This document shows positions 1-64,000 of a stretch of DNA of 64,000 nucleotides, piece by piece. The DNA is from Cinnamomum chago (Eukaryota > Streptophyta > Magnoliopsida > Laurales > Lauraceae). The notes under the pieces are model-generated. The model searched no databases. It saw nothing but the letters and a program-made list of their open reading frames with translations, and was not told where the DNA came from. Made by a program: the position numbers and the translations under genes. The DNA lies in assembly GCA_038049695.1 (NCBI GenBank), contig CP142452.1, forward strand, positions 67,895,501 to 67,959,500, given 5' to 3'. Every line of letters begins with the position of its first letter. The stretch's first letter is position 1.

Positions 1-337
1 TTGGGGATAGGGAAAACATATGACACCCAACGTAATTTCTGGACCAACCCACTGGAATCCATTTGAAAAAAGAAAGTTTAAATCTATGATGCCAGGAGCC
101 GTGGTAGGAACTAGTCATGGATATAGCAGGGACACATACTACATATAAAAAGTGAAGAGTATCAGATACAATACAACTCGATGCGTTGCCTATTTTTTAA
201 AGTATCCTGGTATCATTGATTTAAACCACTCATGAACTAGGCAACAACAGAGCAAACCTTGAGCATTGGGCAGAGTTTAAGCAAATCAGTGAGTTCTTAT
301 GGTATGGCAAATACTACTACCAAAGATATGGACATAC
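1..337 (-). other. Intron sequence of the acyltransferase gene, no exon seen
   Basis: This stretch lies 3' of the last visible exon (338-443) of the minus-strand acyltransferase gene, which ends at a GTATGT donor. I searched the minus strand for the conserved continuation expected in this family (a VTVLIGDP-like segment) and found nothing, so the remaining 3' exons should lie beyond the left edge. Confidence 0.6.
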
Positions 338-3300
338 CCTCTTTCCAATCTTTGGAAACTTGGATCCTATCGGCATAACTTCTTGCATCCCAGTGTGCAC
401 GAAGGGGATAACCATAGGGATATTGTCAGCGTCCAACACCAACCTATTACCCACAAGAAAAGTAGAATCATTTAATAAAATGCATTATCTTAAATAGCAC
501 CACAAAGATAAAATACTAAGAGTATAGGTGTGTTAGGTAATACAGTGGTGCAGTATACACAATCCACTTTTTATGTCAACTCACTGTGATATGTGCAATG
601 TAAAGTATAAGGTGGCAAGATCATTTGCTTTTAACCACATCAACCTCATCTAATGCAAATTTGTTCTCACACTCAAAACAAGCCCTAAAAAGTTAAGTTC
701 CGATTAAATTAGAGATATTTACAAAACATCATATTTATCTTTTGAAATTAATAAATAACACATGATGCAAAGAAATATAAAAAAAAAAATTTTAAAGAAA
801 ACTTAAAATAGAAGAAGTCCATTGACCCTACCTACTGATTGAAATATGTTTCCCAATGGACCATTGGTTGGCCTTTTGCTAACTGCTAATATGTAAACAG
901 TAAACCCCAAAATGCCCTCCAACGGGTAGATAGTTTCATCTGACCACTGATATTTTGGGAAGAGGACACTGTGTGGCCACTCGGATGAACTCTGTGGATC
1001 TCACATACATTTCTGATATATAACTAATTCTCCTTTATTTCATTTCTTCTTTATTTTTCGTTGTTTGAAAAATTAGCTAGGAACAATAACTTAGTACCTT
1101 TTTCATTACAACAAACATCATTACTGATGGTCATTATCATCATCGCATCACCATTGAAGCCTTGTCCGCTTACATGGTATTGGGTTAGAGAGTCCTTCTC
1201 CACTATCTCTTTTTAGGACTACATTCTCCACCACTCTACATTCTAACTTGTTACTTCTTAGTTACTACAACTTCATTACAAGTCTTGGTTGGTTCCATCC
1301 TCATAGCGCCTCCAGCTTGTAGCGCTTCAACTATCATAGTAAGTTGTTTCTACACTTCTTTGTACATTTTCAAACCATCATCAACAGCAATTTTTAAATT
1401 CTATTATATTGGATCCACCCCTAAACTACATCTTATGTTAGTTAGCCAAAGAAAAAAAAAAGCATCTTACGTTATCGTTCCTAACTCTGTACTTTCTTAA
1501 CATCAGCTAAATGTGTCTACCCGAGGAAAAAAAAAAAAAAAACCTCTATACTTTCTTATTATGCCACATATCCACCTTAGCATATGCATTTCAAGTTTTT
1601 AACTACGTGTACTTTGTTTTCTCATTACATCTTCATTGCCCAACATTCAGCTCCATATAACAATGCAAGTTTAACTGCCATTTTATAGAAGTACATCTTT
1701 AATGAAAGTAAGAGAACAATTGCACAACATTTTATTGGTTTTCTCCACTTTGACCAGCCTGTGCTAATCATGCAAGCCATATTTTCCCAAAGCCCTCTGT
1801 TTTGTTTCATAGTAGCTCTCAGATTATGGAATCTATCACACTCTGCACTGAGCGGTTTTTCAATTTTGACCATTTTATACTTCCTTAATCTTAGTTCTAA
1901 TATACTAGTAATTCCATATATTCCTTCTATGTTCTGCTAATTTTTAAACCACTTTACTCAAAAGTCTTTTTTCAAAAGTCGTAGGCTTGTAGCTTATCAT
2001 TTACTAGATTTACTTGACTCGTAAGCCTCTTTCTAAAAGTTGTAGCTTATCATTTACTAGATTTCTTGATTTGAGTTTTGCACATCTTTAGACCCTTCTT
2101 GAACTTCTTGTCATACTGCAACATTCAAATACGGTGGGTTTTTCTTATGCTCTTCATCCATCCATTCTTCATGCCTTTGATTCAATAGATATTATCATAC
2201 GATCGTGGTGAATCACAGAATCTTCTGTAAGTGCCATCAACCATGCATGCAGGTAGGGCCACAATGTCATTGCACCATGTTAGAGAGTGCAGGTAGCTCA
2301 CACTAGATTGTTCTACTTCTGGGTACTTTGGAAAATCAATTTCGAGCACATCATAAGTATGTTAACAACCATCAGCAACGCCAGCCAAATTAAGATGCCT
2401 AGCAATTCTGATGGTCAAACGGATGGGGAGAAAATGCGGAGAAAAGTGAGTGGTAAAACTGTCCACAGTTCAACAAGGTAGCCTTTTTCTCCTCATCGAA
2501 CCAAACAGTTTATGCGATATGAAATCTAGGATACATAGCCAATTATCACCAACCACTCTTGAGAAAGTAAAGATGGAGAGATTGAACAAGATGTCCAACT
2601 TTAGGTAAGAGCAAGATGGTTGAAGTGAAGACTTGCTTTTGGAATGCTTTGTGATCGACGCATACCAACAAAGATTGAAGGGAAGTTTTTACAAATTAGC
2701 AATTAAACCAGCTATGACCTATGGAGCGGATTGTTGACCAACCAGGAAGCAACACATGCACAAAATGAGGGTAGCAGAGATGAGAATGTTGAGGTGGATG
2801 TGTTATACAATTAGGAAAGATAGAATCAGAAATAAGCTCTTTCGGGAGCATTTATGGGGCATCAATAGGTGATAAAGTTAGAGAAACGTATTTGAGATGG
2901 TTTGGACATGTCCAATACAAACCAGTAATGGCACCAGCGAGGAAGATTTTTATATGCAGATTGATGGCCCACCAAGGGGAATGGGTAGGCCGAAGAGGTC
3001 GTGAATTGAAGCAGTAACAAGTCTGAAGAAGTGCAACCTATTTGAGGATTGGCTCAGGATAGATTGGAATGGAGAAACAGAATTCATGTCGCCAACCCAA
3101 ACATAGATGGGACAAGGCCTTGAGGATGAATGATTATGACTCTTGAGAAAGTAAAGCATCTAGCAAGCTGAGGAACTATAGTCACAGACCTTATCAGGAA
3201 ACAAATGCCTAAAAGGCCAAGACTACTCAGTAACCTCTAGAAAACTGCTTCTCCATAGAAAAATAATTTCAAGTGTAAAATGTGACTTATATCGCATCAT

Positions 3301-6234
3301 TTCTCACCTTCCAACTCCTCTTTTAGCAGAACCAATGGTTCTGCCACCATCCCGAGACCGACTTCCTTCAGGGAATATATGAACCCATCCACCATTGTTC
3401 AGTTTTGAAATAGCCATATCCAATCCCTGCAAAAGGTTGCATAGAGAAAATAATTATGAGTTGTAGTTATGGGTAAAGGTATCAAGTATCCAAGTCCAAA
3501 AATTGCCTCGGTGTTCTAGGTTCTAGTAACAAACACTACCGTATAAAAGAAGAATCCCATTTGATTTGTAATCAACAAAGAAACAAACAACAAACAATCT
3601 CTCCAGACAGTTAATTTTCAAATATGAAATCCAGAATAGTATACCTGTTGGTAAACACCATCGCCACGAGAAATAGGTAAAACTTTGACACATCGAAAGA
3701 ATGCAGACGTAACTGGGTTGCTAAAACATCGGTCAGTTGCACATAATGTCCATCTCAAGCTTTGAGCATCGAACAGAACACTTCGTGGCAGCAGAGAAGC
3801 AATAACTAACGGATCATCTACAGAAGCCACATGATTGCTAACCTGCAAGATACAGCAGTGTTACATTGCAACAAATACATAAAAACACACTTTGTTAAAG
3901 AGCAAAGCAGGGAAGGCCTGTGAACGAGTCCAGAAGCAAAATCTAACACACTGAAATGGCAAGCTAGTCAACCAGCCACCATCCATCCAATGGATTTCTA
4001 CTTTCGCTCATCCAACAAAAGCCTGCCAAACATCGGGCCGATGTTACATACTTGCATTAATTATGTACAGATTGTCATTAAATATCCATCAATGGACATG
4101 TCAAGCATTTCTCTGGTGCCAAAAAGATAAAAATGGAAACACCGGGTAATATAAACATAATAAATTCCATCACAAAACCAACTGGAAATACATTTCTTAA
4201 TTTCAAAAACCAAAATCTCGAGTAAGTCTTAGCAGTAAAAGTAAAATAAAGGATAATAAATGTCCAAGTAATACAGGGAGTGTACTTTGATATCCACGTA
4301 AGAAGAATATAATAGATCATCAATAAAATAAACAACAAAAGGATCCATACCATGCATGCAAAGAAAGACTAAATTGGCCAGAATAATGAGACCATAAAGA
4401 CACAAGTAATCTCAGCTTTCACGATAGTTATTACTACTGCATACCGAAATAAGTGGTTTGCCTTCTGGTCTTTGTAATATTGCCTGATGCAACTTTTCTG
4501 CACCGTAGATCTGGCAACACAGACAAAGTTAAACATTGCAAACATTTTGGAGGGCCTTTTTTAGATGAAAAGATAAGATTCTTCTTTCTATTTGACCAGT
4601 TATAGTGCCATAAGATTTAGCTAGTTATTTCTGAGTACCTGAATACGGTTAAGACCATGCATAAAAACATGACAAGCATTTCCAATAACAGGAACAGCCA
4701 GAGCTTGAAGCATTTGCACAATGATTGAATCATCAAAGGCATCAACATCCTTGTTCACTGCAGTATTAAGAATACTACAAATGAGGATAAACATGGTACA
4801 TAGATGGTTCCCAAGAAATGGAAGCATATAGACGATTCTAACTTCTAAATATGCGCATGATTCATGGAACATACATATAAAACATGATTCCGTACAAGTT
4901 GCATGTGTAATCACATCAGCACTCAAGTCACGAGCATACTTTTCACAGGTTGACATTTCTAACCCCATTAATAAATGGGTCAGTTTCACTGAAATCATCC
5001 TGAACTCCCAACCCAACAACATTGAAACTCAATCTTCCGAACAGACCTGAACCATCCTGATAATTATGGATTCTGGTCAACATTTCCAACCTGGCTAGAA
5101 ATGGGCCAATTTGGGACTGCTCCAAACTTGTTAGTTGTTAGTTGTTACCCTCAATGCCCGACCAGATCCAACCCACTGCCACACTTAAGATTGGATTGAT
5201 CAAAAGTTCCCGGTAGGCTTCACAGCCAGAGATCTTTTATGCTTTGTGCATATACATGATACATGAACTTGTCTACTCCTCTTTTTTATTTTGAAAGTTA
5301 ACATGGACTACTCTTTATCATCTTAATTGAACTATTTTATATGATCACTTTTCAAATATGACTCAATGAACTATATAAACATACAAGAGAATTTTCTTAC
5401 ACATTAGTTCACATACGACCTACATGAGGGGCAGTGGTAGAGAGGAAAAGAGAGATTTTTCATCATTTGTGGATCACTTGGACAAAGAAAGCAACTCATG
5501 AGAAAAACCCAATTTTTTTATGAATCCATAGATACATGCACTAAGATTCCAAGGGATTGTTTGTTCATAAAAACCCCAAAAATCATATTCCCTCTTTTAA
5601 TTGAATGGAACCCATTTCAGGGAAAACAACTCTCACCCCAGAATATGATTTTGCCTGACACTTTCTCCTACAGCAACTACTTTTACTCGAAAATACATCT
5701 AATCTTTACTGACACTCTTTCTAGTTCCACACAGAAAGAACCCACACAATAAATACATAAAAAATAAAAAAAAGGAACTTCATTCGGAGATTCCTTTCCA
5801 AACTAGGGCTCCCTTTGATCCCACCGAAAATCAAGAGTAAACCAAACCACCCCACAAAAGCAATCCTCCAAATACAACAGAAAAACGTTTTCTTTCCTCC
5901 GGAGATTCACTTTCCCGCTACGATTTACAAGTTCATTCACTCGAAACACAGATATACTAAAAAAAATATGAGAAAGATCATCAAACATTCAGAAAAACTC
6001 ACCACGCTTGCGATAGAAAACAGAAGGAGATGGCGAGGATTTTGCATAGAGATTGCGAAACCTAAGAATCCATCGCTGGAGTGTTGACGAAAAGTAGTTT
6101 TCTGAGAATCTCTGCCGATGATTTCGATGCCGATCGACTACGATGCGGAAACGGTCACGGATCCGAAGCTGCAATGCTCGGATCTTGTCTTTCCACAGAT
6201 CACTCCTGTCGATGCTGCGGAGCTCGGATTCCAT
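338..6234 (-). CDS. Tafazzin-like phospholipid/glycerol acyltransferase, 3' end off window
   Basis: Membrane-associated acyltransferase of the PlsC/tafazzin group, which moves acyl chains between (lyso)phospholipids. I assembled six exons by frame and GT-AG sites: 6003-6234, 4639-4757, 4445-4510, 3645-3842, 3308-3426 and 338-443. Every phase closes (77 codons+1, 2+39, 22, 66, 39+2, 1+35), giving 280 codons so far. The acyltransferase HX4D box is NHVASVDDP (H143, D148), the later block is FPEGSRSRDG (E225), and the LRWTLCATDRC and FVHTGMQE segments are typical of plant tafazzin-like proteins. The start is the ATG of MESELRSIDR; the charged N-terminal 75 residues also match the longer plant paralogue. 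The C-terminal part is missing only because the window ends. No disabling change was seen. Whether it acts as tafazzin or as an N-acyl-PE synthase cannot be told from sequence. Confidence 0.9.
1625..1873 (-). mobile_element. L1-type LINE remnant, end of reverse transcriptase region
   Basis: The minus strand reads an open 82-codon stretch with STGWSKWRK and KMAVKLALLYGAECWAMKM. This matches the well-known segment near the end of plant LINE reverse transcriptases (GWxKWR ... YGAECW). No full ORF remains. It matches the same protein region as the plus-strand fragment near 2640-2760. Confidence 0.7.
2560..3170 (+). mobile_element. L1-type LINE remnant, C-terminal reverse transcriptase region with stops
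   Basis: Plus-strand translation in shifting frames gives RRIPTK, AIKPAMTYGADC, a stop, then MRVAEMRMLRWMC, RKDRIRNK, TYLRWFGHVQ and DWLRIDWNGE. This is the typical end of a plant LINE polyprotein (MRMLRWMCGHTRKDRIRN ... RLRWFGHVQ). Several stops and frameshifts mark it as dead. It probably inserted in the intron long ago. Confidence 0.8.
4758..6002 (-). other. Intron 1 of the acyltransferase gene
   Basis: Bounded by CGTG|GTGAG at the exon 1 end and CTGCAG|TGAAC at the exon 2 start; the joined codon is GTG (Val), which fits the family. AT-rich; no exon or transposon recognised inside. Confidence 0.75.
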
Positions 6235-6487
6235 GGAAAGTTCTGGAGATCTAAGAAATCTGACTCAAACCAAACTGCTGTAAATAGAAGGAGTGACGCG
6301 AATTTCCTTGGTTTGTGCCGGCAGAGTCTGAGACCATCTCTGTGTATGATGCTTTATGCTTTGTTCTTCTCTCTATGCACCCTCCTTTCTTGCTCACCAA
6401 TACTAGTTCTGTCTAAATTCTAAATTCTGATGAGCCCCACTGAACCTAATCTAAATCTAAACCTAATAAATAGGAACTAAAATCTCA
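6235..6487. promoter_or_regulatory. Upstream flank of the acyltransferase gene
   Basis: Region immediately 5' of the minus-strand start codon at 6234, expected to hold the 5' UTR and core promoter. I see no clear TATA box at a fixed distance. Open frames here on the plus strand are antisense shadows. Confidence 0.35.
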
Positions 6488-6710
6488 ACCTTATTTTTTA
6501 TTTTTTTTTATTTTGCTATGGAAGGTTTCAACTCTTTATGCTGGACTAATCCCTTCAGTCACAGAGGAAAGCCGGGTCACACCTCTTGGCCCAAGAGAGT
6601 AGCACTAGTGGACTCAACCTTCAATTTCTGAAGAAGGGAGAACCGTGGTCGATACCAAGACCTCTAACTCCGAAAGAAGGAGGAACCTCCTAACCACTCA
6701 ACCAACCCTT
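6488..6710 (-). mobile_element. SINE-like element, tRNA-type pol III boxes and A-rich tail
   Basis: Read on the minus strand from about 6710: GGGTTGGTTGAGTGGTTAGG fits a pol III A box (TRGYNNARNGG), and about 40 bases on, GGTATCGACC near 6647-6656 resembles a B box. The unit ends in an A-rich tail with T interruptions at about 6488-6520. Size (about 220 bp), box spacing and tail fit a tRNA-derived SINE. I found no clean target-site duplication. Confidence 0.45.
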
Positions 6711-7078
6711 GAAGTTAGTTCAAAATAAATATCGAGGATTGTATTGCTATGGAAAGAATTATTTACATCAATAAGATGAGGTTATCATTAAATTGATTAT
6801 AAATAAAATGGGTAATTTTAATTATGAAATTCAAGTAGTATGAAGTAAAATTTTCTTCAAAAACTCATACAAGATAGAAGGTGATTGTAAAAATCCAATT
6901 GTGTCTGTTACAAGCTTTTCATGAGCAGATTGTCTGAAACCGTATCATAGGGTTTATTTAATGATAATATGAATCATTCAAGGTGAATGTCATCGCTTGG
7001 AGTAACATATATTCAAATTTCACTTTAATAGAAGTTGAATACACGATAAGATTGGGCATATGATTTATCAATAGTACT
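6711..7078. other. AT-rich intergenic sequence, nothing recognised
   Basis: No open frame, repeat or known motif seen on either strand. Confidence 0.5.
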
Positions 7079-7200
7079 ATCTGGACAAACTTTTTGGCCA
7101 GAATTTTGGACAACTCCTATGATATCCCTTAAATATCATAGGAATATTCAAGGGATATCATAGGGGTTGTCCAAAATTCTGGCCAAAAAATTTGTCCAGG
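7079..7200. mobile_element. Short foldback element (about 50-bp arms)
   Basis: The left arm from 7081 (CTGGACAAACTTTTTGGCC...) and the right arm ending at 7200 (...GGCCAAAAAATTTGTCCAG) are near-perfect inverted repeats of about 50 bp around a loop of about 20 bp. TA dinucleotides flank both ends. This fits a very small MITE of the Tc1/mariner type, or a hairpin derived from one. Confidence 0.55.
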
Positions 7201-7851
7201 TAGACTTTTTGATGATTTATAACCTAAGCTACTTAAAATTAAAGTCCCCTTCTTGTATTACATTGGGACCAACTCTTATTAGAGCAAGACTTAAGAATAT
7301 ATCATGAGAGGGAATAATATTCATCTCGAACGGTCCAGATTATCTTTATATGTGCCCCGCATTGGAGTTCTAGACATTCCACTAATGGGAAGCTGACTCT
7401 AATTTTAAGTAGTTTGAATTTCATATTTTGGCCCCTTTTAAGAAATATATATATAGTGAGAATTTGTCCTAAAAGGATTGTAATTCTTTCCCTTTCCTGA
7501 ATGAGGTCATGGAGGGACTAATAGTAATAGGTATTGCATTCTGGTCTTGATAGATACATGGGATATTTTGGTTACAGAGGCGGCCCATGTCTATAGCAAC
7601 CCGCACTATCCACTCCTATTATTGTTACTATTATGAATACACTCAGCCAAGTCCCTCACCCTCACCAGCTAGAAATTGATTTCTGATTGTTACTTCTTTT
7701 GCCCTTTTCTATTTCAAGCGAGTTGTGAAATTATGAACTTAGGACTCAGGTCAAGTCGGGTTTAGTTTAGATTTTGGCTACCCAACCTCTCTTACTCCGC
7801 ATGGACATGCTTTGTTACTAAATTGTTATGCACAAAAAATGTTAGTAACTT
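7201..7851. other. Intergenic sequence, nothing recognised
   Basis: AT-rich, with a short TA microsatellite near 7447-7455. No open frame with known similarity and no clear inverted repeats. Confidence 0.5.
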
Positions 7852-7883
7852 GATTGATGTTGTGTATCTGATTAAAATAATAG
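7852..7883. repeat. Left copy of a 32-bp direct repeat flanking the copia element
   Basis: The 32 bases beginning GATTGATGTTGTGTATCTG are identical to 13243-13274 on the other side of the copia element. The last three bases (TAG) also fit the LTR, so the minimum flanking repeat is 29 bp. Normal copia target duplications are 5 bp. Confidence 0.85.
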
Positions 7884-8008
7884 TCTATCTCCAAATACAA
7901 TAGGAAGATGCCTATTTATAGGCAAAGTAGTCTCATAATAGAGAAACCCTAAACTTAACCCTAACTCATCTTAAGTGGACATCCACCCAAGATCCATATC
8001 TTATAACA
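7881..8008 (-). repeat. 3' LTR of the copia element (128 bp aligned to the 5' LTR)
   Basis: 128 bases align without gaps to 13115-13242. In element direction it begins TGTTATAAGATATGG and contains TATAAATA at 7913-7920. The alignment stops at AGACTA, after which this side continues into the 32-bp flanking repeat. The true LTR may be longer and truncated here. Confidence 0.75.
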
Positions 8009-8020
8009 CTCCCCCTTGGA
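8009..8020 (-). promoter_or_regulatory. Polypurine tract of the copia element
   Basis: On the minus strand TCCAAGGGGGAG lies directly before the TG that opens the 3' LTR, where the plus-strand primer for reverse transcription should be. A second similar tract (CATCAGGGGGAGTT) occurs near 8270-8283. Confidence 0.65.
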
Positions 8021-8295
8021 TGACCACCATTCAATGACAATTGCCTCATTAAAAACCTTGCTAAGGAAAACCCAGTGGGAAAACACCAAAGCGAATGGAA
8101 AAAGAGTACAACATTCTTCAAAATCATTGAACTGGTGTTGGACGTGCATAATGCTGCCTCGTTAAAACCTTAACTAGGAAAACCCAGTGGGATAAAACCT
8201 AGAGAAGGAAAAAGAGTACAGCGCACAAATGTCCATAGGTAGCATACTTCAGGATGCTTCCTGATAAACAACTCCCCCTGATGACAGTAACCATT
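8021..8295 (-). repeat. Copia 3' untranslated region with a duplicated block
   Basis: Two related blocks, about 8041-8112 and 8155-8221, share CCTCRTTAAAACCTT, GGAAAACCCAGTGGGA and GAAAAAGAGTACA on the plus strand. This TTAAAACC/AACCCAGTGGG motif is familiar from the 3' ends of plant copia elements. Function unknown. Confidence 0.6.
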
Positions 8296-11200
8296 TTACA
8301 TAGTTTGATTATGAACTCTGCGCATGCCAATCTCATATACAAACTTTTGGAATACTGATTTTGGCAAAGATTTTGTAAACAGGTCAGCCAGATTGGTACT
8401 CGAACAAACTTGTTTGACTTCAATTTCATTGTTCTTCTGAAGTTCGTGAGTGAAGAAGAATTTCGGTGCTATATGTTTAGTCTTGTCTCCTTTAATGAAA
8501 CATTCTCGAATCTGTCTTATGCATGCTTCATTATCTTCATAGATAATGTTTGGAATACCTGCAATAGAAGGAAATTGACAAGAACTACGAACATGCTGAA
8601 TCAGAGATTTTAGCCATACACATTCCCTACTGGCTTCATAAAAAGCCAAAATCTCAGCATGGTTGGAGGAAGTAGCTACCAAAGTCTGTTTTGTAGAACG
8701 CCAAGAAATGGCGGCATTACAATTTAAAAATACATAACCTGTCTGTAATCGACCCTTATGAGGATCATAGAGATAACCTGAATCTGCATATCCTACTAAA
8801 TTGGAATCTTTATGATCGTAAACATAAAATATTCCCAAATCAGTTGTTCCACGCAGATATCGTAGAATATGTTTAATACCAATCCAGTGCCTTTGAGTTG
8901 GTGCGGAGCTATACCTGGCAAGTAGATTCACAGAAAATGCAATATCTGGTCTAGTGCATAGTACCAAGTACATCAAGGCTCCAATAGCACTTAGGTATGG
9001 TACTTCGGGACCCAATACCTTTTCATTTTCCTCGATGGGACGGTATGGATCTTTCTTTATATCAAGAGACCGGACAACCATAGGGGTGCTTAATGGATGT
9101 GCCTTGTGCATACCAAATCGTTTTAAAACTTTCTCGGTATAATTAGATTGATGGACCAACATCCCATTAGAATTTCTCTCGATTTGCAATCCGAGACAAA
9201 ATCTCTTTTTTTCAAGGTCTTTCATTTCAAATTCTTTCTTTAAATAATTAGCAGTTTCTTCGAACTCTTCTGGAATCCCTATCAAATTTATATCATCAAC
9301 ATAAACTGCTAATATTGCAAATCCCTTCAAGAATTTCTTTATAAATAGACACGGGCAAATGGGATTGTTTTCATACCCCCTTTTAGACAAGTATTCACTA
9401 AGGCGATTGTACCACATTCTTCCGGATTGCTTCAGGCCGTACAATGATCGCCTTAATTGGATTGAGTACGTACTCCTTGGCTTTGCTTCAGGCAAAGGAA
9501 ATCCTTCTGGGATTTTCATGTGAATTTCTGTGTCTAAGTCCCCATATAAGTAGGCAGTTACAACATCCATGAGTCTCATTTCTAGATTTTGAGAAACTGC
9601 TAAACTTATCAAATATCTGAAAGTCGTTATATCCATAACGGGGGAGTATGTTTCCTCATAATCAATCCCAAGTTTCTGCAGGAAACCTTGTGCCACTAAT
9701 CGTGCCTTATATCTGGTAATTTCATTCAGCTCATTCATTTTTCTTACAAACACCCACTTGTAACCTACAAGGTTAACATCTTTTGGGGTTTGTACTATAG
9801 GTCCGAACACACCACGTTTGTTGAAAGACTCTAACTCTGTTTTGATGGCACTTTCCCATTGTGGCCAATCCTTTCTTTGTCGGCATTCATTTATAGAACG
9901 TGGTTCTGTGTCTCAATCATCATCATCATTTTCCTTTGATATTTGTGTAGCTACCGCATATGCAAATGCGTCATCGATGATAATCTCATTTCTATTCTAT
10001 CTCTCTTGTGAATAATTGTATAGTATAGAGATCTCTTTATTTTCCGGTACCGGTGCCTCTTCAGGGGCTTCCAAAGTCTCATCAGGGACTTCCAAAGTCT
10101 CACCAGGGACTTCCATTATTCTAGAGAGAACGGATTTTGTCATAACCTCTTCAGGAGCATTATGTGCCTCTTCGGGAGGAACCTCTTCAGGAGCATTACA
10201 TGCCTCTTCGAGAGGATATGATGATGATTGCCCATTTCTCCTTTTCCGCGGAGCTGAGTCCTTTGAACCTATAGGTCTGCCACGCTTCTGGCGTATCACA
10301 GATTCTTGTGCTGCCGTATTTTGATTTTGTCCTACAGGGACATTAATCCTGGCAGGTGCATTCATAGCTGGCACATGTGACTTCGTCACTTTTGCTGAAT
10401 CGTTAAATGCATCAGGTAATTTGTTTGCAATTTCTTGCAAGTGTACAATTCTCCGAACTTCATTCTTACATTGTGAAGTTCGTGGATCCAGATGAGACAG
10501 AGTGAAAGTATTCCATGTTAATTCTGGCCGTTCTTCAGGAACGGATTGTTCTACGGGAACAATACGTTCTTCATGAACTATTTTATCTCCCCCTAACGGC
10601 GGGAAAATTATCTCATCGAACTGACAATCGAGAAAACGAGCAGTGAAGACATCTCCTGTCCTTGGTTCTAGATATCGAATAATTGAAGGAGAGTCATAAC
10701 CTACATATATTCACAATCTACGTTGTGGTCCCATCTTAGTACGCTTAGGGGGTGGTATTGGGACTTGAACTACACAACCAAACTTGCGCAAGTGAGAAAT
10801 ATTGGGTTGATGTCCTGATATAAGTTGTACATGGAAAAATTGATGATAGGCCGTGGGCCGAAGTCGAATTAACATTGCTGCATGCAACACAGCATGTCCC
10901 CAAGCACTAACTGGTAATTTGGATTGCATCAGCAGAGTCCTAGAAATAAGTTGGATGCGCTTGATCATGGATTCAACTAAGCCATTTTGGGTGTGGACAT
11001 GGGATACAGGATGTTCGACTACAATGCCTATAGACGAACAAAAATCATCAAAAACCTTGGATGTAAATTCGCCTGCATTATCAAGTCGTATAGACTTAAT
11101 GGGATAATCAGGGAAGTGAGCCCTCAGTTTAATTATTTGAGTTAATAGGCGGGCAAATGCTACGTTCCTAATTGAAAGTAGACAAACATCCGACCAACGG

Positions 11201-11958
11201 GTGGAGGCATCGATCAAAACCATAAAATACTTAAAAGGTCCATTAGGTGGATTGATGGGTCCACAAATATCACCTTGTATCCTTTGTAGAAAGGATGGGG
11301 ATTCGGATGCAACTTTAGCGGGAGAGGGTCGGGTGATCAGTTTCCCTTGTGAACATGGAGTACATAAGTACCCACTAGGTATGGTCAATTGATGGTTCTC
11401 TAAGGAATGCCCAAAAGAGTTATCGATGATTTTTCTCAACATAGTAGCCCCTGGGTGACCTAACCTATCATGCCAAAGCTGTAAAGCCTTAGGATCACTG
11501 AGCTTCGGGCTCAACTTTGTTGTTTTGCTCATAACAGAATGTGATTCAACATTGGAGATTGTCGTGTAATATAACCCTGAGGAGAGTGCGCTGAGTTTTT
11601 CTAGTATTTGCTTCTGGCTTCCAATACTAGTAACGATGCATAAGTATTCCTTGTTACCTTCACTTACAGTCTCAATGTGGTACCCATTCATTCTGATGTC
11701 TTTGAAACTAATCAAGTTTCTTTGGAAACTTTTTGAGAACAAAGCATCTTTGATGAATAGATGAGTACCATTAGGTAATATCATATGGGCTCTTCCGGAG
11801 CCTTCAATTATCTGCACAGGTCCAGCTATGGTGGATACCTTTCGTGGAATGAACATCAATTCTGAGAAAAATTTCTGATTTTTCAGAATGGTGTGTGTTG
11901 TTGCACTATCTACCAACACAAAAATTGTCCTCAGTTCCATGATACATACCTTTAACAA
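8296..11958 (-). pseudogene. Copia pol: protease, integrase, reverse transcriptase, RNase H, three stops
   Basis: One continuous minus-strand frame (1,221 codons) broken only by nonsense codons: TGA at 10711-10713, TAG at 9997-9999 and TGA at 9913-9915; no frameshift is needed. Protease motif VLVDSATTHTIL is near the start; the GAG-pre-integrase block is LQLWHDRLGHPG. The integrase core has D in GDICGP, D in RLDNAGEF and E in QNGLVES. Then comes a basic linker (RQKRGRPIGSKD), reverse transcriptase with the active site YVDDI, and RNase H with VGYADSGYL and TSSNHAEILA. The first TGA replaces the Gly codon expected in RRLGIYVGYDSPS. In working elements this frame yields the enzymes for reverse transcription and integration; here it cannot be read through. 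Confidence 0.9.
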
Positions 11959-12089
11959 AAAATAATAAAAACATCATAACTATGCAATCACATGATTAAA
12001 ATTGAAATAATTAAAAACATTCACCATAAATTAGGATATTAAGGAAAAAAAAATTGGCCAAAGGAAAGTTAGAACATCAAGTTCACAAC

Positions 12090-12545
12090 TTTGAGAATCA
12101 GAACTGCTGGTTCTGTCAAGATTTCAGGCTTGATTTAGAATTTCAGGTTCATATCATTGAGAATCAGAACTGCTGGTTCTTGTCAAGACTTCAGGCTTGA
12201 TTTAGAATTTCAGGTTCATAACACATGAGATTAGAACTGCAGGTTCTGTCAAATCTTCACGTAGAACTTCTGGTTCTATCAAAACTTCAGGTTTGAAGTA
12301 GAACTTCTGGTTCTAATAATTGATCAGAACTTCTAGTTCTATCAGAACTTCAGGTTTGAAGTAGAACTTCTGGTTCTAAAAATTGATCAAAACTTCAGGT
12401 TCTATCAAAGCTTCAGGTTTGATCACATGACTTTATAATTTTATGGATATGAATCTGCAGGTTCATATCATTATTCCAACTTTTAGGACTTCTAGTCCAT
12501 AAATGAGTGAACTTTATGTTTAGGTTTAGAACTTCTGGTTCTATT
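12090..12545. repeat. Minisatellite of AGAACTTCTGGTTCT / TTCAGGTTTGA units
   Basis: About eight copies of a 15-base unit AGAACTKCTGGTTCT (for example at about 12106, 12166, 12247, 12300, 12326, 12362 and 12525) alternate with TTCAGGTTTGA or TTCAGGCTTGA. Each 15-mer is an interrupted inverted repeat, AGAAC-5-GTTCT. It sits between the leader and pol of the copia element. Confidence 0.8.
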
Positions 12546-13114
12546 CATAAATTCATAAATTTAAATTTAAAAGAGAGAATAAAATATGCAAGAGGATAAA
12601 CAATAAATAAAATACTATCAACAAGCATTATAAGTCGATTTTATGTATTCTAATAAATTTTGACTATGGTTTAGATATCACTCACCGTAAAGTTCATAAA
12701 AAATTTATTACCTTTGAAATTCTGATCGGTTGCGTATATTAAATCCGGTGCTCGTCGCAAGGTGGAAGAGAGACTTTTCAACATAATCACCAGAAGACTT
12801 TTCACAGAGAAATCGAGGAAGCAAAAGTTTGCTTGTCTTGCACACGAATAGAAAAAATTTGTTACAGTATGCAAATCGTTGTGTTGCACTGTAACTCAGG
12901 AGGAAAAAGCAGGATGCAAATCACAGAGTCTGAAACAAGACTTTGTGTTGCACGGAAACCGAGGACAATTTGAGGCAGGAAAAAAAATCGTTAGGCAAGG
13001 AACTTTGAGGCTGCCCCTTTTTTTTTTTTCTTTTTTTTTTTCTGTGTTGTAAAAAGAAAAAAAATGAAGAAATAATATTAGAGGGAGAAGAGAGAGAGTT
13101 TTCTATTATCTCAT
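12546..13114 (-). other. Copia leader region, low-complexity
   Basis: Element leader between the 5' LTR and the minisatellite. It holds a long pyrimidine run (plus strand, about 13017-13042) and two related segments containing AAGACTTTGTGTTGC / AAATCGTTGTGTTGC. A GTAATA donor-like site near 12708 and the TTGTTAAAG acceptor-like site near 11952 would frame the minisatellite as an intron; this is only suggestive. No gag frame is present. Confidence 0.5.
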
Positions 13115-13242
13115 TAGTCTGTCTCCAAATACAATAGGGAGATGCTTATTTATAGGCAAAGTAGTCTCATAATAGAGAAACCCTAAACTTAACCCTAACT
13201 CATCTGAAGTGGGCATTCACCAAAGATCCATATCTTATAACA
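13115..13242 (-). repeat. 5' LTR of the copia element (aligned part)
   Basis: Matches 7881-8008 over 128 bp with few substitutions. TATAAATA at 13147-13154 (minus strand) is a plausible promoter box. The LTR may extend inward to an ACAACA end near 13045, which would give about 198 bp. Confidence 0.75.
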
Positions 13243-13274
13243 GATTGATGTTGTGTATCTGATTAAAATAATAG
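13243..13274. repeat. Right copy of the 32-bp direct repeat
   Basis: Identical to 7852-7883; begins at the first base outside the 5' LTR. Confidence 0.85.
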
Positions 13275-16019
13275 TGAGGTGGGGAGTTTAAAATTAAACC
13301 ATCCCTAGCTAAAACTAATCTTTCTAATATTACTTTACAAGCTGGGGTTCAATAGCATAGCATGGTGGTCTGTGACTGCCAGTTTGACTGCTCTTAATTA
13401 GAAAATAAAATTAGAAGATGTCAATATTGACAAGTTTTGGTAAATCAGCTAATCAAGAGGCCTACCTCTTAATCTGTGGGTCAGTGGACCCCACAAGAAT
13501 CTTCTCTTTGAAAAGCCAGAAAATTGATGGTCAGTCGTTTTTTTTTTTGTTTTCCCAATCTTATTATTTTTATTTAACTCCTTTTTCTTTGCTGGAATGC
13601 TAAAAGACAACAGCCTACCGTTTAGATAAAAGCATGGGGCCATTGTTTTTTGAAGAATCCGGATCTCCTATTTGGTCCAAACAGGACAATCGAGGGTAAC
13701 ACATTATTTTGTACTTAAAAGAAGACAACACCGGTTTTTAAACTCAATAAATTCATGTGTCTTTTCCTGTTTGGACGGATTCTTTTGATTTTTTATCCGT
13801 AACGTGTAAGGCTTGCACATTACGCAATTGGCAGACTGTGTAAGGGCGGAAGAGATTCCAATAAGGTAGAGGAGTGGCGTTCTACACATTTAGTTCGAGC
13901 TTGAGCAATTTGGTTTGGACCACGATGATTGATGATGAGCTTGGATAATCCAGGCTATTAATCTAATGGTTCCACAAGGGGCACATTTGTGTGGCCACTT
14001 TCCATAAGAAAAAACACAAAATGAATTTTTTTTACACAATTCCGAAAAAAAAAAAAAAAAACATTTTCTCTCATTAGGTAATTTTTTTGTAAAATAAAAG
14101 TAAAGTAAAGCATCAAATCTAAGAGAATAAAATATGACAGGGTTATGATGATATTTTATCTTTAGTAGATTAGTAGGAAATTTTTTTGCTTTTTGTATAA
14201 AAAGTGGGTGTTTTCTTATCATTTAATGGAGAAATGAGGTTATTTTTTTACTTTATTTTTTCTCTCTCAAACAAAAAAGATAAAGTTTTGAATATGTATA
14301 CTTTTGATGTGACCCCTTATCTTAAATATGAAGGCTTTATATTATTTTTACTTTAACAATAAATTCCAAAACAAGCCCAAGGGTACCTTTGAAATGAGTT
14401 TACTGTTTCACATTGAAAAAAAGAATTGTGCAACAACTTTACACAAAAGTGCACTGGTAGTCAATGAAGACTAAATGAGTATTTTCTTCAAAATTGTTAT
14501 TTTTTTACGTTTTTGTCTCTCCACTTGCATGGGCTCTCAAGAGTCCCAGCCACCTAGAAAACCATCTTTATTCTCTGTAATTTCTGAAAAGTTGTGCAAC
14601 CGGTCAACTCCTCGTGATATTAAACCCCGCCAAGGGGGTTGGGTCGAGAGATAGCTGGTTCACACGGGAAGACCGCCCGCACAAATAGAAAGAAGGCTCA
14701 TACAAATGGAAAATAAGCATGCACAAATAGAAAGAAAGTCCATACAAATGAAAAGAGGTGGCATACCTACGGTTCAAACCCTGAACGGCCATTGTGATAA
14801 TTGTCACTCATAAGTGGCCGTTCTCCAACTGCTTGTAAATTAACAGAGCCTTTACTACTTTATGCAGAGAGCTGAGCAGTCTTTAAAACTCGGCAGAGTC
14901 GCACAGGGCTTTTGGTGGAAGGAGATGGAAGGACAAAATAAACCTTCTCTTCCCTACCCCTTTCCATTCATCCCATTCACATTGAAAACCCTAACAAAAC
15001 CCCATCCCTGCCCCTTTTCTCCCTGCTCTCCCTCTTTCTAACCCCAGCTACTTCAGCATCTTCAATTCCTTTCTCAGTCTTAAATCATCCTAATCAATAT
15101 CCCACTGTTATTCAAGTAGGGGCAGAAAGAGCTCCATCAAAACCAAAATGGATTATTTTTTTTCAAGGAATTCGATTTCCATGTTGCAAAATTCTTCTGT
15201 TCTAGAACAGAGGAAAGTGATGAAAAAATATTTTTCTATGCACAGTTAGCATACAAACAGGAGGAGCTGCTGCAATGTATATAAACGAGTGGCCACCCAC
15301 CTCTGTCACCCTCTCTGTGTACGAACCATGCGCGGGAGAACGTTTTTCCAGTTATAGAATGGGGTCTCTGATCTACTAGGCCTTTCCCATTTTTAAGGAT
15401 TTTGAAAGCTACTAGATGGAAAAGGTTTCACTTCACTGGGATGTGAATCTCTTGATGCAGACGCTTGAAAGTTGAAACCCATCAGTCCATATCCCTCATA
15501 TTTCAAGTCTTCATTTTCGCTCCAAAAATCTGATGAGAAATAAGAAGGTGCTGATGAGATGGTGGGAAATGGAAAGAGGAAGAGGAGAGTTGGAAAGGAG
15601 AAGAGCAAGCACTTCCAGAGAGGGGGCGAGTAGAGGGACTGGACCCGACTTGACTTGACCCTACCATGCCCAAGTCAGGGGTGGAGTCCAATTTTTCAAA
15701 CCTGATCAAAAGTCATAACTATTATTGATATCTTCTATTGTTGAATATCATCTCAGAAGATAGTCAAAGTGGGAACCTTTATTCCAAATACAAACAATCT
15801 AATTCGTAGACGTATCAGGGATATACAATACATGATATGTTATCAAAACTTATTCAATCAGTCTCTTTATACCTTTCCTATTCCAACAATAACATGAAAA
15901 CAATGATTAGAAATTGATGGCCAAAATCATAGGCAGAAATCCAAGTACCGTTTCTAGGAACAACAATTTCTTTTCCTTTACGCCCCAACAGACAACAAAG
16001 GGGGAGAAATATGGAACCT
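13275..16019. other. Intergenic region and TPK 3' flank
   Basis: Separates the copia element from the TPK stop codon. A pair of about 44-bp units with CACAAATAGAAAGAA lies at about 14680-14752, and a lone B-box-like GGTTCAAACCC near 14774 has no matching A box. A 71-codon minus-strand frame at 15393-15608 has no recognisable similarity and I do not call it a gene. The part nearest 16019 should include the TPK 3' UTR. Confidence 0.5.
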
Positions 16020-19000
16020 CTATTTCAGCTTTCGAATTGAAATTGTCCAGAGAAGATCTGAATCAGATCGAACAGTGATTTTCTCCTCCCGAACAATATT
16101 TGAAGTACTTACCAAACCACCAAATTTCATCGCAGTGTCAGCTGAAATTAAGAAATTAATAATGAGGCATGTCAAATACAAGTATTTTACAAACTAAACA
16201 AACTAGTAAAACATAAATACTAATAAAAAAAAAAGGAATACAAAACCACTTGATTGTCATGTATGCCAATCTCACTTTCTGCCTAATAATCAAGAAATTA
16301 AATTTATGAGTGCACCATTTGGATTGGCATGGAGGTAGAGGGGGAAGAGGAAAATGAAATCTTCCCATGTTGGTATTTTCAAGATTTAACACTTGCTTGG
16401 AGAATGAAATGTGAGAACTCGCTTCTCTTCTCTCCTATTTGAGAAAAGCAATTTCCTTCCCAGACAGACGGATACATTAGCAGACAGAAAGACTTTCTCC
16501 CAATTTTCATGTGTCAAACAAGAAAGGCAACTCCACTCAACTCGACAACCACATTTTCCTACTTTCTCCACATGTTGAGGATATCCCTATTTCCCCTTCC
16601 CCCACTTCCTCCTCTAACAAACACTCCTCAAGTTTATTGCCTAACCAATCATTTCATCATGGTTCATTAATCACTATATCAGTTTTCAGAGATTACAGTG
16701 CATTATAGAAAACTCATAAGCTAAAACTGAACTATCATTCAGAAAAGCTAAGCTGAACTGATGGCGCACGATGTAACACAGAGGAATCTGTCATCTGAAA
16801 TTGCACCATCATAGTGTAGTACAATCAGGTCGTATTGATGCATGTAAACATTGACAATCTCCTAATATCCCCGATCCAAATAAGACAAGATCATCATTGG
16901 TAGATCCAGTGGATAATAGGAAAGCCATAAAAAAATAAAAAATAAAAAATAAAAACAGATTGGACGGCTAGAGACATCCAATAACAGTCTGGCCAATCAC
17001 AGCAGCATTCTTGATTAATGAAACATTGCCCCGCTGCACATACAGGAAGCATCAGGATTCTATAAACTATCAATTCATCAAGGCCAACCATACACAACTC
17101 GTGTTATAAGTACAACCAAATTGCATTACTTCCTACGGTGAAAGAGCTTTTTGTATATACCCCCTTAAGGTTTGAAGGATTTGTAAATAAGGCCCTGAGG
17201 TTTTAGTATTTGTAAATAGGGCCCTGCGTTTTCTTTTTAATACCTTTCATATCCCCAAAATCAATATTCCTAACAAGAATGGGCAGCCACCATGATATTT
17301 GTGTTGGATTTTTATATAAATGACAGCTTTGCCCTTACATTCATTAAATAAAAATTAGTATATTATTATTTCTAAAAATACCATTATTTTATCTAAAGTC
17401 CCAATGGTTTCTCTCAATAACTCTCTCATTCACATTATTGGGGGTGGACCCAGGACAAGGGCATGGGAACTGAAGCCCCCACCCATATTTGAGGAAAGTT
17501 TAAAATTCTCCCCCCCCCCCCCCACAAATTCTAAAAATTAATATGTTTTGTTTTACATTTGCCCCTTCCCCAATATTTATTTTACATAGAGCCAAACACC
17601 GCCCCCCATCGCAAATTCTAAAAGTTAATATATTTTTTTACATTTGCTCACTCTCCCAATATTTCTTTTACACCCCCTACACATGAAGCATAATCATGTA
17701 TTTTGAAACTTTCATTAGTCCAATGATGGGTGATTGGATAAATCATAATCGGTTATAAGTACAGGTGTTAATTGTTGCCGTGATCAGTTTGGATTTAATG
17801 AAATGAGCATTGTATTGATAAATATATATATATATATATGTAGGGTTATTCTCTCCCATTAAGTGCAATTGTTAATGTTACATGCTTTATAAAATAAAAT
17901 AAAAATTTGAGTTCAAGCTTTTGAAAATATGAAGATAACAATAAAAGAGATGGACAAAAGTGTCATTTTGCTCTAAAAGCCTATGGTGGTTAGAAGACTA
18001 TTGATTTTGGGGACACGGAAGGTATTAAAATAAAAATGCAGGGGCCTATTTGCACATACCAAAACCTCAGGAGCTATTTACAAATTCTACAAACCTTAGG
18101 GGGGTATATACAAAAAGCTCTATAAAAAAAGAAGTATCAGTTACGATATAACACGATACATGACCCATTTTGAAGTAACCGTGCATCGTAGATTACTTCA
18201 AATTGTTAACATTTTAGTCTCAAGTTCAGGCCCCTACTGGCACCCGCTACAATTGTTATCACATATGAACCACCAAATACTAGGTCCGTGAGCATAGACC
18301 AAGACAACATATGCTGGAGGGTCAACAATAATCAGCACAGGTGGTGGAGAATATTAGTGGCAATACAGGCAGTAAAACCAGACTAAAATACTTCACTGTT
18401 AGACTCGCCCTATCAAGATGAGACAGTTAAGAACATTTTGCTGTACTGGAAATTCATTTTAAGTGATAAAAATAGATCATGCCACTTATCAAAATGAACA
18501 GAAGGATGCCCTCAATATGACTCCCAAACAGAATGAAGGGGGCAATTTCATGCCCACACACCAGTCTACTGATTTTACCAGCATAAAAATTGTTGCAAAT
18601 TGCCCGCCTGTCTAGCACAGGCAGGGATGTATAAGCCCTCTAGGGGATGCAGGGGTAGAGCTAGGTTTAAACCTGGTTGGAATAGAGAGGGAATCAGCCA
18701 GTGACACTCCTAAGAAAAATAGGTTAGATAAGGATAGATAAGTTATAACAAAAAAATTGTCAAGGTGGTTTTGGTGAACATGATATACTTACTGAGATCC
18801 CATTGCAGGCCAGTGGTTGTGGTACTTGCAGATGGCACCCCAATGGGAATGAGGCCGCAATGTGGGCCTTCAACGGATGACTGTATATGGATCTCATGAT
18901 GATGTGTTTTGGGAAGAAGCTGGATCAAGCAATCATCAGATAGAAGACCCAGGACAAGCAATCATTAAATAAAAATTAGTATATTATTATTTCTAAAAAT

Positions 19001-22000
19001 ACCATTATTTTATCTAAAGTCCCAATGGTTTCTCTCAATAACTCTCTCATTCACATTATCGGGGGTGGACCTAGGACAAGGGCATGGGAACTGAAGCCCC
19101 CACCCATATTTGAGGAAAGTTTAAAATTCCCCCTCCCCCCGCAAATTCTAAAAATTAATATGTTTTGTTTTACATTTGCCCCTTCCCCAATATTTATTTT
19201 ACATAGAGCCAAACACCGCCCCCCATCGCAAATTCTAAAAGTTAATATATTTTTTTACATTTGCTCACTCTCCCAATATTTCTTTTACACCCCCTACACA
19301 TGAAGCATAATCATGTATTTTGAAACTTTCATTAGTCCAATGATGGGTGATTGGATAAATCATAATCGGTTATAAGTATAGGTGTTAATTGTTGCCGTGA
19401 TCAGTTTGGATTTAATAAAATGAGCATTGTATTGATAAAATATATATATATATATGTAGGGTTATTCTCTCCCATTAAGTGCAATTGTTAATGTTACATG
19501 CTTTATAAAAAAATAAAAAAAAATTTGAGTTCAAGCTTTTGAAAATATGCATATAACAATAAAAGAGATGGACAAAAGTGTCATTTTGCTCTAAAAGCCT
19601 ATGGTGGTTAGAAGACTATTGATTTTGGGGACACGGAAGGTATTAAAATAAAAATGCAGGGGCCTATTTGCAAATACCAAAACCTCAGGAGCTATTTACA
19701 AATTCTACAAACCTTAGGGGGGGGTATTTACAAAAAGCTCTATAAAAAAATGAAGTATCAGTTACGATATAACACGATACATGACCCATTTTGAAGTAAC
19801 CGTGCATCGTAGATTACTTCAAATTGTTAACATTTTAGTCTCAAGTTCGGGCCCCTACTGGCACCCGCTACAATTGTTATCACATATGAACCACCAAATA
19901 CTAGGTCCGTGAGCATAGACCAAGACAACATATGCTGGAGGGCCAACAATAATCAGCACAGGCGGTGGAGAATATTAGTGGCAATACAGGCAGTAAAACC
20001 AGACTAAAATACTTCACTGTTAGACTCGCCCTATCAAGATGAGACAGTTAAGAACATTTTGCTGTACTGGAAATTCATTTTCAGTGATAAAAATAGATCA
20101 AGCCACTTATCAAAATGAACAGAAGGATGCCCTCAATATGACTCCCAAACAGAATGAAGGAGGCAATTTCATGCCCACACACCAGTCTACTGATTTTACC
20201 AGCATAAAAATTGTTGCAAATTGCCCGCCTGTCTAGCACAGGCAGGGATGTATAAGCCCTCTAGGGGATGCAGGGGTAGAGATAGGTTTAAACCTGGTTG
20301 GAATAGAGAGGGAATCAGCCAGTGACACTCCTAAGAAAAATAGGTTAGATAAGGATAGATAAGTTATAACAAAAAAATTGTCAAGGTGGTCTTGGTGAAC
20401 ATGATATACTTACTGAGATCCCATTGCAGGCCAGTGGTTGTGGTACTTGCAGATGGCTCCCCAATGGGAATGAGGCCGCAATGTGGGCCTTCAACAGATG
20501 ACTGTATATGGATCTCATGATGATGTGTTTTGGGAAGAAGCTGGATCAAGCAATCATCAGATAGAAGAACAATCCGAACATTGGAAAAGCGATGGAGAAC
20601 ATTGATGTTTCCAACCTCATGATCAAACCTTCCTCCAAGTGCACCAGAAACAAGAATCCTCAACTACAATACCGAGCTTGCATCAGTAAGGCAGAGTACA
20701 CAACTAAATCAATCAGACGAACCCAATAAAAGAAGCATAGCAGGCATACTCGGTGGCCCAGTACAAAAATGACAAACTTTGAGAAATGGAATGTGTTTGG
20801 CAAAGACAATTGATGAGGATCTTTGCGGTACACATGCGCAGACATCATTCATCAAGTAGGGGCCACCATGAAACATGATGGAGCCCAAACTCAACCCTAC
20901 TAATGTACCACATGTCAGGAAAATTGGTAGTTCAAGACAAAAAGAAGCAGAGTGAACTGTCATCCATATTAAATGTGCATCAATGCAATGAAAACATTTT
21001 TGGGTCTACCACATGTTCATGGGGGATCCACCTGATAAATGGCCCTAATCTCACATGCATGCCATGTGGCACATGTGCTACAAAGGCTCTTCAAATTGTC
21101 TTGTCCCCTAGAAGGGCTGTAAAATTTCATGAAATTACCAGTCAAATAGTGTTGGGTCCCTTTTATAGCTGTTCATTATTTCTTAGTTAACAAGAGTTTT
21201 GCTAAAGAAAAGGAAAAAACACATGCTAAGAGCAAAAATTCTCATTTCTAAAGAATAGCAGTGCCTCAAATGGGACTACTTATTTTCCTTTTCTTTTCAG
21301 GTAGGAGAATCCAGCTAGTTTAGTGTGAGAAGGTTGGTACCCGTTGAGTGATTTTTAGACCAACCTTGGATTTGATCTTGAGTCATTACATTAAAAGAGG
21401 GGATTGATACACTAAAAGGGGATACCATTCAAAAATGGAACACACGAGGAGATTGATACATTAAAACTATAAATAAGATCCAAGGCACTGAAATTATTTA
21501 ACCAAAAAGATGTGACGTTCAGGCCTAAATTTTAGTTGGTCGGAAGGTCCTACCTTGGCAATCTAGGCCTATGGATTTGAGGCTCAAAAGAAATTATACA
21601 TTTATTGCCCAAGAACTTAGGTCCAGAAATAGTGTTCGGTTAACTTTATTGTCTACCGCAGTTTGAATTGAAGGGGCATTAGAGAATAGAGAGACAATCA
21701 TTTTTTATAAGTCAATCAAGTAAGTGTTTTTTCCCTCAGTAACTAGTGATGAGTCTCACTGCAGTAGTTATATGCAACCAAGGAAGCAGGCATGACATTC
21801 ATTCAAGCAGGTATAACATACACAATACTTCTCTTACAAGCTTAGGTGGTTGTGCTCCCCATTGTTATTTGTTGTTGCAATATTCTCACAAATCTCATGG
21901 TCTGGATTATGTCGTCATGGGATAATACTGAGCTTGAGATAAATCTCATTAAGATATGGTAAATAGAGAAATATTCTCCTACGAGCTACTACTTATGCAG

Positions 22001-25000
22001 TCCAGCTCTGTGGGGCACACTTGGGCACACCTTTAATCAGTGAAGGCCCTTTCACACCTTCATCCCCCGCATGATCTTGTACCAGACTCAATTTCACTGT
22101 CATCAAACATTTATCCACAATTGGATTGAATCTCAAAGAAATCTATGGTGAAAAGACCACTAAACATTAAGGCTATTAAATCAAGGGTTAGGATTATCTC
22201 ATGGGGCTTTTTTTCTGTTGGACCTTCTCCATGAGGAGACCTTTCCATGTACCCCGCCCCACTAATAAGAAGGCATCTTGAGTGAGTCCCACAAGCTGGA
22301 CTGCATATTGCTTATATGCAGTCTACTTGTAGGAGAAAATTGCCCATGGTAAATATACAAAAATATCATGATACTCTCCATTCTGGCTATGCATTGAAAA
22401 CGTAGTTGTCAATTTCGGGCCGCACCTCGGTTTGGCTCCAACATAAATGTTTCAGTCAATTTGGAGTTTCAGGGATATATTTTCGAGTTTCATTTCAACA
22501 AATATTTTAAAAAAAATTTGTGTAGATATAAATTATTTACATTTAATTTATTCTACTAAATCAATGATGCAACATGTTATTTCTACATGCCAAGTGAACA
22601 ATTTATTAGCTATGTGTGTGTGACAATGTGAAGTTAAACATGCATTCTTAAATCTCAACTCATAATATTTGTACTTTGCATACACTTGCTTTGGATATAT
22701 TTAATAATAAAATATTCAAAAAGAGATCATTAGTTTTTTTGAAGGAAAAATTCAGCCAAAATGGACTGAAATGGCTGACATGCGGAAATCGACCGAAATG
22801 GAATGAAATCCGGGACAAAATGACATGTGTAGATCAGTTCGACCAGTGGTCCGAACTGATTTTTTTTTTTTTATGGCAGGTCTGAGCTGAAATTGTTTAA
22901 CCATATTGGCCGAACCAAAACCGGAAATGACAACTATGATTGAAAGCATTGTGATAGTATCAGGATTAAATCAGTTGAGGTTTTCACACAGAAGTATTGG
23001 GTAATTCAGTTCGGTCAGTGGTCTGAACTGAAATTGTTGACCATTTTGGCCAAACCAAACCAAAATTGACAACTATGATTGAAAACATTGCAATAGTATC
23101 AAAATTAAATCAGTTGAGGTTTTCATGCAGAAGTATTGGGATGGTTTAAAACTATCACCAATGTCTGTCACATAGAGATTGGAGAATAGCTGCATCCCCA
23201 CATCAACAACCAAGAGGAAGTTATCCCACTATGGCATCTACAAAACTGCTGGAGATTTTGTTTGTTGGGGATTTCCTCAATTAAACTTTTTCTAGCTCTC
23301 AAATGTTTTCATATAAGCTTACCGTATAGGTCTTTAACTGTCCCCACATTCATTAATATGGCTTTAACTCTATTTATCCATGCCACCACATGTTTGAGTA
23401 AATAAGAAGATACCCTATTGTAAAGAATCTTAAAAATGAGGATATCCACTATCGGACATGGCACTTTGATGGATTACTGACATATTCTTCTAGTAGATTT
23501 TCTTTGTACATGGTGCGTTGGCCAAAACGTAAGTTGATCCTGACACTCTCCCCTAGCACAAGAATGCCTTGACCATCACACTAGTTGCGTGGTTGGCCTT
23601 CTAGTGTTCTAGTGCTAATTTAAACATCGTTATGGAGTTGATAAAATGTTATTGTTCTCTTTCATCTTTTGAAATATAATAAAAAGTAAAAACTGTTGAC
23701 ATCATTAGTTGATTATCTCGAGTAAGATTAGTACATAGATCTTTTTACTTACTTTTGGAAATTGCAAATGAGTTTTCAATTAGGGTTATTAATGATGCTG
23801 CGATAAGTTCCCAAATAAGGGGCCTTTCTGTTTAATTTATGAAGGGAAAAATTGTATTTGCATGTATCAGCCCAAGAGGATAATGCATTTGGGTTTAAGC
23901 ATTGGCAGAGCCAGGATATTCTTGTAGGGGGCAACCGATGGTCCACCGATAATGTTAATAACTTATTTTCTCTCCTATATAAGAGCAAAAGAAAAATACT
24001 CATAAAAGTAGTCAGGAACCCAAGCAACTGCCCAAACGCGCTCGTTGAAATCCACCAACCTATTTGGGGATAAAGGAGGATTTTCCTAACGGCAGGTCTT
24101 GTGATCGTCTGTTCGGAGATGGTGATGAAGAAGGATTTTACAAAAAGGGAAGGTCTTGTTATCGTCATCTAGCCAAAGGCCCAATTTAATAAGGACGGTA
24201 TAATATTGCTCAAAACATTTTTCCTACATTCGTCCATGCATTTTGTTTAGTGATTCCATAGTTTAATCAACATGACAACTTAAATTGCACATCGATAAGA
24301 AATTTACAATTTGAGTTGCACTCGGAGCAGGTATAATCAGGTTTCATTCCTAGATTTATGTTTTGTTGCAACAAAATGTTTTCTAAAAATTTCAAATGCT
24401 TGAATAAGGACGGCAGAAAATAATTCTCCATCCTTTGATTCCAAATTTGACTTTCATAAAAATTGCAGAAAGTGCCTCTACCTCAGAAAATGAAAGCAGT
24501 GGAAGATATTAACACAGAACAATGGAAAATCTTTCTCCCCTTTAAACCATTTTCATTGTCTGTGGCTACATCCAGTTAGATAAAAAAAATAAAAAACAGT
24601 GACTAATCCACTGAGGGAAATGGAAACTTAAAAAGAATTTTTTTTTTATCGGCAACAGTAAAATTTTATTGAAGAAAGAGAAAAAACAACTTAGCACAAA
24701 GCAAACAAAAAACTCCCCTCATAATTGTAGGGGTACAGGATAAATGTACCAGCCACCAACTACAAAATAGGAGAAACTTAGGAGTTTATTCTCCACACTG
24801 TCAGTTTCCACTGTTAGAATGCTTGAAAAGATGTTCATCTCAAACTTACTATATATTGAAAAGCTAATATTCCTCACAACAAATAATCATTATTGCACAA
24901 TCAAGTAAATCTATGTGAAATCTGTGTTAGAAAGGAATATGGTGGCATTGAGCTAAGTGAAAGTGATCCACAGAAAAATAAAATAGAATAGATAGTAGCT

Positions 25001-28000
25001 GGCTGGTTGGGACATGGGTGTGTGAGTGGGATGCGTGTGTTCAAGTTTCCAATATAGGAAAAAAAAAAAAAAATAGATAGTAGATATGTAATGAAGCAAA
25101 TCTGATAATAGTGATATGACAAATATATCTGTAACTAGGAAAAGATTTCTCGAAGATTGGCATGGCACTTACATTAGATTTATCCAAATTTGGCGTGCAG
25201 TCTAGGATAAACTTTACACACTTGTGTAGATCTGTAGTGTCTTGATCATATGATTCATCCACAACTTCTGTGCCCTGAATCCAAGCAATGAGTAATAAAC
25301 ATATAAATACATATGGTTTCCGAACAGATAATTGAATAAATCCCAATTGGCAGCACTAATCACCACTGACAGCACACAGAAAGCAAATCATAACTAGCTT
25401 TTACTTTTGACACATTCAAACAGCAAATAGATGTGCACCACTGGATTATTTTAACTTGAGATACTATGCTGCACACAAGCTTTCTGGAGTGGCAAAAAAG
25501 TCAAAACCTTGTAGCTACAGGTAGGTGACTAAGTCAAAACCTTGTAGCTACAGGTAGGTGACTATCACTAATTTATTTATTTACATATGTATTTATAAGC
25601 AATGTGGATTTAATTGAAATGACTGTGGGAAGAAACAGAAGGACACCCTTGAATTAAAGGCGCTCACTAAAAATTCTGCACATATGTGCAGGATTCTCAT
25701 AGGAGGAAATCCCAACATTGGACATTGTAGTCTTCTCATCCATGCTTCGAAATGGATGGCTGAAATTGAAACTCTTCCATTCATTTTACATCCCTTGGAT
25801 CAGATGGGTGAAAATGTCCAATGGAGCTATTTTTGCCAGTTAATGCACAACTCTGAATGTCATAGGGCCAATGGACCCATCAAAATGCCATGTGTCATGT
25901 TTTTTATTGTCAGTTCGACCTCCATTGAGCACTCTATGTTGACAATTGAAATGATAGAATACTCTCGTCCTGTTCCAAAATTAAAAGGAAAGAATACTCT
26001 CATTCCATTTGTCCACAACATTTTCTTCCTTAATCTCTTGTTGCCGCCAAAGAAGAAACGATAAGCTTGCCGTTTGCCGCCAAAGAAGAAAAAAAGGGAA
26101 AAGCTGGCTACTCCCCCTCCCTCAGTCACCACAATTCATTTATGCTAATTTTATTTTTTCTTTAATGGTCCAAACGGAGCTAATAATTAAAAAAAAAAAA
26201 AAAAAAAGGTGATGAAAAGGATATAATCTTGACCATTAGCCCTTTAAATGAAATTTTCCTTTAGTTGCGTTCCTCTGTTGTGGGTATTTCCCATTTTTCT
26301 AATGGTAAAAAACAGCTCCAAAGATTTCTTTTTTCCCACATTTTTTTTATCGAAAAGATACAGATAAAGTTGTTCTTCAAACTTCAAAGTATCCATGGAC
26401 CATGAGTATCCCACTCCTGTATTCATATTGTTACAGGTACCTTGGGGCTAAACATGTATCCAGATATTTTGTTCTTAATATTATGCATCCAGATATCATG
26501 GAACCAAAAATAAAATAAAAATAAAACCTTGTGCCAATGAAATAGGGAAGAACTTAGACAATGATCTTCAGCTAAAGAAGCTCCACTATTTCTTTTGCAC
26601 TAGATTTTACATAAAAATGTCGTAGGAGAGCAATTCAAAAGCGCCCACGTGAAATGCAAGCAAGATAACACCCAGTACCTTTCACAATATCACCCACCCC
26701 AGCCGAAACAAATTTGAAAGAACACCTAGAAGCGAAGGCCACATTGCAATTTATATGAACTTTGTGTGCCATCTTCATGCCACATAATACAGATGCTATC
26801 CAATCTAACTTCACGAATATTTAGGTGAATGGATGTTAATATTTTAGCAGCAATCCAGCAAAAAGTCTTTACTTAAGAAGGCACACAAATTTCACAAATT
26901 TACTAAATTCACGGAAATACCTCCAGAATATAAAAAAGACTTGAGTAATGATTAGGAAACACATCCATTGCTTTACATCATAACTTTGGTGGTTGTAACA
27001 GGATCTGACCTATCGATTGCAAGGTTTCCAAAATGGAAAAAAAACAAGGTGGACTCATGTAATGGCTCCAGAACTAATGGAAAACCAAAATTATAATGAT
27101 ATTTAAAGACTTTTTAGTGTCCTTCAGACATAGATATGACATTAGAAGATCATATAATGGTGAGCATCAAGGGTTTAATCATGGCTTAAACCAACTCACA
27201 CAAGAAAGCATATTATTGTACCTTCACAATCTATCATGTCTTTCCTCACTAGTTCATTCTAGGCTTTTTGGGTCTCCCATTCTCCTAGCTCCTTGAATTT
27301 GTTGCCCCTTACTTCATCATCCAAGGGTCCTGGAACATGTAGCCCTTTACTACATGTCTACATCACGCAAGTGTTGTCTTTGATCTTCTGTGTGCATGCC
27401 CAAACCATCTCAAAATTCCTTGATGTTCTCTTCTGTTGGAGCTAACCATTAGTTTAGTATCCTCCTATGTACTCATTTTAAATTCTATCCCTTCTTGTAG
27501 CTGCACCATAGTAGTCAATTCCATTATGTGTGGCCAGAATTGGCCGGAATGCACTGGATTTGGTCCTACCATTCTGACTGATTTGGCTAGTTTCGGACCA
27601 TTCTGGCTGGAATTGGGTTCTTCAGGACGGAACGACCGAAATTGGTCAGTTTCAGACAGAAACACCCATCTGTTAATATTATTATTTGTTTAATCCTTAG
27701 CTTCCTCAATTACACCTGTAAGTTTGGGACTTCTGCCAGCATCTTTGTGGTTTTTAAAATTTTGTACTTAAGAATTTGGACTTATATGTGATTTGTGAGA
27801 GGATGAGAAGAACAAAGTTTCATTTTGTTATGGTTATTTGTTTATTGAGTAGTTTTAATGTGTTATATGTTTTGTTTTTGACTTTTCAATATCTTACTGA
27901 GTTTTAATATATATTTTTTTTAATGTTAGGTACTCTTTTGTATTTTTCTCATTTTCCAATCACATCTTTTTTGGAACAAAAAATTGGAATTGAGCGGAAT

Positions 28001-31000
28001 GCTTCAGCATTCCACTACAGGGCCAAACCAGAACGGATTTGGCAACTATGAGCTGCACACATGCATTTAGGCATGCACATCTCAGCTACTTGTATTTTAG
28101 CTTCTTTTCCTCTCTGTTTTTTTCCTTTGTTACGCAAAATTCAGCTCCATAAAAAATAAAAAATAAATAAAGCTTATCTACCTTCTTCCAAAAATGCCCC
28201 TTTCTTCATTTAATCGAAGTGGCACTAGAAGACCGTATAATTCTCCACAAGTTTGTCACCACTTTGCCCCTATGATGCCCGGAAATGACATGGATATGAT
28301 AGAGACACACGATGGACAGGGCAAGGACACAGTGATCCCAGATATCAAAAGTCAACTATAGGATAAGTTATGACACGAGTTGTTGCCCATGTTGCAGTAT
28401 CTATGCATCATAGCTTTGCCCAACCCGCTTGGATCCTATTTGCTATATCCAACTTATACCCTTCATTATGTTCTACAGAGATACCAGATATCGAAATCTG
28501 TCACACCATGGCACTATGTTACTATCACAGCAACAATGTTACGAGTTCAAGTACTATTACCAATAAAAAATAAAGAGGTAAAGAACCAAACCTCACGAGT
28601 TCAAGATCTGGGCATCATGCAATCGAGGCTGCTGGTGACAACATTAATTGAGACCTAACTTAAAGGATGGTAATCTCTTAATCATCATCCCATAATATCC
28701 AAGACCACCCAACAGAAACTTGAACATCCTTAACATGGGATGAAAATGGGTCCCCAAATACAAAAGACCTCCAGGTCCCAACCCCAAACAAACAAATAAA
28801 TAAATAAATAATTCAAGTATAGGTCCAAAGTTTGAACTCGCATCTTAGGGCCCGTTTGGCATCGTTCTCGTGTTTTCTCAATTTTGTGCTGAGATCAGGT
28901 TGTGCCGAGATTATACTCTACAAAACTTGTTGGCAACATTATATTAAATTACTCGGCTGAGAATACACTGTACAGGACTTATTTGGTAACACTATAAAAA
29001 CTATGTTCTAAAGAACGGGAGGAAAAGAATCATAAGATTTATAATGTGGAACCCACCTTTTATTGTTTTAGCACTCTATTTTTATCCTACATGGGACCCA
29101 CCTGTAAAAATCACAACGTGATATCCATATTTAAAAATTAGAACATGGGGCCCATATTCATAGGGTTTGCAATGTGGGCCTACCTTTATAGGAATTATAA
29201 TATGGGATCACCTTTTTCTAAATGTAAATATGGGACCCACCTTTAGAAATTACAATATGGTACACACCTATAGAAATTAGAATATGAGGCATTCATTTAT
29301 AAGAATTACAATGTGGGTCCATCTTTTGTGATCGTGACCATGTGACCCACATTTACGAATTACAAAGTGGAGCCACATTTTTTGGGACATAGGACCGACC
29401 TTTAAAAATTACAATGAGGTGCCCACCTTTAGAAATTAGAACATGGGGCTCACATCCATAGGATTTATAATGTAATCCCACCATTTTAGGAATTATAATA
29501 TGGGCCCACCTTTAGAAATTACAACACGATGCCCACCTTTAGAAATTGGAACATAGGGCCCACATCCATAGGATTTATAATGTGGTCCCACCATTATAGG
29601 TTTTATAATATGGACCCCACCTTTTGTGATTGTTACCTTGTGAGACATGACCAACCTTTAGGAATTACCAAATGGGGCTACTTTATTTGAGATTGTGAAC
29701 ATAGGGCCTACCCTTTAGGATAAGTGAGAGGATTTGAAGTTTTTAAATGACATTCTTTAAAATGCAAGAGATAAGTATAAAATAATTGTGCAATTGAGTT
29801 GTTTCTTAAAAAAAATAAAGTTTTTTCGTTCCAACTTTCTTACACCAGCGGGCTAAGATTTTGAAATTCCTTCTAGTCATACCAAAATTAGGAATAGTGA
29901 TTTACACATACCAAGCATGTTTTCCACAGCCTCATCTCGTGGGAACATGGATCATCCGAATGGCACGATGCCAAACACACCCTTAAATTCAGATATGGGT
30001 TTGGGCCCAAATACATGGGATGCATTCACATGGAACCACATACTTAAATGATATATTACACATTTTTTGAGAAGTGACTAGCCAATAGCCATTACTAAGC
30101 AAATAAAAGTTAGGCCTAATGATCAATCCTACCCTCCCCACTAAGTCCCCCTGTCCCCTCCTTTGTCATCCGTTGGCGAAGTAGCACTCACCCGGATGTT
30201 GCTCCTTCTGTGATAGATCATGCAAAAACATAGGCATGCACTTCATTTAACAGTGAAAAAAAACTTTTCAAGTTTGGTAACCTTAAATCTTTTTTTTTTC
30301 CAAATGGCAGCCTTAAATTTAGGGTCAGAATGATCATATGCTCCCATCTTTAAAAACATCTAGGCCAAATAAAAGACCTCCTCATACACCTAGCTCCTCA
30401 CGATTAGCAAGCATCCGTGTAGAACCTATAGGAGGGACCATTGCAGAATGGCCACACTGTTCTATAATTGGGCCCCCATATGTGCAAGTGACAACTGACA
30501 AATTCTCTATAACAACCAAATTGAATTACATTGCTTTTCCATCTTCATAGAGAGGTTGGCCAGGGTGCCCAGGCCCGGGCATGGCACAGCCTGGCACAGC
30601 TTGCCCATAGAATGTCCCTATTTTTTTTTAATCCTGCTCCCCTAAATTATTGCACAAAGTCTTTTTTAATTGCATGGATGATATATCCAATGAATGCTCG
30701 TTCATTCCTTATGTCCCCATTTCCATTTTGAAACTCAAACCGTAACTTTTCTCCTATTCTCAAGCAAGTCATCGATATCTCCTCTTTCAATATTATTGCC
30801 CATGGCCCCATGCCACCTGCCCAAGTAACTTTTCTCCTATTCTCAAGATTTTCACCAGCTGTAGTGGAGGTACTCAGGTACATATTCCAAAATCCAACCT
30901 CTCATTTCCAACTTTCTCTCTCAAACCTTCATCATTACTCTCATTAATGTTCTTCATGTGCAAGAGAGTCGTTTCCTTCAACTTTCTCTTTCAACCTCTC

Positions 31001-33705
31001 CTTCCCAATTTTTCTCCGATTCTCAACTTCCTTTTTGGCCCATGGGACAGCCCAGGCCCTCCCAGCTTGGTCATGGCATGGCATGGCCCAGGCACGGCTG
31101 GGCCGTGGTTTAGATGGGCCATGTCATGCAGTTTGCATCTCTACTAAGACCTTACTAAATATAATTTGGTCTGCTTTCCGAGCCTAAATCTTGGGAATCA
31201 GACATAGACCCTGACCCGGCTAATTATAATTGGGTCCTGCTGTGGCTAGACCTTACCCATTACAGCCCTGCTTCGAGTATTTACATTAAAACTTAGAACA
31301 AACAATAGAGTAAAACGATGTTTGAATATTAATATGAAGTGGAATGAATTTTCTTGTTTTATTTTTTGTTGGTTTTGGAATGGAAATGGATGTTGAGTGT
31401 GTAGTAGGTTTGGTCTTGGATAATGGAATTAATAGTTTCAATTTCACCATATGACACGGATTGGAAGTTGAAATAATGTACTGTTGTATATACAGGAAAA
31501 GAAAATAAAAAATCAAATGATTGTGGTAATTTTTAAATTGCTTACAAGTTACAGGCCATATTTTGAAGAAAATTGTTGTAATTTTCAAATGATAAGAGAT
31601 TATCATTTTCAAATGATGTTATGGTATGTGTGTAGAGGGCATATTTTGATGAAAATGTGCATAAGTTCATTTTTTACATAATGACACAAGATACCCCACT
31701 AAAAAGAGGTAAATAGAGGGCATACCAAACAGTCTATTTGAAGTAGACCCGTTCATTACCAAACACGTTTTTTGGTTCTAGCCTCTTTTTTTTATAGCTC
31801 TTTTTTTAATAGCTCTATTTTGAATGGTCTGTCAGAAAAAGAGTAGAGATGCCAAACAAGGCCTAAGTTTCAATTTAAAAAGAAATGTGGAAAAGGCATT
31901 GCTTGAGTTCATTCTGCATGCTGTCAAATATGATAAATTATTCAGGCTTCAATACAAAAGAATAAGGTGAACATACCAACTTTATATAAAATTCCTGAAC
32001 TTCTGATCTAAGTGAATCCATGTCTCCTTTGATTACGTCTGGCTTGTACCTAGAACAAATGAAATAAACTGATACTTTATAAATAAAAAAATGTACATAA
32101 CAATTTCTTGAAACTTTTCTCCCAACAAAACAATCAAGCACCAAGCTAATTTAAAAAAAAAAAGGTAAACAGAAGCAATGCCAGGAAAATAACCAAAGCG
32201 CAATTTCTCTGTCCGAATATCCTACCAAGCACTTCAGTTTTAATATAATGTTTCCAGACCTCGTCATATATGAAGTGGAAACATCCCATGACACACAATG
32301 GAAATTATGAGCAATAAAGGCCAACATTATAAAATTAAACGACCAATTTTAAGAAGCTAGTTCACAACCAAGCCAAGTGGCAAAATCAAGAATAAAGAAG
32401 TTGCTAATATCTTGTTTCAGAAATCAGAATGCACAGTCCATCAAGCACTCACTTCTGAGGGTCCAGAGAGCTTGATAAAGCTGACAAAGTTCAACGATAC
32501 ACAAAGAGAACTAATAATTAATGTTCATCCTTTTAACTTCCTGGTTTTGGTTCGTCGGGTTAACATTTCAACATATTTCATAGATGGGTTTGTAGCATAT
32601 ACATGTTAGAAACAGTGCTCAACCTAACCAACATTCTGCCACACATAAGTAGGATTCCACCCAAAAGTCCAAATCCTAGTGCCTTTTTATTGTTTGCATT
32701 AGATTAGTGAATCCCTGAAAGAGTGTACCTTTCTAATTCTAGCATCTACCTTTAGGACTAGGAGTTTTATTATTTATTCAAGGACAGTATACTACGAAAT
32801 CGTCAATCCATAATAACTTGATTCATAGAATTTCAGGATTTCAAATGATCAGTTATGTATGCAACCCCTGTTTCTGTTGTACTCTCAATTGAAACAACAG
32901 AAATATCAAACAGAATTGATTAGGCCAATCTAGGCAGACAGAGCCAGACAGCCTTATTGGATTCCATCATGGATGTAACAAATTCATACAACCCAGTAAA
33001 AATTACGCAAAACCTAGACCTAAATATAACCCATCATTGTTGTAATACTACTAACACAGGATCCGGATCCAATTCCAAATCCACATCAACTCATCTAAAT
33101 TGAATAAATCAAACAACAAACCCAACCCATTCATATATATGAATTCATAATCATACATCATCCAATCAAATCAGATCTCAAACTGAGAAAAAAAAAAAAA
33201 ACCAAAACCACACACAACTGAATGCAATGAACAAAATGAGAGAGAGAAAAAAAAAGATCACCACCTGTGTCGAACATCGAGATGATCTTCATGAGGCAAC
33301 AGCGCGGGCATTTCATCGTACAAACGGTTCGCTCCACCGTCCGCGCAGAGGCGTAGCTGTGCTGCTCTACACACGCGTCTACCATTTCAGATCAAAGAGA
33401 AAGAGAATCCTAACCGTTCATCTTGCAGCCGTGGCCCACCACGTGAACGGCCCGGATCTAGCTCCACGTGGAGGGTCAGACATATTTAAAAAAAAAAAAG
33501 AAAGAAAGAAAGAAAGAAAGAAGAAAAGAGAGAAAGCAGTAGAAGAGAAGAAAAGGAAATGGATGGAGATACCGTGCTTCCATAGGAGAGGAGTGAAGCG
33601 AGGGAGGGGTTGGTTGAGGACGACCAGGGCGTACGTTAGACCAGGGCAGGAGTTGGGTGGAATGGAAGGGAGGAGAAAGCTTGAGGCGTGGGACATCAGG
33701 TCCAT
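16020..33705 (-). CDS. TPK1: Thiamin pyrophosphokinase (TPK), complete six-exon gene
   Basis: Transfers pyrophosphate from ATP to thiamin to make thiamin diphosphate, in the cytosol of plants. Exons: 33573-33705, 33265-33361, 31977-32049, 25173-25274, 20414-20663, 16020-16141; all junctions are GT-AG and phases close to give 258 codons, the usual plant length. Motifs: ADGGAN (D52), DVIKGDMDS (D81, D86, D88), DQDTTDL (D111, D113, D116) and GGRFDHE (D149), then the C-terminal beta domain with LLSDDCLIQLLPKTH and a final SDSDLLWTISIRK block. Start chosen at MDLMSHASSF, which matches the plant N-terminus; an upstream in-frame ATG at 33747 would sit too close to the TATA box. Introns 3, 4 and 5 are 6.7, 4.5 and 4.3 kb and filled with repeats. 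A second, partial copy begins at 51914. Confidence 0.93.
17143..18121. mobile_element. 979-bp terminal-inverted-repeat element in TPK intron 5
   Basis: Ends are inverted repeats of about 90 bp: left AGAGCTTTTTGTATATACCC, right its near-perfect complement ending at 18121, followed inward by matching TTTGTAAATA and CCTGAGGTTTT segments. No coding capacity, so a non-autonomous DNA element. No clear target duplication. Its right half is copied again at 18962-19742 by the tandem duplication. Confidence 0.7.
17341..18947. repeat. Tandem duplication, unit 1 (TPK intron 5 plus part of exon 5)
   Basis: About 1.6 kb that matches 18962-20568 with scattered substitutions and small indels. The left edge lies inside the TIR element; the right edge lies inside an exon 5 copy. 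The copies have clearly diverged, so the event is older than the segmental duplication. Confidence 0.9.
18793..18947 (-). pseudogene. Duplicated 3' part of TPK exon 5
   Basis: Encodes LLSDDCLIQLLPKTHHHE through TTTTGLQWDL and keeps the GTAAGT donor, but lacks the 5' part of exon 5 with GGRFDHE and lacks an acceptor. It lies between real exons 5 and 6 and should be skipped. One amino-acid change from exon 5 is visible (GVPS for GEPS). Confidence 0.85.
18948..18961. other. 14-base filler at the duplication junction
   Basis: The junction reads GACCCAGGACAAG followed by CAATCAT. The first 13 bases equal 17447-17459, and CAAGCAATCAT equals a stretch near 18926. The filler thus looks copied from nearby DNA, as in error-prone end joining. 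Confidence 0.7.
18962..20568. repeat. Tandem duplication, unit 2
   Basis: Second copy of 17341-18947, continuous at its right end with the functional exon 5 (20414-20663). It includes the right half of the TIR element and an (AT)n run near 19439-19456. Confidence 0.9.
22402..22937. mobile_element. MITE-like unit in TPK intron 4
   Basis: Left end TAGTTGTCAATTTCGG and right end CCGGAAATGACAACTA form short imperfect inverted repeats. The inside is AT-rich with Gly/Phe-like GAAATGG repeats and no coding potential. TAGTTGTCA...CGG ends are common among plant MITEs. Family not assigned. Confidence 0.4.
22880..23145. repeat. Tandem duplication of about 136 bp
   Basis: Two copies of a block running from GAGCTGAAATTGTT (or GAACTGAAATTGTT) through GACAACTATGATTGAAA to GCAGAAGTATTGGG. 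It covers the right end of the MITE-like unit, so one MITE end is repeated. Confidence 0.75.
25498..25563. repeat. Perfect 33-bp tandem duplication
   Basis: AAGTCAAAACCTTGTAGCTA... to ...GTGACT occurs twice head to tail without a mismatch. The copy at 55954-56019 is the same. Confidence 0.9.
27505..28050. mobile_element. MITE-like unit in TPK intron 3
   Basis: Left ATAGTAGTCAATTCC and right GGATTTGGCAACTATG are imperfect inverted ends of the same general type as the unit at 22402-22937. GGCCAGAATTGGCCGGAATG repeats lie inside the left end. Non-coding. Confidence 0.35.
28850..29995. mobile_element. hAT-like non-autonomous element
   Basis: Left end TTAGGGCCCGTTTGGCATCG and the right end, read on the other strand, TTAAGGGTGTGTTTGGCATCG are inverted repeats of the well-known plant GGGCCCGTTTGGCA hAT/MITE type. 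About 1.15 kb, non-coding; the centre is a minisatellite. Target duplication unclear. Confidence 0.6.
29035..29720. repeat. Degenerate minisatellite with GTGGGNCCCAC-like cores
   Basis: About 15 imperfect units of roughly 35-50 bp of the form CACCTTTAGAAATTACAATATGGGRCC. Many contain GGGACCCAC or GGGCCCAC. It fills the middle of the hAT-like element. Confidence 0.8.
32050..33264 (-). other. TPK intron 2
   Basis: 1.2-kb AT-rich intron with no recognised element. Confidence 0.7.
33497..33520. repeat. AAAG microsatellite in TPK intron 1
   Basis: Six AAAG units after a poly-A run, within the 211-bp first intron. Confidence 0.85.
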
Positions 33706-33760
33706 TGCTAAACTGCGCCTAAATCTCCCTGCTCTCATCTCTGCCATGCGGTGCTCTTCT

Positions 33761-33770
33761 TATATATAAA
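33761..33770 (-). promoter_or_regulatory. Candidate TATA box of TPK
   Basis: Minus strand TTTATATATA lies 56-65 bases before the chosen start codon at 33705, the right place for a core promoter with a short 5' UTR. Confidence 0.6.
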
Positions 33771-33779
33771 TAAAGAGAA

Positions 33780-33932
33780 GGGAGAGGATTCATTGACCAG
33801 AAGATGGCGTGGTTTGGTTTGTTTGGATACAATTGAGATTAGTCATATAGAAATTTAGAAAATGGAGAGGATTCATTGACCAGTTTGGTTTGCTTTGGTT
33901 TGTTTTGGTACAATTGAGATTAGTCATGTTTT
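33780..33932. repeat. Tandem repeat upstream of TPK
   Basis: GGAGAGGATTCATTGACCAG ... TTTGGTTTG ... TACAATTGAGATTAGTCAT occurs twice (about 33780-33851 and 33862-33930), just upstream of the TATA box, so it duplicates part of the proximal promoter. Confidence 0.8.
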
Positions 33933-34754
33933 GTTTGAAAGGTAAAAGCTTTGGCGGTGGGTGTTAGTGGGATCGGTTTTAAGACTCCCACCTGTCTGTT
34001 TTTTGAGTCGGATTCGCATCCACCTGTGTCGCATTTGTGATTTTAAAGCAAGAGATTTGTGAATCTCACTACTGCAGGCTCTGGATTTGGTAACTTATCA
34101 TTTATATTATAATAACCAGTGGAGCCCTGCACGTGCATTGCACGTGTAAGGTACGTACTCTTTTAGTATAATAATCTAAAAAAATAAAGTCACTGAAAAA
34201 CTCAATATTAACTATCCCAATAGAGAATGACTATGTAACAAATTAAGTAATTTACAATCACTCATTGTTCTTATGAAATTTAGTAAAAGCTTTAATAGAA
34301 AAAAGTAAGAAGAAGATTGAATACCAAGAAATATGGAAGAAACTAATTTTAAAAAAAAGAGTTGAAAACCAACATTTTCTGGCCATACATGATTAGGCAA
34401 AACACTCACCAATTTCAATATAGATCGATAGTCCGGCCTATTTCTTATTAAAATTTGTCTAAAACCTAGTGTTAAATACATACCAAATTCAATAAAACAA
34501 AATACTAACCAACCAAAACAATATCCAACTCATAGCTTTAAATGAATCAACAACAAATTACAAGGATTCTAAGCAATCATTGGCATTCTCATCTCTTCCT
34601 CTGACAAGAAATTGTGTCTTTACAAGCATTGGGATCAAAGTTGAAAGTTTCTACACATGAAAATCTCAACTGAAATTTCTCATTTGAGTTCTTACAGCGA
34701 ATGAACAAATTCTTCAAACACAACCCTTTTCATCATCATTTGAGCTAAGCATTT
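33933..34754. other. Intergenic sequence
   Basis: AT-rich. A CACGTGCATTGCACGTG inverted repeat at about 34131-34147 follows ATTATAATAACCAGTGGAGCC, which resembles the 5' end of some plant Helitrons; no matching 3' end was found. Nothing else seen. Confidence 0.45.
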
Positions 34755-35400
34755 CATTGAAATATAATAATACTAAGTGGGGCCTACAGATGTGTAGTTC
34801 TCTTTGATTATATATATAATATAATAATACGAAGTGGGGCCTATAGATGTGTAGATGTAGAGTAAAAGCATGACAAGTTCTTCTACTAAGTGGGGCCCAT
34901 AGATGTGTAGTTCTCGTTTTATTATATATATCTAATATAATAATACTAAGTGGGGCATACAGATATTATAATAATACTAAGTGGGGCCCACATATGTGTA
35001 GAGAAAAAGCATGACAAGTTCTTCTACTAAGTAGTATAATATAATAATACTAAGTAGGGCCCACAGATGTGTAGTTCTCTTGTATTATATATATATAATA
35101 TAATAATACTAAGTGGGGCCCACAGATGTCTAGATGTAGAGAAAAAGTATGACAAGTTTTGTTACTAAGTGGGGCCCACAGACATGTAGTTCTCTTTTAT
35201 TATATATATAATATAATATAATAATACTAAGTGAGGCCCACAGATGTGTAGAGAAAAAGCATGACAAGTTCTTCTTTTTTATTGGGGCCCACATATGTGT
35301 AGTTCTCTTTTATTTTATATATATAATATCATAATACTAAGTGGGGCCCACAGATGTGTAGAGAAAAAGCATAACACTTTTTTCTCTTTTACAATAAGGG
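34755..35400. repeat. Tandem array 1: AAGTGGGGCCCACAGATGTGTAG plus AT-rich linker
   Basis: About nine units of AATACTAAGTGGGGCCCACA followed by GATGTGTAG, then either a TTCTCTTTTATTATATATA or an AGAAAAAGCATGACAAG linker. The GC core GTGGGGCCCAC is the complement of the core of array 2. Confidence 0.85.
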
Positions 35401-35454
35401 CATAGATATTATATGATTATTATTATAATATAATAATAATATATTATTATATTA

Positions 35455-37860
35455 TATTATATTATAATATTTGGGGGGGTGCCCACAAAAGTGTAGTGAA
35501 AAAGTATGCAACTTCTCTTCGGTGCTATGTGGACATACTAGGGGGATCGGGCCACAATTCGGTCCCCCCAGTATGTCCAAGTGGAATTTTTCTTTATAAT
35601 AAGGGTATATATATAGATTTTATATTATTATTATTATTATATAATATACTATTATATTATAATATTTGGGGGTGGGCCCCACGAAGGTGTACTGAAAAGT
35701 ATGTAATTTCTCCTCTTTTATAATAGTATATAAGATATAAGATAAGATAAGATAAAATTGTAGATAGATTATAATATCTGGGGGTGGGCCCCACAAAGGT
35801 GTAATGAAAAAGTTTGTAATTTCTCATAATAATATATTATTATACTATTTGGGGGCGGGCCCCATAATGGTGTAGTGAAAAAGTTTGCATTATAATATTT
35901 GGGATTGGGCCCCATAAAGGTGTAGTGAAAAAGTTTATAATTTCTCATAATAATATATTATTATATTATATTATAATATTTGGGGGTGGGCCCCACAATG
36001 GTGTAGTGAAAAGCAGTTTGCAACTCTTCTTCTTTTATAATAGTAGTAGTAGATAGTAGATATTTGGAGGTGGGCCCCACAATGGTGTAGTGAAAAAGTT
36101 TGCATTATAATATTTTAGGGTGGGCCCCACAAAGGTGTAGTGAAAAAATTTGTAATTTCTCAAAATAATATATTATTATATTATATTATAATATTTGGGA
36201 GTGGGCCCCACAATGGTGTAATAAAAAAGTTTACAATTTCTCATAATAATATATTATTATATTGTATTATAATATTTGGGGGTGGGCTCCCACAATGGTG
36301 TAGTGAAAAAAGTTTGCAACTTTCCCTCTTTTATAATAGTCATAGATCGTAGATTATAGATAGTAGATATTTGGGGGTGGGCCCTACAATGGTGTAGTGA
36401 AAAAGTTTGCATTATAATATTTTGGGGTGAGCCCCACAAAGGCGTAGTGAAAAATTTTACAATTTCTCAAAATAATATATTATTATATTATATTATAATA
36501 TTTGGAGGTGGGCCCCACAATGGTGTAGTGAAAAAGTTTTCATTATAATATTTTGGAGTGCGCCCCACAAAGGTGTAATGAAAAATTTTACAATTTCTCA
36601 AAATAATATATTATTATATTATATTATAATATTTGGGGGTAGGCCCTACAATGGTATAGTGAAAAAGTTTGTATGAGATAGATAGATAATAAGGGTATAG
36701 ATATTATATTATTATTATTATTATATATATGATTATATTTTATTATAATATTTTGGGTGGGCCCCACAATGGTGTGGTGAAAAATCCATACAACATTGCC
36801 TCTTTTATAATAGTATATAGTATAGTATATAGATATATAGATATAGATTTTGGAGTAGGCCCTACAAAGGTGTAGTGAAAAATTTTACAATTTCTCAAAA
36901 TAATATATTATTATATTATATTATAATATTTGGGGGTGGGCCCTACAATGGTATAGTGAAAAAGTTTGTATGAGATAGATAGATAATAAGGGTATAGATA
37001 TTATATTATTATTATTATTATATATGATTATATTTTATTTAATATTTTTGGTGGGCCCCACAGTGGTGTGGTGAAAAATCCATACAACATTGCCTCTTTT
37101 TTAATATTTTTGGTGGGCCCCACAGTGGTGTGGTGAAAAATCCATACAACATTGCCTCTTTTATAATAGTATAGATATAGATATATATAGATATAGATAT
37201 AGATATAGATTATATTTTATTATAATATTTTGGGTGGGCCCCACAATGGTGTGGTGAAAAATCCATACAACATTGCCTCTTTTATAATAGTAATAATAAT
37301 AGTATAGTATATAGATATATAGATATAGATTTTGGAGTAGGCCCTACAAAGGTGTAGTGAAAAATTTTACAATTTCTCAAAATAATATATTATTATATTA
37401 TATTATAATATTTGGGGGTAGGCCCTACAATGGTATAGTGAAAAAGTTTGTATGAGATAGATAGATAATAAGGGTATAGATATTATATTATTATTATTAT
37501 TATATATGATTATATTTTATTTAATATTTTGGGTGGGCCCCACAGTGGTGTGGTGAAAAATCCATACAACATTGCCTCTTTTATAATAGTATAGATATAG
37601 ATATAGATATAGATATAGATATAGATATAGATTTTGGAGTGGGCCTCACAAAGGTGTAGTGAAAAATTTTACAATTTCTCAAAATAATATATTATTATAT
37701 TTATAATATTTGGGGGTGGGCCCTACAATGGTATAGTGAAAAAGTTTATATATATGATTAAATTTTATTATAATATTTTGGGTGGGCCCCACAGTGGTGT
37801 GGTGAAAAATCCATACAAGATTGCCTCTTTTATAATAGTAGATAGTAGATAGTAGATAGA
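35455..37860. repeat. Tandem array 2: GTGGGCCCCACAAWGGTGTAGTGAAAAA with AT-palindrome linkers
   Basis: More than 25 units of TTTGGGGGTGGGCCCCACA followed by AAGGTGTAGTGAAAAA, joined by ATAATATATTATTATATTAT linkers or ATAGATATAGAT tracts. In the right half units form a higher-order block (recurring near 36845, 37326 and 37628). No coding potential. Confidence 0.9.
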
Positions 37861-38475
37861 TGTCGAGTCAGGTCGAAATTGGTTGGTGACATTTCTAACC
37901 CGTCTAGTAATAGTACGAGTTGTTGGGGGAACGCATTCTCCCACCAATAAGCATGTCAAACGGGCCTTGGCCTGGGCTGGAGCAGGGCGGGCCGTGCAGT
38001 GCTTCCGTGACATGGCGTGCCTTTTTCTTTTTTCTATTTTTTTTCTTTTTAGTATAAAAATTAAAAATTAGAGTACAAGCACGGAGAATGACAAAGATAT
38101 TTAAGTAGTTTGGTCAAATTCGACCTACTCCACTAAGAAGGGAGAACCATTTAGATCTTAACTTCTTAAAGGTTTCTAAATAGGATTACCTTTAAAACAT
38201 TACAATCTTTTTTAGAAAATAAAAATAATAAAATAATAAAAATTTTACATATTTACAAAATACAATGAAGGAAAAAGGAAAAAAATCATATGGTAGTCCA
38301 TTAATGTATTCTGCTGGATCAAAATCTTCCGTTGATGTCAACTCTTGCTTCCTCTGATTTGCCAAATACCAGTCTCGTAGTCCACTAAAAATTACAATCT
38401 TTTTTAGAAAATAAAAATAAAAAAGAATGACAAACTTATATATTTACAAATTACAATGAAGGAAAAAGAAAAAAA
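37861..38475. other. Intergenic; includes 192-bp tandem duplication at 38201-38575
   Basis: The block starting TACAATCTTTTTTAGAAAAT at 38201 repeats at 38393. Both copies carry TGTATTCTGCTGGATCA and GTTGATGTCAACTCTTGC..., the end of the hAT transposase gene, so the last codons of that gene were duplicated. Confidence 0.75.
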
Positions 38476-39820
38476 TCAGATGCGTAGTCCACTAATGTAT
38501 TCTGCTGGATCATAAGCTTCCATTGATGTCAACTCTTGCTTCCTCTTATTTGTCAAATATCAGTCTCGTAGGCAAACACAACACTCCACCATTTTTTCAG
38601 TTATATTTGTTTTGCTGGCATCCACTACACGTCTACCTGCACTAAAAGCTTATTCTAATGCTACAAAAGACATTAGAATAGTCAATAGATCACGAGCCAT
38701 GGTGGCCAACACCAGGTAAACGCTTTATTATTTCTTTCACCAGGCTAAAAGGTTAAAACTTGATGCATCCTACACCCATATTACACCGATGTCAAGATAC
38801 GATGATAACTTTGTCACTGTGTTACTTAAACTTGAACTGGATGCCATGCCCGTGGACAAGGAAGAATACCACACATCCCACTCACCAACACTTATTTGAT
38901 GGAATTTTGAATGGCCCATACGAAGCCCAGTTGTACCCATTTGCTCACAATAAAATTGAAAAAGTGCTTGTAAATTTACCCTTATATTTGAAAAAATATT
39001 AAATCTATATAATTCATATTTTTATTTATTTCATCAATAAAAAACTGTACACCACTTAATTTTAACTTAGGATCAAATACAGCAGCTAAAGAAAATGTCA
39101 TTGGAGCCTCTTTCCAATATTTATTAAAATTTTCTTCCATGTTTCTAATAGTGCTGCTAAGTAAAAAATGATCTCTAAATCTATTGAGTTGTAAAGTAAT
39201 TTTAAAAAGCTTCATTAAATGTGAGATAATATATCCCGGAAAAAAATAATGTTGAAGTATAAAAAGCTTCTAATAAATCTCTTATATGTGCACATAACTC
39301 CCAATGTTTCATCACTAATCATCAAATCTTGTGCATGAAAAGCACAAAATTCATTCAAAACATTTTTCTGGTCAAGTTCCCTGTTTAACAAATCATACAT
39401 AGAATTTCATCTATGTTCTACCTCTTCAGGTATTTTAATAGCTGATATGTCTTGCCTCGCACATATTTGGGCATACAATTGTCTTCTCTGTGCAGAACAG
39501 AAAATAAATCTAGCAATGTCTTTAATACCATCTATGTAACTTACGATATGCTTTAAGCCAATCTTTGCAATGAGATTTAAAATGTGATATACACATCTAT
39601 TTTGGAAGATAGAGTTATCTATCAAAGTTGTAAGTGACATCTGCATTCTCGTTAATTCAATAGCCATTGTATTATTACTAACATTATCTAAAGTTATAGG
39701 TTTAACTTTTTCCTTAATATTATATTCATCTAGTTTTTCCAAAATAAATGTACTTATTATAGTGCCATTGTGTGGCCATTCAAGACGGCTAAAACTAATT
39801 ATATGTTTATTAATAATTCA
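38476..39820 (-). pseudogene. hAT-family transposase, C-terminal half, with stops, cut at MULE border
   Basis: Minus strand from 39818: HIISFSRLEWPHNGTIIST, then PITLDNVSNNTMAI and RCVYHILNLIAKIGL, typical of plant BED-type hAT transposases. Further on come FNKYWKEAPMTFSLAAVFDP (TYPE domain start) and the dimerisation block AFSAGRRVVDASKTNITEKM, ending MEAYDPAEYISGLRI at 38476. Stops replace Ser in the SAFSAGRRV block and Trp in LRDWYLTNK, and frames shift. The N-terminal half with the BED finger and first catalytic Asp is absent. The frame runs to the very edge of the MULE, as if the MULE had inserted into it. Confidence 0.85.
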
Positions 39821-39960
39821 AGGGGTTTTAACGGGAAAAACCCCCGTACATGGGCATTTCATTGATTGAGACCCAATAAATCCTGGCAGACAGAAGTGGT
39901 CCCATGGGCCACTTGCGTTTTTTTTTAAGGTTTTTTTTGTAATAGTCGATATCGACTATC
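39821..39960 (+). repeat. Left terminal inverted repeat of the MULE
   Basis: About 140 bp pairing imperfectly with 51774-51913. Contains the palindrome AGTCGATATCGACT at 39944-39957. Confidence 0.9.
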
Positions 39961-40137
39961 CCGTCGTTATACAAAAGGGTAAAAAGCCCCTTTTTCTCAC
40001 CGTCTTCTTCACCTTTTCATTTTTTCACTCTGTCTTCATCACCTTTTCCCTTTCATCCCCTCAACGGTGGTCCCAATCGGTGGTCCCAGAGAAAGATTCG
40101 CGCCAACTCTTCAAACATTCTCCATAGTTTGACGCAC
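39961..40137 (+). promoter_or_regulatory. Likely promoter and 5' UTR of the PMD-Ulp1 gene
   Basis: Pyrimidine-rich sequence (CACCTTTTC, CTGTCTTCATCACC) between the left TIR and a possible start codon at 40138. Inferred from position only. Confidence 0.35.
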
Positions 40138-43100
40138 ATGGAGGTATTTTATTTTTCTTCTTGTTTTTGTGTCCTAAATTTAGAAGGGAGTTAGCGTTTT
40201 TTGATGGTTTTGATCGTTTAGAATGGAAAGACCTGCAATCTTCTTTACATTTTCTAGTTTACCCATTTAGAAGGGATTATTCAACTATGGGCATTGCCGT
40301 TTGCATACGTTATTGTATCATCCTGTTTATGACATTAACTAAGTTACATGTTCTTGGCAAATGTACAGGGTTTTCTGAAATCATAGTAAATTGGTTTTGA
40401 AGAACGATAATAATTTCATGAAATTACCGTCAAGATCCCTAACAACAAACTAGAAGTGAATCCCCTCTCTTTGGTCTGAGGATGAAATTTTGCTTGTTTG
40501 ATTCATAGGATTAATGGATTTTTTTTCCAGTGATTTATCCTCTTTTAAGAAGCAAATGTAGCAAGTGCAGTTTACTCTTCTAAAGAAACTGCTAATTGGA
40601 CACAATCACATTCATCTAAACCACATATCAGTTCTCTTAACATGCAGTTGATATGTGATATTTTCTCATCAGGATGCTTGGGCTACGAATGCATGATTGA
40701 GGGTCCTATCTCGTAGTGGGTCGTCACTCTAGTATAGATATTTCTTTAGCTTGTTACTCTCTTTTGCTAGTTTGAATCAGCAAGCCACTTCCCACGTAGC
40801 AGTTGGTTGTAACTGTAGGAGTATAGTGGAGTAGATCATTTAAGAAAGTGGGTTATCTATGTACAGAGGCAGACCCAGGATTTTAATTTAGGTGGGGCGG
40901 AACTTTTTGCTAGAATTTTTTCACATCAACAATAACAAAAGAAATAATACATTCCATGTAAATAGACGCAAAATTTTTTCATCAGTCCAAAGTGGAAAAA
41001 TAAAAGATGTGCTATAGAACTGAGAACATCACATATTCACATGCATCTCCTTATCTCATTTACCCAAATAAAATCAAATCAAATAAAAAAAAATCACAAC
41101 TAAAAGAAGAAACAAAAGCATAAATGTGAATGTGATCGAGTCAGTCACAATCAAATCACCATTTTCCCTAATTCCCTCCATAAATGTGATCAAATCAGTC
41201 AGTGAACGACATCCCTACACTTTGATTTCCCTAACACTTTCATGCATGTTAAAAGCATGAGAGCTGATTGATTCCCCCACCTTCATTTTTACATTTTCCC
41301 TCTTTTTTTTTCCCTCCAATTTCATGTTATTTTGGCACCTTCTAACCACACCAAAACTCTCATCCAACCAACAAATTGATTTGTCTGAAAAATCCCAAAA
41401 CTCTATAACAGATTATGATTTCATGTCCATTTCAGATAATCTGTTTAGCTTCCTCCTCTTAGCAGCTGGAGTGCTATGAGAACTTGCACATGACCCAACA
41501 GTTGTATCATCACTTTTATAGGTTAGGCATGAAGCATCCAACACCCCAATGGGGCTCTGTGGCACAGATATGACTGACCCATGAGCTCCTTTAACTGGAC
41601 CACTACTTACCAATATCATCTCTTGGATCAGTTCATAACACTTAATTACTCTCCCCTGCAATCCAAAACAGAACACACACTTCATCAATTGTGTTATTCA
41701 AGCCTGTTTTTGTAACAGGGGAAAAAAGAGAAAAAGAAAAAGAGAAGAAAGGGAAATTCCCTCTAGGTTCTACCCCACTTTTTTACCTTTTATACATGAA
41801 TGCAAGAAGTTAGTGCCTTGTTGAAATCCACTGTTTGGGCTTCTACTGATACAGATATTGCCACTACTGCAGCAACCTCACAAGGCTTGAATTCCAGAAA
41901 TCAACCCCTGCATTGTGTTTCTCTTCAGAGTTATAATTCAAAGAATTCAATTCAATTTCACACGACAAGGAATGCATACGCACTATACACACACACACAC
42001 ACAAAAAAAAAAAACTTTTATTTTGGTAAATACACAAATATAAACTTGAGAAAAAGAAAAGCATACCTCTGATTGTGCCTAAGATCAGTTCAACAGATCG
42101 GAGAAGTGATGATTTTGGTGGAGGTTTGTCATCATTAATCTTCTGAAGAAAGTGATCTATAAAGGAAAATGGAGTCACAGCTTGCATCCTCCATTTCAAA
42201 GTACTCAGGACCAGAAGCTCCATTCTCAGTATAGTCCTAGATTCAAAGACAAATTTTGATTCCCCAACCTGATAAAGCACACATCATTTCAACAATCAGA
42301 AAACAAAAATGGAAAAAACCAATGCATTTTCTGTGAAACAGGCTTCCAACCATCCCCAAACCAAATCAGACAATTGCATCTGATAACATTAAATCCAATG
42401 TCACTTTACCTGTAAATCCAGAGACAGGGGTACTTCAGTTTCCTCCATCTTGGCAGCCAGAGACAAGCAGGCCACAGATAACAGCTGCATCATCCAGGGC
42501 TTACCTTGCTAGAAACAGATTAAGGCAGAAACAGGCAAGAGAGAATCAATGATAGATCCTGAATCATTCCAAAAACTCAAGGAGAAATGCAAAATCATTT
42601 TTGTGAAATGCATGTTGGGTTCTTCTCCACAACTTACAGAAAGTTCACAGGCTGAAAGGAATCTGTCCAAGTAATTTACAGATAAGTATGCACTCAGGGG
42701 TCCAAATCTGTAGTAGGCATGAACCTGCTCAACCAAATGCAAACAAAATAATGAGAAGGACAAAATGAACCCAAAACCTAGACCAGAGAACTTATAAAAA
42801 GAAATGAAAAACCCAGAACTAAGTGCACAAAAGCTTAAATCGTATCAATAATTTTTTGTTAAACTAAAAGGAATGCAAAACTATTGGATGGCTCCAGTGA
42901 TAATTAATCCAGATAGGACCATACATTCCCTATACTTTTCTGTGATAGTCCAAATTTAGTTGCTACAACAAAATGGGCTGCATTGGTAAATCTGTTAACC
43001 TGTCTATTGGTCTACTGCAACTTTTTATCGTTGCCAACCTATCTAGAGTTCAAGAGGGGGATTATCCATTGTTAATTTTTTTTTTTTTGTATTTGACCTG

Positions 43101-46100
43101 AACCTCTTATGTAGTGAAATCAATGATCTTCAATGCTGCCAAGTCCTGATAAATTGTCTAAAAAACTCGTTTAAATTTTGCAGGTCAATGAAGAGAAACC
43201 CGTTGAAACTCCAAGCATACTCCTCTTTAACCAAAACAATCATATATCGGAGGGTATCGGTCACGGAGAGGTATACCAAAAACATAATTCAAGTTTGTAT
43301 TTACAATTGAAATTTCTTAGTTTTGTTCTATTGTTCATGGAGTCACCTCAATAATTGTTGTTTTTACAAGGAACTCGGACGGATGAGATGCATCCCAACA
43401 AACCCCGATAAAGATATATGGGTGCTTACAGATGTTCAAAAGCAATATGTACGGCAAACAGGTCTACACCACTTGGCCGACATAGATCGTATGGTCATAG
43501 ACCATGCCTTAATAACAGCTTTGGTTGAGCGGTGGCGCCCAGAAACAAATTCATTCCATTTTCCATCCGGGGAAGCAACTATAACACTCGAAGACGTTGC
43601 TTATATCTATGGCCTGCCAGTCGATGGCCCGGTGGTAACCGGACGAACTTTCTCCGGTAGATTTGTAGAACCGGTTTGTGAAGAGTTGCTTGGGATCACG
43701 CCACAGAAGAAGCTAGACTATGTTGGCATAACAATAAAATTTAAGTGGCTTGAAGACAACTTCAAACCCTCCGCCTGGCAGGATAAGAAAAAGAAGAAAA
43801 CCAATGATGCCGAGATAAGAGCCACCCGAGCATATTTGTTCTTTTTGGTGGCCGGGCAGATCTTCACACAGACATCTGGTGCGAGGGGGCCTGCTTTTCT
43901 ACTTGAATTGTTTAAAGATTTCAAGCCTTATGCATGGGCCCCCGCATGCCTTGCAAATCTTTATAGAATGTTGGCAAAGGCAACTTGGTGGGGCCATGAG
44001 ACGAAGGAAGCTGAAGGAAAGGAAAAAAATCAACATATAAATGACAGCAAGTCCTGCAGGACACCCACAGGGCCTTTGCAGTTGCTACAGGTGGATAATC
44101 CTCAAACTTAACATTTTTGGGTGCATTATTTTAATGTTAACTAACAGTTGCATTTTTATGTTTTCCCTCGCAGATATGGGCTTACTCGAGAATGTCTCTT
44201 GGACGGATCCCTCGGCAAGATCCTAGTTGGAAAAAAGACATACAATTTCCACTTTTCAAGACATGGCATAAGAGGTTGGTGGATCACCCCCAGGCCCTCG
44301 CAACGGTCAAAGAAGTCAGGCACCAACTAAACAGCTTGCCGGCTGATGGGGTAAATACACATGTGTCATCCAAGTAAATTTTATGATATTTTTACTTAGG
44401 TTACCTGATGTATATGTTTTAATGTCTTCTTATATGTGCATATATATAGTTCACTTGGCAGCCATATTCTGGGTATGGCAAAAAGTTCAAGACGAGCGTA
44501 CCCAAAGGGGATCGCGATCTGTTTTCGTCATCAACCGTCCTAGTATGGTACTGGATTGTTGAGCGGCATAATACATGGCGAGTCATGAAGCAGTTTGGAC
44601 TCAAGCAATTGGTCCCCCCTCCTTTCAATATGCCATACTTCCGTGGAGAACGTATAGAGAGGATGGTGATTGATTATAGCTCGCGTATGGATGAAGAGGT
44701 AACAGCACTGTGGGCTGCAAGAAAGCAGCTGGGTTTACGCGGAGAGAAGTGCACCCAGCCGGTTCATTCAGAAGAGTACCTGCTATGGTATGGTGCCAAC
44801 ACAGTCCGACACATTGGCAAGGTTGAGCACGTGGAGAGGCCCGAGGCAGAAGCCCCCGCTCAGCAGGCTGAGCCATCTGTCCCACAAAAATATGTAAGTA
44901 TTGAATGCTAATTAGTCCGGACGATCATTTATATTTCTATCTATCGTAGTAACTTTACTTATTCTGGTTAATTGCTTGTCCGCTGTTTTCAGGTTGATGA
45001 ACTTGTTGCTCGCTTAGAGCGGTCGTGTGATCGGGCAGACAGGAGGAAAAAAAACGTGTCCAAACTTGCGGAGTCGATTCGGAAAAAACTAAAGACATTT
45101 AAGGCAGCTATTGGGACAGCATTTGTGCACTTCTCTATGGAAGACTGCAATAGCTCACAATCCGATGAGGATGCAGAAAAGGTAAACTGTCCCACCCTCC
45201 ATTAAATTTTTTCTTGTGCAATCTGACTCTGTCATTGAGTTAAATTCTATAATGTGCAATCTGACTATGTTCTTTCTGTTTTCAATCAGACAAGCAGTGT
45301 TCCCTCTCAAACTGGTCCATCTCACACTGTTTTCCATCAGACAAGCATTGTTCCCTCTCAACCTGGTCCATCTCACACTGTTTTCCATCAGACAAGCAGC
45401 AAGGTTGGAGTCTCTCACACGAGAGTAAAGAAAGCTGCTATTAAAAGTCCAAGGGCAAAAAGGTTAAAAAAGGCGGGACCAGTACGTCCCGATCATTCAC
45501 CAAGGAATGAACGTAAAGCAGGCTTACCACCAACCGAAGAAGTGCTCTCAACCCCCCCAATAGCCAGGACACTGTTTGACACTCCTGTGACAGTTACTAG
45601 TGGTTCCGCAATTGTTGCTGCAGCACCTATGGCTACCGTAGTCTCTTTGATTTGGAGAATCAAGCGCTTGCCCCGTATGCGTAAAGTGCCCGTAAAGTTC
45701 TCTGATTATTCTCATTCTATGGTGCATTCGGGCTATGTATTAAATGATCAGGAGCAATTCTTTCTTAGGGGTTTCAAGGAATACTATGAGACAAAGTAAG
45801 CACAATAATATTTCTCCCATTACTTTCAATTTGTATCCATCTTCATTAATATCTTGTGCTCAAGTGTTTTTTATTAACAAACATCTATTCCATGTAGAGA
45901 GGATGAACTGGCCAGTATTTGTACCATGATATCCAGCAACGACTTAAAGAAAGCACTGGACGAGGGAACTTGGCTGGACACCAATCTAATGTATTATTAC
46001 TTTGAGATCATGAGAGAAGGATGTCCAACCGCTTTCATCGCCGACCCAAGCATATCTGTAAGTCTGCGCTGAACTGTCCTATCTTAGTTACCATAGGCTT

Positions 46101-46755
46101 ATGAGTCATCTTTATTCGTTAACCATTTATATTCTGGTGACATTACTATTCGCAGAGTTGGTGGCAGGATGGATCTGATGCCAGTGTTGAAGCTGCCTTC
46201 GGTAAGCACGGCCACAGAGTCTGGGAAGCAAGGGAGGCACATACACTTGTGTTTGTCGTCCACTACAGGAACCATTTCACGCTCGTTGTGGGATACGTTG
46301 ATGAAAAAAGGTGGGAATTCTATAACAGTTTGGCTGGTGATCGTTTGACACAGAATAAAGCGGAACAGTTTGTAAGTATGGTTTGGGATCCTATATTGCA
46401 ATCCGAGTACATTGTTTCAGGACATCACTTATGTAACAGCTACCCCCCTTGTGCAATTTCTCATTTTTTGCAGATCAGCTGGTTAAACAAGATGTATATG
46501 CATTTTGGATGGACGGATCCATTTTTATGGACGATCGTGTTCAAGGAAGACATTCCTCATCAAAACAATGGTAATGACTGCGGGGTCTTCGCTGTGGCAT
46601 TCGCAGAGCATTGTGTTCACCGTCGTCCTATCACATTTACCCAAAACGATATCCCTTATTTCCGCAGCAAAATTGTCATTGAGTTATTCAAGAGAAGTTG
46701 GCAAGTGAATGCTAATAGGTTGAATCTTCCTGAGCTGTTGAACCTACCGGCTTGA
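40138..46755 (+). CDS. Plant mobile domain / Ulp1-like cysteine protease fusion (MULE cargo)
   Basis: Exons (all GT-AG, phases close): 43184-43270, 43371-44090, 44174-44350, 44450-44893, 44993-45181, 45290-45795, 45898-46057, 46156-46371, 46474-46755; 926 codons. A two-codon first exon ATGGAG|GT at 40138-40143 would join in frame and give the start, but this is inferred. The N-terminal half is a plant mobile domain ([68 protein letters not shown]). Then a charged coiled segment, a 17-residue tandem repeat, and a C48 (Ulp1) peptidase: His in [11 protein letters not shown], Asn where Asp is usual in EFYNSL, Gln and Cys in [11 protein letters not shown]. Ulp1 enzymes cleave SUMO; the substrate of the MULE-borne type is not known. 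Intron 1 would contain the antisense cyclin fragment. Confidence 0.85.
40144..41412. other. MULE internal DNA, non-coding
   Basis: No recognisable gene. A GGCAGACCCAGGATTTTAAT motif near 40867 is a dispersed-repeat-like sequence. The part next to 41412 is probably the captured 3' flank of the cyclin gene. Confidence 0.5.
41413..42724 (-). pseudogene. Captured D-type cyclin gene fragment (exons 2 to end) inside the MULE
   Basis: Five exons with intact GT-AG introns on the minus strand: 42638-42724, 42410-42508, 42067-42268, 41796-41907, 41413-41655. They encode the cyclin box from [59 protein letters not shown], then [19 protein letters not shown] and AKRRKLN near the C-terminus, as in plant CYCD proteins. 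The first exon with the Rb-binding LxCxE region and the cyclin-box start is absent. One base is missing in exon 41796-41907 (GATTTCTGG for an expected GATTTYCTGG), shifting the frame after GVDF. Retained introns show capture from genomic DNA, not from mRNA. It is antisense to the PMD-Ulp1 gene. Confidence 0.92.
42725..43183. other. MULE DNA between the cyclin fragment and PMD-Ulp1 exon 2
   Basis: Probably begins with captured cyclin intron 1 (up to about 42840) and then MULE intron sequence with a T-run near 43077-43090 before the TTTTGCAG acceptor at 43183. No exon recognised. Confidence 0.5.
45290..45391 (+). repeat. 51-bp coding tandem repeat in the PMD-Ulp1 linker
   Basis: Encodes [17 protein letters not shown] then [17 protein letters not shown], followed by a partial third unit (TSSK). 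In frame, so it lengthens the linker between the mobile domain and the protease. Confidence 0.9.
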
Positions 46756-47165
46756 TGTGATTTTATTAGTTTAATAGAAGTTTTGTGAAGGTATTGGGCA
46801 GTAGACGGAGAGGCCATTACAAATACTTTTTGTATGAATTTGTGGAACTTGTAAGAAGCACTGGTTGTGGAACTCATATGGTTCTTCTTGTATGATTTTT
46901 TGATTTTTACATAATTTGAAATTGAATGGGTATGGAACATGTGTTTATTGAATGTGGTTGTGATATTGTGGTTTGTGCAGAATGTGTGCTTGAGTATATA
47001 AGATTGATTATGACCATGATTTTCATATTGTGGACCTCCATTTCACATAATTTGAAATTGAATGGAACATGTGTTTATTGAAATGTGGTTGTGATATGGT
47101 ATGCAGGATGTGTGCTTGAATATTGATTATGTAAATTGAATCACAATAAAAAAAAAAAAAACACA
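46756..47165. other. MULE 3' flank of the PMD-Ulp1 gene, with a duplicated block
   Basis: ACATAATTTGAAATTGAATGG ... GGAACATGTGTTTATTGAA ... GTGGTTGTGATAT occurs at about 46910-46965 and again at about 47046-47100. Likely 3' UTR and flank. Confidence 0.65.
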
Positions 47166-47600
47166 GTAATAGTCGATATCGACTATTACTATAGTCGATC
47201 TCGACTATTTAACTGAAACATAAAAAACACAGTCATAGTCGATATCGACTATCACTATAGTCGATATCGACTATTTAACTGAAACATGAAAAACACAGTC
47301 ATAGTCGATATCGACTATAGTAATAGTCGATATCGACTATTTAACTGAAACATGAAAAACACAGTCATAGTCGATATCGATTATCACTATAGTCGCTATC
47401 GACTATTTAACTGGAACATGAAAAACACAGTCATAGTCGATATCGACTATAGTAGTAGTCGATATCGACTATTTAACTGAAACATGAAAAACACAGTCAT
47501 AGTCGATATCGACTATTTAACTGAAACATAAAAAACACAGTCATAGTCGATATCGACTATTACTATAGTCGATATCGACTATTTAACTGACTATAAGCTG
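47166..47600. repeat. Array of 13 palindromes, core AGTCGATATCGACT
   Basis: Cores start at 47171, 47193, 47237, 47259, 47303, 47324, 47369, 47391, 47434, 47457, 47501, 47544 and 47567; ten are exact, three have one change. They come in pairs about 22 bp apart inside a 66-bp unit that also has TTTAACTGAAACATGAAAA and ACACAGTCAT. One unit has a single palindrome. The full palindrome ATAGTCGATATCGACTAT is 18 bp. The array lies between the convergent 3' ends of the two MULE genes. Confidence 0.95.
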
Positions 47601-47915
47601 AAAAAACAGTCATAGTCACTGGAACTTAGAAAAACAGTCATATGATGAAACAAAACAACTACGTTTTTTTGGCGAATATTTAGCGAATAATATCTCAATA
47701 AGGCTGGAAAAAATTAAACCATTTGCATCCCCAAGAAATTAAGAGAGTTTTCAACATATATTAACCCCAAAAAGGGAGTGCATCCTTACAAAAAAAAAAA
47801 GACATGTGCAATACAACACAATTATGCCCTTCCAAAAAATGCTTCAACAAAATGTACAAGGCCCTTCACGGCAACGTCTTCTATCACATTTATACAAAAT
47901 ACTAACACCGTCCCT
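47601..47915. other. MULE internal DNA, nothing recognised
   Basis: AT-rich; two decayed half-copies of the palindrome unit (CAGTCATAGTCAC, CAGTCATATGATG) at the start, nothing further. Confidence 0.5.
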
Positions 47916-48249
47916 TGACTCTTGCATTCCCCTTCCAAAAAATCCCCATCAGTAGACTATACACTGTCCAGATTGTTGTTATACAAAATACCAACACCAA
48001 CCAAAAAGGAGTTCACGTTGACTCTTGCATTCCCCTTCCATCTTCAATGCTTCAGTAGACTATACACTGTCCAGATTGCTGTTATACAAAATACCAACAC
48101 CAACAAAAAAGGAGTTCACGTTGACTCTTGCATTCCCCTTCCATCTTCAATGCTTCAGTAGACTATACACTGTCCAGATTGGTGTTATACAAAATACCAA
48201 CACCAACAGAAAAGGAGTTCACGTTGACTCTTGCATTCCCCTTCCATCT
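47916..48249. repeat. 103-bp tandem repeat downstream of the transposase gene
   Basis: About three and a quarter units of a 103-bp block with TTGACTCTTGCATTCCCCTT, AGTAGACTATACACTGTCCA and ATACAAAATACCAACACC. It starts right after the transposase stop codon (minus strand), so it probably forms the 3' UTR. Confidence 0.9.
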
Positions 48250-50835
48250 TCAAATTTGCGCAGGTGGATTGCGGCAACTTTGTCGATTATGCCCCCTCTC
48301 CTTACAGTTACCACAGGTGACTACCTTCCGTTGGCGGCCACAATCTTCGGACCGAATCCTATTCTTCTTTGGCCGCCCTGGCTGTTTAGTAGCTCGTGGT
48401 GGCAAAACTCGTTCATCAGATGTGTGCTCCCATTGTTTACTGTCTCGGGTAGCATGCAACACTTCACTATATGTCGTACGATACACACTTGATAGGTACC
48501 AATGTTCGCAGAATTCATATGGATCATAGTTTCGAACTCGCATTGAAGCCAATGCATGAGAACACGGGATCCCCAAAATCTCCCATTTTCGACATGTGCA
48601 AGTCTTGCGTTCAAGATCGACGACGTCCACATACTCCGCAGATTGTACCTGAAACTCGACTAGACCAGCCACACGAACATGCAATCGTCGCGCTTCTTCA
48701 CTTTCTTTTTCCAAAACTTTCTCCGCATAAGGTGTTAGACGGCTTGTAATTGCTTCCGACTCAAGATGACGCTTCTGGTAAAATTCCATTAGCTTGGCCC
48801 GTATTTCCTCGACCTGTTTTGTAATAGGAAGGACCCTTGTATCCTTTAAGAGGCCATTTGTGCATTCTGCAGCGTTACTAGTGAGCATGTCATACCGACG
48901 TCCTTCTACATGTGCATTAGCCCAACGTTGCCTTCCAATTGAATCAATGTAAGTGAATGCCTCTTGGCTGACTGCCCGAATATCGGTCATATATGCATCA
49001 TACTCAAACGGCCTGTTTGCTTTGGCAGCACGCCAAAATTTCATAACAATTGCCGCATCACTGAAAGTTACCCTAATATTCTCGGCAATGTGACGGCAAC
49101 AATAACAATGCCTTGCGGAGGGTATGGTGTTCAAGAGCGCCGGAATAAGACCCTTTTGACGGTCCGACACAATAGTCAAATTATTAGGCTCACCCAGCGC
49201 TATATGTAGGTTTGCAAGGAACCACTCCCAACTATCACGTCGTTCTGCTTCCGCGAAGGCAAAAGCGATGGGGAGAAGCTTATGATTGGCATCGTGTGTA
49301 ACAGCAACGAGCAAGACACCGGGATACTTCCCTCGGAGATGTGCCCCATCTATAGCAATCATTGGTCTGCACGTACTAATGAAAGACCTTAGACAAACTC
49401 CGAATGCCCAAAAAAATCTTCTGAAACGGTCCTCAGATGTGGTGTCTATGTTCGTTATTGTGCCTGGATTGGTCCTCTGCAGTTCAATACAGTAACTAGG
49501 CAGCATTTGAAATGACTCTTCGTAAGAGCCTCGCACTGCACGCAGGGCTATCTCCTTTGCTACATGTGCCTTCCTATAACTAATAGTTGTCCCATATTCC
49601 ATTTGGTAGTCGTTCATGATCTCTTTTGGTTTAAGATTGACATTTTGTCGGACTCTATCCATGATGAACTCCGAAATTAGCAATGCTGACGCCTGTTTAT
49701 GTGCCATTCCCATCATTGGCTTCGAGCATCTATGGACAGGATTATACGTACGCACTTTGAATTGTGGTCCTGATTCCACGATAGAGGCATGAATGCGCCA
49801 AGGGCAATTCTGATCTTTACAGCATGCTGTCACCTTGTACATGTTTGTCTTCAAGTGCTTCAGAGTAAAGTTTCCATAAATTGCGAACTTAGCCACAGTC
49901 TTCCGGAATGTGTCACGATCAGGGAATTCACGGCCAACCCACATTTCACGTGCTGAATTGTTTCCAATGTCTACATTCGATTTTTCAGGTACCATGTTGT
50001 CGATGAAATTAACACCTGAATGTTCACTTGAAGGACATGCATTGTTGATTGGATTAGCCCCGGCAACGTTGCTTTTGTCCGAGCCCATCACAATCACTGG
50101 AATTTGTCCGGTGAAAATATTTTCATCAAAATAATTCTCATCACCATACTCTGCCCCATCCTCTATATTATCAACATCTATTTCTTGACCTAAGGTATGA
50201 TGCGGACTTGTAATGTTTCGAACAATCGAAAAATGCATGTCATTATCTTCTTGGAGATCAACTGTAGGAAGCTCTGGAACGACTGTCCTATCTTGCACTT
50301 CTTTTCCCTTGCAATTTATCAATACACTCTTCGATTTTCGAAGTAAACATTGATGCTTTTCATTCCTCTGAAACCTACAGTGCATCAACATATAAGGGAT
50401 TGGGATTAATATTTGATAAAGTATAATCCAAGAATACAACAAATTGACAAAGTATAATTTAGAATACAACAAATTGACATACCCATATTGTTCTCTTCCT
50501 TTACATTGTCCATTGTTCGGACTCTTAGAAACATATAAGTAGATCCCATTTGTATCCTGACCCGATGCTTTGATCATTCTGTTCACATCATTATCATCTT
50601 CAATGCTAGCCAGTGAAAATGCACGTCCATTGTGATGAAGGTATTGTATGCTTAAACTTTTAGTAGATGAATCCCAATTAGATGCTTTAATTGCTTCGCC
50701 AACCAATGACCCATATGTTATGCCAGTTGATAAATACCTCATCTTCTGCTTTCCTCCGTTATAGACGGGACGCATAATATCAAATTCAAAGTTTCCATCG
50801 TAGTGGAATATGATTAGAACCTCGCAATCTGACAT
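48250..50835 (-). CDS. MURA-type MULE transposase
   Basis: Open over 861 codons; removal of a GTATGT...TGTAG intron at 50375-50482 (108 bp, in frame) would give 825 residues and a better joined sequence. Order in the unspliced frame: PB1-like domain 1-108; FAR1/MuDR DNA-binding domain about 298-375 (CCKDQNCPWRIHAS, HRC); catalytic domain with D496 (IAIDGAHLRG), D558 (IVSDRQKG) and a likely E611 (PFEYDAY), with CRHIAENI between; SWIM zinc finger C746, C748, C758, H760; AT-hook-like PGRPKKNR; CCHC knuckle C841, C844, H849, C854. It binds the element ends and cuts and joins them. No disabling change was seen. The start ATG opens the PB1 domain. Confidence 0.93.
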   Translation of the reverse strand: MSDCEVLIIFHYDGNFEFDIMRPVYNGGKQKMRYLSTGITYGSLVGEAIKASNWDSSTKSLSIQYLHHNGRAFSLASIEDDNDVNRMIKASGQDTNGIYLYVSKSPNNGQCKGREQYGYVNLLYSKLYFVNLLYSWIILYQILIPIPYMLMHCRFQRNEKHQCLLRKSKSVLINCKGKEVQDRTVVPELPTVDLQEDNDMHFSIVRNITSPHHTLGQEIDVDNIEDGAEYGDENYFDENIFTGQIPVIVMGSDKSNVAGANPINNACPSSEHSGVNFIDNMVPEKSNVDIGNNSAREMWVGREFPDRDTFRKTVAKFAIYGNFTLKHLKTNMYKVTACCKDQNCPWRIHASIVESGPQFKVRTYNPVHRCSKPMMGMAHKQASALLISEFIMDRVRQNVNLKPKEIMNDYQMEYGTTISYRKAHVAKEIALRAVRGSYEESFQMLPSYCIELQRTNPGTITNIDTTSEDRFRRFFWAFGVCLRSFISTCRPMIAIDGAHLRGKYPGVLLVAVTHDANHKLLPIAFAFAEAERRDSWEWFLANLHIALGEPNNLTIVSDRQKGLIPALLNTIPSARHCYCCRHIAENIRVTFSDAAIVMKFWRAAKANRPFEYDAYMTDIRAVSQEAFTYIDSIGRQRWANAHVEGRRYDMLTSNAAECTNGLLKDTRVLPITKQVEEIRAKLMEFYQKRHLESEAITSRLTPYAEKVLEKESEEARRLHVRVAGLVEFQVQSAEYVDVVDLERKTCTCRKWEILGIPCSHALASMRVRNYDPYEFCEHWYLSSVYRTTYSEVLHATRDSKQWEHTSDERVLPPRATKQPGRPKKNRIRSEDCGRQRKVVTCGNCKERGHNRQSCRNPPAQI

Positions 50836-51773
50836 GCTGTTTATAAATATAAAATTAGTTTATAATAGTGATAGGAATGAAAGGTAAATTGTATACATAA
50901 ACAGTGCCCATGGTGAAAGGCCAAATGTATGTTTAAAGTAAATGCATTGTGATATTATAAGGGTGTACTAATTGTATTGTTAAACAATGCCATACAGAGA
51001 TTATGCGCATTTTAAACCCTCAACCAAAAAGGGATTATGAAAACTAAATAAGATAGTGTAACTGTTGGAGCATATCCACCTTTTATAACAATTTCATGGG
51101 ACAAGGCAAATGTGCTGTTACAATATCTAAAACTTGTAAAAGGAAATAGATGAAAATGAATTAACATGGGGCATAAATGTTATGTTTTAGTTTGGGTTAG
51201 GATAAATAATACAGTGAAGAAGAGAAGTGATTTCTTTATTGTCAAATACATGTAAATTTAGAACCCTAAACCCAAAAACGTATGTACAAATTAAAGATGG
51301 TAGTGTCACTTTAGGAGCAAATATCCACCGTTCAAAACTCTAGATGCACTTGGGTGCCATTTTCTGGGATAGTAAAAAAATTGCACATTTAAAACCCTAA
51401 ACCCAAAAACGTATGGAAAATCAAAGATGTATGTGTTTTTTTCGGAGCAAATATCCACCGTTCACAACTCTAGATGCACTTGGGTGCCATCTTCTTGGAC
51501 AGAGCAAGATCGTTCATTACTTGTCTAGGGCTGGTAACATATAAAAGGAAGAATATGAATCAACAAGTTGGGTGAATGAAAAGTTTTGGGGAAACTATCA
51601 AAACTAATAATAAAGATTCAAGTGTGTACCTACCTCTTAAAGGAGTGCAACCACCACCCTTAATGGAGTGAATAAAGAGCTGCAACTCTTGTTCATCGCC
51701 AGGCTTGCAGACGTGAGACGAACGATGAAAAGGGGAAAACAAGATGCGAAACTGGGTATGTAACTTATGAATG
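50836..51773 (-). promoter_or_regulatory. Transposase 5' region with a 131-bp repeat
   Basis: Two good copies of a unit with ACCCTAAACCCAAAAACGTATG and GGAGCAAATATCCACCGTTC (about 51258 and 51389, period 131) and a diverged third near 51010. At about 51615-51700 the minus strand looks like a 5' UTR exon ending AAGAG|GTAGGT. These should include the transposase promoter. Confidence 0.55.
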
Positions 51774-51913
51774 AGCGTCGATATCGACTATAGCGCTAAA
51801 AGACAAAAAAAAAAAGTGAAACGTAACTTTAGGGCCACTTCTGTCTGTAAGATTTTATTGGGTCTAAATTCATTAATAGTATGTTTAAAGGGGTTTTTCC
51901 CGTTAAAACCCCT
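51774..51913 (-). repeat. Right terminal inverted repeat of the MULE
   Basis: Pairs with 39821-39960. Palindrome core GTCGATATCGAC at 51777-51788, 125 bases from the end, mirrors the left one. Confidence 0.9.
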
Positions 51914-54900
51914 ACATTAAAACTATAAATAAGATCCAAGGCACTGAAATTATTTAACCAAAAAGATGTGACGTTCAGGCCTAAATTTTAGTTGGTCGGA
52001 AGGTCCTACCTTGGCAATCTAGGCCTATGGATTTGAGGCTCAAAAGAAATTATACATTTATTGCCCAAGAACTTAGGTCCAGAAATAGTGTTCGGTTAAC
52101 TTTATTGTCTACCGCAGTTTGAATTGAAGGGGCATTAGAGAATAGAGAGACAATCATTTTTTATAAGTCAATCAAGTAAGTGTTTTTTCCCTCAGTAACT
52201 AGTGATGAGTCTCACTGCAGTAGTTATATGCAACCAAGGAAGCAGGCATGACATTCATTCAAGCAGGTATAACATACACAATACTTCTCTTACAAGCTTA
52301 GGTGGTTGTGCTCCCCATTGTTATTTGTTGTTGCAATATTCTCACAAATCTCATGGTCTGGATTATGTCGTCATGGGATAATACTGAGCTTGAGATAAAT
52401 CTCATTAAGATATGGTAAATAGAGAAATATTCTCCTACGAGCTACTACTTATGCAGTCCAGCTCTGTGGGGCACACTTGGGCACACCTTTAATCAGTGAA
52501 GGCCCTTTCACACCTTCATCCCCCGCATGATCTTGTACCAGACTCAATTTCACTGTCATCAAACATTTATCCACAATTGGATTGAATCTCAAAGAAATCT
52601 ATGGTGAAAAGACCACTAAACATTAAGGCTATTAAATCAAGGGTTAGGATTATCTCATGGGGCTTTTTTTCTGTTGGACCTTCTCCATGAGGAGACCTTT
52701 CCATGTACCCCGCCCCACTAATAAGAAGGCATCTTGAGTGAGTCCCACAAGCTGGACTGCATATTGCTTATATGCAGTCTACTTGTAGGAGAAAATTGCC
52801 CATGGTAAATATACAAAAATATCATGATACTCTCCATTCTGGCTATGCATTGAAAACGTAGTTGTCAATTTCGGGCCGCACCTCGGTTTGGCTCCAACAT
52901 AAATGTTTCAGTCAATTTGGAGTTTCAGGGATATATTTTCGAGTTTCATTTCAACAAATATTTTAAAAAAAATTTGTGTAGATATAAATTATTTACATTT
53001 AATTTATTCTACTAAATCAATGATGCAACATGTTATTTCTACATGCCAAGTGAACAATTTATTAGCTATGTGTGTGTGACAATGTGAAGTTAAACATGCA
53101 TTCTTAAATCTCAACTCATAATATTTGTACTTTGCATACACTTGCTTTGGATATATTTAATAATAAAATATTCAAAAAGAGATCATTAGTTTTTTTGAAG
53201 GAAAAATTCAGCCAAAATGGACTGAAATGGCTGACATGCGGAAATCGACCGAAATGGAATGAAATCCGGGACAAAATGACATGTGTAGATCAGTTCGACC
53301 AGTGGTCCGAACTGATTTTTTTTTTTTTATGGCAGGTCTGAGCTGAAATTGTTTAACCATATTGGCCGAACCAAAACCGGAAATGACAACTATGATTGAA
53401 AGCATTGTGATAGTATCAGGATTAAATCAGTTGAGGTTTTCACACAGAAGTATTGGGTAATTCAGTTCGGTCAGTGGTCTGAACTGAAATTGTTGACCAT
53501 TTTGGCCAAACCAAACCAAAATTGACAACTATGATTGAAAACATTGCAATAGTATCAAAATTAAATCAGTTGAGGTTTTCATGCAGAAGTATTGGGATGG
53601 TTTAAAACTATCACCAATGTCTGTCACATAGAGATTGGAGAATAGCTGCATCCCCACATCAACAACCAAGAGGAAGTTATCCCACTATGGCATCTACAAA
53701 ACTGCTGGAGATTTTGTTTGTTGGGGATTTCCTCAATTAAACTTTTTCTAGCTCTCAAATGTTTTCATATAAGCTTACCGTATAGGTCTTTAACTGTCCC
53801 CACATTCATTAATATGGCTTTAACTCTATTTATCCATGCCACCACATGTTTGAGTAAATAAGAAGATACCCTATTGTAAAGAATCTTAAAAATGAGGATA
53901 TCCACTATCGGACATGGCACTTTGATGGATTACTGACATATTCTTCTAGTAGATTTTCTTTGTACATGGTGCGTTGGCCAAAACGTAAGTTGATCCTGAC
54001 ACTCTCCCCTAGCACAAGAATGCCTTGACCATCACACTAGTTGCGTGGTTGGCCTTCTAGTGTTCTAGTGCTAATTTAAACATCGTTATGGAGTTGATAA
54101 AATGTTATTGTTCTCTTTCATCTTTTGAAATATAATAAAAAGTAAAAACTGTTGACATCATTAGTTGATTATCTCGAGTAAGATTAGTACATAGATCTTT
54201 TTACTTACTTTTGGAAATTGCAAATGAGTTTTCAATTAGGGTTATTAATGATGCTGCGATAAGTTCCCAAATAAGGGGCCTTTCTGTTTAATTTATGAAG
54301 GGAAAAATTGTATTTGCATGTATCAGCCCAAGAGGATAATGCATTTGGGTTTAAGCATTGGCAGAGCCAGGATATTCTTGTAGGGGGCAACCGATGGTCC
54401 ACCGATAATGTTAATAACTTATTTTCTCTCCTATATAAGAGCAAAAGAAAAATACTCATAAAAGTAGTCAGGAACCCAAGCAACTGCCCAAACGCGCTCG
54501 TTGAAATCCACCAACCTATTTGGGGATAAAGGAGGATTTTCCTAACGGCAGGTCTTGTGATCGTCTGTTCGGAGATGGTGATGAAGAAGGATTTTACAAA
54601 AAGGGAAGGTCTTGTTATCGTCATCTAGCCAAAGGCCCAATTTAATAAGGACGGTATAATATTGCTCAAAACATTTTTCCTACATTCGTCCATGCATTTT
54701 GTTTAGTGATTCCATAGTTTAATCAACATGACAACTTAAATTGCACATCGATAAGAAATTTACAATTTGAGTTGCACTCGGAGCAGGTATAATCAGGTTT
54801 CATTCCTAGATTTATGTTTTGTTGCAACAAAATGTTTTCTAAAAATTTCAAATGCTTGAATAAGGACGGCAGAAAATAATTCTCCATCCTTTGATTCCAA

Positions 54901-55628
54901 ATTTGACTTTCATAAAAATTGCAGAAAGTGCCTCTACCTCAGAAAATGAAAGCAGTGGAAGATATTAACACAGAACAATGGAAAATCTTTCTCCCCTTTA
55001 AACCATTTTCATTGTCTGTGGCTACATCCAGTTAGATAAAAAAAATAAAAAACAGTGACTAATCCACTGAGGGAAATGGAAACTTAAAAAGAATTTTTTT
55101 TTTATCGGCAACAGTAAAATTTTATTGAAGAAAGAGAAAAAACAACTTAGCACAAAGCAAACAAAAAACTCCCCTCATAATTGTAGGGGTACAGGATAAA
55201 TGTACCAGCCACCAACTACAAAATAGGAGAAACTTAGGAGTTTATTCTCCACACTGTCAGTTTCCACTGTTAGAATGCTTGAAAAGATGTTCATCTCAAA
55301 CTTACTATATATTGAAAAGCTAATATTCCTCACAACAAATAATCATTATTGCACAATCAAGTAAATCTATGTGAAATCTGTGTTAGAAAGGAATATGGTG
55401 GCATTGAGCTAAGTGAAAGTGATCCACAGAAAAATAAAATAGAATAGATAGTAGCTGGCTGGTTGGGACATGGGTGTGTGAGTGGGATGCGTGTGTTCAA
55501 GTTTCCAATATAGGAAAAAAAAAAAAAAATAGATAGTAGATATGTAATGAAGCAAATCTGATAATAGTGATATGACAAATATATCTGTAACTAGGAAAAG
55601 ATTTCTCGAAGATTGGCATGGCACTTAC

Positions 55629-58600
55629 ATTAGATTTATCCAAATTTGGCGTGCAGTCTAGGATAAACTTTACACACTTGTGTAGATCTGTAGTGTCTTG
55701 ATCATATGATTCATCCACAACTTCTGTGCCCTGAATCCAAGCAATGAGTAATAAACATATAAATACATATGGTTTCCGAACAGATAATTGAATAAATCCC
55801 AATTGGCAGCACTAATCACCACTGACAGCACACAGAAAGCAAATCATAACTAGCTTTTACTTTTGACACATTCAAACAGCAAATAGATGTGCACCACTGG
55901 ATTATTTTAACTTGAGATACTATGCTGCACACAAGCTTTCTGGAGTGGCAAAAAAGTCAAAACCTTGTAGCTACAGGTAGGTGACTAAGTCAAAACCTTG
56001 TAGCTACAGGTAGGTGACTATCACTAATTTATTTATTTACATATGTATTTATAAGCAATGTGGATTTAATTGAAATGACTGTGGGAAGAAACAGAAGGAC
56101 ACCCTTGAATTAAAGGCGCTCACTAAAAATTCTGCACATATGTGCAGGATTCTCATAGGAGGAAATCCCAACATTGGACATTGTAGTCTTCTCATCCATG
56201 CTTCGAAATGGATGGCTGAAATTGAAACTCTTCCATTCATTTTACATCCCTTGGATCAGATGGGTGAAAATGTCCAATGGAGCTATTTTTGCCAGTTAAT
56301 GCACAACTCTGAATGTCATAGGGCCAATGGACCCATCAAAATGCCATGTGTCATGTTTTTTATTGTCAGTTCGACCTCCATTGAGCACTCTATGTTGACA
56401 ATTGAAATGATAGAATACTCTCGTCCTGTTCCAAAATTAAAAGGAAAGAATACTCTCATTCCATTTGTCCACAACATTTTCTTCCTTAATCTCTTGTTGC
56501 CGCCAAAGAAGAAACGATAAGCTTGCCGTTTGCCGCCAAAGAAGAAAAAAAGGGAAAAGCTGGCTACTCCCCCTCCCTCAGTCACCACAATTCATTTATG
56601 CTAATTTTATTTTTTCTTTAATGGTCCAAACGGAGCTAATAATTAAAAAAAAAAAAAAAAAAAGGTGATGAAAAGGATATAATCTTGACCATTAGCCCTT
56701 TAAATGAAATTTTCCTTTAGTTGCGTTCCTCTGTTGTGGGTATTTCCCATTTTTCTAATGGTAAAAAACAGCTCCAAAGATTTCTTTTTTCCCACATTTT
56801 TTTTATCGAAAAGATACAGATAAAGTTGTTCTTCAAACTTCAAAGTATCCATGGACCATGAGTATCCCACTCCTGTATTCATATTGTTACAGGTACCTTG
56901 GGGCTAAACATGTATCCAGATATTTTGTTCTTAATATTATGCATCCAGATATCATGGAACCAAAAATAAAATAAAAATAAAACCTTGTGCCAATGAAATA
57001 GGGAAGAACTTAGACAATGATCTTCAGCTAAAGAAGCTCCACTATTTCTTTTGCACTAGATTTTACATAAAAATGTCGTAGGAGAGCAATTCAAAAGCGC
57101 CCACGTGAAATGCAAGCAAGATAACACCCAGTACCTTTCACAATATCACCCACCCCAGCCGAAACAAATTTGAAAGAACACCTAGAAGCGAAGGCCACAT
57201 TGCAATTTATATGAACTTTGTGTGCCATCTTCATGCCACATAATACAGATGCTATCCAATCTAACTTCACGAATATTTAGGTGAATGGATGTTAATATTT
57301 TAGCAGCAATCCAGCAAAAAGTCTTTACTTAAGAAGGCACACAAATTTCACAAATTTACTAAATTCACGGAAATACCTCCAGAATATAAAAAAGACTTGA
57401 GTAATGATTAGGAAACACATCCATTGCTTTACATCATAACTTTGGTGGTTGTAACAGGATCTGACCTATCGATTGCAAGGTTTCCAAAATGGAAAAAAAA
57501 CAAGGTGGACTCATGTAATGGCTCCAGAACTAATGGAAAACCAAAATTATAATGATATTTAAAGACTTTTTAGTGTCCTTCAGACATAGATATGACATTA
57601 GAAGATCATATAATGGTGAGCATCAAGGGTTTAATCATGGCTTAAACCAACTCACACAAGAAAGCATATTATTGTACCTTCACAATCTATCATGTCTTTC
57701 CTCACTAGTTCATTCTAGGCTTTTTGGGTCTCCCATTCTCCTAGCTCCTTGAATTTGTTGCCCCTTACTTCATCATCCAAGGGTCCTGGAACATGTAGCC
57801 CTTTACTACATGTCTACATCACGCAAGTGTTGTCTTTGATCTTCTGTGTGCATGCCCAAACCATCTCAAAATTCCTTGATGTTCTCTTCTGTTGGAGCTA
57901 ACCATTAGTTTAGTATCCTCCTATGTACTCATTTTAAATTCTATCCCTTCTTGTAGCTGCACCATAGTAGTCAATTCCATTATGTGTGGCCAGAATTGGC
58001 CGGAATGCACTGGATTTGGTCCTACCATTCTGACTGATTTGGCTAGTTTCGGACCATTCTGGCTGGAATTGGGTTCTTCAGGACGGAACGACCGAAATTG
58101 GTCAGTTTCAGACAGAAACACCCATCTGTTAATATTATTATTTGTTTAATCCTTAGCTTCCTCAATTACACCTGTAAGTTTGGGACTTCTGCCAGCATCT
58201 TTGTGGTTTTTAAAATTTTGTACTTAAGAATTTGGACTTATATGTGATTTGTGAGAGGATGAGAAGAACAAAGTTTCATTTTGTTATGGTTATTTGTTTA
58301 TTGAGTAGTTTTAATGTGTTATATGTTTTGTTTTTGACTTTTCAATATCTTACTGAGTTTTAATATATATTTTTTTTAATGTTAGGTACTCTTTTGTATT
58401 TTTCTCATTTTCCAATCACATCTTTTTTGGAACAAAAAATTGGAATTGAGCGGAATGCTTCAGCATTCCACTACAGGGCCAAACCAGAACGGATTTGGCA
58501 ACTATGAGCTGCACACATGCATTTAGGCATGCACATCTCAGCTACTTGTATTTTAGCTTCTTTTCCTCTCTGTTTTTTTCCTTTGTTACGCAAAATTCAG

Positions 58601-61600
58601 CTCCATAAAAAATAAAAAATAAATAAAGCTTATCTACCTTCTTCCAAAAATGCCCCTTTCTTCATTTAATCGAAGTGGCACTAGAAGACCGTATAATTCT
58701 CCACAAGTTTGTCACCACTTTGCCCCTATGATGCCCGGAAATGACATGGATATGATAGAGACACACGATGGACAGGGCAAGGACACAGTGATCCCAGATA
58801 TCAAAAGTCAACTATAGGATAAGTTATGACACGAGTTGTTGCCCATGTTGCAGTATCTATGCATCATAGCTTTGCCCAACCCGCTTGGATCCTATTTGCT
58901 ATATCCAACTTATACCCTTCATTATGTTCTACAGAGATACCAGATATCGAAATCTGTCACACCATGGCACTATGTTACTATCACAGCAACAATGTTACGA
59001 GTTCAAGTACTATTACCAATAAAAAATAAAGAGGTAAAGAACCAAACCTCACGAGTTCAAGATCTGGGCATCATGCAATCGAGGCTGCTGGTGACAACAT
59101 TAATTGAGACCTAACTTAAAGGATGGTAATCTCTTAATCATCATCCCATAATATCCAAGACCACCCAACAGAAACTTGAACATCCTTAACATGGGATGAA
59201 AATGGGTCCCCAAATACAAAAGACCTCCAGGTCCCAACCCCAAACAAACAAATAAATAAATAAATAATTCAAGTATAGGTCCAAAGTTTGAACTCGCATC
59301 TTAGGGCCCGTTTGGCATCGTTCTCGTGTTTTCTCAATTTTGTGCTGAGATCAGGTTGTGCCGAGATTATACTCTACAAAACTTGTTGGCAACATTATAT
59401 TAAATTACTCGGCTGAGAATACACTGTACAGGACTTATTTGGTAACACTATAAAAACTATGTTCTAAAGAACGGGAGGAAAAGAATCATAAGATTTATAA
59501 TGTGGAACCCACCTTTTATTGTTTTAGCACTCTATTTTTATCCTACATGGGACCCACCTGTAAAAATCACAACGTGATATCCATATTTAAAAATTAGAAC
59601 ATGGGGCCCATATTCATAGGGTTTGCAATGTGGGCCTACCTTTATAGGAATTATAATATGGGATCACCTTTTTCTAAATGTAAATATGGGACCCACCTTT
59701 AGAAATTACAATATGGTACACACCTATAGAAATTAGAATATGAGGCATTCATTTATAAGAATTACAATGTGGGTCCATCTTTTGTGATCGTGACCATGTG
59801 ACCCACATTTACGAATTACAAAGTGGAGCCACATTTTTTGGGACATAGGACCGACCTTTAAAAATTACAATGAGGTGCCCACCTTTAGAAATTAGAACAT
59901 GGGGCTCACATCCATAGGATTTATAATGTAATCCCACCATTTTAGGAATTATAATATGGGCCCACCTTTAGAAATTACAACACGATGCCCACCTTTAGAA
60001 ATTGGAACATAGGGCCCACATCCATAGGATTTATAATGTGGTCCCACCATTATAGGTTTTATAATATGGACCCCACCTTTTGTGATTGTTACCTTGTGAG
60101 ACATGACCAACCTTTAGGAATTACCAAATGGGGCTACTTTATTTGAGATTGTGAACATAGGGCCTACCCTTTAGGATAAGTGAGAGGATTTGAAGTTTTT
60201 AAATGACATTCTTTAAAATGCAAGAGATAAGTATAAAATAATTGTGCAATTGAGTTGTTTCTTAAAAAAAATAAAGTTTTTTCGTTCCAACTTTCTTACA
60301 CCAGCGGGCTAAGATTTTGAAATTCCTTCTAGTCATACCAAAATTAGGAATAGTGATTTACACATACCAAGCATGTTTTCCACAGCCTCATCTCGTGGGA
60401 ACATGGATCATCCGAATGGCACGATGCCAAACACACCCTTAAATTCAGATATGGGTTTGGGCCCAAATACATGGGATGCATTCACATGGAACCACATACT
60501 TAAATGATATATTACACATTTTTTGAGAAGTGACTAGCCAATAGCCATTACTAAGCAAATAAAAGTTAGGCCTAATGATCAATCCTACCCTCCCCACTAA
60601 GTCCCCCTGTCCCCTCCTTTGTCATCCGTTGGCGAAGTAGCACTCACCCGGATGTTGCTCCTTCTGTGATAGATCATGCAAAAACATAGGCATGCACTTC
60701 ATTTAACAGTGAAAAAAAACTTTTCAAGTTTGGTAACCTTAAATCTTTTTTTTTTCCAAATGGCAGCCTTAAATTTAGGGTCAGAATGATCATATGCTCC
60801 CATCTTTAAAAACATCTAGGCCAAATAAAAGACCTCCTCATACACCTAGCTCCTCACGATTAGCAAGCATCCGTGTAGAACCTATAGGAGGGACCATTGC
60901 AGAATGGCCACACTGTTCTATAATTGGGCCCCCATATGTGCAAGTGACAACTGACAAATTCTCTATAACAACCAAATTGAATTACATTGCTTTTCCATCT
61001 TCATAGAGAGGTTGGCCAGGGTGCCCAGGCCCGGGCATGGCACAGCCTGGCACAGCTTGCCCATAGAATGTCCCTATTTTTTTTTAATCCTGCTCCCCTA
61101 AATTATTGCACAAAGTCTTTTTTAATTGCATGGATGATATATCCAATGAATGCTCGTTCATTCCTTATGTCCCCATTTCCATTTTGAAACTCAAACCGTA
61201 ACTTTTCTCCTATTCTCAAGCAAGTCATCGATATCTCCTCTTTCAATATTATTGCCCATGGCCCCATGCCACCTGCCCAAGTAACTTTTCTCCTATTCTC
61301 AAGATTTTCACCAGCTGTAGTGGAGGTACTCAGGTACATATTCCAAAATCCAACCTCTCATTTCCAACTTTCTCTCTCAAACCTTCATCATTACTCTCAT
61401 TAATGTTCTTCATGTGCAAGAGAGTCGTTTCCTTCAACTTTCTCTTTCAACCTCTCCTTCCCAATTTTTCTCCGATTCTCAACTTCCTTTTTGGCCCATG
61501 GGACAGCCCAGGCCCTCCCAGCTTGGTCATGGCATGGCATGGCCCAGGCACGGCTGGGCCGTGGTTTAGATGGGCCATGTCATGCAGTTTGCATCTCTAC

Positions 61601-63817
61601 TAAGACCTTACTAAATATAATTTGGTCTGCTTTCCGAGCCTAAATCTTGGGAATCAGACATAGACCCTGACCCGGCTAATTATAATTGGGTCCTGCTGTG
61701 GCTAGACCTTACCCATTACAGCCCTGCTTCGAGTATTTACATTAAAACTTAGAACAAACAATAGAGTAAAACGATGTTTGAATATTAATATGAAGTGGAA
61801 TGAATTTTCTTGTTTTATTTTTTGTTGGTTTTGGAATGGAAATGGATGTTGAGTGTGTAGTAGGTTTGGTCTTGGATAATGGAATTAATAGTTTCAATTT
61901 CACCATATGACACGGATTGGAAGTTGAAATAATGTACTGTTGTATATACAGGAAAAGAAAATAAAAAATCAAATGATTGTGGTAATTTTTAAATTGCTTA
62001 CAAGTTACAGGCCATATTTTGAAGAAAATTGTTGTAATTTTCAAATGATAAGAGATTATCATTTTCAAATGATGTTATGGTATGTGTGTAGAGGGCATAT
62101 TTTGATGAAAATGTGCATAAGTTCATTTTTTACATAATGACACAAGATACCCCACTAAAAAGAGGTAAATAGAGGGCATACCAAACAGTCTATTTGAAGT
62201 AGACCCGTTCATTACCAAACACGTTTTTTGGTTCTAGCCTCTTTTTTTTATAGCTCTTTTTTTAATAGCTCTATTTTGAATGGTCTGTCAGAAAAAGAGT
62301 AGAGATGCCAAACAAGGCCTAAGTTTCAATTTAAAAAGAAATGTGGAAAAGGCATTGCTTGAGTTCATTCTGCATGCTGTCAAATATGATAAATTATTCA
62401 GGCTTCAATACAAAAGAATAAGGTGAACATACCAACTTTATATAAAATTCCTGAACTTCTGATCTAAGTGAATCCATGTCTCCTTTGATTACGTCTGGCT
62501 TGTACCTAGAACAAATGAAATAAACTGATACTTTATAAATAAAAAAATGTACATAACAATTTCTTGAAACTTTTCTCCCAACAAAACAATCAAGCACCAA
62601 GCTAATTTAAAAAAAAAAAGGTAAACAGAAGCAATGCCAGGAAAATAACCAAAGCGCAATTTCTCTGTCCGAATATCCTACCAAGCACTTCAGTTTTAAT
62701 ATAATGTTTCCAGACCTCGTCATATATGAAGTGGAAACATCCCATGACACACAATGGAAATTATGAGCAATAAAGGCCAACATTATAAAATTAAACGACC
62801 AATTTTAAGAAGCTAGTTCACAACCAAGCCAAGTGGCAAAATCAAGAATAAAGAAGTTGCTAATATCTTGTTTCAGAAATCAGAATGCACAGTCCATCAA
62901 GCACTCACTTCTGAGGGTCCAGAGAGCTTGATAAAGCTGACAAAGTTCAACGATACACAAAGAGAACTAATAATTAATGTTCATCCTTTTAACTTCCTGG
63001 TTTTGGTTCGTCGGGTTAACATTTCAACATATTTCATAGATGGGTTTGTAGCATATACATGTTAGAAACAGTGCTCAACCTAACCAACATTCTGCCACAC
63101 ATAAGTAGGATTCCACCCAAAAGTCCAAATCCTAGTGCCTTTTTATTGTTTGCATTAGATTAGTGAATCCCTGAAAGAGTGTACCTTTCTAATTCTAGCA
63201 TCTACCTTTAGGACTAGGAGTTTTATTATTTATTCAAGGACAGTATACTACGAAATCGTCAATCCATAATAACTTGATTCATAGAATTTCAGGATTTCAA
63301 ATGATCAGTTATGTATGCAACCCCTGTTTCTGTTGTACTCTCAATTGAAACAACAGAAATATCAAACAGAATTGATTAGGCCAATCTAGGCAGACAGAGC
63401 CAGACAGCCTTATTGGATTCCATCATGGATGTAACAAATTCATACAACCCAGTAAAAATTACGCAAAACCTAGACCTAAATATAACCCATCATTGTTGTA
63501 ATACTACTAACACAGGATCCGGATCCAATTCCAAATCCACATCAACTCATCTAAATTGAATAAATCAAACAACAAACCCAACCCATTCATATATATGAAT
63601 TCATAATCATACATCATCCAATCAAATCAGATCTCAAACTGAGAAAAAAAAAAAAAACCAAAACCACACACAACTGAATGCAATGAACAAAATGAGAGAG
63701 AGAAAAAAAAAGATCACCACCTGTGTCGAACATCGAGATGATCTTCATGAGGCAACAGCGCGGGCATTTCATCGTACAAACGGTTCGCTCCACCGTCCGC
63801 GCAGAGGCGTAGCTGTG
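55629..63817 (-). pseudogene. Second TPK copy, truncated at the MULE (exons 2-4 in window)
   Basis: Exons 63721-63817, 62433-62505 and 55629-55730 are the same as exons 2, 3 and 4 of the complete gene, with splice sites intact. Exon 1 would begin just past the right edge (3' end at 64029). Exons 5 and 6 are absent: intron 4 runs into the MULE right end at 51913. Any protein would lack GGRFDHE and the thiamin-binding C-terminal domain, so it cannot be an active kinase. Transcription from its promoter would run toward the MULE transposase, which is on the same strand. Confidence 0.88.
59306..60451. mobile_element. Copy of the hAT-like element in duplicated TPK intron 3
   Basis: Same as 28850-29995, including the GTGGGNCCCAC-type minisatellite (59491-60176). 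Duplicated together with the intron, not by its own movement. Confidence 0.6.
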
Positions 63818-64000
63818 CTGCTCTACACACGCGTCTACCATTTCAGATCAAAGAGAAAGAGAATCCTAACCGTTCATCTTGCAGCCGTGGCCCACCACGT
63901 GAACGGCCCGGATCTAGCTCCACGTGGAGGGTCAGACATATTTAAAAAAAAAAAAGAAAGAAAGAAAGAAAGAAAGAAGAAAAGAGAGAAAGCAGTAGAA

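Follow-up and report, generated by a model that had tools for sequence, protein, structure and literature searches.

A Mutator-like element with unlike flanks joins two identical copies of a gene-bearing segment in Cinnamomum chago

How can a transposon that duplicates its target site come to lie between two identical copies of a chromosome segment, with a different sequence at each of its ends? We met this arrangement in a 64,000-nucleotide stretch of Cinnamomum chago DNA (contig CP142452.1, positions 67,895,501 to 67,959,500; hereafter the window), where two directly repeated copies are joined by one 12,091-bp Mutator-like element (MULE) with unlike flanks (Table 1). When the genome beyond the window is included, positions 21457-39820 recur at 51913-70276 without a single mismatch over 18,364 bp; the window itself holds 12,088 bp of this identity (51913-64000 matching 21457-33544), also with 0 mismatches. 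Comparison with the genome places the end of the identity at 39821, and the repeat unit measures 30,456 bp.

Table 1. Positions of the features discussed, numbered from the first base of the window
Feature	Position	Strand	Basis or remark
TPK (thiamine pyrophosphokinase), copy 1, ATG to stop	16020..33705	-	exon borders by eye
Truncated TPK of copy 2	55629..64000	-	exons 2-4 in window; exon 1 lies slightly beyond its edge, at 64141
Copy 1 of duplicated segment	21457..39820		0 mismatches vs 51913-70276
Copy 2 of duplicated segment	51913..64000, cut by window edge		runs to 70276 in genome (C2:67965776)
TACATTAAA, intron-4 target site in copy 1	21457..21465	+	no MULE, no adjacent second 9-mer
hAT transposase remnant, C-terminal part, cut by joint	38560..39820, lower boundary approximate	-	Pfam on stitched frames, relative P0125
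Extra base A between hAT and MULE	39821..39821	+	T in copy-2 hAT and other hAT copies
MULE at joint	39822..51912, 12,091 bp		perfect 23-bp TIR at both ends
Plant mobile domain ORFs of MULE, two open frames	43311..44911	+	PF10536 4.9e-42 and 3.7e-10
Ulp1/C48 peptidase domain ORF of MULE	46141..46755	+	PF02902 3e-11
mudrA-type transposase ORF of MULE, uninterrupted	48250..50835	-	PF10551, PF03108, PF04434
Right flank of MULE, clean transposition joint	51913..51921	+	TACATTAAA; 99.4th percentile of target preference

Copy 1 comprises part of TPK intron 4, exons 4-1, the upstream region, AT-rich tandem repeats and the hAT remnant. TPK was identified by matches of a manually spliced protein to PF04263, PF04265 and TIGR01378. 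Its best matches were sequences from Tasmannia (80%), a transcriptome (92%, covering 86% of the query) and Persea (84%); the next ones, from other plants, reached at most 80%. Markers of the copy-1 exons lie at 33685, 33334, 25227, 20616 and 16095, and those of exons 5 and 6 were found in copy 1 only.

The element at the joint is a MULE by its terminal inverted repeats (TIRs), its mudrA-type transposase and the 9-bp target duplications of its family. Beyond the perfect 23-bp ends, terminal similarity is imperfect over the 200 bp compared. A further match to the 23-bp end was found neither in the window at ≤3 mismatches (0 in 100 shuffles) nor within 10 kb to the left and 40 kb to the right of it at ≤3 edits. 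The transposase frame spans 869 codons from stop to stop. Its best named match is from Cinnamomum; it shares 64% identity over 99% with the Cinnamomum protein P0001 and carries a 36-residue stretch absent from the latter. Among 11 copies compared whole, the nearest (C1_28.4) differs from the joint element at one of 12,091 positions, and this change is private to the joint element. Because the duplicated copies show 0 mismatches in 18,364 bp and the MULE only this one private change, both appear to be young, fitting a single event.

Related elements provided a reference for what an ordinary insertion of this family looks like. The best 40 of 547 genome matches comprised the window's MULE, 30 other MULE left ends and nine hAT-only places, namely copy 2 and eight others, which were fetched. 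For 26 of the 30 left ends a right end could be paired from the best 40 of 214 candidates, and these were examined, while four were dropped. Target duplications of 9 bp were exact in 25 of these 26 copies, the remaining one differing at two of nine positions. As three pairs look like mutual duplicates, the 26 copies represent 23 loci, 22 of them with exact duplications. From these 22 independent duplications, of which 19 end in A, we built a matrix and scored family target preference against the 9-mers of the window. Throughout the family the element has the form GGGG...CCCC.

The joint MULE departs from this pattern, as it lacks an adjacent target-duplication pair. Its right joint is exact (CCCC|TACATTAAA) and lies in TPK intron 4, between the exons at 25.2 and 20.6 kb. 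The same 9-mer stands empty in copy 1, where we interpret it as the left half of a target duplication made by the MULE, so that the presumed halves are 30,456 bp apart. The 9-mer also recurs at 21387, 70 bp upstream, within a degenerate local repeat. A genome search located the intron-4 site just twice, and TACATTAAA falls in the 99.4th percentile for family target preference.

The left joint, in turn, is untidy. Up to 39820 the flank is hAT sequence: a stitched read-through of three frames matched PF05699 (2.6e-15) and PF14372 (3.1e-11), and the relative P0125 runs on across the joint site. The longest hAT frame alone gave no significant Pfam match, and a structure search with the hAT frame returned nothing better than an unrelated hit (E 1.5). 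Between hAT and the terminal GGGG stands a single A; the corresponding base is T in the copy-2 hAT and in all eight other hAT copies fetched (from the best 40 of 547 matches). The seam between hAT and A+GGGG shares at most 1 bp. In copy 2, the hAT site at 70276 is unbroken, with a single AATAATTCA and neither a MULE nor a footprint. Left-hand 9-mers score lower than TACATTAAA: the flank as found (ATAATTCAA) lies in the 95.0th percentile, the hAT 9-mer ending at 39820 in the 92.9th, and the corresponding 9-mer of the unbroken hAT in the 86.0th.

Most of the structure described in the initial annotation withstood these analyses, including the good TIRs, the hAT left flank, the TPK intron-4 right flank, the 9-bp target duplications of MULEs, the tandem repeat of 30,456 bp (18.4 kb plus the MULE) and the MULE as its joint. 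The 9-bp flanks were also rightly described as mismatched (ATAATTCAA vs TACATTAAA), a pair that one ordinary insertion cannot explain, although their positions had to be shifted by one base since the family element is GGGG...CCCC. Position 39821 belongs to neither this hAT nor the MULE.

We consider that there is about an even chance that one MULE inserted only once, in TPK intron 4, and that its left side was repaired by 18.4 kb of copying followed by end joining. A single insertion at TACATTAAA on one DNA molecule would have closed on the right as an ordinary transposition joint, while the left side would either have stayed open or have opened again at the left TIR or beside it. From the broken end, ...GATTGATACATTAAA, copying could then have proceeded rightwards for 18,355 bp into the hAT remnant, with a MULE-free molecule, probably the sister chromatid, as template. 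Release of the copying strand and its end joining to the MULE left end, where one A marks the seam, would place the MULE between two identical copies and separate the two halves of its target duplication by 30,456 bp. Such copying would amount to interrupted synthesis-dependent or break-induced repair. In a two-break variant, a broken hAT on the MULE-free sister would have been end-joined directly to the MULE left end, yielding an identical sequence. The two joints, the empty sites, the identity of the copies and the exact target duplications of the family are observed; the break and the copying are inferred, as is the sister template, from the identity of the copies only.

Several observations speak for this one-insertion route. 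The right joint is exact on TACATTAAA, a highly preferred target that recurs empty in copy 1; the A at the seam is absent from this hAT; and the copy-2 hAT is empty, with no further MULE end nearby and the intron-4 site at just two places. One seam with at most 1 bp of homology next to copies with 0/18,364 mismatches is, moreover, what a repair-made duplication should show. The A at 39821 can be read as a mark of end joining or as the last base of a left TACATTAAA; it fits the last base of an intron-4 target duplication plus end joining and counts for an intron-4 origin because the left flank expected there ends in A. Yet a single base is thin evidence; untemplated addition, a hAT polymorphism or faulty gap filling could account for it as well. 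Against the one-insertion route stands its length, as 18.4 kb exceeds the range of about 100 bp to 10 kb given in the cited text for C. elegans (PMC8654963). Likewise, rice transposon insertions are described in the cited passages as generally precise, with untidiness belonging to excisions (PMC4423477); by analogy, a later reopening of the left end would be more plausible than a faulty insertion. Target preference alone is compatible with insertion in hAT, and the absence of differences between the copies also fits an assembly artefact.

An assembly error of this kind is unlikely in our view, but carries appreciable weight. The plant would be heterozygous for an ordinary intron-4 MULE, and the MULE-free and MULE-bearing versions would have been strung in a row. 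Perfect identity over 18,364 bp is what this explanation expects, the MULE/target border would presumably be a branch point of the assembly graph, and the assembly holds another exact duplication, on C3, where MULEs about 261.4 kb apart have 3,000 of 3,000 sampled flank bases identical. Conversely, some difference between two haplotypes would be expected, and no N occurs in 114 kb around the joint. Assemblers normally join sequences by overlaps, so a seam sharing at most one base counts against an assembly error, and this seam sits inside hAT sequence that continues alike in eight other copies.

The initial annotation had instead proposed unequal crossing-over of two MULEs on homologous chromosomes, one MULE lying in the hAT and the other in TPK intron 4. 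Its core, a duplication joined by a MULE, stands, but the recombination itself now appears improbable. With one MULE per homologue, it would account for the order seen and for the emptiness of the two outer sites, and the empty copy-2 hAT still fits if the second homologue carried a MULE in TPK alone. The left 9-mer also suits the family's target preference, and for kochia EPSPS crossing-over of this type is a published hypothesis, according to the cited section (PMC6808082). The left joint, however, is not a clean insertion in this hAT, which should reach GGGG directly, so that the middle MULE has an ordinary joint on the right only. Crossing-over would further need two same-orientation insertions 18.4 kb apart and homologues identical over 18,364 bp. 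The MULE with a matched AATAATTCA duplication that had been suggested about 6 kb past the window edge is not there, the hAT at 70276 being unbroken and empty. Finally, compared with the 11 whole copies, the joint MULE shows no switch of relatedness between subfamilies along its length, a weak argument, since exchange within a subfamily would be invisible.

In alternative transposition, which also receives a low probability, transposase would join hAT and intron 4 directly, either by using MULE ends that belong to different sister chromatids or by placing two ends at separate targets. Its single-element sister-chromatid version gives the observed order and supplied two of the five matching products among 40 products enumerated, a set that excluded end-joining models. 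Precedents described in the cited excerpts include dissimilarly flanked MULEs and a 2-Mb deletion in citrus (PMC4334395) and a VANDAL21 pattern read as alternative transposition (PMC12312487). Nevertheless, transposase joints are expected to be exact, which the left one is not, and single-element transposition from hAT has lost ground given this unclean seam. There is also no scar or repair trace at the copy-2 hAT, though one could have been erased if a MULE-free molecule templated the repair. We rejected the reversed-ends version, because the MULE that it predicts in the copy-2 hAT is missing and the further end that it requires did not turn up, at ≤3 edits, within 10 kb to the left or 40 kb to the right of the window; crossing-over between MULEs at both sites of one chromosome, as the copy-1 and copy-2 sites are empty; and, by reasoning, one ordinary insertion with loss of one flank, from which no exact duplication with its end at the MULE would follow.

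For tandem direct duplications, the source cited names non-allelic crossing-over as the prevailing model (PMC3744419). If the recombining sites are transposons, two insertions are required and the event should recur, whereas the locus suggests that a single insertion may be enough if it is faulty or opens again. We rate as somewhat below even the possibility that MULE integration alone duplicates a gene-sized segment in tandem in a single step: one end would integrate, the gap at the other would be filled from a MULE-free sister by copying many kilobases of sequence lying downstream, and the target-duplication halves would come to flank the new copy. Published work already includes tandem duplications made by repair and a gene duplication with a MULE-related element; one insertion leading to one duplication would be a new form of these. 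Its signature is searchable: target-duplication halves split by one duplicated segment, one clean and one end-joined joint, and empty outer sites. In the product, the mudrA gene lies in sense orientation downstream of a duplicated segment comprising a housekeeping promoter region and four exons.

Among known systems, the closest in setting is the tandem EPSPS duplication of Kochia scoparia, which is bordered by a 16-kb MULE-related element bearing FHY3/FAR1 and for which unequal crossing-over was proposed (PMC6808082, in the part cited). Both are plant tandem gene duplications at a large MULE-related element. In kochia, the element stands at both outer borders of typically three to eight, at most 11, EPSPS copies, whereas the Cinnamomum chago locus has a single MULE between two copies, empty outer sites and one untidy joint; the signature outlined above could be sought at loci such as this. 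Duplications by reversed-ends transposition of hAT elements, as far as the source describes them, resemble ours in that the duplication ends exactly at the transposon end and the middle element has unlike flanks, but under that model the outer copy retains an element with matched flanks and a second end must lie nearby, neither of which we observe. The citrus CitMULE likewise has unlike 9-bp flanks at a rearrangement; according to the cited excerpt, that case involves a 2-Mb deletion, an inverted element and two joints read as target sites (PMC4334395), in contrast to a duplication with one untidy joint here. Closest to the proposed route are the tandem duplications of C. elegans helq-1, attributed to end joining of aborted homologous repair, in which copying past a break plus end joining likewise gives a direct repeat (PMC8654963); these events are spontaneous, arise in a repair mutant, span about 100 bp to 10 kb and, in the text cited, are described without a transposon at the seam.

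The initial annotation had the geometry of the locus right. Positions 21457-33544 recur at 51913-64000 without a mismatch in 12,088 bases, and reading the genome past the edge of the window (C2:67895501-67959500, in a genome of 1.06 Gb and 14 contigs) extended the repeat to 18,364 bp, with 21457-39820 equal to 51913-70276 at 0 mismatches. The repeat stops at the final hAT-derived base ahead of the Mutator-like element (MULE) that separates the two units, copy 1 and copy 2, and no N bases occur across the 114 kb examined around this joint. Assuming 7e-9 to 1.5e-9 substitutions per site and year, 0 differences in 18,364 bp place the 95% upper limit of the duplication's age at about 12,000 to 54,000 years. 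Fast-changing repeats such as the AT-rich ones upstream of the thiamine pyrophosphokinase gene (TPK) would not usually be identical in both copies, except in a very young duplication or an artefact.

Set against C1_28.4, the nearest of the 11 copies fetched whole, the MULE shows a single difference in 12,091 positions; none of the other copies compared shares this change, which is consistent with a young insertion. Along its entire length the MULE is nearest to one subfamily. It is therefore young and gives no sign that two subfamilies were combined in it, whereas a hybrid formed within one subfamily would be invisible to this comparison. Its transposase frame shares 64% identity over 99% with a Cinnamomum protein. 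For comparison, we used 11 whole copies (9.0 to 12.2 kb) and both ends of 15 more; these 26 come from the 30 other MULE left ends in the best 40 of 547 places, the remaining 4 having no right-end partner among the best 40 of 214. In the 26 copies, the element borders read GGGG...CCCC with few variants (one pair starts with AGGG), and the 9-bp target duplication is exact in 25 and mismatched at 2 of 9 positions in the other. The window copy alone, among the 27 compared, has plainly unlike flanks. Two same-flank copies spaced 32-36 kb apart at C1 99.377-99.426 Mb are apparently another tandem duplication that includes the whole element. Inside the window MULE, the palindromic TAGTCGATATCGAC sites are a candidate transposase-binding array.

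Features of the locus, in window coordinates
Feature	Position	Strand	Remarks
Copia-type retrotransposon frames	8296-11973	minus	RVT_2, integrase, gag pre-integrase
TPK of copy 1	33705 to 16020	minus	ATG to stop retained
Tandem duplication in copy-1 TPK	17338-18947 / 18959-20568		1.6 kb, 98% identical; repeats later part of exon 5
AT-rich nested tandem-repeat complex	34700-37900		upstream of TPK; both copies base-identical
MULE	39822-51912		12,091 bp; perfect 23-bp terminal inverted repeat
Terminal TAGTCGATATCGAC sites	39943-39958 and 51775-51790		121-122 bp inside both MULE ends
TAGTCGATATCGAC array	47170-47581		13 sites (at most 1 mismatch) lying between two convergent MULE gene regions, in most cases two to every 66 bp
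mudrA-type frame of MULE	48250-50835	same as truncated TPK	uninterrupted; Pfam MULE, DBD_Tnp_Mut, SWIM
Plant mobile domain and Ulp1/C48 peptidase domain open frames of MULE		opposite mudrA-type frame
Truncated TPK of copy 2, stretch next to the MULE	51913-55629	same as mudrA-type frame

The two joints of the MULE are not of one kind. The right joint, which reads CCCC|TACATTAAA, is an ordinary transposition joint in TPK intron 4. An intact TACATTAAA is also present in copy 1 (21457-21465), a query of 301 bases around this site found two places in the whole genome and no more, and TACATTAAA reaches the 99.4th percentile among all 9-mers of the window when scored with a matrix built from 22 independent target duplications of the family. 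At the left joint, the sequence does not resemble a MULE insertion into this hAT: between the hAT end (39820) and the MULE start (39822) sits an A that is foreign to this hAT, the seam base being T in copy 2 and in 8/8 other hAT copies fetched, and the copy-2 hAT continues without interruption, as its relative P0125 leads one to expect. The left 9-mer as found likewise fits the family preference (95.0th percentile), so that one base alone argues against insertion into hAT. Since a MULE at TACATTAAA would have A last on its left, the A is most simply read as the last base of the left TACATTAAA, or as a base gained in end joining.

We see about an even chance that one MULE insertion, followed by copying from a MULE-free molecule and end joining, gave the duplication. 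The MULE right end would have been joined to TPK intron 4, while the left chromosome end, TACATTAAA still attached, would have copied 18,355 bp off the MULE-free molecule and then been end-joined to the MULE left end, leaving a single target duplication split in two, with one half on either side of the copied segment. Tandem duplications formed by copying and then end joining are described in C. elegans helq-1, but at about 100 bp to 10 kb, shorter than the segment copied here (PMC8654963). Between two rice species, transposon excisions were clean in 8 of 94 cases and insertions generally precise (PMC4423477), which favours a left MULE end reopened later over one that never closed. The sister chromatid was probably the repair template, provided the plant is not locally homozygous: if heterozygosity is 0.0005, the expectation over 18,364 bp is 9.2 differences, with a probability of 1e-4 for finding none (0.16 if it is 0.0001).

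An assembly error is the less probable reading, and we regard it as unlikely. It would account for the perfect identity of both copies, and the same assembly holds a further exact duplication on contig C3 (3,000/3,000 sampled flank bases identical); however, the seam is N-free with at most 1 shared base and lies within hAT sequence, which runs on in the same manner in 8 other copies. The C3 case consists of two MULEs whose copies at 28.36-28.57 Mb and 28.62-28.83 Mb have equal flanks and lie about 261.4 kb apart, and it is either an exact duplication or an assembly fault. Crossing-over between a MULE in hAT on one homologue and a MULE in TPK intron 4 on the other, as initially proposed, would require an ordinary MULE in hAT, and although a homologue with the MULE in TPK only would yield the same order, the untidy left joint, the perfect identity and the second hAT site beyond the window edge, which is empty with hAT running on where a MULE had been anticipated, speak against it, no single point being decisive.

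Copy-2 TPK contains exons 1-4, and markers of exons 5 and 6 were found in copy 1 only. The truncated gene reads via its leftover intron into the MULE right end, where the mudrA ATG lies 1,077 bp inside. The upstream region and exons of a housekeeping gene are thus placed upstream of a transposase gene, and a read-through or fused transcript may result. Copy-1 TPK carries a spare exon piece, because the later portion of exon 5 is repeated in its internal 1.6-kb duplication.

In a literature search that covered few subscription papers, and within the texts accessible, we recognised no case of a single MULE insertion whose target-duplication halves are split by a tandem duplication. In maize, duplications from Ac reversed ends (PMC3744419) and from re-replication (PMC4270019) likewise end exactly at the transposon, but those models predict features that were not found at the C. 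chago locus. At kochia EPSPS, a MULE-related element borders a tandem gene duplication, for which the authors invoke crossing-over between two insertions (PMC6808082). Citrus MULEs with dissimilar flanks (PMC4334395) and VANDAL21 rearrangements (PMC12312487) also show MULEs at rearrangements.
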